DNA from: a virus
Virus record (IMG/VR): IMGVR_UViG_3300024346_005492
Coordinates: 1-37,836 of that record
DNA: 37,836 nt
Strand: one strand, 5' to 3'
In this document: in pieces, positions 1-37,836 of the stretch
Layout of the letters: every line of letters begins with the position of its first letter
How positions within the stretch are numbered: the stretch's first letter is position 1
Made by a program: the position numbers and the translations under genes
The notes under the pieces: generated by a model
The model's input: the letters and a program-made list of their open reading frames with translations, nothing else
Told to the model about the DNA's origin: nothing
The model's database searches: none

Positions 1-191
1 GTTACAGAGGTTCTCAGTTCTTGGAAACAGGTGCTGTATTCGCTCCATACATTCCGTTGATCATGACTCCATTAGTATACGATCCAGAAACCTTCACACC
101 TCGTAAAGGTTTGTTAACTCGTTATGCTAAGAAGATGTTACGTCCTGAATTCTATGGTAAGATCTACATCAGTGGATTAAACACCATCTAA
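1..191 (+). CDS. Major capsid protein, gp23-like (C-terminal fragment)
   Basis: This is the last 62 codons of an open frame that enters from the left edge and ends in TAA. The visible tail reads through GAVFAPYIPL, then DPETFTPRKG, then TRYAKKM, and finishes GLNTI. This matches the end of the T4 gp23 major capsid family, where a PYVPL-like strand is followed by a Phe-Gln/Thr-Pro segment and a KTRYG-like segment. The protein would form the hexamers of the phage head. It is followed directly by a strong terminator, so it probably ends a transcription unit. The start and most domains lie outside the window. The family call rests only on this short C-terminal stretch. Confidence 0.8.
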   Translation, partial: YRGSQFLETGAVFAPYIPLIMTPLVYDPETFTPRKGLLTRYAKKMLRPEFYGKIYISGLNTI

Positions 192-222
192 TTTTAGTAA
201 AGGAATAATATTTCTTATAAAG

Positions 223-249
223 AAGCCCCGAGAAATCGGGGCTTTTTTT
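223..249 (+). terminator. Intrinsic terminator after the capsid gene
   Basis: A perfect 9-bp stem, AAGCCCCGA paired with TCGGGGCTT, closes a GAAA tetraloop and is followed by seven T residues. It lies 31 bases after the capsid stop and 54 bases before the next start, so it should end capsid transcription. The GC-rich stem stands out from the AT-rich surroundings. Confidence 0.93.
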
Positions 250-303
250 AACTAGTATAGACCTACACCATATGTATACCAAAACGTTATAAATTAGTTA
301 CTT

Positions 304-1218
304 ATGAAAGAGACTCCAAGTCAGTTACCAATCCAAAGTTTCGTTATGAACTTTCCATTCTCATTGTCTACAGCAGACCCAAATAATATTTGGATGCAGG
401 AATTAACAGACGATGAATTAGCAATTAATAAACCTAAAGCATACAAACAATTTATGGATTTGTATAACTTTGTTGCTGGTGGTGCCTTAGTTAATTTGCT
501 ACCTTCAGAAGGTAATTTTCAAGACCAAGTATATGTAGCTAATTTAGGTCTTTACTTACCACATATTAAAAATGAAAATCATATTATTTTATCTAACTTT
601 ACTTCTGACCCTCGTAAAGGTGAAGAATTAGTTGGAGAAAAATATTTTAATCAAATGGGTTACAAAACAGCAATCTCTCCATACAAATGGGAAGGTGAAG
701 CTGATTTAAAATACCTTTACGGAAATAAGTATATTGGTGGTTATGGTATTCGCTCAAATATTAAAGCTTATGAGTGGATGGAAGAAACTTACAACATGGA
801 TATTCTTAAAGTAGCTATGGTTGATGAGTACTTATATCACTTAGATTGTTCTATCTTTGCTTTAAATCAAGACCAGACACTAGTTTGTACTGAATTATTT
901 GATGAAGAAGAATTACAAATGATTGAAAAAGAAACAGAAATCATTGATATTCATGTTGATGATGCTTTATGTGGATTAACAAATTCTGTAAGAATGGGTA
1001 ATATGATTATGTGTGCCTCTAACATTGCTGAATTAAAGAAATCACATGAATATTATGAAGGTGAGGTTCACAAAATTAAAACATTAGAAAAAATTTGTGG
1101 TGATGCTGGTATGGAACCTGTTATCTTTAACTTATCAGAATATATAAAATCAGGTGCTATGTTATCTTGTATGATGATGCACTTAAACCGAGTTGACCAC
1201 AATAAAACCTTATTATAA
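304..1218 (+). CDS. DDAH / amidinotransferase-superfamily enzyme
   Basis: The 304-residue product looks like a member of the guanidine-modifying superfamily (DDAH, arginine deiminase, amidinotransferase), which acts on arginine-like substrates through a Cys-His-Asp/Glu site. Visible landmarks in family order are an N-terminal substrate-loop region (PFSLSTADPN, residues 18-27), D74 in QDQVYVAN, a SNFTSDPRKGEE segment (98-108), EGEAD at 130-134 where the family has an acidic active-site motif, GGYGIRSN (145-152), HLDC at 179-182 with the likely catalytic His179, and SGAMLSCMMMHL near the C-terminus with the likely nucleophile Cys289. The length is normal for DDAH-type enzymes. The stop overlaps the next start (TAATG), so translation is probably coupled to the decarboxylase-like gene. 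The substrate cannot be told from sequence. It could be a deiminase, dimethylargininase or amidinotransferase. Confidence 0.75.
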   Translation: MKETPSQLPIQSFVMNFPFSLSTADPNNIWMQELTDDELAINKPKAYKQFMDLYNFVAGGALVNLLPSEGNFQDQVYVANLGLYLPHIKNENHIILSNFTSDPRKGEELVGEKYFNQMGYKTAISPYKWEGEADLKYLYGNKYIGGYGIRSNIKAYEWMEETYNMDILKVAMVDEYLYHLDCSIFALNQDQTLVCTELFDEEELQMIEKETEIIDIHVDDALCGLTNSVRMGNMIMCASNIAELKKSHEYYEGEVHKIKTLEKICGDAGMEPVIFNLSEYIKSGAMLSCMMMHLNRVDHNKTLL

Positions 1219-1949
1219 TGGCACAAACATTACAAGAGTGGTTAAGTACTGAGGTTAAACAACTTCAAAAAATGCCCGTAGGCGAATTGTCTAACGTATT
1301 TTTCTTTAGAGACCCAATTCGTCCTAACTATATCGACCATGAGCATTTTTACTCTCCAGCTGATGGAACTATTTTATATCAAAAGTTTATTAAAGATCCT
1401 ACTGAACCTATAGTTGAAATTAAGGGTATGAATTATACTCTTCAAGATGTTATGGGAGATGATGAATATAATAAACCTTCACTAGTTATTGGTATATTTA
1501 TGTCATTTTATGATGTTCATATAAATCGTATACCATACGGAGGTCTGCTGTCATATAAACCACTAGACGCGATTCAATCGACTAACAAACCAATGTTGGC
1601 GGTTGAAAAAGATATATTAAATAAAAAAATTAACCCCGCAAACATGGAATACTTAAAGTATAACGAGCGTATGTGGAATAAAATTTATTCACCTGCCTTA
1701 GATTATACTTATTACTTAATTCAAATTGCCGACGAGGATGTAAACGTTATTGCTCCATTTACTATGGACCAAAACGATGTTTTTGCTCAAAACGAAAGAT
1801 TTTCTTTAATTAGATGGGGTTCACAAGTTGATTTGGTGTTACCGTTAGATGATAGATATGATTTCGAGTTATGTTTAGATGATGCCATGCATGTTAATGC
1901 TGGTTTAGACCAACTTGTAAAAATTAACTTTAATGAATACACAACCTAA
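1218..1949 (+). CDS. psd: Phosphatidylserine-decarboxylase-like proenzyme
   Basis: The 243-residue product carries the signature blocks of pyruvoyl-dependent phosphatidylserine decarboxylases. FFRDPIRP lies at residues 29-36, SPADG at 46-50 (Asp49 fits the catalytic Asp), FMSFYDVHINRIP at 94-106 (His101 fits the catalytic His), and NERFSLIRWGSQVDLVLP at 192-209. In short-form enzymes of this family, self-cleavage occurs at the Gly-Ser of the RxGSxVD block, here Gly201-Ser202, and Ser202 becomes the pyruvoyl group. All three catalytic residues appear present, so it may be active and could make phosphatidylethanolamine or a related lipid at the host membrane. It starts inside the stop of the upstream enzyme and overlaps phoH by 17 bases. 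The substrate head group is not certain. Confidence 0.85.
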   Translation: MAQTLQEWLSTEVKQLQKMPVGELSNVFFFRDPIRPNYIDHEHFYSPADGTILYQKFIKDPTEPIVEIKGMNYTLQDVMGDDEYNKPSLVIGIFMSFYDVHINRIPYGGLLSYKPLDAIQSTNKPMLAVEKDILNKKINPANMEYLKYNERMWNKIYSPALDYTYYLIQIADEDVNVIAPFTMDQNDVFAQNERFSLIRWGSQVDLVLPLDDRYDFELCLDDAMHVNAGLDQLVKINFNEYTT

Positions 1950-2670
1950 CCACGAAGACGAGATCTTTAAAGAAAAGCGTAAACCAAAAAACCCTATTAC
2001 TTTTAAATTACAATTAAACGAGGAACAAAAACAGGCTAAAGCTAAAATACTAGATAGTACTATTACTTTATTAGCAGGGGCAGCAGGTTCAGGTAAAACA
2101 TTACTTGCTTGTCAAATTGGTTTAGAAAGATTGTTTATGAGAGAGGTTGAAAAGGTAATTATTACTCGACCAACTGTGTCTAAAGAGGAAATTGGATTCT
2201 TACCTGGTGATTTAAGAGAAAAAATGGATCCTTGGGTTCAACCAATTTATCAAAATATGTTTTTACTTTATAATAAAGAAAAAGTAGAAAAATGTATTGC
2301 TGAAGGTCAAATTGAAATTGTTCCTGTATCGTTTATGAGAGGTAGAACATTTGTAAATTGTATTGTAATTGTAGACGAAGCACAAAACGTTACACACGAG
2401 CAAATGGAAATGATTGTAACTCGTATTGGTAAAGGATCTAAAATGATTATTTGTGGTGATGATGCTCAAGTAGACTTAAAACAAAAACGCGATTCTGGAT
2501 TTAAATTCTTATACTCAGCTGCTAAACGTATTAAAAATCTAGAGGCAATATCGTTAAAACAAAACCATAGAGATCCAATTGTAGAGGAATTAATTAACCT
2601 ATACAATGATGCTTATGAAAAAGGAATGAGTTTAGGATCTTCAGGTACAAACGGAAGTTCAAAAAAATAA
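1933..2670 (+). CDS. phoH: PhoH-family ATPase
   Basis: The 245-residue product is a PhoH-type P-loop NTPase. Walker A is GAAGSGKT at residues 49-56 and Walker B is VIVDEAQ at 145-151. Further family landmarks are RPTV (79-82), GFLPGDLREKMDPW (88-101), FMRGRTF (134-140), GDDAQVDL (175-182) and the QNHRDPIV segment near 210-217. PhoH genes are very common in marine phages. Their role is unclear, with links to RNA metabolism and phosphate stress. The ATG lies inside the upstream gene (17-base overlap), and no later start would keep the whole N-terminus. The last dozen residues (GSSGTNGSSKK) are low-complexity and resemble the repeat units of the giant fibre further downstream. Confidence 0.95.
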   Translation: MNTQPNHEDEIFKEKRKPKNPITFKLQLNEEQKQAKAKILDSTITLLAGAAGSGKTLLACQIGLERLFMREVEKVIITRPTVSKEEIGFLPGDLREKMDPWVQPIYQNMFLLYNKEKVEKCIAEGQIEIVPVSFMRGRTFVNCIVIVDEAQNVTHEQMEMIVTRIGKGSKMIICGDDAQVDLKQKRDSGFKFLYSAAKRIKNLEAISLKQNHRDPIVEELINLYNDAYEKGMSLGSSGTNGSSKK

Positions 2671-2689
2671 GTTAGAACCATACTTTTTC

Positions 2690-2699
2690 AATATTTATA
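2690..2699 (+). promoter_or_regulatory. AATATTTATA box (putative late promoter)
   Basis: Exact AATATTTATA, ten bases before the ATG of the small virion-like gene. It opens the neck-gene run and lies in the short gap after phoH. Confidence 0.5.
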
Positions 2700-2709
2700 C
2701 GAAAAAGGC

Positions 2710-3132
2710 ATGGCAACTTTTACTTCCCAAATATTCGAAATTTTAACGCTTAACGGAGATAACGTAGGTTCTTCTGTTACTCAAACTATTAATAATATTA
2801 ATTATGTTGATAATAGAATTTTAAATGTACCTACAGGTTCAGTAACTACTATATTTAATATGGATTCCGTTCCAGGAGCTGGTACATTTGTAACTAGTAG
2901 CGTACAGTATGTAAGAATAACTAATAATTCTGCTGTTGCTCCTGTTAAATTAATTATATCATCTTCAACAGAAGCTATGAGTTATTTAATTGCTACTGGT
3001 AGCTCATATATGATGTCTACAAGTAAAATGACAGGAAGTACAAGCGGTTTAGTATTTGATGATATTAAATCTGTTAAAGTACAACCCTCAGGAAGTGCAG
3101 CAAGTATAGAATATTATATTGTAACAACCTAA
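2710..3132 (+). CDS. Small beta-rich protein, probably virion
   Basis: The 140-residue product is rich in Ser, Thr, Val and Ile, with alternating patterns that suggest a beta sandwich. It has no signal peptide, membrane segment or catalytic motif. The C-terminal half (YVRITN near 68-73, then a SSSTEAMSYLIATGSSYMMS-like stretch and a final strand ending YYIVTT) resembles small structural or decoration proteins of T4-like marine phages, but I cannot name a family with certainty. It is the first gene behind an AATATTTATA box and lies ten bases before the gp13-like gene, so it is probably expressed with the neck proteins late in infection. Confidence 0.6.
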   Translation: MATFTSQIFEILTLNGDNVGSSVTQTINNINYVDNRILNVPTGSVTTIFNMDSVPGAGTFVTSSVQYVRITNNSAVAPVKLIISSSTEAMSYLIATGSSYMMSTSKMTGSTSGLVFDDIKSVKVQPSGSAASIEYYIVTT

Positions 3133-3141
3133 TAAAAAAAT

Positions 3142-4359
3142 ATGTCTAATATTCCAATTTGGCCAGGTTCATCTTCGTTTGCTCAAGTATCAGCATCTTA
3201 TTATGACTTAAATATATGGCCACCTCCAACTCCTTTTGGATTTTATGATAGTGATTCTCAATTTAAAACTGATGCTAATAAAGTAGCTAATTTTTGTGCT
3301 TTACGTTTAGGATATCCTATTGAAAACGTAGAATTACAAGATATTAATTTTTGGGCTGGATTTGAAGAAGCAACTACTATTTATGGAAATGAATTATATG
3401 CTTTCCAAACAAGAGATAATTATTTATCTTTAGAGGGAGCTCCTACATCTGTAGATGTTAATGATGATATTGTTACACCTACATTTTCTACTATTGTTAG
3501 ATTATCTCAACAATATGGAGAGGAAGCAGGTGTTGGTGGTAATGTTGCTTGGTTAAAAGGTAGATTACCTTTAATCCCAGGACAACAACGTTATGACTTA
3601 GCAGCTTGGGCAGAAGCCGAAGGAATTGTAGGTGGTATAGAAATTAAAAATGTTTATTACCAATCCCCTCCTGCAATTAGTCAATTATATTCCCCTGCTT
3701 TGTTAACAGGACAAGGCGGATTAGGAGGTGTTCCTCCTGCAGGTTTATATGGATTTGGATATGGTTCTGCTACTTATTTAATGATGCCTACAAGTTTTAC
3801 TATGCAAAACATGCAAGCCATTGAAATGCAAAACCAAGTAACACTTTCAAATTATTCATTTAATATAGTAGATAATATTATTTCAGTATTCCCAATACCA
3901 GGTACTGGAGTTTTTACTGATGGTGATGGTGGTTTAGATTATGGTATTTATTTAGTATTTGATTTTATTAAAATTCAAGACAGAATAGATGCTGCTTTTG
4001 CTAATGGAACAAATAAAATTTCAAACACATCAAATGTTCCTTATATAAATCCAACATATTCTAAAATTAATTCAATTGGTAGAGCTTGGATTTTTGAATA
4101 TACATTAGCTAGAGCTAAAGATGCTTTAGGATTAGTAAGAAACAAATACTCATCTATACCAATCCCAGGATCAGATGTAACTTTAAATGGAGATAATTTA
4201 GTATCATCAGCAGCTACCGAAAGAGATGCTTTAATTACAAGATTAAGAGAATATTTTGATCAAACATCGCGTCAGGCATTACTTGAAAGAAGACAAGCAG
4301 AATCAGTAGCTCGTGTTGCTGAAATTAATCAAGTACCAATGACAATTTATATAGGATAA
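3142..4359 (+). CDS. Neck protein, gp13-like
   Basis: The 405-residue product heads a run of three genes in the T4 order 13-14-15. The N-terminal part contains FWAGFEEATTIYGNELYAFQ-like sequence (around 71-90) and a PLIPGQQRYDL segment near 147-157. The C-terminal part has an ALARAKDALGLVRNKYSS helix followed by IPIPG and a strand reading VTLNGDNLVSSA, features I associate with gp13-type neck proteins of T4-like phages. T4 gp13 caps the filled head together with gp14 and forms the docking site for the tail. This protein is longer than T4 gp13 (about 310 residues). The call relies on position plus these motifs, so an assignment to another head-completion family is possible. Confidence 0.68.
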   Translation: MSNIPIWPGSSSFAQVSASYYDLNIWPPPTPFGFYDSDSQFKTDANKVANFCALRLGYPIENVELQDINFWAGFEEATTIYGNELYAFQTRDNYLSLEGAPTSVDVNDDIVTPTFSTIVRLSQQYGEEAGVGGNVAWLKGRLPLIPGQQRYDLAAWAEAEGIVGGIEIKNVYYQSPPAISQLYSPALLTGQGGLGGVPPAGLYGFGYGSATYLMMPTSFTMQNMQAIEMQNQVTLSNYSFNIVDNIISVFPIPGTGVFTDGDGGLDYGIYLVFDFIKIQDRIDAAFANGTNKISNTSNVPYINPTYSKINSIGRAWIFEYTLARAKDALGLVRNKYSSIPIPGSDVTLNGDNLVSSAATERDALITRLREYFDQTSRQALLERRQAESVARVAEINQVPMTIYIG

Positions 4360-4360
4360 T

Positions 4361-4948
4361 ATGGCTTTATACGGAGGTGCTCGTGATATATCAATGTTTA
4401 GAAGAGTCAACCGAGAGTTGATGGGGAGTATTATATCCGAAGAAGTAATATATTACAAATACAATGTAACTACTACTAAAACCAACATGTATGGAGAATC
4501 AGTTGAAGGAAGAAATTTTGCTGATCCTGTTATGTTATTTGCTTTAGTAGAAGTAGGAGGTACAACTTCTCCTGTAAGTGATTTAGGTGTTGATTTTTCT
4601 TGGCCCCTTACTTTTAAATTTTTACGTGATGATTTATTAAGTAAATTAAACGAAGCAAACCAAGGTCAACCTTTTAATACTTACCAACAACCTAATATTC
4701 AATATGGAGCAAGCCTTCACCCCGAAGTAGGTGATGTTATAAATTACCAAAACGGATACTGGGAAGTAGATAATACTAACGCTACTCAGTTTTTTATGGG
4801 TAAAGATCCTCAATATCCTTATTATGATGCTGATGGTGATAATCCTTTAAATACAGGATTAGAAAATTTTGGATATAACGTTGGGATAGAATGTATATGT
4901 CACTATGTTCCATCCGATAGATTAAATATTATTAATTCAAGAATGTAA
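4361..4948 (+). CDS. Neck protein, gp14-like
   Basis: The 195-residue product follows the gp13-like gene after one base and shares its stop with the next start (TAATG). Visible landmarks are a NMYGES motif in the first quarter, a block reading GVDFSWPLTFKFLRDDLL in the middle, and HPEVGDVINYQNGYWEVDN in the second half. The order of a YGE motif, a FxFLRDDL block and a PEVGDxI...YxExDN block is what T4-like gp14 proteins show. gp14 acts with gp13 as the neck ring between head and tail. No membrane or catalytic features are present. Confidence 0.75.
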   Translation: MALYGGARDISMFRRVNRELMGSIISEEVIYYKYNVTTTKTNMYGESVEGRNFADPVMLFALVEVGGTTSPVSDLGVDFSWPLTFKFLRDDLLSKLNEANQGQPFNTYQQPNIQYGASLHPEVGDVINYQNGYWEVDNTNATQFFMGKDPQYPYYDADGDNPLNTGLENFGYNVGIECICHYVPSDRLNIINSRM

Positions 4949-5889
4949 TGGCAAAAAATAGAAAACCAATACCAAAAACCCAACACCAGTTAGGAGTAGA
5001 ACAAAATGTTCCTACATATCCTCAATATGGAGATCCAAATTCATTTAACCCTAATCCAACTACAAATAGAGCATTACAAACTTCTTTTAAAGGAGATACT
5101 GTAAAACCTTTTAGTGTTGGTATTCAAGATATAGATGAGGCTATTTTTTACTATTTTCAAAACGTAATTCAACCATCTGTAATACAAAACGGATCAAGAT
5201 TACCGGTTCCTGTTATTTATGGTTCACCTGAAAAATGGAAATCATATCAAAAAGACGGGTATTATAGGGATCAAAACGGTAGAATACAGGCTCCGTTGAT
5301 TATGTTTAAACGTAACAGTATAGACAAAAATAGACAGATAGCTAACAAATTAGATGCTAATAACCCACAAAACTTTGGTGTGTTTAATAAAAAATATACT
5401 CAAAGAAATGCTTATGATAATTTTAAAGTATTAAATAACAGAATCCCACAACAAGAATATTATGCTGTTGTAGTACCTGATTATTTAACAGTTACTTACA
5501 CATGTATTGCTTTTACTTATTATGTAGAACAATTAAATAAAATAGTAGAGGCAATGGAATATGCTTCTGATGCTTATTGGGGTAATCCTCAACGTTATCA
5601 ATTTAAAGCAGCTATTAATTCCTTTGGTTTTCAAACTGAATTAGTTGAAAACGATGAACGTGTGGTAAGAAGCACATTTGATATAAAAATCAACGGATAT
5701 ATTATACCAGAAATATTACAAAAAGACATAACAGCCATTAAAAAATTCTCAAATAAAACAAAAATTATATTTAGTATGGAAACTGTAAGCGATCCTATTT
5801 TCTTTGAAAGCAACGTAGTAGGGGATAGAATTGTAACAGAAACAGCTTCTCAAAAAGAAACTAAAAATAGATCAACTGCTATTGGATAA
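4948..5889 (+). CDS. Tail completion / sheath stabiliser, gp15-like
   Basis: The 313-residue product has an extended polar N-terminus of about 60 residues and then a core that lines up by eye with T4 gp15. RLPVPVIYGSPEKW matches gp15 VPITYASKEH. VTYTCIAFTYYVEQLNKIVEAM matches the gp15 helix IYELSIFTRYEDDMFQIVEQ. VRSTFDIKINGYIIPE matches gp15 IEWSLTFEVNGWMYP. gp15 forms a hexamer that caps the tail tube and sheath and joins the head. The position right after the gp13- and gp14-like genes supports the call. The gene ends 33 bases before the fibre gene, with an AATATTTATA box in between. Confidence 0.8.
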   Translation: MAKNRKPIPKTQHQLGVEQNVPTYPQYGDPNSFNPNPTTNRALQTSFKGDTVKPFSVGIQDIDEAIFYYFQNVIQPSVIQNGSRLPVPVIYGSPEKWKSYQKDGYYRDQNGRIQAPLIMFKRNSIDKNRQIANKLDANNPQNFGVFNKKYTQRNAYDNFKVLNNRIPQQEYYAVVVPDYLTVTYTCIAFTYYVEQLNKIVEAMEYASDAYWGNPQRYQFKAAINSFGFQTELVENDERVVRSTFDIKINGYIIPEILQKDITAIKKFSNKTKIIFSMETVSDPIFFESNVVGDRIVTETASQKETKNRSTAIG

Positions 5890-5892
5890 TTT

Positions 5893-5902
5893 AATATTTA
5901 TA
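5893..5902 (+). promoter_or_regulatory. AATATTTATA box before the giant fibre gene
   Basis: Exact AATATTTATA, ending 20 bases before the fibre ATG, immediately after the stop of the gp15-like gene. It probably drives the fibre and the two small genes that follow. Confidence 0.5.
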
Positions 5903-5922
5903 TTAGATAACAAACAAGTTTA

Positions 5923-8900
5923 ATGGCACAAGTAAGATTTTTAGATCAAGTACCGGTTGGTGTATATAATCCTAATGGAGGGAATGGTGGTGCAGGCACT
6001 ATTGATATATATCAAAATGGAATATTAGTTAGCGCTAGTGTTCCCTATATTAATATAAGTGGCTCAGCAACAGTCACTGGATTTAGTGTAAGTGGTAGTG
6101 ATACTGGTGTAACTATTTTAGTACAAGGTGTAGGATTTCCATTTTCAGGTTCAGCCGTTATCACTGGATCTTTAATAATTTCTGGTTCAAGTCCAACACC
6201 AATAATTGTACAAACATTACCTGTTCAATCAGGTCCTTATGTTGTTACATATAACCCAACAACAGGTGTTATAGGATATGTAAATTCTACTTCCGGAACT
6301 AGTGGTGTAGCAGGTTCGTCTGGAACAGCAGGAATTTCAGGAACAAGTGGAACATCAGGCACAGCAGGTTCTTCAGGCACAGCAGGTACTCAAGGTGCTG
6401 CTGGTTCTTCTCGTTTAAGTGATTCAAGTGGTACTTCAGGTACAAGTGGTACTAATGGTACGGTAGGTAATGCTGGCGGAAGTAACTCAAGTGCATCATC
6501 TGGAACCGCTGGTTCATCTGGTACAACAGGTACAGCAGGAGCTGCAGGTGGAGGAAATAATAGTGCATCTTCTGGAACTAGTGGTACATCTGGAAGTACA
6601 GGTACATCAGGTACATCAGGATTAGCTGGAGAAAGTAATTTAAGTGCTTCAAGTGGCACAAGCGGAACTTCAGGTTCTACTGGTACTGCAGGTACAGCAG
6701 GTAATGCTAACATAAGTAATTCAAGTGGAACTAGTGGTACTTCAGGTTCAACTGGTTCATCAGGATCAGCAGGAAATAGTAATTTAAGTGCTTCTTCTGG
6801 AACATCTGGTTCAACTGGTACTAATGGTACTGTAGGTATATCAGGTAGTAGTGAATCAAGCGCTTCAAGTGGAACTAGTGGTACTTCAGGAAGTACAGGT
6901 TCATCAGGTTCAACAGGTGCCGCTGGTTCTTCACGCTCAAGTGATTCAAGTGGTACTAGTGGTTCTTCAGGTTCTGCTGGTAGTACAGGAACTAGTGGCT
7001 CATCTGGTTTATCTGTTAATAGTAGCTCATCAGGTACTTCAGGTACAGCGGGTTCAACAGGAACTAGTGGTACTGCGGGTAATTCAAATTCAAGTTCATC
7101 TGCAGGAACATCAGGTTCAAGTGGTTCAACAGGTTCAGCAGGAGATGCTGGAAGTAGTAATTTAAGTGCATCAAGTGGTACTTCAGGATCATCTGGTTCA
7201 ACAGGTACCTCAGGAGCATTTGGTGGAAATGGTTCAAGTAATTCAAGTGGTACAAGTGGCTCTTCAGGTTCATCAGGAATATCGGGAACTGCTGGTACTT
7301 CAAATATAAGTAATTCATCAGGTTCAAGTGGTACTTCAGGTTCATCCGGAATAGCAGGAACCGCTGGTACTTCAAATCTAAGCAATACATCAGGAACTAG
7401 TGGTTCATCTGGTTCTACAGGTACAACAGGTACTCAAGGAGCAGCTGGTGGAAGTAGATTAAGCGACACTTCAGGTACATCTGGTTCATCTGGTACTGCA
7501 GGTTCTACAGGAACAAACGGTACATCAGGCTCATCTAGTTCAAGTTCTTCTTCAGGAACAGCAGGAACAAGTGGTTCAACAGGTACTAATGGTTCTAATG
7601 GCTCTTCAGGTTTAAGTTCTTCTTCAGGAACAGCAGGAACAAGTGGTTCAACTGGTTCTGCAGGTAATGCTGGAGGTAGTAATTTAAGTGCTTCATCTGG
7701 TACAAGTGGTTCTTCAGGTACAACAGGTACTGCAGGAGCAATTGGTGGAAGTAATTCAAGTCAATCATCAGGTACAAGCGGTACTAGTGGTTCAACAGGA
7801 TCAACAGGTTCGGCGGGTAATGCTGGTGGAAGTAATATAAGTAATTCAAGTGGAACTAGCGGTTCTTCAGGTTCTACAGGTAGTGCTGGAGCTGTAGGTG
7901 GAAGTGCTTTAAGTCAATCAAGCGGAACAAGCGGTACTAGTGGTTCAACAGGAACAACAGGTACAGCAGGTGCTGCAGGAGCTAGTCGACTAAGTGATTC
8001 TTCAGGAACTAGTGGAACATCAGGTTCAAGTGGTTCTACTGGTACTAATGGTACAGCAGGTTCTGCTAATTCTTCTACATCAAGTGGTACCTCAGGTTCA
8101 TCTGGTTCTACTGGAACATCAGGATCTGCAGGTAACGCAGGAACTTCAAACATAAGTAATTCATCTGGTACTTCAGGAAGTACAGGTACAACAGGAACTG
8201 TAGGATTGGCAGGAGGTAGTAACTCAAGTGCATCCTCAGGTACATCTGGTTCTTCAGGTACAACAGGAACATCAGGTTCAGTAGGTGCTGCTGGTTCATC
8301 TCAATCAAGTAACACAGCTGGTACTTCAGGTACTTCTGGTTCAGCAGGTAGTGCAGGTACAAATGGTACTGCAGGAGCTGCTGGTTCATCTAATTCTAGT
8401 GCTTCATCTGGTACTTCAGGTTCTAACGGTACCACAGGTACTGCTGGAGCAACAGGAGGAAGCAATTCAAGTGCATCTTCAGGCACATCAGGTACATCTG
8501 GTTCTACAGGTTCTGCAGGTAATGCTGGAGGAAGTAATTCAAGTCAATCATCTGGTACTAGTGGTTCTAGTGGTAGTACTGGAACAACAGGTACAGTAGG
8601 TGCTGCTGGAGGTAGTAACTTAAGTGCTTCTAGTGGAACTAGTGGTTCAAGTGGTAGTGCAGGTACAATAGGAACAGCAGGTAATGCTGGTTCTTCTAAT
8701 ATAAGTAATTCATCTGGAACTAGTGGTTCAACAGGATCAAACGGTTCAGCAGGTAACGCAGGTACTTCAAATATAAGTAACAGTTCAGGAACCTCTGGTT
8801 CAACAGGTACTACAGGTTCAGTGGGTTTAGCTGGTGGAAGTAACTCTAGTGCTTCTAGTGGAACATCAGGTTCTAGTGGTTCAACTGGAACCATAGGTAC

Positions 8901-11900
8901 AGCGGGAAATTCTAACTCAAGTACCTCTTCAGGAACTGCTGGAACAAGTGGTTCAACAGGTTCATCAGGTAATGCTGGAGGTAGTAATTCAAGTGCTTCA
9001 TCTGGTACAAGCGGTAGTTCAGGTTCAACTGGTACTTCAGGTACTGTAGGGGTAGCAGGAGCAAGTCAATTAAGTCAATCATCAGGAACTAGTGGCTCAT
9101 CAGGTTCAACAGGATCAACAGGTTCTGCTGGTAATGCTGGTTCATCAAATATAAGTAATTCTAGTGGAACAAGTGGTTCAACTGGAACTAATGGTACTGC
9201 AGGTGTTGCTGGAGCTTCAAATAATAGTACTTCATCTGGAACTTCAGGTTCATCTGGTACAACAGGTACAGCTGGAGCGGTTGGTGGAAGTGCGTCTAGT
9301 GCAAGCTCAGGTACAAGTGGTTCATCTGGTTCAACAGGTACTACAGGAACAGCAGGTAATGCTGGGGCAAGTAATTTAAGTGCTTCAAGTGGAACAAGTG
9401 GTTCTACAGGATCAACAGGATCAGCAGGTAATGCTGGAGCTTCTAACTTAAGTAACTCTTCAGGTACAAGTGGTTCTTCAGGATCTACAGGTACAGCTGG
9501 AGCAGCAGGAGGAAGTAACTTAAGCGCTTCTAGTGGTACTTCTGGTTCATCAGGTAGTACTGGTACCGCTGGTACAGTAGGAGCAGCAGGTTCATCTCAA
9601 TCAAGTGCTTCCTCAGGTTCAAGTGGTTCAAGTGGTTCAGCTGGTACTAATGGAACAGCAGGTAATGCTGGTTCTTCAAATTCAAGTCAATCAAGTGGTA
9701 CTAGTGGTTCATCAGGTAGTACTGGTACTGCTGGTTCAGCAGGTAATAGTAATTCAAGTCAATCATCAGGTACTTCTGGTTCTTCAGGTTCAGCAGGTAC
9801 TGTAGGTGCTGCTGGTGCAAGTCAATCAAGTAATTCAAGTGGAACTAGTGGTAGTACAGGTACAAGTGGTTCATCAGGATTAAATGGATTTAATGGACTT
9901 TCAGGACAAAGTGGTTCATCGGGTACAAATGGTACAAATGGTACTTCAGGAGTAGATGGAGCAAGTGGTTTAAGCAGAAGCTCAGGCTCATCAGGTTCAT
10001 CTGGTACAACAGGTACAGCAGGTGCCGTTGGTGCTTCTAATTCTAGTGCATCATCTGGTACGTCAGGTACATCTGGTTCAACAGGTTCAGTAGGTACAGC
10101 AGGAGCTGCTACTTCAAGTGCTTCTAGTGGAACTAGTGGTTCATCAGGAACAACAGGTTCTACAGGCAACGCAGGTGGTAGTAATTTAAGTGCTTCCTCA
10201 GGTACAAGTGGTTCAAGTGGTAGCACAGGTACATCTGGTACAGTAGGAGCAGCAGGTGCAAGTCAATCTAGTACATCTTCCGGTACAAGTGGTTCAAGTG
10301 GTAGTACAGGAACAACAGGTACTGCTGGTGCTGCTGGTGGAAGTAACACAAGTGCTTCTAGTGGAACAGCCGGAACAAGTGGTTCAACTGGTTCTGCTGG
10401 TGTCGCTGGAGGTAGTAACTCAAGTGCATCTAGTGGTACAAGTGGTTCAACTGGAACTAATGGTACAGCAGGTGCTGCTGGTACTTCAAACTTAAGTGCT
10501 TCTTCGGGTACATCTGGTTCAAGTGGTTCTGCGGGAACTAATGGTACGGCAGGTGCTGTGGGAGGAAGTGCATCAAGTGCATCATCAGGAACTTCAGGTT
10601 CTTCGGGTTCAACTGGAACAACAGGTTCACAAGGTGCAGCCGGAGGAAGCCGTTTAAGTGATACTTCAGGTACAAGTGGTACATCAGGTAGTACAGGTAC
10701 TACAGGTACTAATGGTAATGCAGGAGGAAGTAATTTAAGTGCATCTAGTGGTACATCAGGTTCTAGTGGTTCAACAGGATCAGCAGGTACAGTAGGAGCT
10801 GCTGGTGCATCTCAATTAAGTGCTTCATCTGGAACATCTGGTTCAACAGGTACTAATGGTACTGCAGGTAATGCAGGTTCAGGCAATACAAGTGGAACAA
10901 GTGGTTCTTCAGGAACAACAGGCTCAAATGGTAACGCCGGAGGTAGTAACTCTAGTGCTTCTAGTGGTTCATCAGGTTCAAGTGGTACTTCAGGTACTGC
11001 TGGAGCAGCAGGTGGAAGTAATTCTAGTGCAAGTTCAGGAACATCTGGTTCTTCAGGTTCTACAGGTACTTCAGGTACTGTAGGAGCAGCAGGGGCAAGT
11101 CAATCAAGTCAATCATCAGGTACTAGTGGATCTAGTGGTTCTACAGGAACTTCAGGTACTGCTGGTAATGCTGGTAATTCAAATAATAGTGCCTCTTCAG
11201 GCACAAGCGGATCTAGTGGTTCTGCTGGTTCAACAGGAACAGCGGGTGCTGCTGGGGCTTCAAATTTAAGTGCGTCAAGTGGCACATCAGGATCTAGTGG
11301 TTCAACTGGTTCTACAGGAACAGCAGGTGCTGCTGGTTCTTCTCGTTTAAGTGACTCATCAGGAACTTCAGGTACTTCAGGATCAACAGGAACTACAGGT
11401 ACAAATGGATTAGCAGGTGGAAGTAATTCTAGCGCTTCTAGTGGTACCTCAGGTTCTAGTGGTTCAACAGGTACTTCAGGTACAGTAGGAGCGGTTGGTG
11501 GAAGTGCTTTAAGTGCAAGTTCAGGAACAAGCGGTTCTAGTGGTTCAACAGGTACCGCAGGTACAGTAGGAGCTGCTGGTTCATCTCAATTAAGTGCTTC
11601 TTCAGGTACAAGTGGCTCAGCTGGTTCAACAGGTACTGCTGGAGCAGCAGGGGCAAGTGCTTTAAGCAACACTTCAGGAACTTCAGGTTCATCTGGTTCA
11701 AATGGTAATGCTGGCATCGCTGGTTCAAGTAATATAAGTGCAACTTCAGGTACATCAGGTTCAAACGGTACATCAGGAAATGCAGGAGTAGCAGGTTTAA
11801 GCGCATTAAGTGCATCTTCAGGTACATCAGGATCTAGTGGTTCAACAGGTACAAATGGTACTGCTGGAATTGCTGGTTCTTCAAATAGTAGTGCTTCTAG

Positions 11901-14900
11901 TGGTACATCTGGTACTTCAGGTTCTACAGGATCAGCAGGTAATACAGGAGGTAGTAACTCTAGCGCATCATCTGGAACTTCAGGTAGCTCAGGTACTACT
12001 GGAACAATAGGAGCAGCAGGTGGAAGTAATTTAAGTCAATCATCAGGTACTAGTGGTTCATCTGGTTCAACAGGTACTTCAGGCACTACAGGAGCTGCAG
12101 GAGCAAGTCGTTTAAGTGATTCTAGTGGAACATCAGGATCTAGTGGTTCTACAGGAACTACAGGAACTAATGGTTTATCAGGTGCTTCAAATACAAGTGC
12201 TTCAAGTGGTACAGCAGGTTCAAGTGGATCTACAGGTACCGCAGGTACAGTAGGTGCTGCTGGTTCAAGCCAATCTAGTGCTTCAAGTGGTACAAGTGGC
12301 TCATCAGGTAGTACTGGTTCCGCAGGTAACGCTGGTGCTTCAAATACAAGTAATTCAAGTGGAACAAGCGGAAGTACAGGTACAAATGGAACTGCAGGTA
12401 ATGCTGGTTCTTCTAATACAAGTGCTTCAAGTGGTACTGCAGGTACAAGTGGTTCAACAGGAACTTCTGGTACAATAGGAGCTTCAGGATCTTCAAATAG
12501 TAGTGCTTCTAGTGGTACCGCAGGTACAAGTGGTTCTACTGGTACAACAGGTACAGCAGGTAACGGAAATTTAAGTTCATCTAGTGGTACATCAGGTACC
12601 TCAGGTTCAACAGGTTCAGCGGGTAATGCAGGTGGTAGCAATTTAAGTGCTTCAAGTGGTACTGCAGGGTCATCTGGTTCTACTGGAACATCAGGTACAA
12701 TAGGAGCTTCAGGTTCATCTCAATCATCACAATCTTCAGGCACTTCAGGATCTTCTGGATCTACGGGTACAACAGGTTCAGCAGGTAACGCTGGTTCATC
12801 AAATATAAGTAATTCAAGTGGAACTAGTGGTTCTACTGGAACTAATGGTACGGCAGGTAATGCTGGTATAAGTAATTTAAGTGCCTCAAGTGGTACAAGT
12901 GGATCTAGTGGTTCTACTGGTACTGTAGGAGCAGCGGGTTCATCTCAATTAAGTGCTTCTTCTGGAACTAGCGGTTCATCAGGTTCATCCGGTACGGCAG
13001 GTACTCGTGGATCAAGTTTAGACAGTGGTTCATCAGGTAGTTCAGGTACAAGCGGTTCTACAGGAACAGCAGGTTCAGAAGGCGCTTCTTCTTTAAGCAG
13101 AAGCTCAGGTACTTCAGGATCTTCAGGATCTTCAGGATCTGCAGGTGTTGATGGAGGCAGTGCATTAAGTCGTAGTTCAGGTACATCGGGTTCGTCTGGT
13201 TCTACTGGAACATCAGGTACAGTAGGTGCTGCCGGATCTTCTCAATCAAGCCAATCATCAGGAACTAGTGGATCTAGTGGTAGCGCAGGTACAATAGGTA
13301 CAGCTGGTAACGCAGGATCTTCAAATAGTAGTGCTTCTAGTGGTACAGCAGGATCATCTGGTTCTGCAGGTACAAATGGTACAGCAGGAGCCGCAGGATC
13401 AAGTAATTCAAGTGCTTCTTCAGGTACATCAGGAAGTTCAGGTTCTGCAGGAACTGTAGGAGTAGCTGGTCCATCTCAATCTAGTGCATCTAGTGGAACA
13501 AGTGGTACTACAGGTACTACAGGTTCAGCAGGTGCTGCCGGTGCTTCAAATATAAGTAATTCAAGCGGAACAAGCGGAAGTACAGGTACTACAGGTACTC
13601 AAGGTGCTGCAGGTGGAAGTCGTTTAAGTGATTCAAGCGGAACAAGCGGTTCAAGTGGTTCTACAGGAACAACAGGTACTAATGGTAACGCCGGAGGTAG
13701 TAATTCAAGTGCTTCATCAGGAACTAGTGGAACATCTGGTTCTACAGGTTCTGTAGGTACAGCAGGATCTGCTAACTCAAGTTCATCATCAGGTACTTCA
13801 GGTTCAAGTGGTACTACAGGTTCAGCAGGTAATGCTGGAGGTAGTAATTTAAGTCAATCATCTGGAACATCTGGTTCTAGTGGTTCTACAGGAACTACAG
13901 GATCAGCTGGTGCCGCTGGTACTTCAAATATAAGTAACTCTTCAGGTACAAGTGGTTCTACTGGTACTACAGGTACAGTAGGTGTTGCTGGTTCAAGCCA
14001 ATCAAGTCAATCATCAGGTACAAGTGGTTCAAGCGGTTCAGCAGGTACTACAGGTACTCGTGGATCAAGCTTAGACAGTGGATCTTCAGGTTCAAGTGGA
14101 ACAAGCGGTTCTACAGGTACTGCTGGTTCAGAAGGAGCGTCATCACTAAGCAGAAGCTCAGGTACATCAGGATCATCAGGTTCATCAGGTACCGCTGGTA
14201 TAGACGGTGCTAGTGCGTTAAGTCGCAGTTCAGGTACATCGGGTTCGTCTGGTTCAACTGGTACTTCAGGTACAGTAGGAGCAGCAGGTTCATCTCAATC
14301 TAGTGCTTCAAGCGGTACAGCAGGTACTTCAGGTTCAGCAGGAACTAATGGTACAGCTGGTGCTGCTGGTACTTCAAATATAAGTAATACAGCGGGAACA
14401 AGCGGTAGTACAGGTACTAATGGAACCGCTGGTAACGCTGGTTCATCTCAATCTAGTGCTTCATCTGGAACTAGTGGTTCTAGTGGTAGTACAGGAACTA
14501 CAGGTACAGCTGGTAATGCTGGTTCATCTCAATCAAGTGCTTCATCTGGAACAAGTGGTTCATCTGGTTCAACAGGTACCGTAGGTGCAGCAGGGGCAAG
14601 TGCTTTAAGCAATACATCAGGAACTTCAGGTTCATCAGGTTCAAATGGTAACGCTGGTGTTGCTGGTTCAAGTAATATAAGTGCAACCTCAGGTACAAGC
14701 GGTTCTAATGGTTCATCTGGAAACGCAGGAGCAGCAGGCGTAAGTGCTTTAAGTGCTAGTTCAGGTACATCAGGTACTTCAGGATCTACAGGTTCAACAG
14801 GTACTCAAGGAGCAGCCGGTGGAAGTAGATTAAGTGATTCTAGTGGTACTTCAGGTACATCAGGATCATCAGGTTCTACAGGAACAAACGGTACAGCAGG

Positions 14901-17900
14901 ATCTGCTAACTCAAGTACTTCATCTGGTACAAGTGGAACATCAGGTTCTACAGGTACAAATGGTACAATAGGTGCTTCTAATACAAGTGCATCATCTGGA
15001 ACTTCAGGTTCATCTGGTACTACAGGTTCAAATGGTAACGCTGGAGGTAGTAATTTAAGCGCTTCTAGTGGAACAAGTGGTTCTAGTGGTTCTACTGGTA
15101 CTTCAGGTACAGTAGGTGCTGCAGGTTCATCTCAATCAAGTGCATCTTCAGGCACATCTGGTTCTAGTGGTTCAACAGGAACTAATGGAACCGCTGGAGC
15201 GACAGGTTCAAGTAATTCTAGTGCTTCTAGTGGAACAAGTGGTTCTTCAGGAAGTACAGGTTCTGCAGGTGCAGCTGGTGCTTCAAATAGTAGTGCTTCT
15301 TCAGGTACAAGTGGTACAAGTGGTTCTACAGGTTCTACAGGTACACAAGGAGCAGCCGGTGGAAGTCGTTTAAGTGATTCAAGTGGAACAAGTGGAACAT
15401 CAGGTTCTACAGGTACTACTGGTACAAATGGCGCTGCTGGTGGAAGTAATTCTAGTGCAAGTTCAGGTACTGCTGGTTCATCAGGTAGTGCGGGTACAAA
15501 TGGTACTGCTGGAGCAGCAGGTTCAAGCAATTCAAGTAATACATCAGGAACAAGTGGTTCTGCTGGTACTAACGGTACTGCAGGAGCAGCTGGTTCATCT
15601 AATAATAGTGCTTCTTCCGGAACATCAGGTACTTCAGGATCTACAGGTTCTACTGGTACTGCGGGTGCGGCCGGTTCAAGCCAATTAAGTAATTCATCTG
15701 GTACAAGTGGTTCATCTGGTTCATCTGGTACAGCTGGTACTCGTGGTTCAAGCTTAGATAGCGGTTCATCTGGTTCAAGTGGAACAAGCGGTTCAACAGG
15801 TACTGCTGGTTCAGAAGGTGCTTCTTCTTTAAGTAGAAGTTCAGGTACTAGTGGTTCATCAGGTTCAACAGGAACAGCAGGTGTTGACGGAGGTAGTGCA
15901 TTAAGCAGAAGTTCAGGTACTTCAGGATCTAGTGGATCTACAGGTACTAATGGTACAATTGGAGCAGCAGGTTCATCTCAATCTAGTGCTTCAAGCGGTA
16001 CAGCAGGTACTTCAGGTTCAGCAGGAACTACAGGTACAGCAGGTGCTGCAGGATCAAGTAATATAAGTGCATCTAGTGGAACCTCAGGCTCAACTGGTAC
16101 AACTGGTTCAGCAGGTAATGCAGGAACTTCAAATATAAGTAATTCTTCAGGTACTTCAGGTACATCAGGTTCAAGTGGTAACGCAGGTGTAGCAGGAGCA
16201 AGTGCTTTAAGTGCTTCATCTGGAACTTCAGGTTCATCAGGATCTACAGGTTCATCAGGTACTACAGGTGCTGCGGGTGCAAGTAGATTAAGTGATTCTT
16301 CAGGTACTAGTGGTTCATCTGGTTCTACAGGAACAACAGGAACAAATGGTTTAGCAGGTGCTTCAAACACAAGTGCTTCAAGTGGTACTTCCGGTAGTGC
16401 AGGAACAACAGGTTCGGCAGGTAATGCAGGAGGTAGTAACTCTAGTGCTTCTAGTGGTACTGCTGGTACTTCAGGCTCAACAGGAACTAACGGTACAGCA
16501 GGTGCCGCTGGTTCAAGTAATTTAAGTACTTCAAGCGGTACTTCAGGTTCTAGTGGTTCTACAGGTACAAATGGTACAGTAGGAGCCGCTGGTTCATCTA
16601 ATAGTAGCTCATCATCTGGTACAAGCGGAACTAGTGGTTCAACTGGTTCAACCGGTACTCAAGGAGCTGCTGGTGGAAGTAGATTAAGTGATTCTAGTGG
16701 TACAAGTGGTACTTCAGGTTCTACAGGTACTACTGGTACAAATGGAGTTGCTGGTGCTTCAAATATAAGTAATACATCTGGAACTAGTGGTTCTTCAGGT
16801 TCAAATGGTAATGCTGGCGCAGCAGGTTCAAGCGCATCTAGTGCTTCAAGCGGAACAAGCGGAACAAGTGGTTCTGGTGGTTCAGCAGGTATTGGTGGTG
16901 CTTCTGGAGCTTCAGCAGCAAGTGCTTCAAGTGGAACAAGTGGAACAAGTGGTTCTAATGGTACAACAGGTAACGCAGGTGCAGCAGGTGCATCAAATAT
17001 TAGTGCTTCATCAGGTACAAGTGGTTCTAGTGGTACAACAGGTACTATAGGTGTTGCTGGAGCAAGTAATTTAAGTCAATCATCAGGTACTTCAGGATCT
17101 AGTGGTTCAACAGGAACAGCAGGTACTCGCGGTTCAAGCATAGATAGTGGTTCATCAGGTTCAAGCGGAACTAGTGGTTCTACAGGAACTACAGGTACAG
17201 AAGGTGCTTCTTCTTTAAGCAGAAGTTCTGGAACATCAGGTTCATCAGGTACTACAGGTACTTCAGGTGCTGATGGTGGTAGCGCTTTAAGCAGAAGTTC
17301 AGGTACTTCAGGTTCAACTGGAACAACAGGAACAAATGGTAACGCGGGTTCTTCAAATGCAAGTGCTTCAAGTGGTACAGCCGGTTCAAGTGGTTCAACA
17401 GGAACTACAGGTACTAATGGTAATGCAGGTGCTGCTGGTATTTCAAATATAAGTAATACATCAGGTACAACAGGTTCAAATGGTACTAACGGTTTACCTG
17501 GAACTATAGGAATAAGCGCAGCTAGTGCAACTTCAGGTACAAGTGGTTCAAATGGTTCAAATGGTAATGTTGGTATAGCAGGTAATAGCGCTATAAGTTC
17601 AACTTCTGGAACTAGTGGTTCTTCAGGAACTACAGGTACAACAGGTGCTGCTGGTGCTGCTGGAGCAAGTGCTTCAAGTGCATCAAGTGGCTCAAGTGGT
17701 ACTAACGGTAGTTCAGGTGGACCTGGTATAGCAGGTTTAAGTGCAGCAAGTGCAACATCAGGTACTTCAGGTTCAAATGGTACAAACGGTAATGCTGGTG
17801 TAGCAGGAGGTAGTAACTCTAGTTCAACTTCAGGAACATCAGGTTCAACAGGAACAACAGGTACTCAAGGAGCTGCAGGTGCAAGCAGATTAAGTGATTC

Positions 17901-20900
17901 ATCCGGTACTTCAGGTTCAAGTGGTAGCACAGGAACAACAGGTACTAATGGTATAGCAGGTTTAAGTAATAGTAGTGCTTCTTCAGGAACTTCAGGAACA
18001 TCAGGTTCTTCAGGTGGACCAGGAGTAGCGGGTTTAAGTGCAGCAAGTGCAACATCAGGAACTTCAGGTTCAAATGGTACTAATGGAAACGCAGGTATAG
18101 CAGGTAATAGTGCTTCAAGTGCGTCTTCAGGAACTAGTGGTTCATCAGGTTCAAATGGTACAGCAGGTATAGGTGCTTTAAGTAATACTGCTGGTACTGC
18201 TGGAACTAGTGGTACAATAGGTACTGCAGGATTAGGCGGTAATAGCGGAGCAAGTAATACTTCTGGTACAAGTGGATCTACAGGTACAACAGGTTTTGCT
18301 GGTGCTGCTGGAGCAAGTGCTTCAAGTGCCTCTTCAGGAACTAGTGGTACTAATGGTACCTCTGGTAACGCAGGTGTTGCTGGAGCAAGTGCTTTAAGTG
18401 CATCAAGTGGTACTTCAGGTTCAACAGGTACAACAGGAACTGTAGGAGCGGCCGGTGGAAGTAGATTAAGTGATTCATCTGGTACTTCAGGTTCAAGTGG
18501 TTCAACAGGAACTACAGGTACTAATGGTAACTCTGGAGCTGCAGGTTCAAGTAATATAAGTAATACATCTGGAACAACAGGTTCAAATGGTACTAATGGT
18601 CTACCAGGTGTATCAGGAATAAGCGCAGCTAGTGCAACTTCAGGTACAAGTGGTTCAAATGGTTCAAATGGTAATGCTGGTATAGCAGGTAATAGTGCTT
18701 TAAGTACAACATCAGGAACTTCAGGTTCAACAGGTACTAATGGTACTAATGGAGTTGCAGGTAATGGTGGATTAAGTGCTGGAAGTAACACTTCAGGTAC
18801 AAGCGGTACAACAGGTTCAGCAGGTAATGCTGGAGCGGCAGGATCAAGTGCATCTAGTGCTTCTTCAGGAACTAGTGGAACAACTGGTACAACAGGTAAT
18901 GCTGGTGCAGCCGGAGGTAGCAATTCAAGTGCTTCAAGTGGAACTAGTGGTTCTAGTGGTTCAACAGGTACTCAAGGTGCAGCTGGTGGAAGTAGATTAA
19001 GTGATTCTTCAGGTACTAGTGGTACATCAGGTTCAACAGGAACAACTGGTACTAATGGTATAGCTGGTTTAAGCAATAATAGTGCATCTTCAGGAACTAG
19101 TGGAACAAGTGGTTCAAATGGTGGTCCTGGAGTAGCAGGAATAAGTGCCGCAAGTGCAACATCAGGTACTTCAGGTACAAATGGTACATCAGGAAATGCG
19201 GGTGCAGCAGGTGCGAGTGCTTCAAGTGCTTCAAGTGGTACTTCAGGAACAACAGGATCTAATGGTACAACGGGTAACGCAGGAGCAGCAGGAGCAAGTG
19301 CTTCAAGTGCTAGTTCAGGAACTACAGGTACAAATGGTTCAAGTGGTGGTCCTGGAGTAGCAGGTTTAAGCGCAGCTAGTGCAACATCAGGGTCTAGTGG
19401 AACAAATGGTACTAATGGAGCAGCAGGTGCTGCTGGTTCAAGTGCTTTAAGTACAACATCTGGTTCTAGTGGTACAAACGGTACTAATGGAGTAACAGGT
19501 AATGGTGGTTTAAGTGCTGGAAGTAATACTTCAGGCACAAGTGGAACAACAGGTTCAGCAGGTAATGCCGGCGCTGCTGGAGCAAGTGCTTTAAGTGCTT
19601 CAAGTGGTACTTCAGGTACAAACGGTACAACGGGTAACGCAGGAGCAGCAGGAGCAAGTGCTTCAAGTGCTAGTTCAGGAACTTCAGGATCTAGTGGTTC
19701 TTCAGGAACAAGTGGTATAGCAGGAGCTGCAGGTTTAAGTGCAGCTAGTGCATCAAGTGGTTCAAGTGGTACAAATGGTACTAATGGAAATGCAGGTGTA
19801 GCAGGAGCAAGTGCTTCAAGTGCTACATCAGGTTCAGGAGGTACTAATGGTACTAACGGAGCAGCAGGTGTTGGTGGTTTAAGTGCTGGAAGTAATACAT
19901 CTGGTACAAGTGGTACTAATGGTACTGCTGGTAACGCTGGAGCTGCTGCTTCAAGTGCTTCAAGTGGTACTTCAGGAACAACAGGAACAACAGGTAACGC
20001 AGGTGCCGCAGGAGCAAGTGCTTCTAGCGCATCAAGTGGAACTACAGGTTCAAATGGTACTAACGGTTTACCTGGAACTATAGGAATAAGCGCAGCTAGT
20101 GCTACATCTGGAACTACAGGTTCAAATGGTACATCTGGAAATCCAGGTATAGCAGGTAATAGCGCAGCTAGTGCAACTTCAGGTTCAGCAGGTACAAACG
20201 GTACTAATGGAGTAACAGGTAATGGTGGTTTAAGTGCAGGAAGTAACACTTCAGGTACAAGTGGTACAACTGGTACTGCAGGTAATGCTGGAGCAGCCGC
20301 TGCTTCTAATACAAGTGGTACTTCAGGAACAACAGGAACAACAGGTAACGCAGGTGCCGCAGGAGCAAGTGCTTCAAGTGCATCTTCAGGAACTACAGGT
20401 TCAAATGGTACTAATGGTTTACCAGGTGTATCAGGAATAAGTGCAGCAAGCGCAACATCAGGTTCAAATGGTACTAACGGTACTAATGGAGCAGCAGGAG
20501 CAGCAGGAACAAGTAATGTAAGTGCAACTTCAGGTTCAAGTGGTACAAATGGTACAACAGGTGCTGCAGGTGCCGCAGGTGCAAGTAACTCAAGTGCAAC
20601 TTCAGGTACAACAGGATCAAGTGGTTCAAATGGTGGACCAGGTGTAGCAGGTTTAAGTGCAGCAAGTGCAACTTCAGGAACATCAGGTTCAAGTGGTTCT
20701 TCAGGAGCTAATGGAGCTGCAGGTTCAAGCAGAACTTCAGGTACAGCAGGTTCATCAGGTACAACAGGTACTGATGGAAACAACGGAGCTAGTGGTTCAA
20801 GCAGAACATCTGGAACATCAGGTTCAAGTGGAACAAGTGGTACAACAGGTACTAACGGTTTAAGTGTTGGAAACGCTACTTCAGGAACTTCAGGTTCAGC

Positions 20901-21435
20901 AGGTTCATCAGGTGTATCTATTAACGGTACTTCAGGTATTAGTGGTGGTGTATTTAACAACCAACCAAACTATGTAGTATACACAGTAAACGGAACAACA
21001 GTACAAAGTACAAGTTTCTTATACACAGATATTACAAACAGCAGATTAGGTGTTGGTACAGCTTCTCCATCATATCCAGTACACGTAGCATCAAACGTAA
21101 GTGGTGTTTCAATATACGCCGCTTATGATATTCAAGCATTTTCGGATGAAAGAGTAAAAGCAAATATTAAAGTAATTGAAAACTCACTTAATAAAATCCA
21201 ACAAATTGATGGTGTTACATTTATAAGAACTGATAATCCATCAAACCCTACACAAAGACATGCTGGTGTAATTGCTCAACAAATAGAAAAAGTACTTCCA
21301 GAAGTAGTAAGTACAGATAAAGAAACAGGAATTAAATCAGTAGCATATGGTAACATAAGTGGGTTGTTAATTGAAGCTATTAAAGAATTAAATAAAAAAG
21401 TAAAAGATCTACAAAACCAATTAAATAATAAATAA
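5923..21435 (+). CDS. Giant collagen-like fibre with S74 chaperone domain
   Basis: One uninterrupted frame encodes 5170 residues. Residues 1 to about 122 are non-repetitive and beta-rich, a likely virion attachment domain. From about 123 to 5006 the chain is Gly-X-Y triplets, mostly GTS, GSS, GST, GTA, GTN and GNA, broken at intervals by two triplets whose Gly is replaced (for example RLS-DSS, NLS-ASS, QSS-ASS). Pro is almost absent until the last quarter, where GLPG and GGPG units appear. Charged residues are few, and I saw no cysteine. After 5006 comes a short beta segment, then a peptidase S74 / endosialidase-type chaperone with SDERVK at 5074, RHAGVIAQQIEKVLPEVV and a final coiled coil. 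This family trimerises fibres and then cuts itself off in front of that serine. The product is probably a receptor-binding or long whisker-like fibre. The stop overlaps the next start (TAATG). Confidence 0.93.
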   Translation: MAQVRFLDQVPVGVYNPNGGNGGAGTIDIYQNGILVSASVPYINISGSATVTGFSVSGSDTGVTILVQGVGFPFSGSAVITGSLIISGSSPTPIIVQTLPVQSGPYVVTYNPTTGVIGYVNSTSGTSGVAGSSGTAGISGTSGTSGTAGSSGTAGTQGAAGSSRLSDSSGTSGTSGTNGTVGNAGGSNSSASSGTAGSSGTTGTAGAAGGGNNSASSGTSGTSGSTGTSGTSGLAGESNLSASSGTSGTSGSTGTAGTAGNANISNSSGTSGTSGSTGSSGSAGNSNLSASSGTSGSTGTNGTVGISGSSESSASSGTSGTSGSTGSSGSTGAAGSSRSSDSSGTSGSSGSAGSTGTSGSSGLSVNSSSSGTSGTAGSTGTSGTAGNSNSSSSAGTSGSSGSTGSAGDAGSSNLSASSGTSGSSGSTGTSGAFGGNGSSNSSGTSGSSGSSGISGTAGTSNISNSSGSSGTSGSSGIAGTAGTSNLSNTSGTSGSSGSTGTTGTQGAAGGSRLSDTSGTSGSSGTAGSTGTNGTSGSSSSSSSSGTAGTSGSTGTNGSNGSSGLSSSSGTAGTSGSTGSAGNAGGSNLSASSGTSGSSGTTGTAGAIGGSNSSQSSGTSGTSGSTGSTGSAGNAGGSNISNSSGTSGSSGSTGSAGAVGGSALSQSSGTSGTSGSTGTTGTAGAAGASRLSDSSGTSGTSGSSGSTGTNGTAGSANSSTSSGTSGSSGSTGTSGSAGNAGTSNISNSSGTSGSTGTTGTVGLAGGSNSSASSGTSGSSGTTGTSGSVGAAGSSQSSNTAGTSGTSGSAGSAGTNGTAGAAGSSNSSASSGTSGSNGTTGTAGATGGSNSSASSGTSGTSGSTGSAGNAGGSNSSQSSGTSGSSGSTGTTGTVGAAGGSNLSASSGTSGSSGSAGTIGTAGNAGSSNISNSSGTSGSTGSNGSAGNAGTSNISNSSGTSGSTGTTGSVGLAGGSNSSASSGTSGSSGSTGTIGTAGNSNSSTSSGTAGTSGSTGSSGNAGGSNSSASSGTSGSSGSTGTSGTVGVAGASQLSQSSGTSGSSGSTGSTGSAGNAGSSNISNSSGTSGSTGTNGTAGVAGASNNSTSSGTSGSSGTTGTAGAVGGSASSASSGTSGSSGSTGTTGTAGNAGASNLSASSGTSGSTGSTGSAGNAGASNLSNSSGTSGSSGSTGTAGAAGGSNLSASSGTSGSSGSTGTAGTVGAAGSSQSSASSGSSGSSGSAGTNGTAGNAGSSNSSQSSGTSGSSGSTGTAGSAGNSNSSQSSGTSGSSGSAGTVGAAGASQSSNSSGTSGSTGTSGSSGLNGFNGLSGQSGSSGTNGTNGTSGVDGASGLSRSSGSSGSSGTTGTAGAVGASNSSASSGTSGTSGSTGSVGTAGAATSSASSGTSGSSGTTGSTGNAGGSNLSASSGTSGSSGSTGTSGTVGAAGASQSSTSSGTSGSSGSTGTTGTAGAAGGSNTSASSGTAGTSGSTGSAGVAGGSNSSASSGTSGSTGTNGTAGAAGTSNLSASSGTSGSSGSAGTNGTAGAVGGSASSASSGTSGSSGSTGTTGSQGAAGGSRLSDTSGTSGTSGSTGTTGTNGNAGGSNLSASSGTSGSSGSTGSAGTVGAAGASQLSASSGTSGSTGTNGTAGNAGSGNTSGTSGSSGTTGSNGNAGGSNSSASSGSSGSSGTSGTAGAAGGSNSSASSGTSGSSGSTGTSGTVGAAGASQSSQSSGTSGSSGSTGTSGTAGNAGNSNNSASSGTSGSSGSAGSTGTAGAAGASNLSASSGTSGSSGSTGSTGTAGAAGSSRLSDSSGTSGTSGSTGTTGTNGLAGGSNSSASSGTSGSSGSTGTSGTVGAVGGSALSASSGTSGSSGSTGTAGTVGAAGSSQLSASSGTSGSAGSTGTAGAAGASALSNTSGTSGSSGSNGNAGIAGSSNISATSGTSGSNGTSGNAGVAGLSALSASSGTSGSSGSTGTNGTAGIAGSSNSSASSGTSGTSGSTGSAGNTGGSNSSASSGTSGSSGTTGTIGAAGGSNLSQSSGTSGSSGSTGTSGTTGAAGASRLSDSSGTSGSSGSTGTTGTNGLSGASNTSASSGTAGSSGSTGTAGTVGAAGSSQSSASSGTSGSSGSTGSAGNAGASNTSNSSGTSGSTGTNGTAGNAGSSNTSASSGTAGTSGSTGTSGTIGASGSSNSSASSGTAGTSGSTGTTGTAGNGNLSSSSGTSGTSGSTGSAGNAGGSNLSASSGTAGSSGSTGTSGTIGASGSSQSSQSSGTSGSSGSTGTTGSAGNAGSSNISNSSGTSGSTGTNGTAGNAGISNLSASSGTSGSSGSTGTVGAAGSSQLSASSGTSGSSGSSGTAGTRGSSLDSGSSGSSGTSGSTGTAGSEGASSLSRSSGTSGSSGSSGSAGVDGGSALSRSSGTSGSSGSTGTSGTVGAAGSSQSSQSSGTSGSSGSAGTIGTAGNAGSSNSSASSGTAGSSGSAGTNGTAGAAGSSNSSASSGTSGSSGSAGTVGVAGPSQSSASSGTSGTTGTTGSAGAAGASNISNSSGTSGSTGTTGTQGAAGGSRLSDSSGTSGSSGSTGTTGTNGNAGGSNSSASSGTSGTSGSTGSVGTAGSANSSSSSGTSGSSGTTGSAGNAGGSNLSQSSGTSGSSGSTGTTGSAGAAGTSNISNSSGTSGSTGTTGTVGVAGSSQSSQSSGTSGSSGSAGTTGTRGSSLDSGSSGSSGTSGSTGTAGSEGASSLSRSSGTSGSSGSSGTAGIDGASALSRSSGTSGSSGSTGTSGTVGAAGSSQSSASSGTAGTSGSAGTNGTAGAAGTSNISNTAGTSGSTGTNGTAGNAGSSQSSASSGTSGSSGSTGTTGTAGNAGSSQSSASSGTSGSSGSTGTVGAAGASALSNTSGTSGSSGSNGNAGVAGSSNISATSGTSGSNGSSGNAGAAGVSALSASSGTSGTSGSTGSTGTQGAAGGSRLSDSSGTSGTSGSSGSTGTNGTAGSANSSTSSGTSGTSGSTGTNGTIGASNTSASSGTSGSSGTTGSNGNAGGSNLSASSGTSGSSGSTGTSGTVGAAGSSQSSASSGTSGSSGSTGTNGTAGATGSSNSSASSGTSGSSGSTGSAGAAGASNSSASSGTSGTSGSTGSTGTQGAAGGSRLSDSSGTSGTSGSTGTTGTNGAAGGSNSSASSGTAGSSGSAGTNGTAGAAGSSNSSNTSGTSGSAGTNGTAGAAGSSNNSASSGTSGTSGSTGSTGTAGAAGSSQLSNSSGTSGSSGSSGTAGTRGSSLDSGSSGSSGTSGSTGTAGSEGASSLSRSSGTSGSSGSTGTAGVDGGSALSRSSGTSGSSGSTGTNGTIGAAGSSQSSASSGTAGTSGSAGTTGTAGAAGSSNISASSGTSGSTGTTGSAGNAGTSNISNSSGTSGTSGSSGNAGVAGASALSASSGTSGSSGSTGSSGTTGAAGASRLSDSSGTSGSSGSTGTTGTNGLAGASNTSASSGTSGSAGTTGSAGNAGGSNSSASSGTAGTSGSTGTNGTAGAAGSSNLSTSSGTSGSSGSTGTNGTVGAAGSSNSSSSSGTSGTSGSTGSTGTQGAAGGSRLSDSSGTSGTSGSTGTTGTNGVAGASNISNTSGTSGSSGSNGNAGAAGSSASSASSGTSGTSGSGGSAGIGGASGASAASASSGTSGTSGSNGTTGNAGAAGASNISASSGTSGSSGTTGTIGVAGASNLSQSSGTSGSSGSTGTAGTRGSSIDSGSSGSSGTSGSTGTTGTEGASSLSRSSGTSGSSGTTGTSGADGGSALSRSSGTSGSTGTTGTNGNAGSSNASASSGTAGSSGSTGTTGTNGNAGAAGISNISNTSGTTGSNGTNGLPGTIGISAASATSGTSGSNGSNGNVGIAGNSAISSTSGTSGSSGTTGTTGAAGAAGASASSASSGSSGTNGSSGGPGIAGLSAASATSGTSGSNGTNGNAGVAGGSNSSSTSGTSGSTGTTGTQGAAGASRLSDSSGTSGSSGSTGTTGTNGIAGLSNSSASSGTSGTSGSSGGPGVAGLSAASATSGTSGSNGTNGNAGIAGNSASSASSGTSGSSGSNGTAGIGALSNTAGTAGTSGTIGTAGLGGNSGASNTSGTSGSTGTTGFAGAAGASASSASSGTSGTNGTSGNAGVAGASALSASSGTSGSTGTTGTVGAAGGSRLSDSSGTSGSSGSTGTTGTNGNSGAAGSSNISNTSGTTGSNGTNGLPGVSGISAASATSGTSGSNGSNGNAGIAGNSALSTTSGTSGSTGTNGTNGVAGNGGLSAGSNTSGTSGTTGSAGNAGAAGSSASSASSGTSGTTGTTGNAGAAGGSNSSASSGTSGSSGSTGTQGAAGGSRLSDSSGTSGTSGSTGTTGTNGIAGLSNNSASSGTSGTSGSNGGPGVAGISAASATSGTSGTNGTSGNAGAAGASASSASSGTSGTTGSNGTTGNAGAAGASASSASSGTTGTNGSSGGPGVAGLSAASATSGSSGTNGTNGAAGAAGSSALSTTSGSSGTNGTNGVTGNGGLSAGSNTSGTSGTTGSAGNAGAAGASALSASSGTSGTNGTTGNAGAAGASASSASSGTSGSSGSSGTSGIAGAAGLSAASASSGSSGTNGTNGNAGVAGASASSATSGSGGTNGTNGAAGVGGLSAGSNTSGTSGTNGTAGNAGAAASSASSGTSGTTGTTGNAGAAGASASSASSGTTGSNGTNGLPGTIGISAASATSGTTGSNGTSGNPGIAGNSAASATSGSAGTNGTNGVTGNGGLSAGSNTSGTSGTTGTAGNAGAAAASNTSGTSGTTGTTGNAGAAGASASSASSGTTGSNGTNGLPGVSGISAASATSGSNGTNGTNGAAGAAGTSNVSATSGSSGTNGTTGAAGAAGASNSSATSGTTGSSGSNGGPGVAGLSAASATSGTSGSSGSSGANGAAGSSRTSGTAGSSGTTGTDGNNGASGSSRTSGTSGSSGTSGTTGTNGLSVGNATSGTSGSAGSSGVSINGTSGISGGVFNNQPNYVVYTVNGTTVQSTSFLYTDITNSRLGVGTASPSYPVHVASNVSGVSIYAAYDIQAFSDERVKANIKVIENSLNKIQQIDGVTFIRTDNPSNPTQRHAGVIAQQIEKVLPEVVSTDKETGIKSVAYGNISGLLIEAIKELNKKVKDLQNQLNNK
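13000..13182 (+). repeat. Charged 61-residue module, copy 1
   Basis: Module with ordered landmarks GTRGSSLDSG, GSEGASSLSRSSG and VDGGSALSRSSG. It holds an unusual number of charged residues (Arg, Asp, Glu) for this fibre. Exactly 183 bases, as in the other three copies. Confidence 0.85.
14053..14235 (+). repeat. Charged 61-residue module, copy 2
   Basis: Same landmarks as copy 1, with IDGASALSRSSG in place of VDGGSALSRSSG. 183 bases long, starting 1053 bases (117 triplets) after copy 1. Confidence 0.85.
15736..15918 (+). repeat. Charged 61-residue module, copy 3
   Basis: Same landmarks as copy 1. 183 bases long, starting 1683 bases (187 triplets) after copy 2. Synonymous codons differ from the other copies. 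Confidence 0.85.
17122..17304 (+). repeat. Charged 61-residue module, copy 4
   Basis: Most diverged copy: GTRGSSIDSG, GTEGASSLSRSSG and ADGGSALSRSSG. 183 bases long, starting 1386 bases (154 triplets) after copy 3. It marks roughly the change into the Asn/Pro-richer last part of the array. Confidence 0.85.
21139..21144 (+). other. Predicted S74 self-cleavage site (Phe5073-Ser5074)
   Basis: These codons are the Phe and Ser of the FSDERVK motif. In endosialidase-type chaperones, the peptide bond before the conserved Ser of the SDxRxK motif is cut after the trimer has folded. Cleavage here would release residues 5074-5170, a 97-residue chaperone, and leave the mature fibre at 5073 residues. Inferred from the family; the cut itself is not visible. 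Confidence 0.7.
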
Positions 21436-22118
21436 TGGCGGTTCCAAGTACAAATGTAAAATTTAGTGACATATGGAGTGAGGCTAATGGTACCTATTCT
21501 ACAGGTATCCTTAGCCTAAACACTATGAGTTTTTTTTCATATTTTGCTGGGCCTAATGGTTCAAATTCACAAGCTAATAATAATTGGGGACAAGGTGAAA
21601 ACTCAGGATTAAATAGAATTTATGGAACATCTGCTAAAACTACTAATATAGCAGTAGGTGATTTTGATGGATTAACATATTTTTATGATAATTCAACTTA
21701 TCAAGTGACCCTAAATGTAACAAATAATTTAACAAACCCTCCACCATTCCCTCCTCCACCAGTAGATAATGCTGTTAACGTGAACGTTGAATTATGGGAT
21801 TCAAGTTTTTCTTATCAATACTTAGCGGGTGGTGGTATGGCAATGGCTCCTGGTACTTATGGACCATCAGCAGTCAGTCAACCTACGGGTGATCCTATTA
21901 TTTTTAGAGGATATTGGAAAGTAATTATAACTGGTGCTAACCCTTCATTTGCTGGTGGTACTTGTAATATTTTAATAAACGGAACTTCCAAAGTATCAGG
22001 AGGTACTGTAGCTGCTGGTTCTGGAGGAAGTACTTTTGATTCGTCCACTTATGGTACTGAGGATGTAGCATCATATGGTGGATATACAGGATTATATTTT
22101 GATGTAACCGTCAACTAA
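21435..22118 (+). CDS. Fibre-associated or virion protein, unknown
   Basis: The 227-residue product starts inside the stop of the giant fibre gene, so the two are probably co-translated. It begins VPSTNVKFSDIWSEANG, has many Gly, Asn, Tyr and aromatic residues, a proline cluster PPPFPPPP near residues 102-109, and a C-terminal part that looks all-beta, ending GLYFDVTVN. There is no signal peptide or enzyme motif. The N-terminal pattern (FSDIW...LNTMSFFSYF) resembles short proteins next to fibres in uncultured marine phages, but I cannot assign a family. A role as fibre tip, adhesin or attachment adaptor is an inference from position. Confidence 0.65.
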   Translation: MAVPSTNVKFSDIWSEANGTYSTGILSLNTMSFFSYFAGPNGSNSQANNNWGQGENSGLNRIYGTSAKTTNIAVGDFDGLTYFYDNSTYQVTLNVTNNLTNPPPFPPPPVDNAVNVNVELWDSSFSYQYLAGGGMAMAPGTYGPSAVSQPTGDPIIFRGYWKVIITGANPSFAGGTCNILINGTSKVSGGTVAAGSGGSTFDSSTYGTEDVASYGGYTGLYFDVTVN

Positions 22119-22120
22119 CT

Positions 22121-22339
22121 ATGATAATAAACGATTGGATACGAACATACGACTTTTTAGGTTATGTGCCTAATGACGCTTTAGAACAAGAAATATACAA
22201 TAAAGCAATTGAGGTAGGTACTGGATGGAAAAGAGGTAATCCTATAAATCCAAATGAATATCCTTATTTAAGAAAAATAACATCTTATTCTCAAGCATTT
22301 TTACAACAATATTTTCAAGATAGAGTGGGAAATCTTTAA
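22121..22339 (+). CDS. Small hypothetical protein, 72 residues
   Basis: A short frame starting two bases after the previous stop, with ordinary composition for this genome. The product is polar and aromatic-rich (WIRTYDFLGYVPND, then YPYLRKITSYSQAFLQQYFQD), likely helical, and has no membrane segment. I do not recognise it. Its tight spacing makes it the last gene of the fibre unit, before the box that opens the sugar-gene cluster. It could be a small fibre accessory or chaperone, but nothing in the sequence shows that. Confidence 0.55.
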   Translation: MIINDWIRTYDFLGYVPNDALEQEIYNKAIEVGTGWKRGNPINPNEYPYLRKITSYSQAFLQQYFQDRVGNL

Positions 22340-22369
22340 TTAAACTTGGTACTTTAAGTACTTTTTATT

Positions 22370-22378
22370 ATATTTATT
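22370..22378 (+). promoter_or_regulatory. ATATTTATT box before the glycosylation genes
   Basis: A variant of the AATATTTATA box (ATATTTATT), 12 bases before the ATG of the three-domain glycosyltransferase. It is the only such box I see at a gene start ahead of the five overlapping sugar genes, so it may drive all of them. Confidence 0.45.
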
Positions 22379-22390
22379 GTCAACACCGTT

Positions 22391-25111
22391 ATGAAAAAAT
22401 TGTTATTTATTGCCCCGCATTTGTCGACAGGTGGGCTACCTCAATACCTAACCAAAAAGATAGAATTATTAAAAGATGAATTTGACATTCATTTAGTTGA
22501 ATGGGTAGATTGCACTGGTGGTGTATTAGTTGTGACTAAGAATAAAGTGACACAACTCGTTGCTCCTGAGAAATTCTACACATTAGACGATAATAAACAG
22601 CAATTAATCAACATTATTAATGACATCCAACCTGATATTATCCATTTAGAGGAAATACCGGAATTTTTTATGGATGATAATATTGCCCAACAAATTTATA
22701 CACAAGATAGAAATTATAAAATTGTAGAAACATCACATGATTCATCTTATAATACAGATAATAAAAAATTCTATCCAGATAAGTTTATGTTTGTATCTCA
22801 ATGGCAAATTAATCAATATAAAGATTTAGATATTCCTAAAGTATTAGTTGAATATCCTATTGAGTATATTGAACGTCCTAATAGAGAAGAGGCATTAAAA
22901 GCATTAGGGTTAGACCCTAATAAAAAACATATTTTACATGTTGGATTATATACATCACGTAAAAATCAATCTGAATTTTTTGAATACGCTAAATCATTAC
23001 CTGAATATGAATTTCATAGTTTAGGTAATAGAGCAGATAATTTTAAGTGGTATTGGGAACCATTAGCTAAAGAACAACCCTCAAATTTAACATGGTGGAA
23101 TGAAAGAACAGATGTAGATAGATTCTATCAGGCAATGGATTTATTTTTATTTACTTCTCGTGGACACGAAAATGATAAAGAAACAATGCCTTTAGTTATT
23201 CGTGAAGCTATTTCATCTCAAATACCAGTTTTAATCTACAACTTACCAGTTTATCTTAATTATTTTGATAAATTTAAAGGAGTTAATTATCTTGAATTTG
23301 ATAATTTTAATAACAATTTACAAAAAATAAAAGATACTTTGAATCCAGAAGAAAAACAAATCGATTATTCTAAAGAGGCATATGTAGTATGTACATATCC
23401 TGTTACAGATGCTATTATTCAAACAACTAAAAAATGTATTGAATCCCTGAAAAAATCAGGACGTAAAATTATAATTTCAGCTCATGCTCCTGTACCTGTA
23501 GAATTACAAGAAATGGTGGATTATGTAATTTATGATGCTAATAATTTTTTAGTTAAACATACTTTTTATAGTACCGCTTGGTGTGATTATCCTTTATATC
23601 ATTCCTCTTTAAATTTAAAAGGTGAGGGAAATGATAGATACCATGGTGGTGTTTGTTATACTAGTTTCTATAATGGAGCTATGTTAGGTAAACACTTAAA
23701 CCATGAAAAACTTTATTTTGTTAATTATGATTATATTTTAAAAGATGAATCATACATTGATAGTATATCTAACATTTTAGATTATAAAGATACATATTTT
23801 GGATTTAATACCGCTGGTGAAGGTAATTGTTATACAACATTTTTCTTTGCTGCTAAAGCAAGTGTAATGCTTGACCGTTTAAAAGAAATTAAAAACGAAC
23901 AAGAATATACTCAATGTATGATTGATTGTGGTTCTGAATCAAATGGTATTGAAAATTTATATTATCATTTATGGAAAGATTATCCAAATAATTATGTTGA
24001 AACTAAAGAACAATTTGAAAAAGATATAGAAACATATTTTCAGTTTGAAGATTTTTCAATGGTAGAATATTATACTATTTTACCTACAAACGTTTCAAAT
24101 CATTTTTGTCCTTGGATAACAATTTCTAATAGTACTGAAAGTAAATTAATTCATTATACAGTAGTTAAAAATGGTGAATTAATAATTGAAAGACTTTTAC
24201 CTGTTGAAGGTAGATATCATTTTTGGGATATGGTTAAATACAATTTAGATGATAAATTTGTAGTGACTTTTGATGTTAAGGATTTAATAACAGGTAAAGA
24301 AGTAATTAAACATGTATTTAATTTAGATAAAGAATATTTTGAAAATACTTTAAAAGGAAATGGATTGTTTACATGGAAAGGTGATTTAGAACAATATCAT
24401 AATAATCATAAAATTATTTTACATCATTTAGTTACAGAACCTGAAACTAATGAAAAAGAAAAACGTTCTATTGAAAATTTAAAAGCATTTTGTGAACATA
24501 CAGGTATTGAATATAATATGAGAGTTAACGAAATTTATCGCAGACTTCCTCCTGCTGATACTTGTCATCGTCCTCAAGATATTGATTTTCAACCTCAATC
24601 AATTGGTAATGGTTTTGGTAAATTAACACCAGGACATTATGGTTGCTATTTAGCTCATAGAAATGCTATTACTTTAGGTGAAAATAAAAATTATGATTTT
24701 GTTTTAATATTTGAAGGTGATACTATTATTGATTCTGATTTTAGTGAATTATATAACTCATTATTTAGGTTTAATAAAATTGCTAATGAGCAAGGTTTAG
24801 ATTTAGTTGGGTTTGGTAATCCAAAAGAAACTACTAATGTTTATGGTATTCAAGTAGAAGATGTACACTGTGATGTTATTCCATTTGTTCCTGCTCAATC
24901 ATATTTAATTCCTCAAGGCAAATTAAACGTGTGGGAAGATAAATTAATGAATAGAAAATGGGAAGCTTGGGACTTATGGATTAAAAATATAGGACAAATG
25001 AAATCAGGTATAACAGACAAAGTTTACACAAAACACCTTCCAGGATTTAGTTTAGTAGATCAAGTAGAAAAAAATAAACATAATGATAATCCTTTAATAT
25101 TTGTTGATTAA
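22391..25111 (+). CDS. Three-domain glycosyltransferase (GT-B + GT-A-like + GT25)
   Basis: The 906-residue product appears to be a fusion. Residues 1 to about 320 look like a GT4/GT-B glycosyltransferase: FIAPHLSTGGLPQYL at the start, HILHVGLYTSRKNQSEF near 180-197, and a C-terminal nucleotide-sugar region with PLVIREAISSQIPVLIY. Residues about 328-560 look GT-A-like, opening with YVVCTYPVTDAIIQTT and carrying FVNYDYIL. A beta-rich linker follows. Residues about 665-906 match the GT25 family, with LTPGHYGCYLAHRNA near 743-757 and EGDTII at 775-780, where the family has an acidic metal-binding motif. No signal or membrane segment is visible, so it should act in the host cytoplasm. The stop overlaps the methyltransferase start (TAATG). 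The sugar donor and acceptor are unknown. The middle domain is the least certain. Confidence 0.8.
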   Translation: MKKLLFIAPHLSTGGLPQYLTKKIELLKDEFDIHLVEWVDCTGGVLVVTKNKVTQLVAPEKFYTLDDNKQQLINIINDIQPDIIHLEEIPEFFMDDNIAQQIYTQDRNYKIVETSHDSSYNTDNKKFYPDKFMFVSQWQINQYKDLDIPKVLVEYPIEYIERPNREEALKALGLDPNKKHILHVGLYTSRKNQSEFFEYAKSLPEYEFHSLGNRADNFKWYWEPLAKEQPSNLTWWNERTDVDRFYQAMDLFLFTSRGHENDKETMPLVIREAISSQIPVLIYNLPVYLNYFDKFKGVNYLEFDNFNNNLQKIKDTLNPEEKQIDYSKEAYVVCTYPVTDAIIQTTKKCIESLKKSGRKIIISAHAPVPVELQEMVDYVIYDANNFLVKHTFYSTAWCDYPLYHSSLNLKGEGNDRYHGGVCYTSFYNGAMLGKHLNHEKLYFVNYDYILKDESYIDSISNILDYKDTYFGFNTAGEGNCYTTFFFAAKASVMLDRLKEIKNEQEYTQCMIDCGSESNGIENLYYHLWKDYPNNYVETKEQFEKDIETYFQFEDFSMVEYYTILPTNVSNHFCPWITISNSTESKLIHYTVVKNGELIIERLLPVEGRYHFWDMVKYNLDDKFVVTFDVKDLITGKEVIKHVFNLDKEYFENTLKGNGLFTWKGDLEQYHNNHKIILHHLVTEPETNEKEKRSIENLKAFCEHTGIEYNMRVNEIYRRLPPADTCHRPQDIDFQPQSIGNGFGKLTPGHYGCYLAHRNAITLGENKNYDFVLIFEGDTIIDSDFSELYNSLFRFNKIANEQGLDLVGFGNPKETTNVYGIQVEDVHCDVIPFVPAQSYLIPQGKLNVWEDKLMNRKWEAWDLWIKNIGQMKSGITDKVYTKHLPGFSLVDQVEKNKHNDNPLIFVD

Positions 25112-25686
25112 TGTATTTATACGATTATAAAGTAGCCGGGATTGGTGAATTAGCTTGGTATGAAAATGTATATAAAGAAATATGGTTTGACCATGAATAT
25201 TCTCGTTATGGAGTTGAAGTAGAAAAAAATGATATTGTAGTTGATTGTGGAGCTAATGTAGGGTTTTTTACTTTATATGCTTTAAATAAAGGAGCTAAAC
25301 ATGTTTATTCTATTGAATGTGATAATAGAAATATAGAAAGTTTACATTATAATTTAGAAAATACAAATTCAACAATTCTTGAAGGATGGGTAGGATTTGA
25401 AGAAGAGAATTATAATATAAACAGAATGTTAAAAGATTTTAATGTTCCTCATATTGATTTTATAAAAATAGATATTGAACATGGAGAATATCCTCTTTTA
25501 TTTAATACCTCTGATGATATGATAAAACGAATAAATAAATGGGTAATTGAAGTGCATGATATTTGGGAAAATAGTCATAAAATTTTACATTTATTAGAAA
25601 AATTTAGTCGAAATGGATTTGTTATTAATTTTGATCAAATCCATAAAGAAACAAATTTAGCTCTTTTATACGCTAAGAAAAGATGA
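25111..25686 (+). CDS. FkbM-family SAM-dependent methyltransferase
   Basis: The 191-residue product has the class I SAM-binding motif VVDCGANVGFF at 43-53, an acidic residue after the second strand (IECD, Glu69), and FIKIDIEHGEYPLL at 117-130, the DxEG-like block of FkbM methyltransferases. These enzymes commonly O-methylate sugars in polysaccharide and glycan pathways. Here the gene lies between two glycosyltransferase genes and overlaps both neighbours (one and four bases), so methylation or capping of a sugar made by the same cluster is the natural reading. It is short for the family but contains the full core. Confidence 0.87.
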   Translation: MYLYDYKVAGIGELAWYENVYKEIWFDHEYSRYGVEVEKNDIVVDCGANVGFFTLYALNKGAKHVYSIECDNRNIESLHYNLENTNSTILEGWVGFEEENYNINRMLKDFNVPHIDFIKIDIEHGEYPLLFNTSDDMIKRINKWVIEVHDIWENSHKILHLLEKFSRNGFVINFDQIHKETNLALLYAKKR

Positions 25687-26633
25687 GAATTTGCCAAGTA
25701 CATCCAGGTTGCGGAATACCAGTACCACCACCAGATTGGGGAGCTATTGAAAAAATAGTATGGGAATTTCACTGTAATTCTATAAATTTAGGACATGAAT
25801 CTCATATTAAATTTATTAATGAAATTCATTTAGGACAATATGATATTGTTCATTGTCATGTTGCTAATTTAGCTTTAGATTTAGCTCAAAGAGGCATACC
25901 TTATATTTATCAACTACATGACCATCATGTAGTTCATCATGGTAAAGAATCATCAACATACCTTCAGAATTTAGAAGCTATAGATAAATCAATTTTAACA
26001 TTAGTACCCGCTAGATTTTTAGTTGATTATTTTAATCACCCTAAAGTTGAATATTTTTCACATGGAGTTAATACAAATAAGTTTTATCCAACTTCTAAAA
26101 ATGCTCCTGTAACACCAAAATTATTAATGGTAGCGGCTAATGGATTAGGAGGTGATCCTGGATTTGATAGAAAAGGATTTACATATGGATTAGCATTAGC
26201 TATGAAACGTAATTTAAAAATTACTATAGCGGGTCCTAGTTTTAATAAAGCATTTTTTAACCAACATTTGTGGATGTTTAATTATCCTAAACTAAATTTG
26301 GTTTTTGATACTCCTAATAGTAAATTATTAGAATTATATCATAGTCATGATATTTTTATCCATCCAACAATGTTAGAAGCAGGACATCCAAATTTAACAA
26401 TGGTAGAAGCAGCAGCCGCTGGTTTACCTATAATTGCTAATTGGGAATATGAAACTTTATTTCATGGGGCTTGGAGAGCTCCTCGGGATGTGTTTGAAAT
26501 GGAAAGAGGTTTAGATGATATTATAGAAAATTATGATTTTTATAAACAAAGAGCAATCAATACAGGATTAGAATTAGATTGGAAAAATAGAACTAAAGAT
26601 TTAATAAAAGTATATGAAAGAAGTTTTAATTAA
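25683..26633 (+). CDS. GT4-family glycosyltransferase
   Basis: The 316-residue product has a GT-B fold pattern. The N-terminus reads MRICQVHPGCGIPVPPPDWGAIE, with a Gly-rich acceptor-side loop, followed by YDIVHCHVAN and IYQLHDHH. The donor half has KLLMVAANG, a DRKGF segment, ITIAGPS and a C-terminal EAGHPNLTMVEAAAAGLPIIA block. The paired glutamates (Glu232 and Glu242) resemble the EX7E motif of retaining GT4 enzymes but are spaced nine residues apart. It overlaps the methyltransferase by four bases and the next gene by 20. It most likely adds one sugar of the glycan built by this cluster. Donor and acceptor are not identifiable. Confidence 0.85.
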   Translation: MRICQVHPGCGIPVPPPDWGAIEKIVWEFHCNSINLGHESHIKFINEIHLGQYDIVHCHVANLALDLAQRGIPYIYQLHDHHVVHHGKESSTYLQNLEAIDKSILTLVPARFLVDYFNHPKVEYFSHGVNTNKFYPTSKNAPVTPKLLMVAANGLGGDPGFDRKGFTYGLALAMKRNLKITIAGPSFNKAFFNQHLWMFNYPKLNLVFDTPNSKLLELYHSHDIFIHPTMLEAGHPNLTMVEAAAAGLPIIANWEYETLFHGAWRAPRDVFEMERGLDDIIENYDFYKQRAINTGLELDWKNRTKDLIKVYERSFN

Positions 26634-27816
26634 AGAATACAACAACTTAGAACAATTAAATATCCCTTATAAAAGAGAATTTAATAAGTTTTTTATTAAT
26701 TTTATTCAAGGGGCAAAATGTGAAGTTATTGGTGATGAAGAAAGAAGGTATATAGTTAAATTTATCGACCAAAAACACAATAAAGTTATTCATGAAAGTG
26801 AGATTAATAACAATATGTGGACAAAAACTAATATCCAATATTTTGTTAATTGGAAGATAGAGGTTATAGATAAAGAAACAAATGAATTAATATTCGAACA
26901 TAAATTAGACCTTACAAATCAAAAGGTTTATATTCACTTTGAAAGTTCAGCTATTGGAGACACATTAGCATGGTTCCCTCAGGTTGAAGAATTTAGGAAA
27001 AAATATAAATGTAATGTAGTAGTATCTACATTCCATAATGACTGGTTCCAATCTCAATACCCAGAAATAGAATTTGTAGAACCTGGTACTGAAGTATTTA
27101 ATTTATATGCTATGTACTGTATTGGTTGGTTTTATAATGAAGATAGAACAGTTAATTCTGATAAATCTCCTATTGAATTTAAAAGGCATCCTTTGGGTGA
27201 AACTGCTTCCTCTATGTTAGGAGTACCATATAGAGAAATTAAAGCTAAAGTAAATGTTCCGGATAAAATAAAACAAATTGATGAAAAATATGTAGTTATT
27301 GCTCCTCATGCTTCGTCACATGCTAAATATTGGATGTATCCTAAAGGTTGGCAGACTATTATTGATTATTTAAATGAGAAAGGATATAAAGTTTTAATGT
27401 TAACTCATGAACTTTTAGGAGATAAATGGCATGATTCAAAATTAGGAGGTAAATTAACAGGAGTAATTAATAAAACAGGTAACTACCCAATTGAGGATAG
27501 AATGGTTGATATTAAACACGCCGAAGCATTTATTGGAGTAGGTAGTGGATTAAGTTGGATGTCATGGTCGATTGGAACACCAACAATATTAATCTCAGGA
27601 TTTAGTGAACCATATACTGAATTTTTAGACTGTGAACGTATATTTAATTATGACACGAACGTATGTACTGGATGTTTTAACAAACATTGGTTAAATCCAG
27701 GTAATTGGGAGTGGTGTCCTGAACATGAAAATACACCAAGACAATTTGAATGTACTAAAACAATCAAACCAGAACAAGTAATAAAATCAATTAATAAATT
27801 ATTAAAAATACAATGA
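26614..27816 (+). CDS. Autotransporter-type O-heptosyltransferase homologue (BAHT/TibC-like)
   Basis: The 400-residue product matches the plan of bacterial autotransporter heptosyltransferases such as TibC and Aah, which attach heptose to serines of repetitive adhesins. Residues 1 to about 100 form a beta-rich N-terminal domain. HFESSAIGDTLAWFPQVEEFRKK (109-131) contains the GDTxAW motif, whose Asp116 fits the catalytic Asp of TibC. NLYAMYCIGWF (163-173), PHASSHAKYW (231-240), a GW-II-DYL block and FIGVGSGLSWMSWSIGTP (307-323) follow. The C-terminus has four cysteines, 351, 354, 368 and 380, in the context CTGCFN...WCPEH...FECTK, matching the metal-binding finger of this family that holds the oligomer together. 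The start lies 20 bases inside the GT4 gene. Whether it uses ADP-heptose or another donor is unknown. Confidence 0.87.
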   Translation: MKEVLIKEYNNLEQLNIPYKREFNKFFINFIQGAKCEVIGDEERRYIVKFIDQKHNKVIHESEINNNMWTKTNIQYFVNWKIEVIDKETNELIFEHKLDLTNQKVYIHFESSAIGDTLAWFPQVEEFRKKYKCNVVVSTFHNDWFQSQYPEIEFVEPGTEVFNLYAMYCIGWFYNEDRTVNSDKSPIEFKRHPLGETASSMLGVPYREIKAKVNVPDKIKQIDEKYVVIAPHASSHAKYWMYPKGWQTIIDYLNEKGYKVLMLTHELLGDKWHDSKLGGKLTGVINKTGNYPIEDRMVDIKHAEAFIGVGSGLSWMSWSIGTPTILISGFSEPYTEFLDCERIFNYDTNVCTGCFNKHWLNPGNWEWCPEHENTPRQFECTKTIKPEQVIKSINKLLKIQ

Positions 27817-28811
27817 AAGAAACAGTATTAATAACAGGGGTAGCAGGATTATTAGGTAGTCGTTTAGCTGATTGGCTAACTGAAAACCAACCCAATTATC
27901 AAATAATTGGAGTAGATGATCTATCAGGTGGTTATAAAGAAAATGTTAATTATAAAGTAGAATTTTTCAATACTAATATTATAGGAAATAATATTTCTTT
28001 AATATTTGAAAAATATAAACCAACTTATGTATTTCACTTTGCTGCTTATGCTGCTGAAGGATTATCACCTTTTATTAGAACATATAATTATGATAATAAT
28101 TTAAAAGCAACAGCTGCTATTGTAAATGAATGTATTAAACACGATGTAAAACGTTTAGTATTCACTTCTACTTTAGCTGTGTATGGACATGGATATGGTG
28201 GAATATTTAATGAAGATCAAATTCCCGCACCTATTGATCCCTATGGTGTAGCAAAGTATGCTTGTGAAATGGATATTCAAATTGCAGGAGAACAACATGG
28301 ATTAGATTGGTGTATTATTCGTCCACATAACGTTTATGGTGTTAAACAAAACATTTGGGACAAATATCGTAACGTATTAGGAATTTGGATGTATCAACAT
28401 TTAAATAATGAACCAATGACTATTTTTGGAGATGGTACTCAAACTAGAGCATTTAGTTATATTGATGATAATCTAGAACCATTATGGAAATCAGCAATGT
28501 TACCTGAGGCCTCTAAACAAATTATTAATTTAGGAGGTATTGAAGAAATTTCAATTACTGATGCTTGTAAAACATTACAAGAGGTAATTAGTGGTGGAAA
28601 AATTGTTTATAAAGAAGCAAGACATGAAGTTAAACATTCAATTCCAACTTGGCAAAAATCAATTGGTATTTTAGGTTACGAATATAAAACAGATTTAAGG
28701 AAAGGTTTAACAAAAATGTGGGAGTGGGCTCAACAACAACCGATGCGTGAACGATTTGTTTGGGATTCATACGAATTAGATAAAGGTATTTATAGTTTCT
28801 GGAAGGTATAA
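27813..28811 (+). CDS. NAD-dependent nucleotide-sugar epimerase/dehydratase
   Basis: The 332-residue product is an extended short-chain dehydrogenase. GVAGLLG (residues 9-15) is the NAD-binding GxxGxxG motif, VDDLSGG follows at 34-40, HFAAYA lies near 75-80, FTSTLAVYG at 117-125 supplies the active-site Ser/Thr, and Tyr144 and Lys148 form the YxxxK pair. RPHNVYG (170-176) and FGDGTQTRAFSYIDD are typical of UDP-glucose 4-epimerase-like enzymes. It overlaps the heptosyltransferase homologue by four bases (ATGA). It probably makes an activated sugar for the transferases of the same cluster. The exact reaction (4-epimerase, GDP-sugar enzyme or decarboxylase) cannot be told from sequence. Confidence 0.88.
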   Translation: MKETVLITGVAGLLGSRLADWLTENQPNYQIIGVDDLSGGYKENVNYKVEFFNTNIIGNNISLIFEKYKPTYVFHFAAYAAEGLSPFIRTYNYDNNLKATAAIVNECIKHDVKRLVFTSTLAVYGHGYGGIFNEDQIPAPIDPYGVAKYACEMDIQIAGEQHGLDWCIIRPHNVYGVKQNIWDKYRNVLGIWMYQHLNNEPMTIFGDGTQTRAFSYIDDNLEPLWKSAMLPEASKQIINLGGIEEISITDACKTLQEVISGGKIVYKEARHEVKHSIPTWQKSIGILGYEYKTDLRKGLTKMWEWAQQQPMRERFVWDSYELDKGIYSFWKV

Positions 28812-28820
28812 ATATTTATC
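28811..28820 (+). promoter_or_regulatory. AATATTTATC box before the second fibre gene
   Basis: AATATTTATC right after the epimerase stop, 12 bases before the ATG. It overlaps a TATAAATA at 28807-28814, so the site reads as a near-palindrome and fits the T4 late box on either strand. Confidence 0.5.
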
Positions 28821-28832
28821 AATAAATAAAAT

Positions 28833-29510
28833 ATGGCAACTTTAAATCCATCAAACGTAGTAAACGGCAATACAATACAAGCATCAGATATTGAACAATT
28901 ATATAATGCCTTTGGTACTGGTTCAGCAGGATTTACACCTATTACTGGAGTAAGTCTAACAGGTAGTATAACAAATGCTAATGTAGCTACTACTGCTACT
29001 TCAGCATCTAATATTACTACTGCTATTACAGGAGGTGGTACTCATTATTTAACTTTTGTTCAAGGAGCAGGTACTAATCCTCCTAAAATCGATAATGATT
29101 TAGAATATAATCCTAGTACAAATAATTTAACAGTTACTGCTTCTTTTGCTACTACGGCTTCTTATGCTTTAACAGGAAGTGTAACACAAATTAATACTCA
29201 ATATTATGATAACGGATCAACTGTAGTACCTGGTAATTTTAAATTTATAGCAGGCAAAACAGTAATGACAAACGGAGCCGCTACAAGTAGTTTATTTACA
29301 GTGTTAGTAGGTAAAGTAATAGGAGATAATGTATGGATTAATGCCGCCTATCCTCAAGCCTTTAATATTACATCAACTGTGAATACAACACTTCCAGGTA
29401 CTACAAATCTTTCAATCCTTAAAGTTAATGTATCTAGCAGTGGTCAAATATTAATTAGTGGAGCTCCTACTGATAGTGGAACAGTTATATTTACAGGAAC
29501 ATATATTTAA
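28833..29510 (+). CDS. Fibre-like virion protein
   Basis: The 225-residue product is rich in Thr, Ser, Ala, Gly and Asn. It starts MATLNPSNVVNGNTIQASDIEQLYNA and contains SFATTASYALTGSV near 104-117, a short motif often seen in tail-fibre or fibre-adaptor proteins of marine T4-like phages. The rest looks all-beta (ILKVNVSSSGQILISG at the end). No S74 domain or enzyme motif is present. It has its own upstream box and lies between the glycan cluster and the tail genes. It is probably a second fibre or a short attachment protein. The family is not certain. Confidence 0.65.
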   Translation: MATLNPSNVVNGNTIQASDIEQLYNAFGTGSAGFTPITGVSLTGSITNANVATTATSASNITTAITGGGTHYLTFVQGAGTNPPKIDNDLEYNPSTNNLTVTASFATTASYALTGSVTQINTQYYDNGSTVVPGNFKFIAGKTVMTNGAATSSLFTVLVGKVIGDNVWINAAYPQAFNITSTVNTTLPGTTNLSILKVNVSSSGQILISGAPTDSGTVIFTGTYI

Positions 29511-29525
29511 AAAAATAAATAAAAA

Positions 29526-29777
29526 ATGACAACACAAGTTTTAACACAAGAAGAAATCCAACAAATGCAAGGTTTACGATCTACAAGGGATCAATTAACA
29601 ATTGATTTTGGTTACATTGAATTTCAAATACAAGAATTAGAATTAAAAAAAGAATCTCTTGTTGATGCCCTTGTTCAATTAAAAAACCAAGAAATTCAAA
29701 TTGGTAAAGAAATCTCCGAAAAATATGGAGAAGGAAGTATAAATATCACTAAGGGAGAATTCACCAGTTCTAATTAA
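29526..29777 (+). CDS. Small coiled-coil protein, 83 residues
   Basis: The product has a long central helix with heptad-like spacing (about residues 8-65: QEEIQQMQGL, then IEFQIQELELKKESLVDALVQL) and a short tail, EKYGEGSINITKGEF. Similar short coiled-coil proteins with a KYGxGxI...GxF tail occur near tail genes of T4-like marine phages, without known function. It is 15 bases after the fibre-like gene and 56 bases before the sheath gene. An assembly or chaperone role is only a guess. Confidence 0.65.
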   Translation: MTTQVLTQEEIQQMQGLRSTRDQLTIDFGYIEFQIQELELKKESLVDALVQLKNQEIQIGKEISEKYGEGSINITKGEFTSSN

Positions 29778-29793
29778 TTTTGACTTTTTCTGT

Positions 29794-29803
29794 AATATTT
29801 ATT
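29794..29803 (+). promoter_or_regulatory. AATATTTATT box before the sheath gene
   Basis: AATATTTATT ending 30 bases before the sheath ATG, within a small inverted repeat GTAAT/ATTAC. This is the longest leader of the set. Confidence 0.5.
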
Positions 29804-29833
29804 ACGGAATAAAATCAATATAACTTTAGAAAC

Positions 29834-31579
29834 ATGGCAACAAATACATTAGTATCTCCTGGCGTACTTCAATTAGAAAACGACCAGTCCTTTATTACGC
29901 AAAACCCCGTAAATGTTGGGGCTGCTATTATTGGCCCTACAGTTAAAGGTCCTGTAGAAGTTCCTACAATTGTTACTTCTTGGAGTGATTACCAAAATAA
30001 ATTTGGTACTACATTTTTAAGTGCTAGTAACATTTATACGTACTTTACTTCAATCGCAGCTTATAACTATTTTAATAATGGTGGAGACACTATGTTAGTA
30101 GCTAGGGTAGCAAGTGGATCATTTACATCTGCTTTTACTTCTGGTTCGGCAAGTAACGGTTCTGCTATTTTAAACGTAAGTGGATCTTTAGCATTACAAT
30201 TAAGTACAATTTCTCAAGGTACGGTAATGAATAGCTCTAGCTCATTAGACGCTAGTGGTTCATTAGCATCAGGTTCTATTAATAACATTAGATGGCAAAT
30301 TGCTAATAATGATACAGCATCTGGAACTTTTAGTTTAATCATTCGCCAAGGAGATGACAATACAAATAATCAAATTGTATTAGAAACATGGACTAACTTG
30401 TCTATGGATACAACAGCTCCTAATTATGTATCTAGAGTAATTGGTGATCAATATAAAGTTTATTCTGGAACTAATGATAACCAAATTGTAGTAAACGGAA
30501 CTTATCCAAATGCTTCAAGATACGTTTATGTATCTTCTGTTTCAACTCCAACTCCATTATATTTTGATAATACGGGTATAGCTAAAAACCAATTTACTGG
30601 TTCTATTCCTGCTAATGCTAGTGGATCATTTGTAGGAGCTACAGGTAACTTAGCAGTAGCTGGAGGAGCTAAATATTATGATGCTATTATTAGCGGTGTA
30701 ACTAATATTCAAGGATTATTATCATCAAGTTATGATAATATGATTAGTTTATTATCAAATCAGGATGATTATCAATTCAACGTATTATTAACCCCAGGTT
30801 TATTTGCTTCTGAAGCTCCTTTAGGATCATCTCAAGTAAATACTATTGTTAACAACACAATGAACCGTGGTGATAATATTTTTGTAGCGGATTTAGTACC
30901 TTATAATTCTACTATCAATGCTGCAACATCTGCTGCAAATGCTAAAAATACTTCATATGCTGCTTCATACTGGCCTTGGGTTCAAACAGTTGATCCTAGT
31001 ACTTCTCAATTAGTATGGGTACCAGCCTCAACGTTAGTAGCCGGTGTATACGCGTATAATGATAACGTAAGTGAGCCTTGGTTCGCTCCCGCTGGTATTA
31101 ACAGAGGTGGTTTATCTACAGTAGTAAGAGCTGAAAAGAAATTAACTCAAGCAAATCGTGATACTTTATATACTAATAAAGTTAATCCAATTGCTACGTT
31201 CCCTGGAACAGGAGTTGTAGTTTACGGACAAAAAACATTACAAACAAAAGCAAGTGCTTTAGATCGTGTAAACGTTCGTCGTTTGTTAATTTCTCTTAAA
31301 TCATACATTGGTCAAATTGCTAATAACTTAGTATTTGAACAAAACACAATTGCTACACGTAACGCATTCTTAGCTCAAGTTAATCCTTACTTAGAATCAG
31401 TTCAGCAACGTCAAGGTTTGTATGCTTTTAAAGTAGTAATGGATTCAAGCAACAACACTCCAGACGTAATCGATAGAAACCAATTAGTAGGACAAATTTA
31501 CTTACAACCAACTAAGACTGCTGAATTCGTTTACTTGAACTTCAACATCTTACCAACAGGAGTATCTTTCCCAGCATAA
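29834..31579 (+). CDS. Tail sheath protein, gp18-like
   Basis: The 581-residue product is a contractile tail sheath. It opens with VSPGVLQLENDQSF and VGAAIIGPTVKGPVEVPT, the typical N-terminal arm and first strands. The C-terminal part has EPWFAPAGINRGGLS near 416-430, the conserved sheath motif, then DRVNVRRLLISLKSYI near 476-491 and a final VYLNFNILPTGVSFPA. The middle part (about 100-300) is Ser/Gly-rich and corresponds to the variable surface-exposed domain. It is somewhat shorter than T4 gp18 (659 residues). The sheath contracts to drive the tube through the host envelope. It is followed by the tube gene, as in T4. Confidence 0.96.
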   Translation: MATNTLVSPGVLQLENDQSFITQNPVNVGAAIIGPTVKGPVEVPTIVTSWSDYQNKFGTTFLSASNIYTYFTSIAAYNYFNNGGDTMLVARVASGSFTSAFTSGSASNGSAILNVSGSLALQLSTISQGTVMNSSSSLDASGSLASGSINNIRWQIANNDTASGTFSLIIRQGDDNTNNQIVLETWTNLSMDTTAPNYVSRVIGDQYKVYSGTNDNQIVVNGTYPNASRYVYVSSVSTPTPLYFDNTGIAKNQFTGSIPANASGSFVGATGNLAVAGGAKYYDAIISGVTNIQGLLSSSYDNMISLLSNQDDYQFNVLLTPGLFASEAPLGSSQVNTIVNNTMNRGDNIFVADLVPYNSTINAATSAANAKNTSYAASYWPWVQTVDPSTSQLVWVPASTLVAGVYAYNDNVSEPWFAPAGINRGGLSTVVRAEKKLTQANRDTLYTNKVNPIATFPGTGVVVYGQKTLQTKASALDRVNVRRLLISLKSYIGQIANNLVFEQNTIATRNAFLAQVNPYLESVQQRQGLYAFKVVMDSSNNTPDVIDRNQLVGQIYLQPTKTAEFVYLNFNILPTGVSFPA

Positions 31580-31593
31580 TTTTTTAAAAACGG

Positions 31594-31603
31594 AATATTT
31601 ATA
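31594..31603 (+). promoter_or_regulatory. AATATTTATA box before the tube gene
   Basis: Exact AATATTTATA ending 19 bases before the ATG of the tail tube gene. The leader after it is A-rich with no Shine-Dalgarno sequence. Confidence 0.5.
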
Positions 31604-31622
31604 ACAAAACAAAATAAACAAA

Positions 31623-32111
31623 ATGGCAATCTTAGATCCTAACGAAATATTTTTCACCGCCTTTGAACCAAAACAGGCTAACCGATTCATCATGTACGTT
31701 GATGGTTTTCCATCATACATCATTAAAGCAATCTCAGCTGTAACATTTGAACAAGGTGAAGTGGTTCTTAACCATATCAACGTTTACACAAAAGTAAAAG
31801 GTAAAACAAAATGGAGTGATTTAACTATGACTTTATTTGATCCTATTACTCCTTCAGGTGCTCAAGCCGTTATGGAATGGGTACGTTTACACCACGAATC
31901 AGTAACTGGTCGTGATGGTTATAGCGATTTCTATAAGAAAGACTTAACTATCGACGTATTAGGTCCTGTAGGTGATATCGTTTCTGAGTGGGTAATTAAA
32001 GGTGCGTTTATTAAAGGTGGTAACTTCGGTGAATATAACTGGGATACGGAAAATGCGGCTGTTAACTTATCATTAACACTTGGTATGGATTACTGTGTAT
32101 TGAATTTCTAA
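31623..32111 (+). CDS. Tail tube protein, gp19-like
   Basis: The 162-residue product has almost the length of T4 gp19 (163). It begins FFTAFEPKQANRFIMYVDGFPSYIIK, a typical tube-protein N-terminus, and contains VTFEQGEVVLNHINVYTKVKGKTKWSDLTMTLFDP in the middle, followed by WVRLHHESVTGRDGY and a final strand ending MDYCVLNF. It would stack in hexamers inside the sheath and carry the DNA. It lies between the sheath gene and a strong terminator, and the position matches T4 (18-19). Confidence 0.95.
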   Translation: MAILDPNEIFFTAFEPKQANRFIMYVDGFPSYIIKAISAVTFEQGEVVLNHINVYTKVKGKTKWSDLTMTLFDPITPSGAQAVMEWVRLHHESVTGRDGYSDFYKKDLTIDVLGPVGDIVSEWVIKGAFIKGGNFGEYNWDTENAAVNLSLTLGMDYCVLNF

Positions 32112-32135
32112 TTAAAAGTAAAAATAAATTAAAGA

Positions 32136-32166
32136 AAGCTCGCATTTTTTGCGAGCTTCTTTTTTT
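32136..32166 (+). terminator. Intrinsic terminator after the tube gene
   Basis: Perfect 9-bp stem, AAGCTCGCA with TGCGAGCTT, closed by a five-T loop, followed by C and seven T residues. It lies 24 bases after the tube stop and should end the sheath-tube unit. Confidence 0.92.
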
Positions 32167-32170
32167 CTTA

Positions 32171-32180
32171 TATATTTATA
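32171..32180 (+). promoter_or_regulatory. TATATTTATA box before the baseplate gene
   Basis: TATATTTATA right after the terminator and 29 bases before the ATG. One base differs from AATATTTATA. It would restart transcription for the tape-measure unit. Confidence 0.5.
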
Positions 32181-32209
32181 TAGGACAATAAAGTTATATA
32201 AAATAAATT

Positions 32210-32941
32210 ATGGAAGAAAACAAATTTAAGTTACCTACAGAAGTTGTAGAATTACCATCAAAAGGTTTAATTTATCCAAAAGAAAATCCTTTATCATCGG
32301 GTAAAATTGAAATGAAATATATGACTGCTAGAGAAGAAGATATTCTATCTAATCAGTCTTATATTCAAAAAGGAACAGTTTTAGATAAATTAATGAAGTC
32401 ACTAATTGTAAGTGATATTAATTATGATGATCTAGTTGTAGGTGATAAAAATGCTATTATGGTAGCAGCTCGTGTATTAGGTTATGGTAAAGATTATTCT
32501 TTTAAATATGGTGATGAATCATATACTGTAGATCTTTCCCTATTAAATAATAGAGAATTAGACGAATCTTTATACTCAGCTGGAGTAAATGAATTTACAT
32601 TTATCTTACCTAATTCACAAACCAAACTTACTTTTAAATTGTTAACTCATAATGATGAGAAAAAAATTGTAGCTGAATTAGAAGGTTTAAAAAAGATTAA
32701 TAAAGATAATTCTCCTGAATTAACTACTAGATTAAAATATATGATTACTTCTGTTGGAGGTGATAGAGATACTAAAACTATTCGTGATTTTGTAGATAAT
32801 TATTTATTAGCTAGAGATTCAAAAGCATTAAGAGATTATATTAGAGCAATCCAACCAGATGTTAATTTAAACTTTACTACAGATAGCGGTGAGGAGGTCG
32901 CTATCCCTATTAATATCAACTTTTTTTGGCCTGACGCTTAA
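32210..32941 (+). CDS. T4-type baseplate protein / possible tail assembly chaperone
   Basis: The 243-residue product has the N-terminal signature of the T4 baseplate (gp26-like) family: VELPSKGLIYP at 13-23, GKIEMKYMTAREEDIL at 31-46, then a GTVLDKLMKSLI helix. The C-terminus carries TTDSGEEVAIPININFFWPD, a strand-rich ending typical of the family. It lies between the tube gene and the tape measure, the place where many tailed phages encode tail assembly chaperones. The last codons run over a seven-T stretch (32921-32927) and the next frame opens in the overlap, so a longer fused product is possible. I am sure of the family resemblance, less sure whether it acts as a hub part or as a chaperone. 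Confidence 0.75.
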   Translation: MEENKFKLPTEVVELPSKGLIYPKENPLSSGKIEMKYMTAREEDILSNQSYIQKGTVLDKLMKSLIVSDINYDDLVVGDKNAIMVAARVLGYGKDYSFKYGDESYTVDLSLLNNRELDESLYSAGVNEFTFILPNSQTKLTFKLLTHNDEKKIVAELEGLKKINKDNSPELTTRLKYMITSVGGDRDTKTIRDFVDNYLLARDSKALRDYIRAIQPDVNLNFTTDSGEEVAIPININFFWPDA

Positions 32942-33209
32942 TATCGCTCCTCAAGTTAGAGTTAATTTATTTACCCAAATTCATGAAATTTGTTTTCATG
33001 GACAAGGAGGTTATGACTGGGATACAGTATATAATATGCCTACATGGTTAAGGAAATTTACATTTCATAAAATCCAAGAACATTACACTAAACAGAATGA
33101 ACAAATGGAAAAAGCTAACGGTGACCAAAAAACTACTTTAATAGATTCTACAGGTAAAGTCCAATCTCCAGAATTTGCTAAAAATAAAAAACCAACAAGT
33201 TATAAATAA
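32889..33209 (+). CDS. Downstream overlapping frame, hub-assembly/chaperone-like
   Basis: This frame holds a conserved-looking core, FTQIHEICFHGQGGYDWDTVYNMPTWLRKFTFHKIQEHYTKQNE, that I associate with a small protein encoded next to gp26-like genes in T4-like phages. There is no ATG ahead of the core. The only usable start is a GTG at the left coordinate, 53 bases inside the upstream gene, which is odd because every other start here is ATG. The residues encoded before the T run therefore may not be real. Either translation starts at the GTG or another non-ATG codon, or ribosomes slip (+1 or -2) on the T run at 32921 and fuse it to the upstream protein. The C-terminus is Lys-rich and probably disordered. 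Confidence 0.65.
   Translation: MRRSLSLLISTFFGLTLNIAPQVRVNLFTQIHEICFHGQGGYDWDTVYNMPTWLRKFTFHKIQEHYTKQNEQMEKANGDQKTTLIDSTGKVQSPEFAKNKKPTSYK
32921..32927 (+). other. Seven-T run, possible ribosomal frameshift site
   Basis: Context AAC-TTT-TTT-TGG in the upstream frame, four codons before its TAA. The downstream frame is reached by a +1 or -2 shift. Tail-gene frameshifts are known in other phages just before the tape measure. I see no strong pseudoknot, and the run could also be a sequencing or assembly length error. Confidence 0.4.
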
Positions 33210-33222
33210 AATTAAATTATTA

Positions 33223-33232
33223 AATATTTATA
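33223..33232 (+). promoter_or_regulatory. AATATTTATA box before the tape-measure gene
   Basis: Exact AATATTTATA ending 11 bases before the ATG of the tape-measure gene. Confidence 0.5.
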
Positions 33233-33243
33233 ACAAAATATAA

Positions 33244-36012
33244 ATGGCTGCAACCAACCCTAATATTGAGGATTTAAAAAAACAAATTGAAGACCTAAAA
33301 AAAGTATATAAACAATTGACTGGGAAACCAGTTACAATTGTTGATGCAAGTACAATTAGAGGAATTCAAGATGCTCAAGATGCTATTAGGGTTTTAACTG
33401 ATGCTATTGACACAGCCTCAGAAAGAGCATCAAGATTTGGAGATGGATTTGCTAGTGTTCAACAAGATCTTCAAGCAATTGTTGGTGAATTACAAAAAAG
33501 CAATAATGCTCAAAATTTAGCAACAAAAGCTTTAAAAGGTACCCAAGATATAGCTCAAAAATTAAAGTATGATCAACAAGATATTAGTAGATTATCTTTA
33601 AAAGAATTAGAACAATATAAAGAAAAATTAAAACAACAACAATCCGAAGCTAAATTTCAAGCAGAAATTTTAGCAAGAGAAAAAGGTATTGTTGATATTA
33701 ATCGTGTAAATCTTCGTTTCCGAAGAGATCTTACGGATAGTGAAAGATCTATATTAGAAGGTTTAAAAGCAGGACTACCAGTATATGAGGATATTAATAC
33801 TCTTTTAGAAGGTAGAATTAAAAAAGAAAAAGATATCAATAACCTTATGGGAATTGGTGGTGCGGCTGTTGAAGGTATAGATAAAGCTTTAGAGGAAATT
33901 GGATTTGGTGGTTTAAGTAAAGCTTTAGGTCTTGAAGAAGTTAAAGAGCGAATGAAAGAAGTCGCTGAAGAAATTCAAGAAGCAGGTCATGATACTGATA
34001 GTTTTGCTAATAAATTTAAAGTATTAAAAGCAGGAATTAGTGAGGCAGGAAATAATTTAATATCAACTTTAAAAGACCCCCTTACAGCAACACTTTTTGT
34101 AGTTACTGAACTAGTTGAAGCTTTAAAAGATGTAGATGCTGGAGCTGGTAAAATGGCTAAAAACTTTGGTGTTAGTTTCCATGAAGCTTTACATTTAAAA
34201 GGTGAAATGAACTCAATTGCGGGTTCTACATCTGATGTTAATGTAACTACTGGCAAATTAGTAGAAAGTTTTACAACATTAAATAATGCTTTTGGAACAT
34301 TTGCTTCTTTAAGTGAAGAATCATTAGTAACATTTACTAAATTAACAAAACAAGCTGGTCTTAGTGAAGAAGCTGCTATTGCTTTAACTAAAACCTCTTT
34401 ATTAAATAATAAAACTGTTGAGGATACAACTTCTGAATATCTGGGACAAGTTGAAGCCTTTAAAGCTCAAACAGGTTCTGCTATTAATACAAAATTAGTA
34501 TTAGAAGACATAGGAAAAATATCAGCAGCAACCGCTTTAACATTAGGAAATACACCCAAAGCATTAGCTGAAGCTGCTGTTACGGCTCGTTCTTTAGGTA
34601 TGTCTATAGAACAAGTAAACCAAGCAGCAAGTCAATTACTTAATTTTGAATCATCTATTACCTCAGAATTAGAAGCTGAATTATTAACTGGTAAAGATTT
34701 AAATTTAGAAGAAGCAAGACGAGCGGCTTTAAATGGTGATATAGCTACTTTATCTAAAGAAATTTCTAAAAATATAGGCACAGCTGCGGAATTTAGTAAA
34801 ATGAATGTTATACAAAAAGAAGCATTAGCTAAATCAGTAGGTATGTCTCGTGAAGATTTAGCTAAAACCTTACAAGATCAAGCAGTTTTAAATAAATTAA
34901 AAGGTGTTGAAGGTAAAACTGCTAAAGAAAAATTTGATAATTTAGTTAAAGAGGTAGGTTTAGAAAAAGCTAAAAAAGAATTAGGAGATGAAGCCTTAGC
35001 AAATCAATTTGCTGGTCAAAACGTAGCTGAAAGGTTTGGTGCTACAATGGATAAAGTTAAAGAAATTTTTATTTCATTAGCCGAACCATTACTACCAGTA
35101 CTAGAAATATTTACAGATATATTTAAAATTGTGGGTCCTATTGTTGGTTTAATAGGGAAAATGGTTCATTATGCCGCTGAATTAGGTAAACCGTTACTTA
35201 TGGTTTATGGTGTGTATAAAGGAATCCAAGCAGCCCAATCAGCAAGTTTAGTAATAAGTCGCTCAGCATCTATTATAGAAGCAGGTAAATTAACTTTATT
35301 ACAACAACAATTAGCTACAGAAGGCGAATTAAGTTTATTAGACAAAATAACACTTGGTTTAGCCCAAGCTAAATTGTTTATATTTAATCAACAATATAGA
35401 ACTAAAGTATTAGAAGCAACCCAAGAAAAAATTATTGGTGGGCTTACAAGAATTTCATTAGTTATTCAAGAAGCTTATCAAGCTGTTAAGTTAAGAGGTT
35501 TAGCTACTACAGCAAGAGATATAGCCATGCAAACTGCTCTTAAAGCAAAACAATTAGGAGGATTTTTAGTAGATGTAGGAAAGTTTGCAATTAAATCAGC
35601 AATTGCTGTTGCTGGAATTCCAATTGTAGGTCCTATATTAGCTATTGGAGCTATTGCCGCTGCTCTTTCTGGTGGTATGGCTTTATATAATAAATTTAAA
35701 GGTAATGACGTTGTATCTGGTGGGTATGGAAAACGTACGTTAATGGCACCTGAAGGCGCTATTGCTTTAAATGACAAAGATACAATAATAGCAGGAACCG
35801 ATTTAGGAGGTAAAAATAAATCTAAAAACAATACAGGTGAAGCATCATCTCAAACCAACACTGCTTCTTCTATTGATATAACACCATTAATTGATAAAAT
35901 GGCTGCTGTAGAAGGATTATTATCTCAAATATTACAAAAAGAAACTAACATCTATATGGATTCAACTAAAGTTGGAACTGGATTTGCTATGAGCACATCT
36001 AAAATTCAATAA
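33244..36012 (+). CDS. Tail tape-measure protein
   Basis: The 922-residue product has the make-up of a tape measure. The first 270 or so residues are long amphipathic coiled coils (IEDLKKQIEDLKKVY, ELEQYKEKLKQQQSEAK). A central helical part follows with LAEAAVTARSLGMSIEQVNQA near 444-464 and SREDLAKTLQDQAVL near 537-551. Two hydrophobic stretches lie at about 606-640 (LAEPLLPVLEIF...IVGPIVGLIG) and 786-816 (AVAGIPIVGPILAIGAIAAAL). The C-terminus has GGYGKRTLMAPEGAIALNDKDTIIAG, a tail seen in other marine phage tape measures. It sets tail length inside the tube and leaves first on injection. At roughly 0.15 nm per residue it predicts a tail near 140 nm. It is the last large gene before an unknown structural protein. 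Confidence 0.9.
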   Translation: MAATNPNIEDLKKQIEDLKKVYKQLTGKPVTIVDASTIRGIQDAQDAIRVLTDAIDTASERASRFGDGFASVQQDLQAIVGELQKSNNAQNLATKALKGTQDIAQKLKYDQQDISRLSLKELEQYKEKLKQQQSEAKFQAEILAREKGIVDINRVNLRFRRDLTDSERSILEGLKAGLPVYEDINTLLEGRIKKEKDINNLMGIGGAAVEGIDKALEEIGFGGLSKALGLEEVKERMKEVAEEIQEAGHDTDSFANKFKVLKAGISEAGNNLISTLKDPLTATLFVVTELVEALKDVDAGAGKMAKNFGVSFHEALHLKGEMNSIAGSTSDVNVTTGKLVESFTTLNNAFGTFASLSEESLVTFTKLTKQAGLSEEAAIALTKTSLLNNKTVEDTTSEYLGQVEAFKAQTGSAINTKLVLEDIGKISAATALTLGNTPKALAEAAVTARSLGMSIEQVNQAASQLLNFESSITSELEAELLTGKDLNLEEARRAALNGDIATLSKEISKNIGTAAEFSKMNVIQKEALAKSVGMSREDLAKTLQDQAVLNKLKGVEGKTAKEKFDNLVKEVGLEKAKKELGDEALANQFAGQNVAERFGATMDKVKEIFISLAEPLLPVLEIFTDIFKIVGPIVGLIGKMVHYAAELGKPLLMVYGVYKGIQAAQSASLVISRSASIIEAGKLTLLQQQLATEGELSLLDKITLGLAQAKLFIFNQQYRTKVLEATQEKIIGGLTRISLVIQEAYQAVKLRGLATTARDIAMQTALKAKQLGGFLVDVGKFAIKSAIAVAGIPIVGPILAIGAIAAALSGGMALYNKFKGNDVVSGGYGKRTLMAPEGAIALNDKDTIIAGTDLGGKNKSKNNTGEASSQTNTASSIDITPLIDKMAAVEGLLSQILQKETNIYMDSTKVGTGFAMSTSKIQ

Positions 36013-36015
36013 TCT

Positions 36016-36025
36016 AATATTTATA
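36016..36025 (+). promoter_or_regulatory. AATATTTATA box before the 81-residue gene
   Basis: Exact AATATTTATA immediately after the tape-measure stop, 11 bases before the next ATG. Confidence 0.5.
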
Positions 36026-36036
36026 ATAAAATAACT

Positions 36037-36282
36037 ATGGGACTCTTAGACAAATTAACAAAAGACGGTTCACTATTAACCGCTATGGATGGTAAAAAAC
36101 CTTTAGAATACGATAAAGTACCCAACTATCCAGAACAATTAAAAAAATCACAATTAGATTTAGATGGTAAAAAGCCATTAGAATATGATAGACAAACTGT
36201 TCAAATTGCAAGTTTACCTTATTCACAATTAGATTTAGACGGTAAAAACCCAAACAAATATTTAGATAATCCTCCAAAGTAA
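36037..36282 (+). CDS. Small three-repeat protein, 81 residues
   Basis: The product contains three copies of a short unit: AMDGKKPLEYD (16-26), LDLDGKKPLEYD (40-51) and LDLDGKNPNKYLD near the C-terminus. The second and third copies are preceded by a similar lead (KKSQ and PYSQ). It begins MGLLDKLTKDG and has no membrane segment. I do not recognise a function. It has its own upstream box, and its stop overlaps the next start (TAATG), so it is probably made together with the following structural-type protein. A short linear peptide that binds along the tail or baseplate is a guess. Confidence 0.65.
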   Translation: MGLLDKLTKDGSLLTAMDGKKPLEYDKVPNYPEQLKKSQLDLDGKKPLEYDRQTVQIASLPYSQLDLDGKNPNKYLDNPPK

Positions 36283-37836
36283 TGGGATTAATCGACTTAA
36301 AGACTGATCTTAAGTCCCTTAAATATGGGAAGGATACCATCGGAGGAGGGTATAGTGGACAACCCTATATTCAAACTCCAATTCCCGAAAGTTTTAATGA
36401 TTTAGGTGCTAACGAGGATTTTATTTTACGTGGTGGTATAAATGCTGTAAGAGATTCAGCAACAGATATCAAACGTTTAACTAAAATGTTTTCTGATTTA
36501 AAGTCTCCAAATGGAGTACTTTTTATAGCTAAACAAAACTTATTATCTCAAACAGCAGTTAGAACACAAACAAGTGGTGTTGTAAATGAAGGTATTTATA
36601 CACCTTTAAATACATTAGCTCAAGCAGGGGTAGTAGCTTTTGGTGGACATTTAAATAAACAAGGAGTAAATCCTTTTACATATACTGGTGCTTATGCAAA
36701 TAATGATAATTTGTATTACACTAGAATGATTAATTACAATATTGAAGCTATTCAATCCCCAGATGGAATATTAAAAAACCGATTAGTTGCTTTACAACAA
36801 TCCAAAATTTTAAATGTTTCTATTGGAGGGTTTGATAAAACAAGTAATATTTCATCTTTACCAAGTGATATTTTAACTTATGATGGAGGACCAGGTTCTA
36901 ATTTAGGAGTTGGTAAAACAAGTATAAGATTTTCGTCTCAAAGAACAGGTATAAATAATCCTTTATGGAATAATTATGTTAATAATATTTCTTCTTGGAC
37001 GGCGCCTCAAAATGCAAGAGGTTTTAGAGCAAATGGTGTAACAACTATTGAAGATTATAAATACAACCCATTAACATCTGGAATATCCGAAAAAGGAGGT
37101 ATTTATGATGAACTTTTAAGGGTTGGTGATAGAGAGTATGAAAATAGAGACTTAGACGGAAACATTTTACAATCAAATAATGTTTACAAACCAGGTAGTT
37201 TAGAACCTTATACTCCTGTTACTCAAGGACAAAAAATTCAAACTACGGTAAATGTAGATAATATAAGAGTCGGTGGTTTACAAGTAAATACTGAAAAACC
37301 ATGGACAAAATCACCTCAATATCTTTTACCTGATTTTAATGTAAATTCACCTCAAAGTGGTAGTTTAAGTAAGATTCCTACTGGTTCAATTAAACCACCC
37401 CTACGCCTAAACCCAAGTGGTTCTAGAAAGAATTACATTAATGGAGCTACTTTTAGAGTTTCTGGAAGTGGAGGTATTAGTGATAGATTAAAATTAGATC
37501 AACCTCCAACATTACCTGCTAATGTATATAAATCTGGAAGTATTACTGAAACCAATCCTTCAGTAGTTACAAATAATCAAACAATAACTTATTCTCCTGA
37601 TCTAATTAATAATTCACCTTCATACACCGAATCAGGAAGATTAATTGATTTTAGAAAAGTATTAAGAGAAAATTTAAAATCTCCAGATAAAGAAAAAAAT
37701 ACAGCAACAGGACAATTAACATTAGCTCCTGATTATGCTACAAAAAACGTTGGTGTTAGAAATCAATTAGGTAATCCTGGAGCTAACAGAAAAAACAAAA
37801 ACTATAGTTCATATACTAAAGGTGTTGTATACCCTG
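36282..37836 (+). CDS. Large unknown phage protein, probably tail/baseplate (partial)
   Basis: An open frame starts at the ATG inside the stop of the 81-residue gene and runs without a stop to the right edge (518 codons seen). It begins MGLIDLKTDLKSLKYGKD, similar in its first residues to the upstream small protein. It then has GGGYSGQPYIQTPIP, ANEDFILRGGINAVRDS, SPNGVLFIAKQNLLSQ, TPLNTLAQAGVVAFGGHLNK and a long Asn/Ser/Pro/Gly-rich part. The N-terminal blocks resemble a protein type I associate with uncultured marine phages, located after the tape measure, with no known function. No catalytic motif is visible. Position suggests a tail or baseplate component. The C-terminus lies outside the window. 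Confidence 0.8.
   Translation, partial: MGLIDLKTDLKSLKYGKDTIGGGYSGQPYIQTPIPESFNDLGANEDFILRGGINAVRDSATDIKRLTKMFSDLKSPNGVLFIAKQNLLSQTAVRTQTSGVVNEGIYTPLNTLAQAGVVAFGGHLNKQGVNPFTYTGAYANNDNLYYTRMINYNIEAIQSPDGILKNRLVALQQSKILNVSIGGFDKTSNISSLPSDILTYDGGPGSNLGVGKTSIRFSSQRTGINNPLWNNYVNNISSWTAPQNARGFRANGVTTIEDYKYNPLTSGISEKGGIYDELLRVGDREYENRDLDGNILQSNNVYKPGSLEPYTPVTQGQKIQTTVNVDNIRVGGLQVNTEKPWTKSPQYLLPDFNVNSPQSGSLSKIPTGSIKPPLRLNPSGSRKNYINGATFRVSGSGGISDRLKLDQPPTLPANVYKSGSITETNPSVVTNNQTITYSPDLINNSPSYTESGRLIDFRKVLRENLKSPDKEKNTATGQLTLAPDYATKNVGVRNQLGNPGANRKNKNYSSYTKGVVYP

Follow-up and report, generated by a model that had tools for sequence, protein, structure and literature searches.

How long a collagen-like fibre can a phage encode in one gene, and what would hold such a fibre together? 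This question was raised by a single reading frame in an uncultured water phage (IMG/VR contig IMGVR_UViG_3300024346_005492), of which the whole stretch of 37,836 nt, referred to as the window, was analyzed. The frame runs on the + strand from the ATG at 5923 to the stop codon at 21433-21435. It comprises 5170 codons without internal stop and takes 15,513 of the 37,836 nt (41%), so the original prediction of one giant collagen-like frame was borne out. About 4880 repeat residues had been claimed, and about 4,890 were found, starting at residue 111 or 119 and ending at 5005. What had been missed in that reading was a C-terminal Peptidase_S74 chaperone, the near-zero proline content, a repeat unit of 24 or 27 residues with two-triplet breaks, and a downstream cluster of glycosyltransferase genes.

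Fibre gene, domains and assembly

The features of the locus were as follows.

3142-4359, + strand: head-tail adaptor-like gene (phrog_211, 2.4e-7)
3142-5889, + strand: neck/tail-completion block upstream of the fibre (the adaptor-like gene, g4361 and g4948), assigned by synteny
5923-6276, + strand: N-terminal domain of the fibre, residues 1-118, non-repetitive, presumed virion anchor, beginning MAQVRFLDQVPVGVY; conserved in 59 loci of viral contigs
6277-20937, + strand: GXX array, residues ~119-5005, 194 runs in a single Gly phase, with a Pfam Collagen match
20938-21141, + strand: C-terminal knob, residues 5006-5073 (ISGGVFNNQ...IQAF), presumed distal end of the mature fibre; kept in S74-bearing homologues
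21142-21432, + strand: Peptidase_S74 intramolecular chaperone, residues 5074-5170 (PF13884, PDB 6f45)
21435-22118, + strand: 227-aa small protein directly 3' of the fibre, kept with many S74-type fibres, possibly a fibre accessory
22121-22339, + strand: 72-aa conserved small protein
22391-25111, + strand: 906-aa multi-domain glycosyltransferase (Glycos_transf_1, weak GT25-like C-terminus); relatives carry a homologue 3' of their GXX fibre
25111-25686, + strand: FkbM methyltransferase (PF05050, 8.9e-14), possibly for sugar capping
25683-26633, + strand: conserved GT4-type glycosyltransferase (PF00534, 3.5e-6)
26614-27816, + strand: GT9-type (heptosyltransferase-like) glycosyltransferase (PF01075, 9.3e-9)
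27813-28811, + strand: NAD-dependent sugar epimerase/dehydratase (PF01370, 3.3e-40)
29834-32111, + strand: tail sheath and tail tube of a T4-like contractile tail (sheath PF04984, 4.9e-16, and PF17482, 2.7e-12; PF06841 at 5.7e-4, below the cut-off)

The fibre gene sits among neck, sheath and tube genes, as expected for a tail fibre of a T4-like contractile phage. The nearest cultured phages by the sheath were Flavobacterium phage immuto (54%) and Microcystis phage Mel-JY01 (49%). Two unusual phage metabolic genes, encoding a DDAH-like protein (dimethylarginine dimethylaminohydrolase) and a phosphatidylserine decarboxylase, adjoin PhoH at 304-1949 of the window and were kept in most relatives.

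The alignment of the N-terminal domain (A2) contained 33 invariant columns. No convincing match to this domain was obtained in a PDB profile search, its AF2 model from 35 sequences (pLDDT 49.5) was too poor for a fold search, and the domain was absent from the cultured-phage records searched. At the other end of the protein, the Peptidase_S74 profile PF13884 scored 60 bits against a cut-off of 22 (E 2.8e-16), and the sole PDB match was the tip of S16 gp37 (6f45, E 2.4e-10). The S74 domain of T5 pb1 and of K1F is a trimeric self-cleaving chaperone, and in T5 pb1 the scissile Ser1264 is activated by Lys1269 (PMC4690869). The same spacing was found here in the motif FSDERVK (Ser5074 and, at +5, Lys5079), and S-x4-K occurred in 6/6 S74-type members including the window. 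Self-cleavage before Ser5074 is thus predicted by analogy. As S74 domains are trimeric elsewhere and the Ser/Lys pair matches, three chains would be aligned at the C-terminus.

The length of the array could in principle be an artefact, with units misjoined or present in too many copies, since the contig is metagenomic and for positions 11925-18246 the window's own assembly is the only one; two exact 70-mers from this interval had no match among other viral contigs. The longest exact repeat in the array was 70 nt and no 71-mer occurred twice, so that the repeats are shorter than an ordinary short read. Contigs from two other IMG datasets were co-linear with the window: 3300027631_001214 over 2349-11924 (9.6 kb) and 3300006484_000081 over 18247-37813 (19.6 kb), each with 3 mismatches and no gap. 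An artefact is thereby ruled out for both ends of the array. The possibility raised with the original prediction, of a broken or misjoined frame, therefore fell away for the frame, which is open, and for both array ends. Frame and register were unbroken across 15.5 kb, and independent homologues reach 3.5-4.7 thousand residues. The assembly of the array is credible, and an artefactual length is very improbable.

Register, repeat unit and family of the GXX array

The array consisted of 27% G, 31.6% S, 15.8% T, 12.4% A, 6.2% N and 0.2% P, with Thr or Ser at the X positions and Ser, Ala or Thr at the Y positions. Proline occupied 1 of the 1,253 X positions and 10 of the 1,253 Y positions, far from the Pro/Hyp richness typical of known collagens, and the array is therefore termed collagen-like rather than a typical collagen. 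Its G+C content was 45% compared with about 30% in the flanks, because GXX codons demand such bases. Long reverse-strand ORFs within the array (e.g. 662 aa at 18972-20960) were dismissed as artefacts of composition.

Glycine was in phase in 1,253 triplets of the array (1,263 Gly across the protein), with zero phase shifts from end to end, which is impossible by chance. Among the 194 Gly-triplet runs, 107 had six triplets and 77 had seven, and the breaks between runs were exactly two triplets long in 181 cases. Within a break, the residue standing in for Gly was mostly N, A, Q or R in the first triplet and A, N, D or Q in the second, and the third position held Ser. The unit was hence mostly 24 or 27 residues (8 or 9 triplets, 72 or 81 nt), in agreement with the tandem repeats found in the DNA, where 9-nt repeats were also seen. 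The third base of the Gly codons varied (GGT 878, GGA 400, GGC 33, GGG 8), which indicated that the units are old and held by selection. In one register throughout, the array matched Pfam Collagen PF01391 with 74-83 bits per ~250-aa piece and 414.8 bits for residues 1-2026, above the cut-off of 27.2. PDB collagen matches were rejected as homology, as they reflect composition and the GXX period.

Nearly all charged residues of the array fell within break cassettes in which R takes the place of one Gly and D that of the next, three residues on, as in RLSDSS at residues 164, 338, 512, 689, 1577 and further on. Such R/D cassettes could possibly form inter-chain salt bridges. The R-x-x-D breaks followed no strict higher-order period, their spacings being irregular (132-888 residues).

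The giant size is a trait of the family, and array length is highly variable. Thirteen other complete homologues had 4735, 4661, 4499, 4182, 4017, 3915, 3484, 2756, 2732, 2568, 2269, 2034 and 1481 aa, which gave, with the window, 14 complete members of 1,481-5,170 aa, each with a giant GXX array. The concern that homologous fibres might be short or cleaved into pieces was not borne out, and only the ~97-residue chaperone is expected to be cut off. Nine members compared in detail shared the N-terminal domain and had exchangeable C-termini: S74 in G002, G004, G005, G008 and G011, and two further types in G003/G009 and G007/G010. Across 68 non-redundant arrays (91,062 residues), 2,551 of the 2,646 breaks of at most 15 residues were multiples of three (96%). 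Homologue G003 contained 1,053 consecutive triplets without a break, and 55 runs of at least 30 triplets were counted in the family. Array length would change freely by whole triplets and by whole units of 8-9 triplets.

Two side observations concern relatives. Genes resembling 2-oxoglutarate/Fe(II) oxygenases (prolyl-4-hydroxylase-type by eye) lie between the GXX fibre and the glycosyltransferase cluster in G003 (L097/L098, 20360-20941 of the joined region) and in G030 (L251), and hydroxylation of the fibre is possible there. G030 also carries three further GXX genes of 833-1,011 aa, rich in GPQG/GYQG.

Glycosyltransferase genes linked to the fibre

Relatives of the GT9 gene numbered 80, and in the 38 contigs that reach the fibre gene, 38/38 fibres were of the GXX type, 54-3,460 nt upstream of GT9. 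Conversely, GTa and GT9 relatives were absent contig-wide where the upstream gene and the sheath were shared and the fibre was another or none (G012, G014/G015, G016, G017, G018/G019, G020 and G022), and no Pfam glycosyltransferase match was obtained for 35 ORFs from the intervals of non-GXX relatives. On the sheath tree the fibre/glycosyltransferase state changed at least 4 times (3 without the cultured outgroup), fibre and glycosyltransferases always jointly. The close pair G012/G034 differed in both fibre type and glycosyltransferase cluster; L254 (G034) and L242 (G012) are very close by sheath (branch support 100/100) and form a natural pair for a study of cassette exchange. Three independent pairs were available, with a sign test of p 0.25 that cannot reach significance at this number. 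The linkage is thus an association and not proof, and adjacency may allow joint gain or loss by cassette exchange.

In G016, a second GXX fibre was located at the contig end without GTa/GT9 homologues; other transferase-like ORFs, read by eye, lie some kb from it. The 906-aa protein was considered as a member of GT25, the collagen galactosyltransferase family, and this assignment was rejected (E 0.0028, below the Pfam cut-off, and no PDB match), so that it serves as a lead only.

A search of 50,697 phage records for GT9 relatives yielded Microcystis phage Mel-JY01, three megaphage records and no others. In Mel-JY01 (PP395634) the GT9 relative lies just downstream of a GXX fibre, which makes this phage an isolate in which the glycosylation idea is testable. 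Its GXX frame spans the record start (1-3052, L110), where the deposited annotation has two genes on the opposite strand. The unannotated 735-kb megaphage LR756501 carries giant GXX genes elsewhere in its genome; three of them, of 1,664, 2,372 and 2,816 aa, lie at 102897-124291 (L261), and the pattern count, 2,578 for one strand, points to further such genes. In LR756504, where a GT9 relative occurs as well, the pattern test gave no GXX arrays. A search of the open-access literature for Mel-JY01, or for phage fibres accompanied by linked glycosyltransferases, found nothing, which is not proof of absence.

Proposed fibre architecture and comparison with known systems

Taken together, the gene probably codes for a giant fibre on the virion of a phage with a T4-like contractile tail, namely an S74-trimerised, collagen-like and sugar-stabilised helix docked on the tail or neck as a flexible tether. 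The C-terminus is the usual nucleation point of a collagen helix. Three chains would join through their S74 chaperones folding as a trimer, and the chaperones would then be cut off before Ser5074, exposing the small distal knob; the architecture and the Ser-Lys spacing were observed in the window, and trimer and cleavage are proposed after T5 pb1 and K1F. From the trimerised C-terminus towards the N-terminus, the GXX chains would zip into a collagen-like triple helix, a structure suggested by the observed register, which would be kept through the two-triplet breaks as local bulges or hinges of a long flexible tether. Sugars added to Ser/Thr side chains by the downstream glycosyltransferases would stabilise and hydrate the helix. 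This modification is suggested by the genetic association, and it is proposed because proline is virtually absent. Finally, the N-terminal domain would attach the trimer to the tail or neck, from where the fibre would reach for cells or loosely tether the virion to them; it may act as an adhesin, a neck whisker or a decoration. Fully triple-helical, the array would have a contour of 0.286 nm x ~4,890 = 1.40 μm, in line with the ~1.4 μm of the original prediction, and given the regular two-triplet breaks the fibre is likely flexible rather than rod-like.

Two features of the array speak against a triple helix. At ~0.2% Pro an unmodified helix might be unstable, and once every 24-27 residues a pair of consecutive triplets carries N, A, Q, R or D in place of Gly, an interruption that would disturb the helix. 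Alternatively, the array might form polyglycine-II helices packed compactly as a bundle or sheet, in the manner of S16 gp38; each unit would then make one helix, and the chain would turn at the two-triplet breaks. Such helices are known in a phage adhesin (PMC6851490), and the units are strikingly equal (8 or 9 triplets), as parallel packed helices need. The gp38 sandwich, however, has more than 50% Gly and loops of variable length, whereas the array has 27% Gly and keeps its register in 96% of breaks. The breakless stretch of G003 and the long family runs also argue against turns at every unit, and AF2 with an alignment returned no confident bundle: for a monomer of 10 array units with a 22-row alignment, pLDDT was 44 without a confident fold, a model that appears to lend no support to a compact bundle and would not bear on a trimer. 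The kept register at breaks and the unbroken relative favour one continuous threefold fibre, and the compact packing that had been offered as the other outcome is distinctly unlikely. Low AF2 confidence would suit a disordered, hydrated and perhaps glycosylated mucin-like linker, whose Gly period would stem from mutation bias of the 9-nt repeat; the Ser/Thr-rich, uncharged, proline-free sequence, the 9-nt and 72/81-nt tandem repeats and the adjacent glycosyltransferases fit this as well. Such a linker does not need a Gly register, yet Gly stays in phase over ~1,630 triplets although Gly third bases vary and the unit DNA has diverged to repeats of at most 70 nt. Phase kept despite diverged DNA indicates purifying selection and not fresh duplication, and a disordered linker is accordingly judged unlikely, if less so than the bundle.

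The third step has a rival of its own that is compatible with a triple helix: the glycosyltransferases would act on another virion protein, DNA or the host surface and travel with the fibre as a host-recognition cassette. Physical linkage would explain the co-variation in the 3 independent pairs, and the GT9 relative of LR756504 occurs in a genome without GXX arrays. Against this, fibre and glycosyltransferases stay adjacent even where sheath identity has fallen to about 60%, and the glycosyltransferases were absent from seven related lineages whose Ser-rich fibres are of other kinds. This alternative is a serious one, a little short of an even chance. Proline and hydroxyproline are the accepted basis of the stability of collagen, and the near-absence of proline makes an unmodified triple helix questionable; from the co-occurrence of GXX fibre and glycosyltransferases, O-glycosylation may replace proline as the stabiliser. 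The wider claim can be advanced tentatively, and we lean somewhat against it: uncultured water phages would widely carry micrometre-scale, nearly proline-free triple helices, with O-sugars placed on the Ser/Thr of Gly-Thr-Ser by a phage glycosyltransferase cluster, as tethers ~10 times the T4 long tail fibres. A family of nearly proline-free GXX proteins of ~1,500-5,000 residues with linked glycosyltransferases makes the question of sugars in place of imino acids directly testable. If extended, these fibres would rank with the longest known viral fibres and would alter the distance over which a phage can reach its host. They may also offer a proline-free route to recombinant collagen-like materials.

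Collagen-like fibres of phages have been described in EHEC prophages, where the side-tail-fibre proteins EPclA and EPclB were experimentally trimeric and triple-helical (PMC3368898). As here, these are phage fibres with a GXX domain between N- and C-terminal domains, and their Col lengths vary by multiples of three. The EPclA Col domain described there has ~111 residues and the recombinant protein was unglycosylated, compared with ~4,890 residues and 0.2% Pro in the window; the available part of PMC3368898 reports no S74 chaperone for EPclA/EPclB, in contrast to the fibre here. With the T5 L-shaped fibre pb1 and the K1F endosialidase, the fibre shares a C-terminal chaperone and a Ser with Lys at +5, whereas self-cleavage, trimer and tip exposure are findings on those proteins (PMC4690869). 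T5 pb1 has 1,396 aa in total, and no GXX array is known from its shaft, in contrast to the fibre here. S16 gp38 has left-handed Gly-rich helices with more than 50% Gly and variable loops in a ~73-residue domain (PMC6851490), in contrast to the GXX pattern, 27% Gly and fixed register of the array; the likeness lies in a Gly-rich phage fibre and the PDB match to the gp37 tip.

In known bacterial collagen-like regions Pro fills 19-31% of the X positions and Thr 32-48% of the Y positions, and the collagen-like BclA proteins carry sugars (PMC8968730). Galactosyl-threonine was reported to help stabilise Riftia collagen (PMC10141479). In Bacillus BclA and Riftia cuticle collagen, neither of which is a phage fibre, sugars on the repeats are thought to hydrate or stabilise (PMC8968730, PMC10141479); glycosylation in the window is suggested solely by the gene neighbourhood. 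A similar locus in an isolate is that of Mel-JY01, which has a GXX fibre of Gly, Ser and Thr, unannotated as such, followed by a multi-domain sugar-enzyme gene with a GT9 relative; its fibre is not as long, the open frame at the record start giving about 1,000 aa, and the N-terminal domain of the present family was not among the matches in phage records. The fibre thus belongs to a kind already known, the collagen-like and S74-matured phage fibres, and what is new is its far greater length, its near-freedom from proline and the glycosyltransferase cluster linked to a GXX fibre.

Follow-up and report, generated by a model that had tools for sequence, protein, structure and literature searches.

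Programmed +1 frameshifting at a sense codon very probably produces the long form of a T4-type phage tail assembly chaperone

Tail assembly chaperones of the lambda G/GT kind bind both the tape measure and the tube proteins, are absent from the virion, and are made as a short and a long form in a set ratio. Programmed −2 frameshifting has been reported for phage Mu. In T4-like phages, Vladimirov, Gautam and Davidson are said to have found in 2022 that frameshifting is conserved in several groups, T4 itself reportedly using genes 26 and 51. According to PMC5009743, frameshifted tail chaperones encoded between the tube and tape measure genes are a known kind from which T4 is excepted, and the chaperone of the haloarchaeal myovirus HSTV-2 very likely uses a +1 shift. 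PMC12846349 describes −1 poly-T signals in T4-like chaperone (TAC-N) genes and attributes their discovery to Vladimirov 2022 (Virology 566:9-15). Since frameshifting in T4-like chaperones has by this account been published, the locus described here, with a probable +1 shift at YTT_TGG, is a variant rather than a new kind. The original prediction that the locus links T4-type and lambda-type chaperones was the right idea, but it had reportedly been proposed in 2022. Among the open-licence PubMed Central papers searched, none described +1 shifting in a chaperone of the T4 type, which is a weak negative.

The locus lies in the window, the whole 37,836-nt stretch of virus record IMGVR_UViG_3300024346_005492, and its features are collected in Table 1. 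Its first product belongs to the same family (PF12322/phrog_150) as T4 gp26 and gp51, with a putative +1 shift at YTT_TGG where PMC12846349 describes −1 poly-T signals. In the cyanophages S-PM2, P-SSM2 and syn9, gp26 ends in Phe-Phe plus one residue, and a homologous C-domain, with the annotated short gp51, lies in another frame; 61/61 unique cyanophage-like junctions are −1 at T_TTT_TTC, against +1 in the window. T4 genes 26 and 51 encode the short and long forms of the same family; they are separate genes on opposite strands that need no frameshift. Lambda G/GT resembles the window in gene position and in having a short and an extended product (PMC5009743), but it shifts −1 rather than +1 and its sequence family differs. 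In RF2 (prfB), the P-site YUU of CUU_UGA re-pairs one base forward, and the site CTT_TGG of the Flavobacterium phage immuto would allow the same re-pairing (PMC8710568). However, RF2 has a stop codon in the A site, whereas the window has a sense codon and no SD-like element just upstream. There is also a resemblance between the motif TTC_TTT_CGT of Streptococcus phage GXN1 and UCC_UUU_CGU, at which influenza PA-X is made by a +1 shift.

Table 1. Positions of the chaperone locus and its neighbours in the window
Feature	Position	Strand	Evidence or remark
Sheath gene	29834-31579		Precedes tube in the window
Tail tube gene (gp19-like), upstream neighbour	31623..32111	+	phrog_4542, E 3.5e-22
TAC-N, gp26-like short tail assembly chaperone (putative), 243 aa	32210..32941	+	Stop TAA 32939-32941
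Inverted repeat GATAGCG/CGCTATC with SD-like loop	32882..32905	+	Clade-specific
GTG, sole ATG/GTG/TTG upstream of the core in the +1 frame	32889..32891	+	Not conserved
Candidate shift site TTT TTT TGG	32921..32929	+	In-frame YTT_TGG in 141/145 unique junctions
TAC-C domain of 93 codons in the +1 frame, with its stop at 33207-33209	32928..33209	+	Selection, profile comparison
Tape measure gene, downstream neighbour	33244..36012	+	phrog_2854, E 0.0021

Relative to the gp26-like frame, the second frame lies at +1, and it is open from 32871 to 33206. The two frames share an open overlap of 71 bases, or of 53 bases (32889-32941) when measured from GTG 32889, because this GTG is the first listed start of the second frame. 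In frame 0 the overlap reads TTT TTT TGG CCT GAC GCT TAA, with TTTTTTT at 32921-32927. Before the conserved core the +1 frame has no ATG in the window, the next one being the internal Met of YNMP. The 53-base overlap, the T run within it and the lone GTG ahead of the core had all been described in the original prediction and were confirmed, as was the need for a shift of +1 or −2, which follows from the second frame being +1 relative to the first; comparison with relatives, given below, picks +1. Joined at the site, TAC-N and TAC-C would form a TAC-NC of 332 aa.

Gene order is constant. The tube gene lies upstream in 61/61 unique loci with room for it and a relative of the tape measure gene downstream in 54/54, which is the placement of the lambda G/GT kind; the downstream counterpart in immuto carries the annotation 'tail tape measure protein'. 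Ahead of the tail genes of the window, at 25683-28811, stand three ORFs that we take to resemble two glycosyltransferases and a nucleotide-sugar epimerase. A small ORF of 81 aa at 36037-36282 nearly repeats LDGKKPLEYD two to three times, and no PHROG match was found for it.

To assess conservation, the best 80 of 595 loci from a first search were compared with the window (81 sequences, of which L016 ends ahead of the stop). The second frame was +1 in 80/80 scorable sequences (79 of the best 80 of 595 loci, and the window), and T7GGCC was invariant in the 63/63 distinct full-length junction segments of this set. Because one of the six peptides used in that search (PININFFW) spans the shift site, searches were repeated from Microcystis phage Mel-JY01 (80 loci) and from the uncultured phage LR756508 (20 loci) with peptides that do not cover it, and the same picture was returned. 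After removal of identical ones, 209 junctions remained: 91 nearest to the window, 43 to Mel-JY01 and 10 to LR756508, with 61 of the cyanophage-like group and 4 others. Placed by similarity, the second domain was at +1 in 89/91, 43/43 and 10/10 junctions of the first three families, together 142/144, and 61/61 cyanophage-like junctions had it at −1. The similarity search with the C-domain gave no match for the 4 other junctions: SP-15, GXN1, L204 and RM378.

An in-frame YTT_TGG was present in 88/91, 43/43 and 9/10 junctions of these families and in RM378 (1/1), giving 141/145 unique junctions, a count that includes L197, whose second domain is a separate gene. The four junctions lacking it are L172 and L174 (TTT_TAC), L192, and LR756508 (TTT_CTA). 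The T run is not the essential element: with TTC_TTT_TGG in a sister clade (nine LR756508-family junctions) and TTT_CTT_TGG in immuto, what the sites share is the core YTT_TGG. In SP-15, LIS04 and GXN1 the exact shift site is ambiguous, since NCC_CGA is also common to them. The conserved frame relation that the original prediction called for was thus found in nearly all junctions of the three families, while its conserved T run held for the invariant T7GGCC segments of the best 80 of 595 loci and not as a necessary element.

Whether the second frame is coding was judged from substitution rates. Both frames are under purifying selection: past the first stop, median dN/dS in the +1 frame was 0.27, compared with 0.24 for the first frame (TAC-N), from 600 random pairs per frame drawn from 84 loci (440 and 538 usable values). 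In 84/84 loci the +1 frame is closed by a stop no more than 150 nt ahead of the site. In 141 junctions, starts were sought between this upstream +1 stop and the seventh codon after the site. Any ATG, GTG or TTG was lacking in 47/141, GTG or TTG alone occurred in 41/141, and an ATG occurred in 53/141 at varying positions. The 141 junctions therefore have no private start in common; GTG 32889 was judged not to be a start. A CTG start in the +1 frame was considered and rejected, as the base following GGCCT varies in the sister family. In short, the second frame runs past the stop, is conserved and under purifying selection, and has no conserved start, with L192 and L197 as exceptions.

In these two loci (L192, 1486-2220 and downstream; L197, 1483-2217 and downstream), the second domain follows as a separate −1-frame gene whose own ATG lies 2 and 5 bases past the first stop, respectively, and L192 has also lost the YTT_TGG site. 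They look like a lineage that left frameshifting. The lack of a conserved ATG, which the original prediction had proposed to check, was borne out, and a separate ATG-started gene for the second domain was found in these 2/91 unique family junctions. In public annotation, the C-domain is cut to a hypothetical protein of 36-39 aa (L082:5351-5461 and L085:5309-5428), which starts within the conserved core. Annotated C-terminal products are gp038 of 36 aa in immuto and gp046 of 39 aa in SP-15, and there is none in LIS04.

By profile match, TAC-N falls in the T4 gp26/gp51 family (PF12322, phrog_150). Window TAC-N matches phrog_150 (baseplate hub) at E 2e-8, as T4 gp26 and gp51 also do. PF12322 gave no match on window TAC-N at E up to 0.1 and matched the isolated relatives SP-15, GXN1 and RM378 at E 1.5e-28 to 2.4e-9. 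T4 gp26 (208 aa) and gp51 (249 aa) both carry PF12322, with about 45 extra C-terminal residues in gp51. In hhalign, TAC-C of the three +1 families aligned with the cyanophage −1 product at P 85%, 94% and 90% (E 6e-6 to 2e-7, each E-value here being for a single comparison), and the cyanophage product with the T4 gp51 C-terminus at P 97% (E 2.5e-11). Directly, window-family TAC-C matched gp51 weakly (P 2.6%, E 0.018). All controls with reversed input, run against the cyanophage product and gp51, stayed below 0.5%. The link of window TAC-C to gp51 would therefore pass through the cyanophages. The annotation of KVP40 had already noted that the next gene resembles the gp51 C-terminus.

Structure prediction was also carried out. 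The AlphaFold model of TAC-N (pLDDT 91) had as its best two of 825 PDB chains YqbN (Z 5.8, 89 residues, 5.1 Å) and the HK97 tail assembly chaperone (Z 4.6, 80 residues, 4.1 Å), matches that span TAC-N residues 1-94 with weak Z values. Foldseek alone found nothing significant with this model (2ob9, E 1.9), and a TAC-N profile search of solved structures returned nothing credible. The lone C-domain was modeled as helical (pLDDT 78), and a fold search with it gave no meaningful match. By analogy with the known systems, TAC-N and TAC-NC may act as a tail assembly chaperone.

In two bacterial genomes (L305:859-1623 and L306:859-1623), sheath and tube genes are followed by one ORF in which PF12322 and DUF6760 are in frame (L305: E 2.5e-9 and E 1.5e-6, respectively), joined at ...SFFM (TCA TTT TTT ATG). 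This arrangement suggests that DUF6760 is the chaperone C-domain, fused in these loci. DUF6760 matches 10/28 phage C-domains weakly (best E 0.0028), and the direct profile match between the L305/L306 tail and phage C-domains was weak as well (P under 8%).

The observations are two overlapping frames, both conserved and under selection, a shared site, a constant gene order and homology with the cyanophage form. From these we infer that one T4-type chaperone gene very probably yields both TAC-N (243 aa) and, by programmed +1 frameshifting, TAC-NC (332 aa). This agrees with the programmed frameshift before the tape measure that was originally predicted, and it remains the best explanation of the locus. 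As to efficiency, the majority of ribosomes would terminate at 32939 and release TAC-N. In a minority, tRNA-Phe would sit on the second TTT while the ribosome pauses for tRNA-Trp to fill the A site at TGG (32927-32929). The P-site tRNA on TTT 32924-32926 would then re-pair with TTT 32925-32927, and decoding would resume at GGC 32928-32930. In immuto, the +1 shift moves tRNA-Leu from CUU onto UUU. By analogy with lambda gpG/gpGT, TAC-N would serve to coat the tape measure protein, and tube subunits would be brought in through the C-domain.

The site differs from two known types. The RF2 type has a stop codon in the A site, where TGG stands in 141/145 unique junctions, and a −1 slippery heptamer (X_XXY_YYZ, such as T_TTT_TTC) does not suit the +1 frame of the window. 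In 60 loci each, scored against mononucleotide shuffles, RNA folding downstream and upstream of the site gave mean z values of −0.98 and −0.85, and an intragenic control stretch gave −1.10; since the flanks do not differ from the control, there is no stimulator signal in the folding test. No SD-like element was found just upstream of the site in the window. The inverted repeat GATAGCG/CGCTATC lies 15 bases upstream of the T run, and 6 or 7 of its 7 pairs together with GGAGG occur in 8/82 distinct segments; in L008 one pair is altered on both sides, from C-G to T-A. As a common element of the mechanism this hairpin was rejected, because it is confined to a small clade.

A programmed −2 shift, in which tRNA-Phe slips two bases back in T7 to give FFFGL rather than FFGL, fits the frame arithmetic, and T7 permits the two-base re-pairing in most of the window family. 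However, nine TTC_TTT_TGG relatives, GXN1 (TTC_TTT_CGT) and LR756508 (AAC_TTT_CTA) hold the same frame relation as the window, and there a −2 slip would place tRNA-Phe on UCU or ACU, whereas a +1 slip places it on UUU or UUC. Because these relatives cannot re-pair two bases back, a single mechanism favors +1, and −2 is very unlikely. The same relatives bear on transcriptional slippage, which would yield mRNAs one base shorter from the seven-T homopolymer that the window shares with most members of its family. The longest T run is 4 in the TTC_TTT_TGG clade and 3 in immuto, GXN1 and LR756508, and the frame relation is nonetheless unchanged, which argues against slippage of the polymerase and makes it highly improbable.

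Homopolymers are prone to sequencing error, and in that case, or in that of a pseudogene, the true gene would be single-frame, as the original prediction had allowed for. This is refuted by recurrence of the relation in 142/144 unique junctions of three families and in isolate genomes, with purifying selection in both frames, and its probability is negligible. It is very unlikely, too, that the second frame is a separate gene whose translation starts internally or is coupled to termination at the first stop. An own-ATG second gene does follow just past the first stop in L192 and L197, and an ATG happens to occur in the +1 frame of 53/141 junctions. But 47/141 have no ATG, GTG or TTG, several of these with a +1 stop directly before the site, and no start is conserved; the conserved ATG inside the core would truncate the domain, just as public annotation does.

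The direction of the shift can be followed across the wider family. Assigned by the longer open frame and not by similarity, named and reference records with +1 are immuto, Mel-JY01, LR756508, SP-15, LIS04, GXN1 and RM378, and those with −1 (n = 14) are S-PM2, P-SSM2, syn9, KVP40, CC2, Moby, IG49, OC, Atu_ph07, PA5oct, K397, CM1, LR756511 and contig L204. T_TTT_TTC is present in the printed junction of 10/14 of the −1 cases, and −1 and +1 shifts would both act at a Phe-Phe junction. On a tree of 55 first-frame (TAC-N) proteins, in which several long rows have unsure placement and L192 is labeled +1 despite its separate gene, the directions cluster, with 2 changes among the +1 and −1 rows.

It is fairly probable that phages of Bacteroidota, and probably also those of cyanobacteria, share a conserved +1 shift at YTT_TGG that works with a waiting sense codon alone, lacking a stop codon, an SD-like element next to the site and structured RNA downstream. 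Together with the cyanophage −1 form, the two genes of T4, the separate gene of L192 and L197 and the in-frame fusion of L305 and L306, one family would then have taken five routes to the long form at the same Phe-Phe junction, and the direction of the shift would have been reversed at least once.

The results support the view of gp51 as the long form of gp26. They also imply that annotated genomes of this group carry a truncated or missing C-terminal product, as in immuto, SP-15 and LIS04. The family would provide a natural set of homologues in which almost identical codons (TTT TTT TGG versus TTT TTC) call for a +1 slip in one case and a −1 slip in the other, and therefore the determinants of direction may be compared directly.
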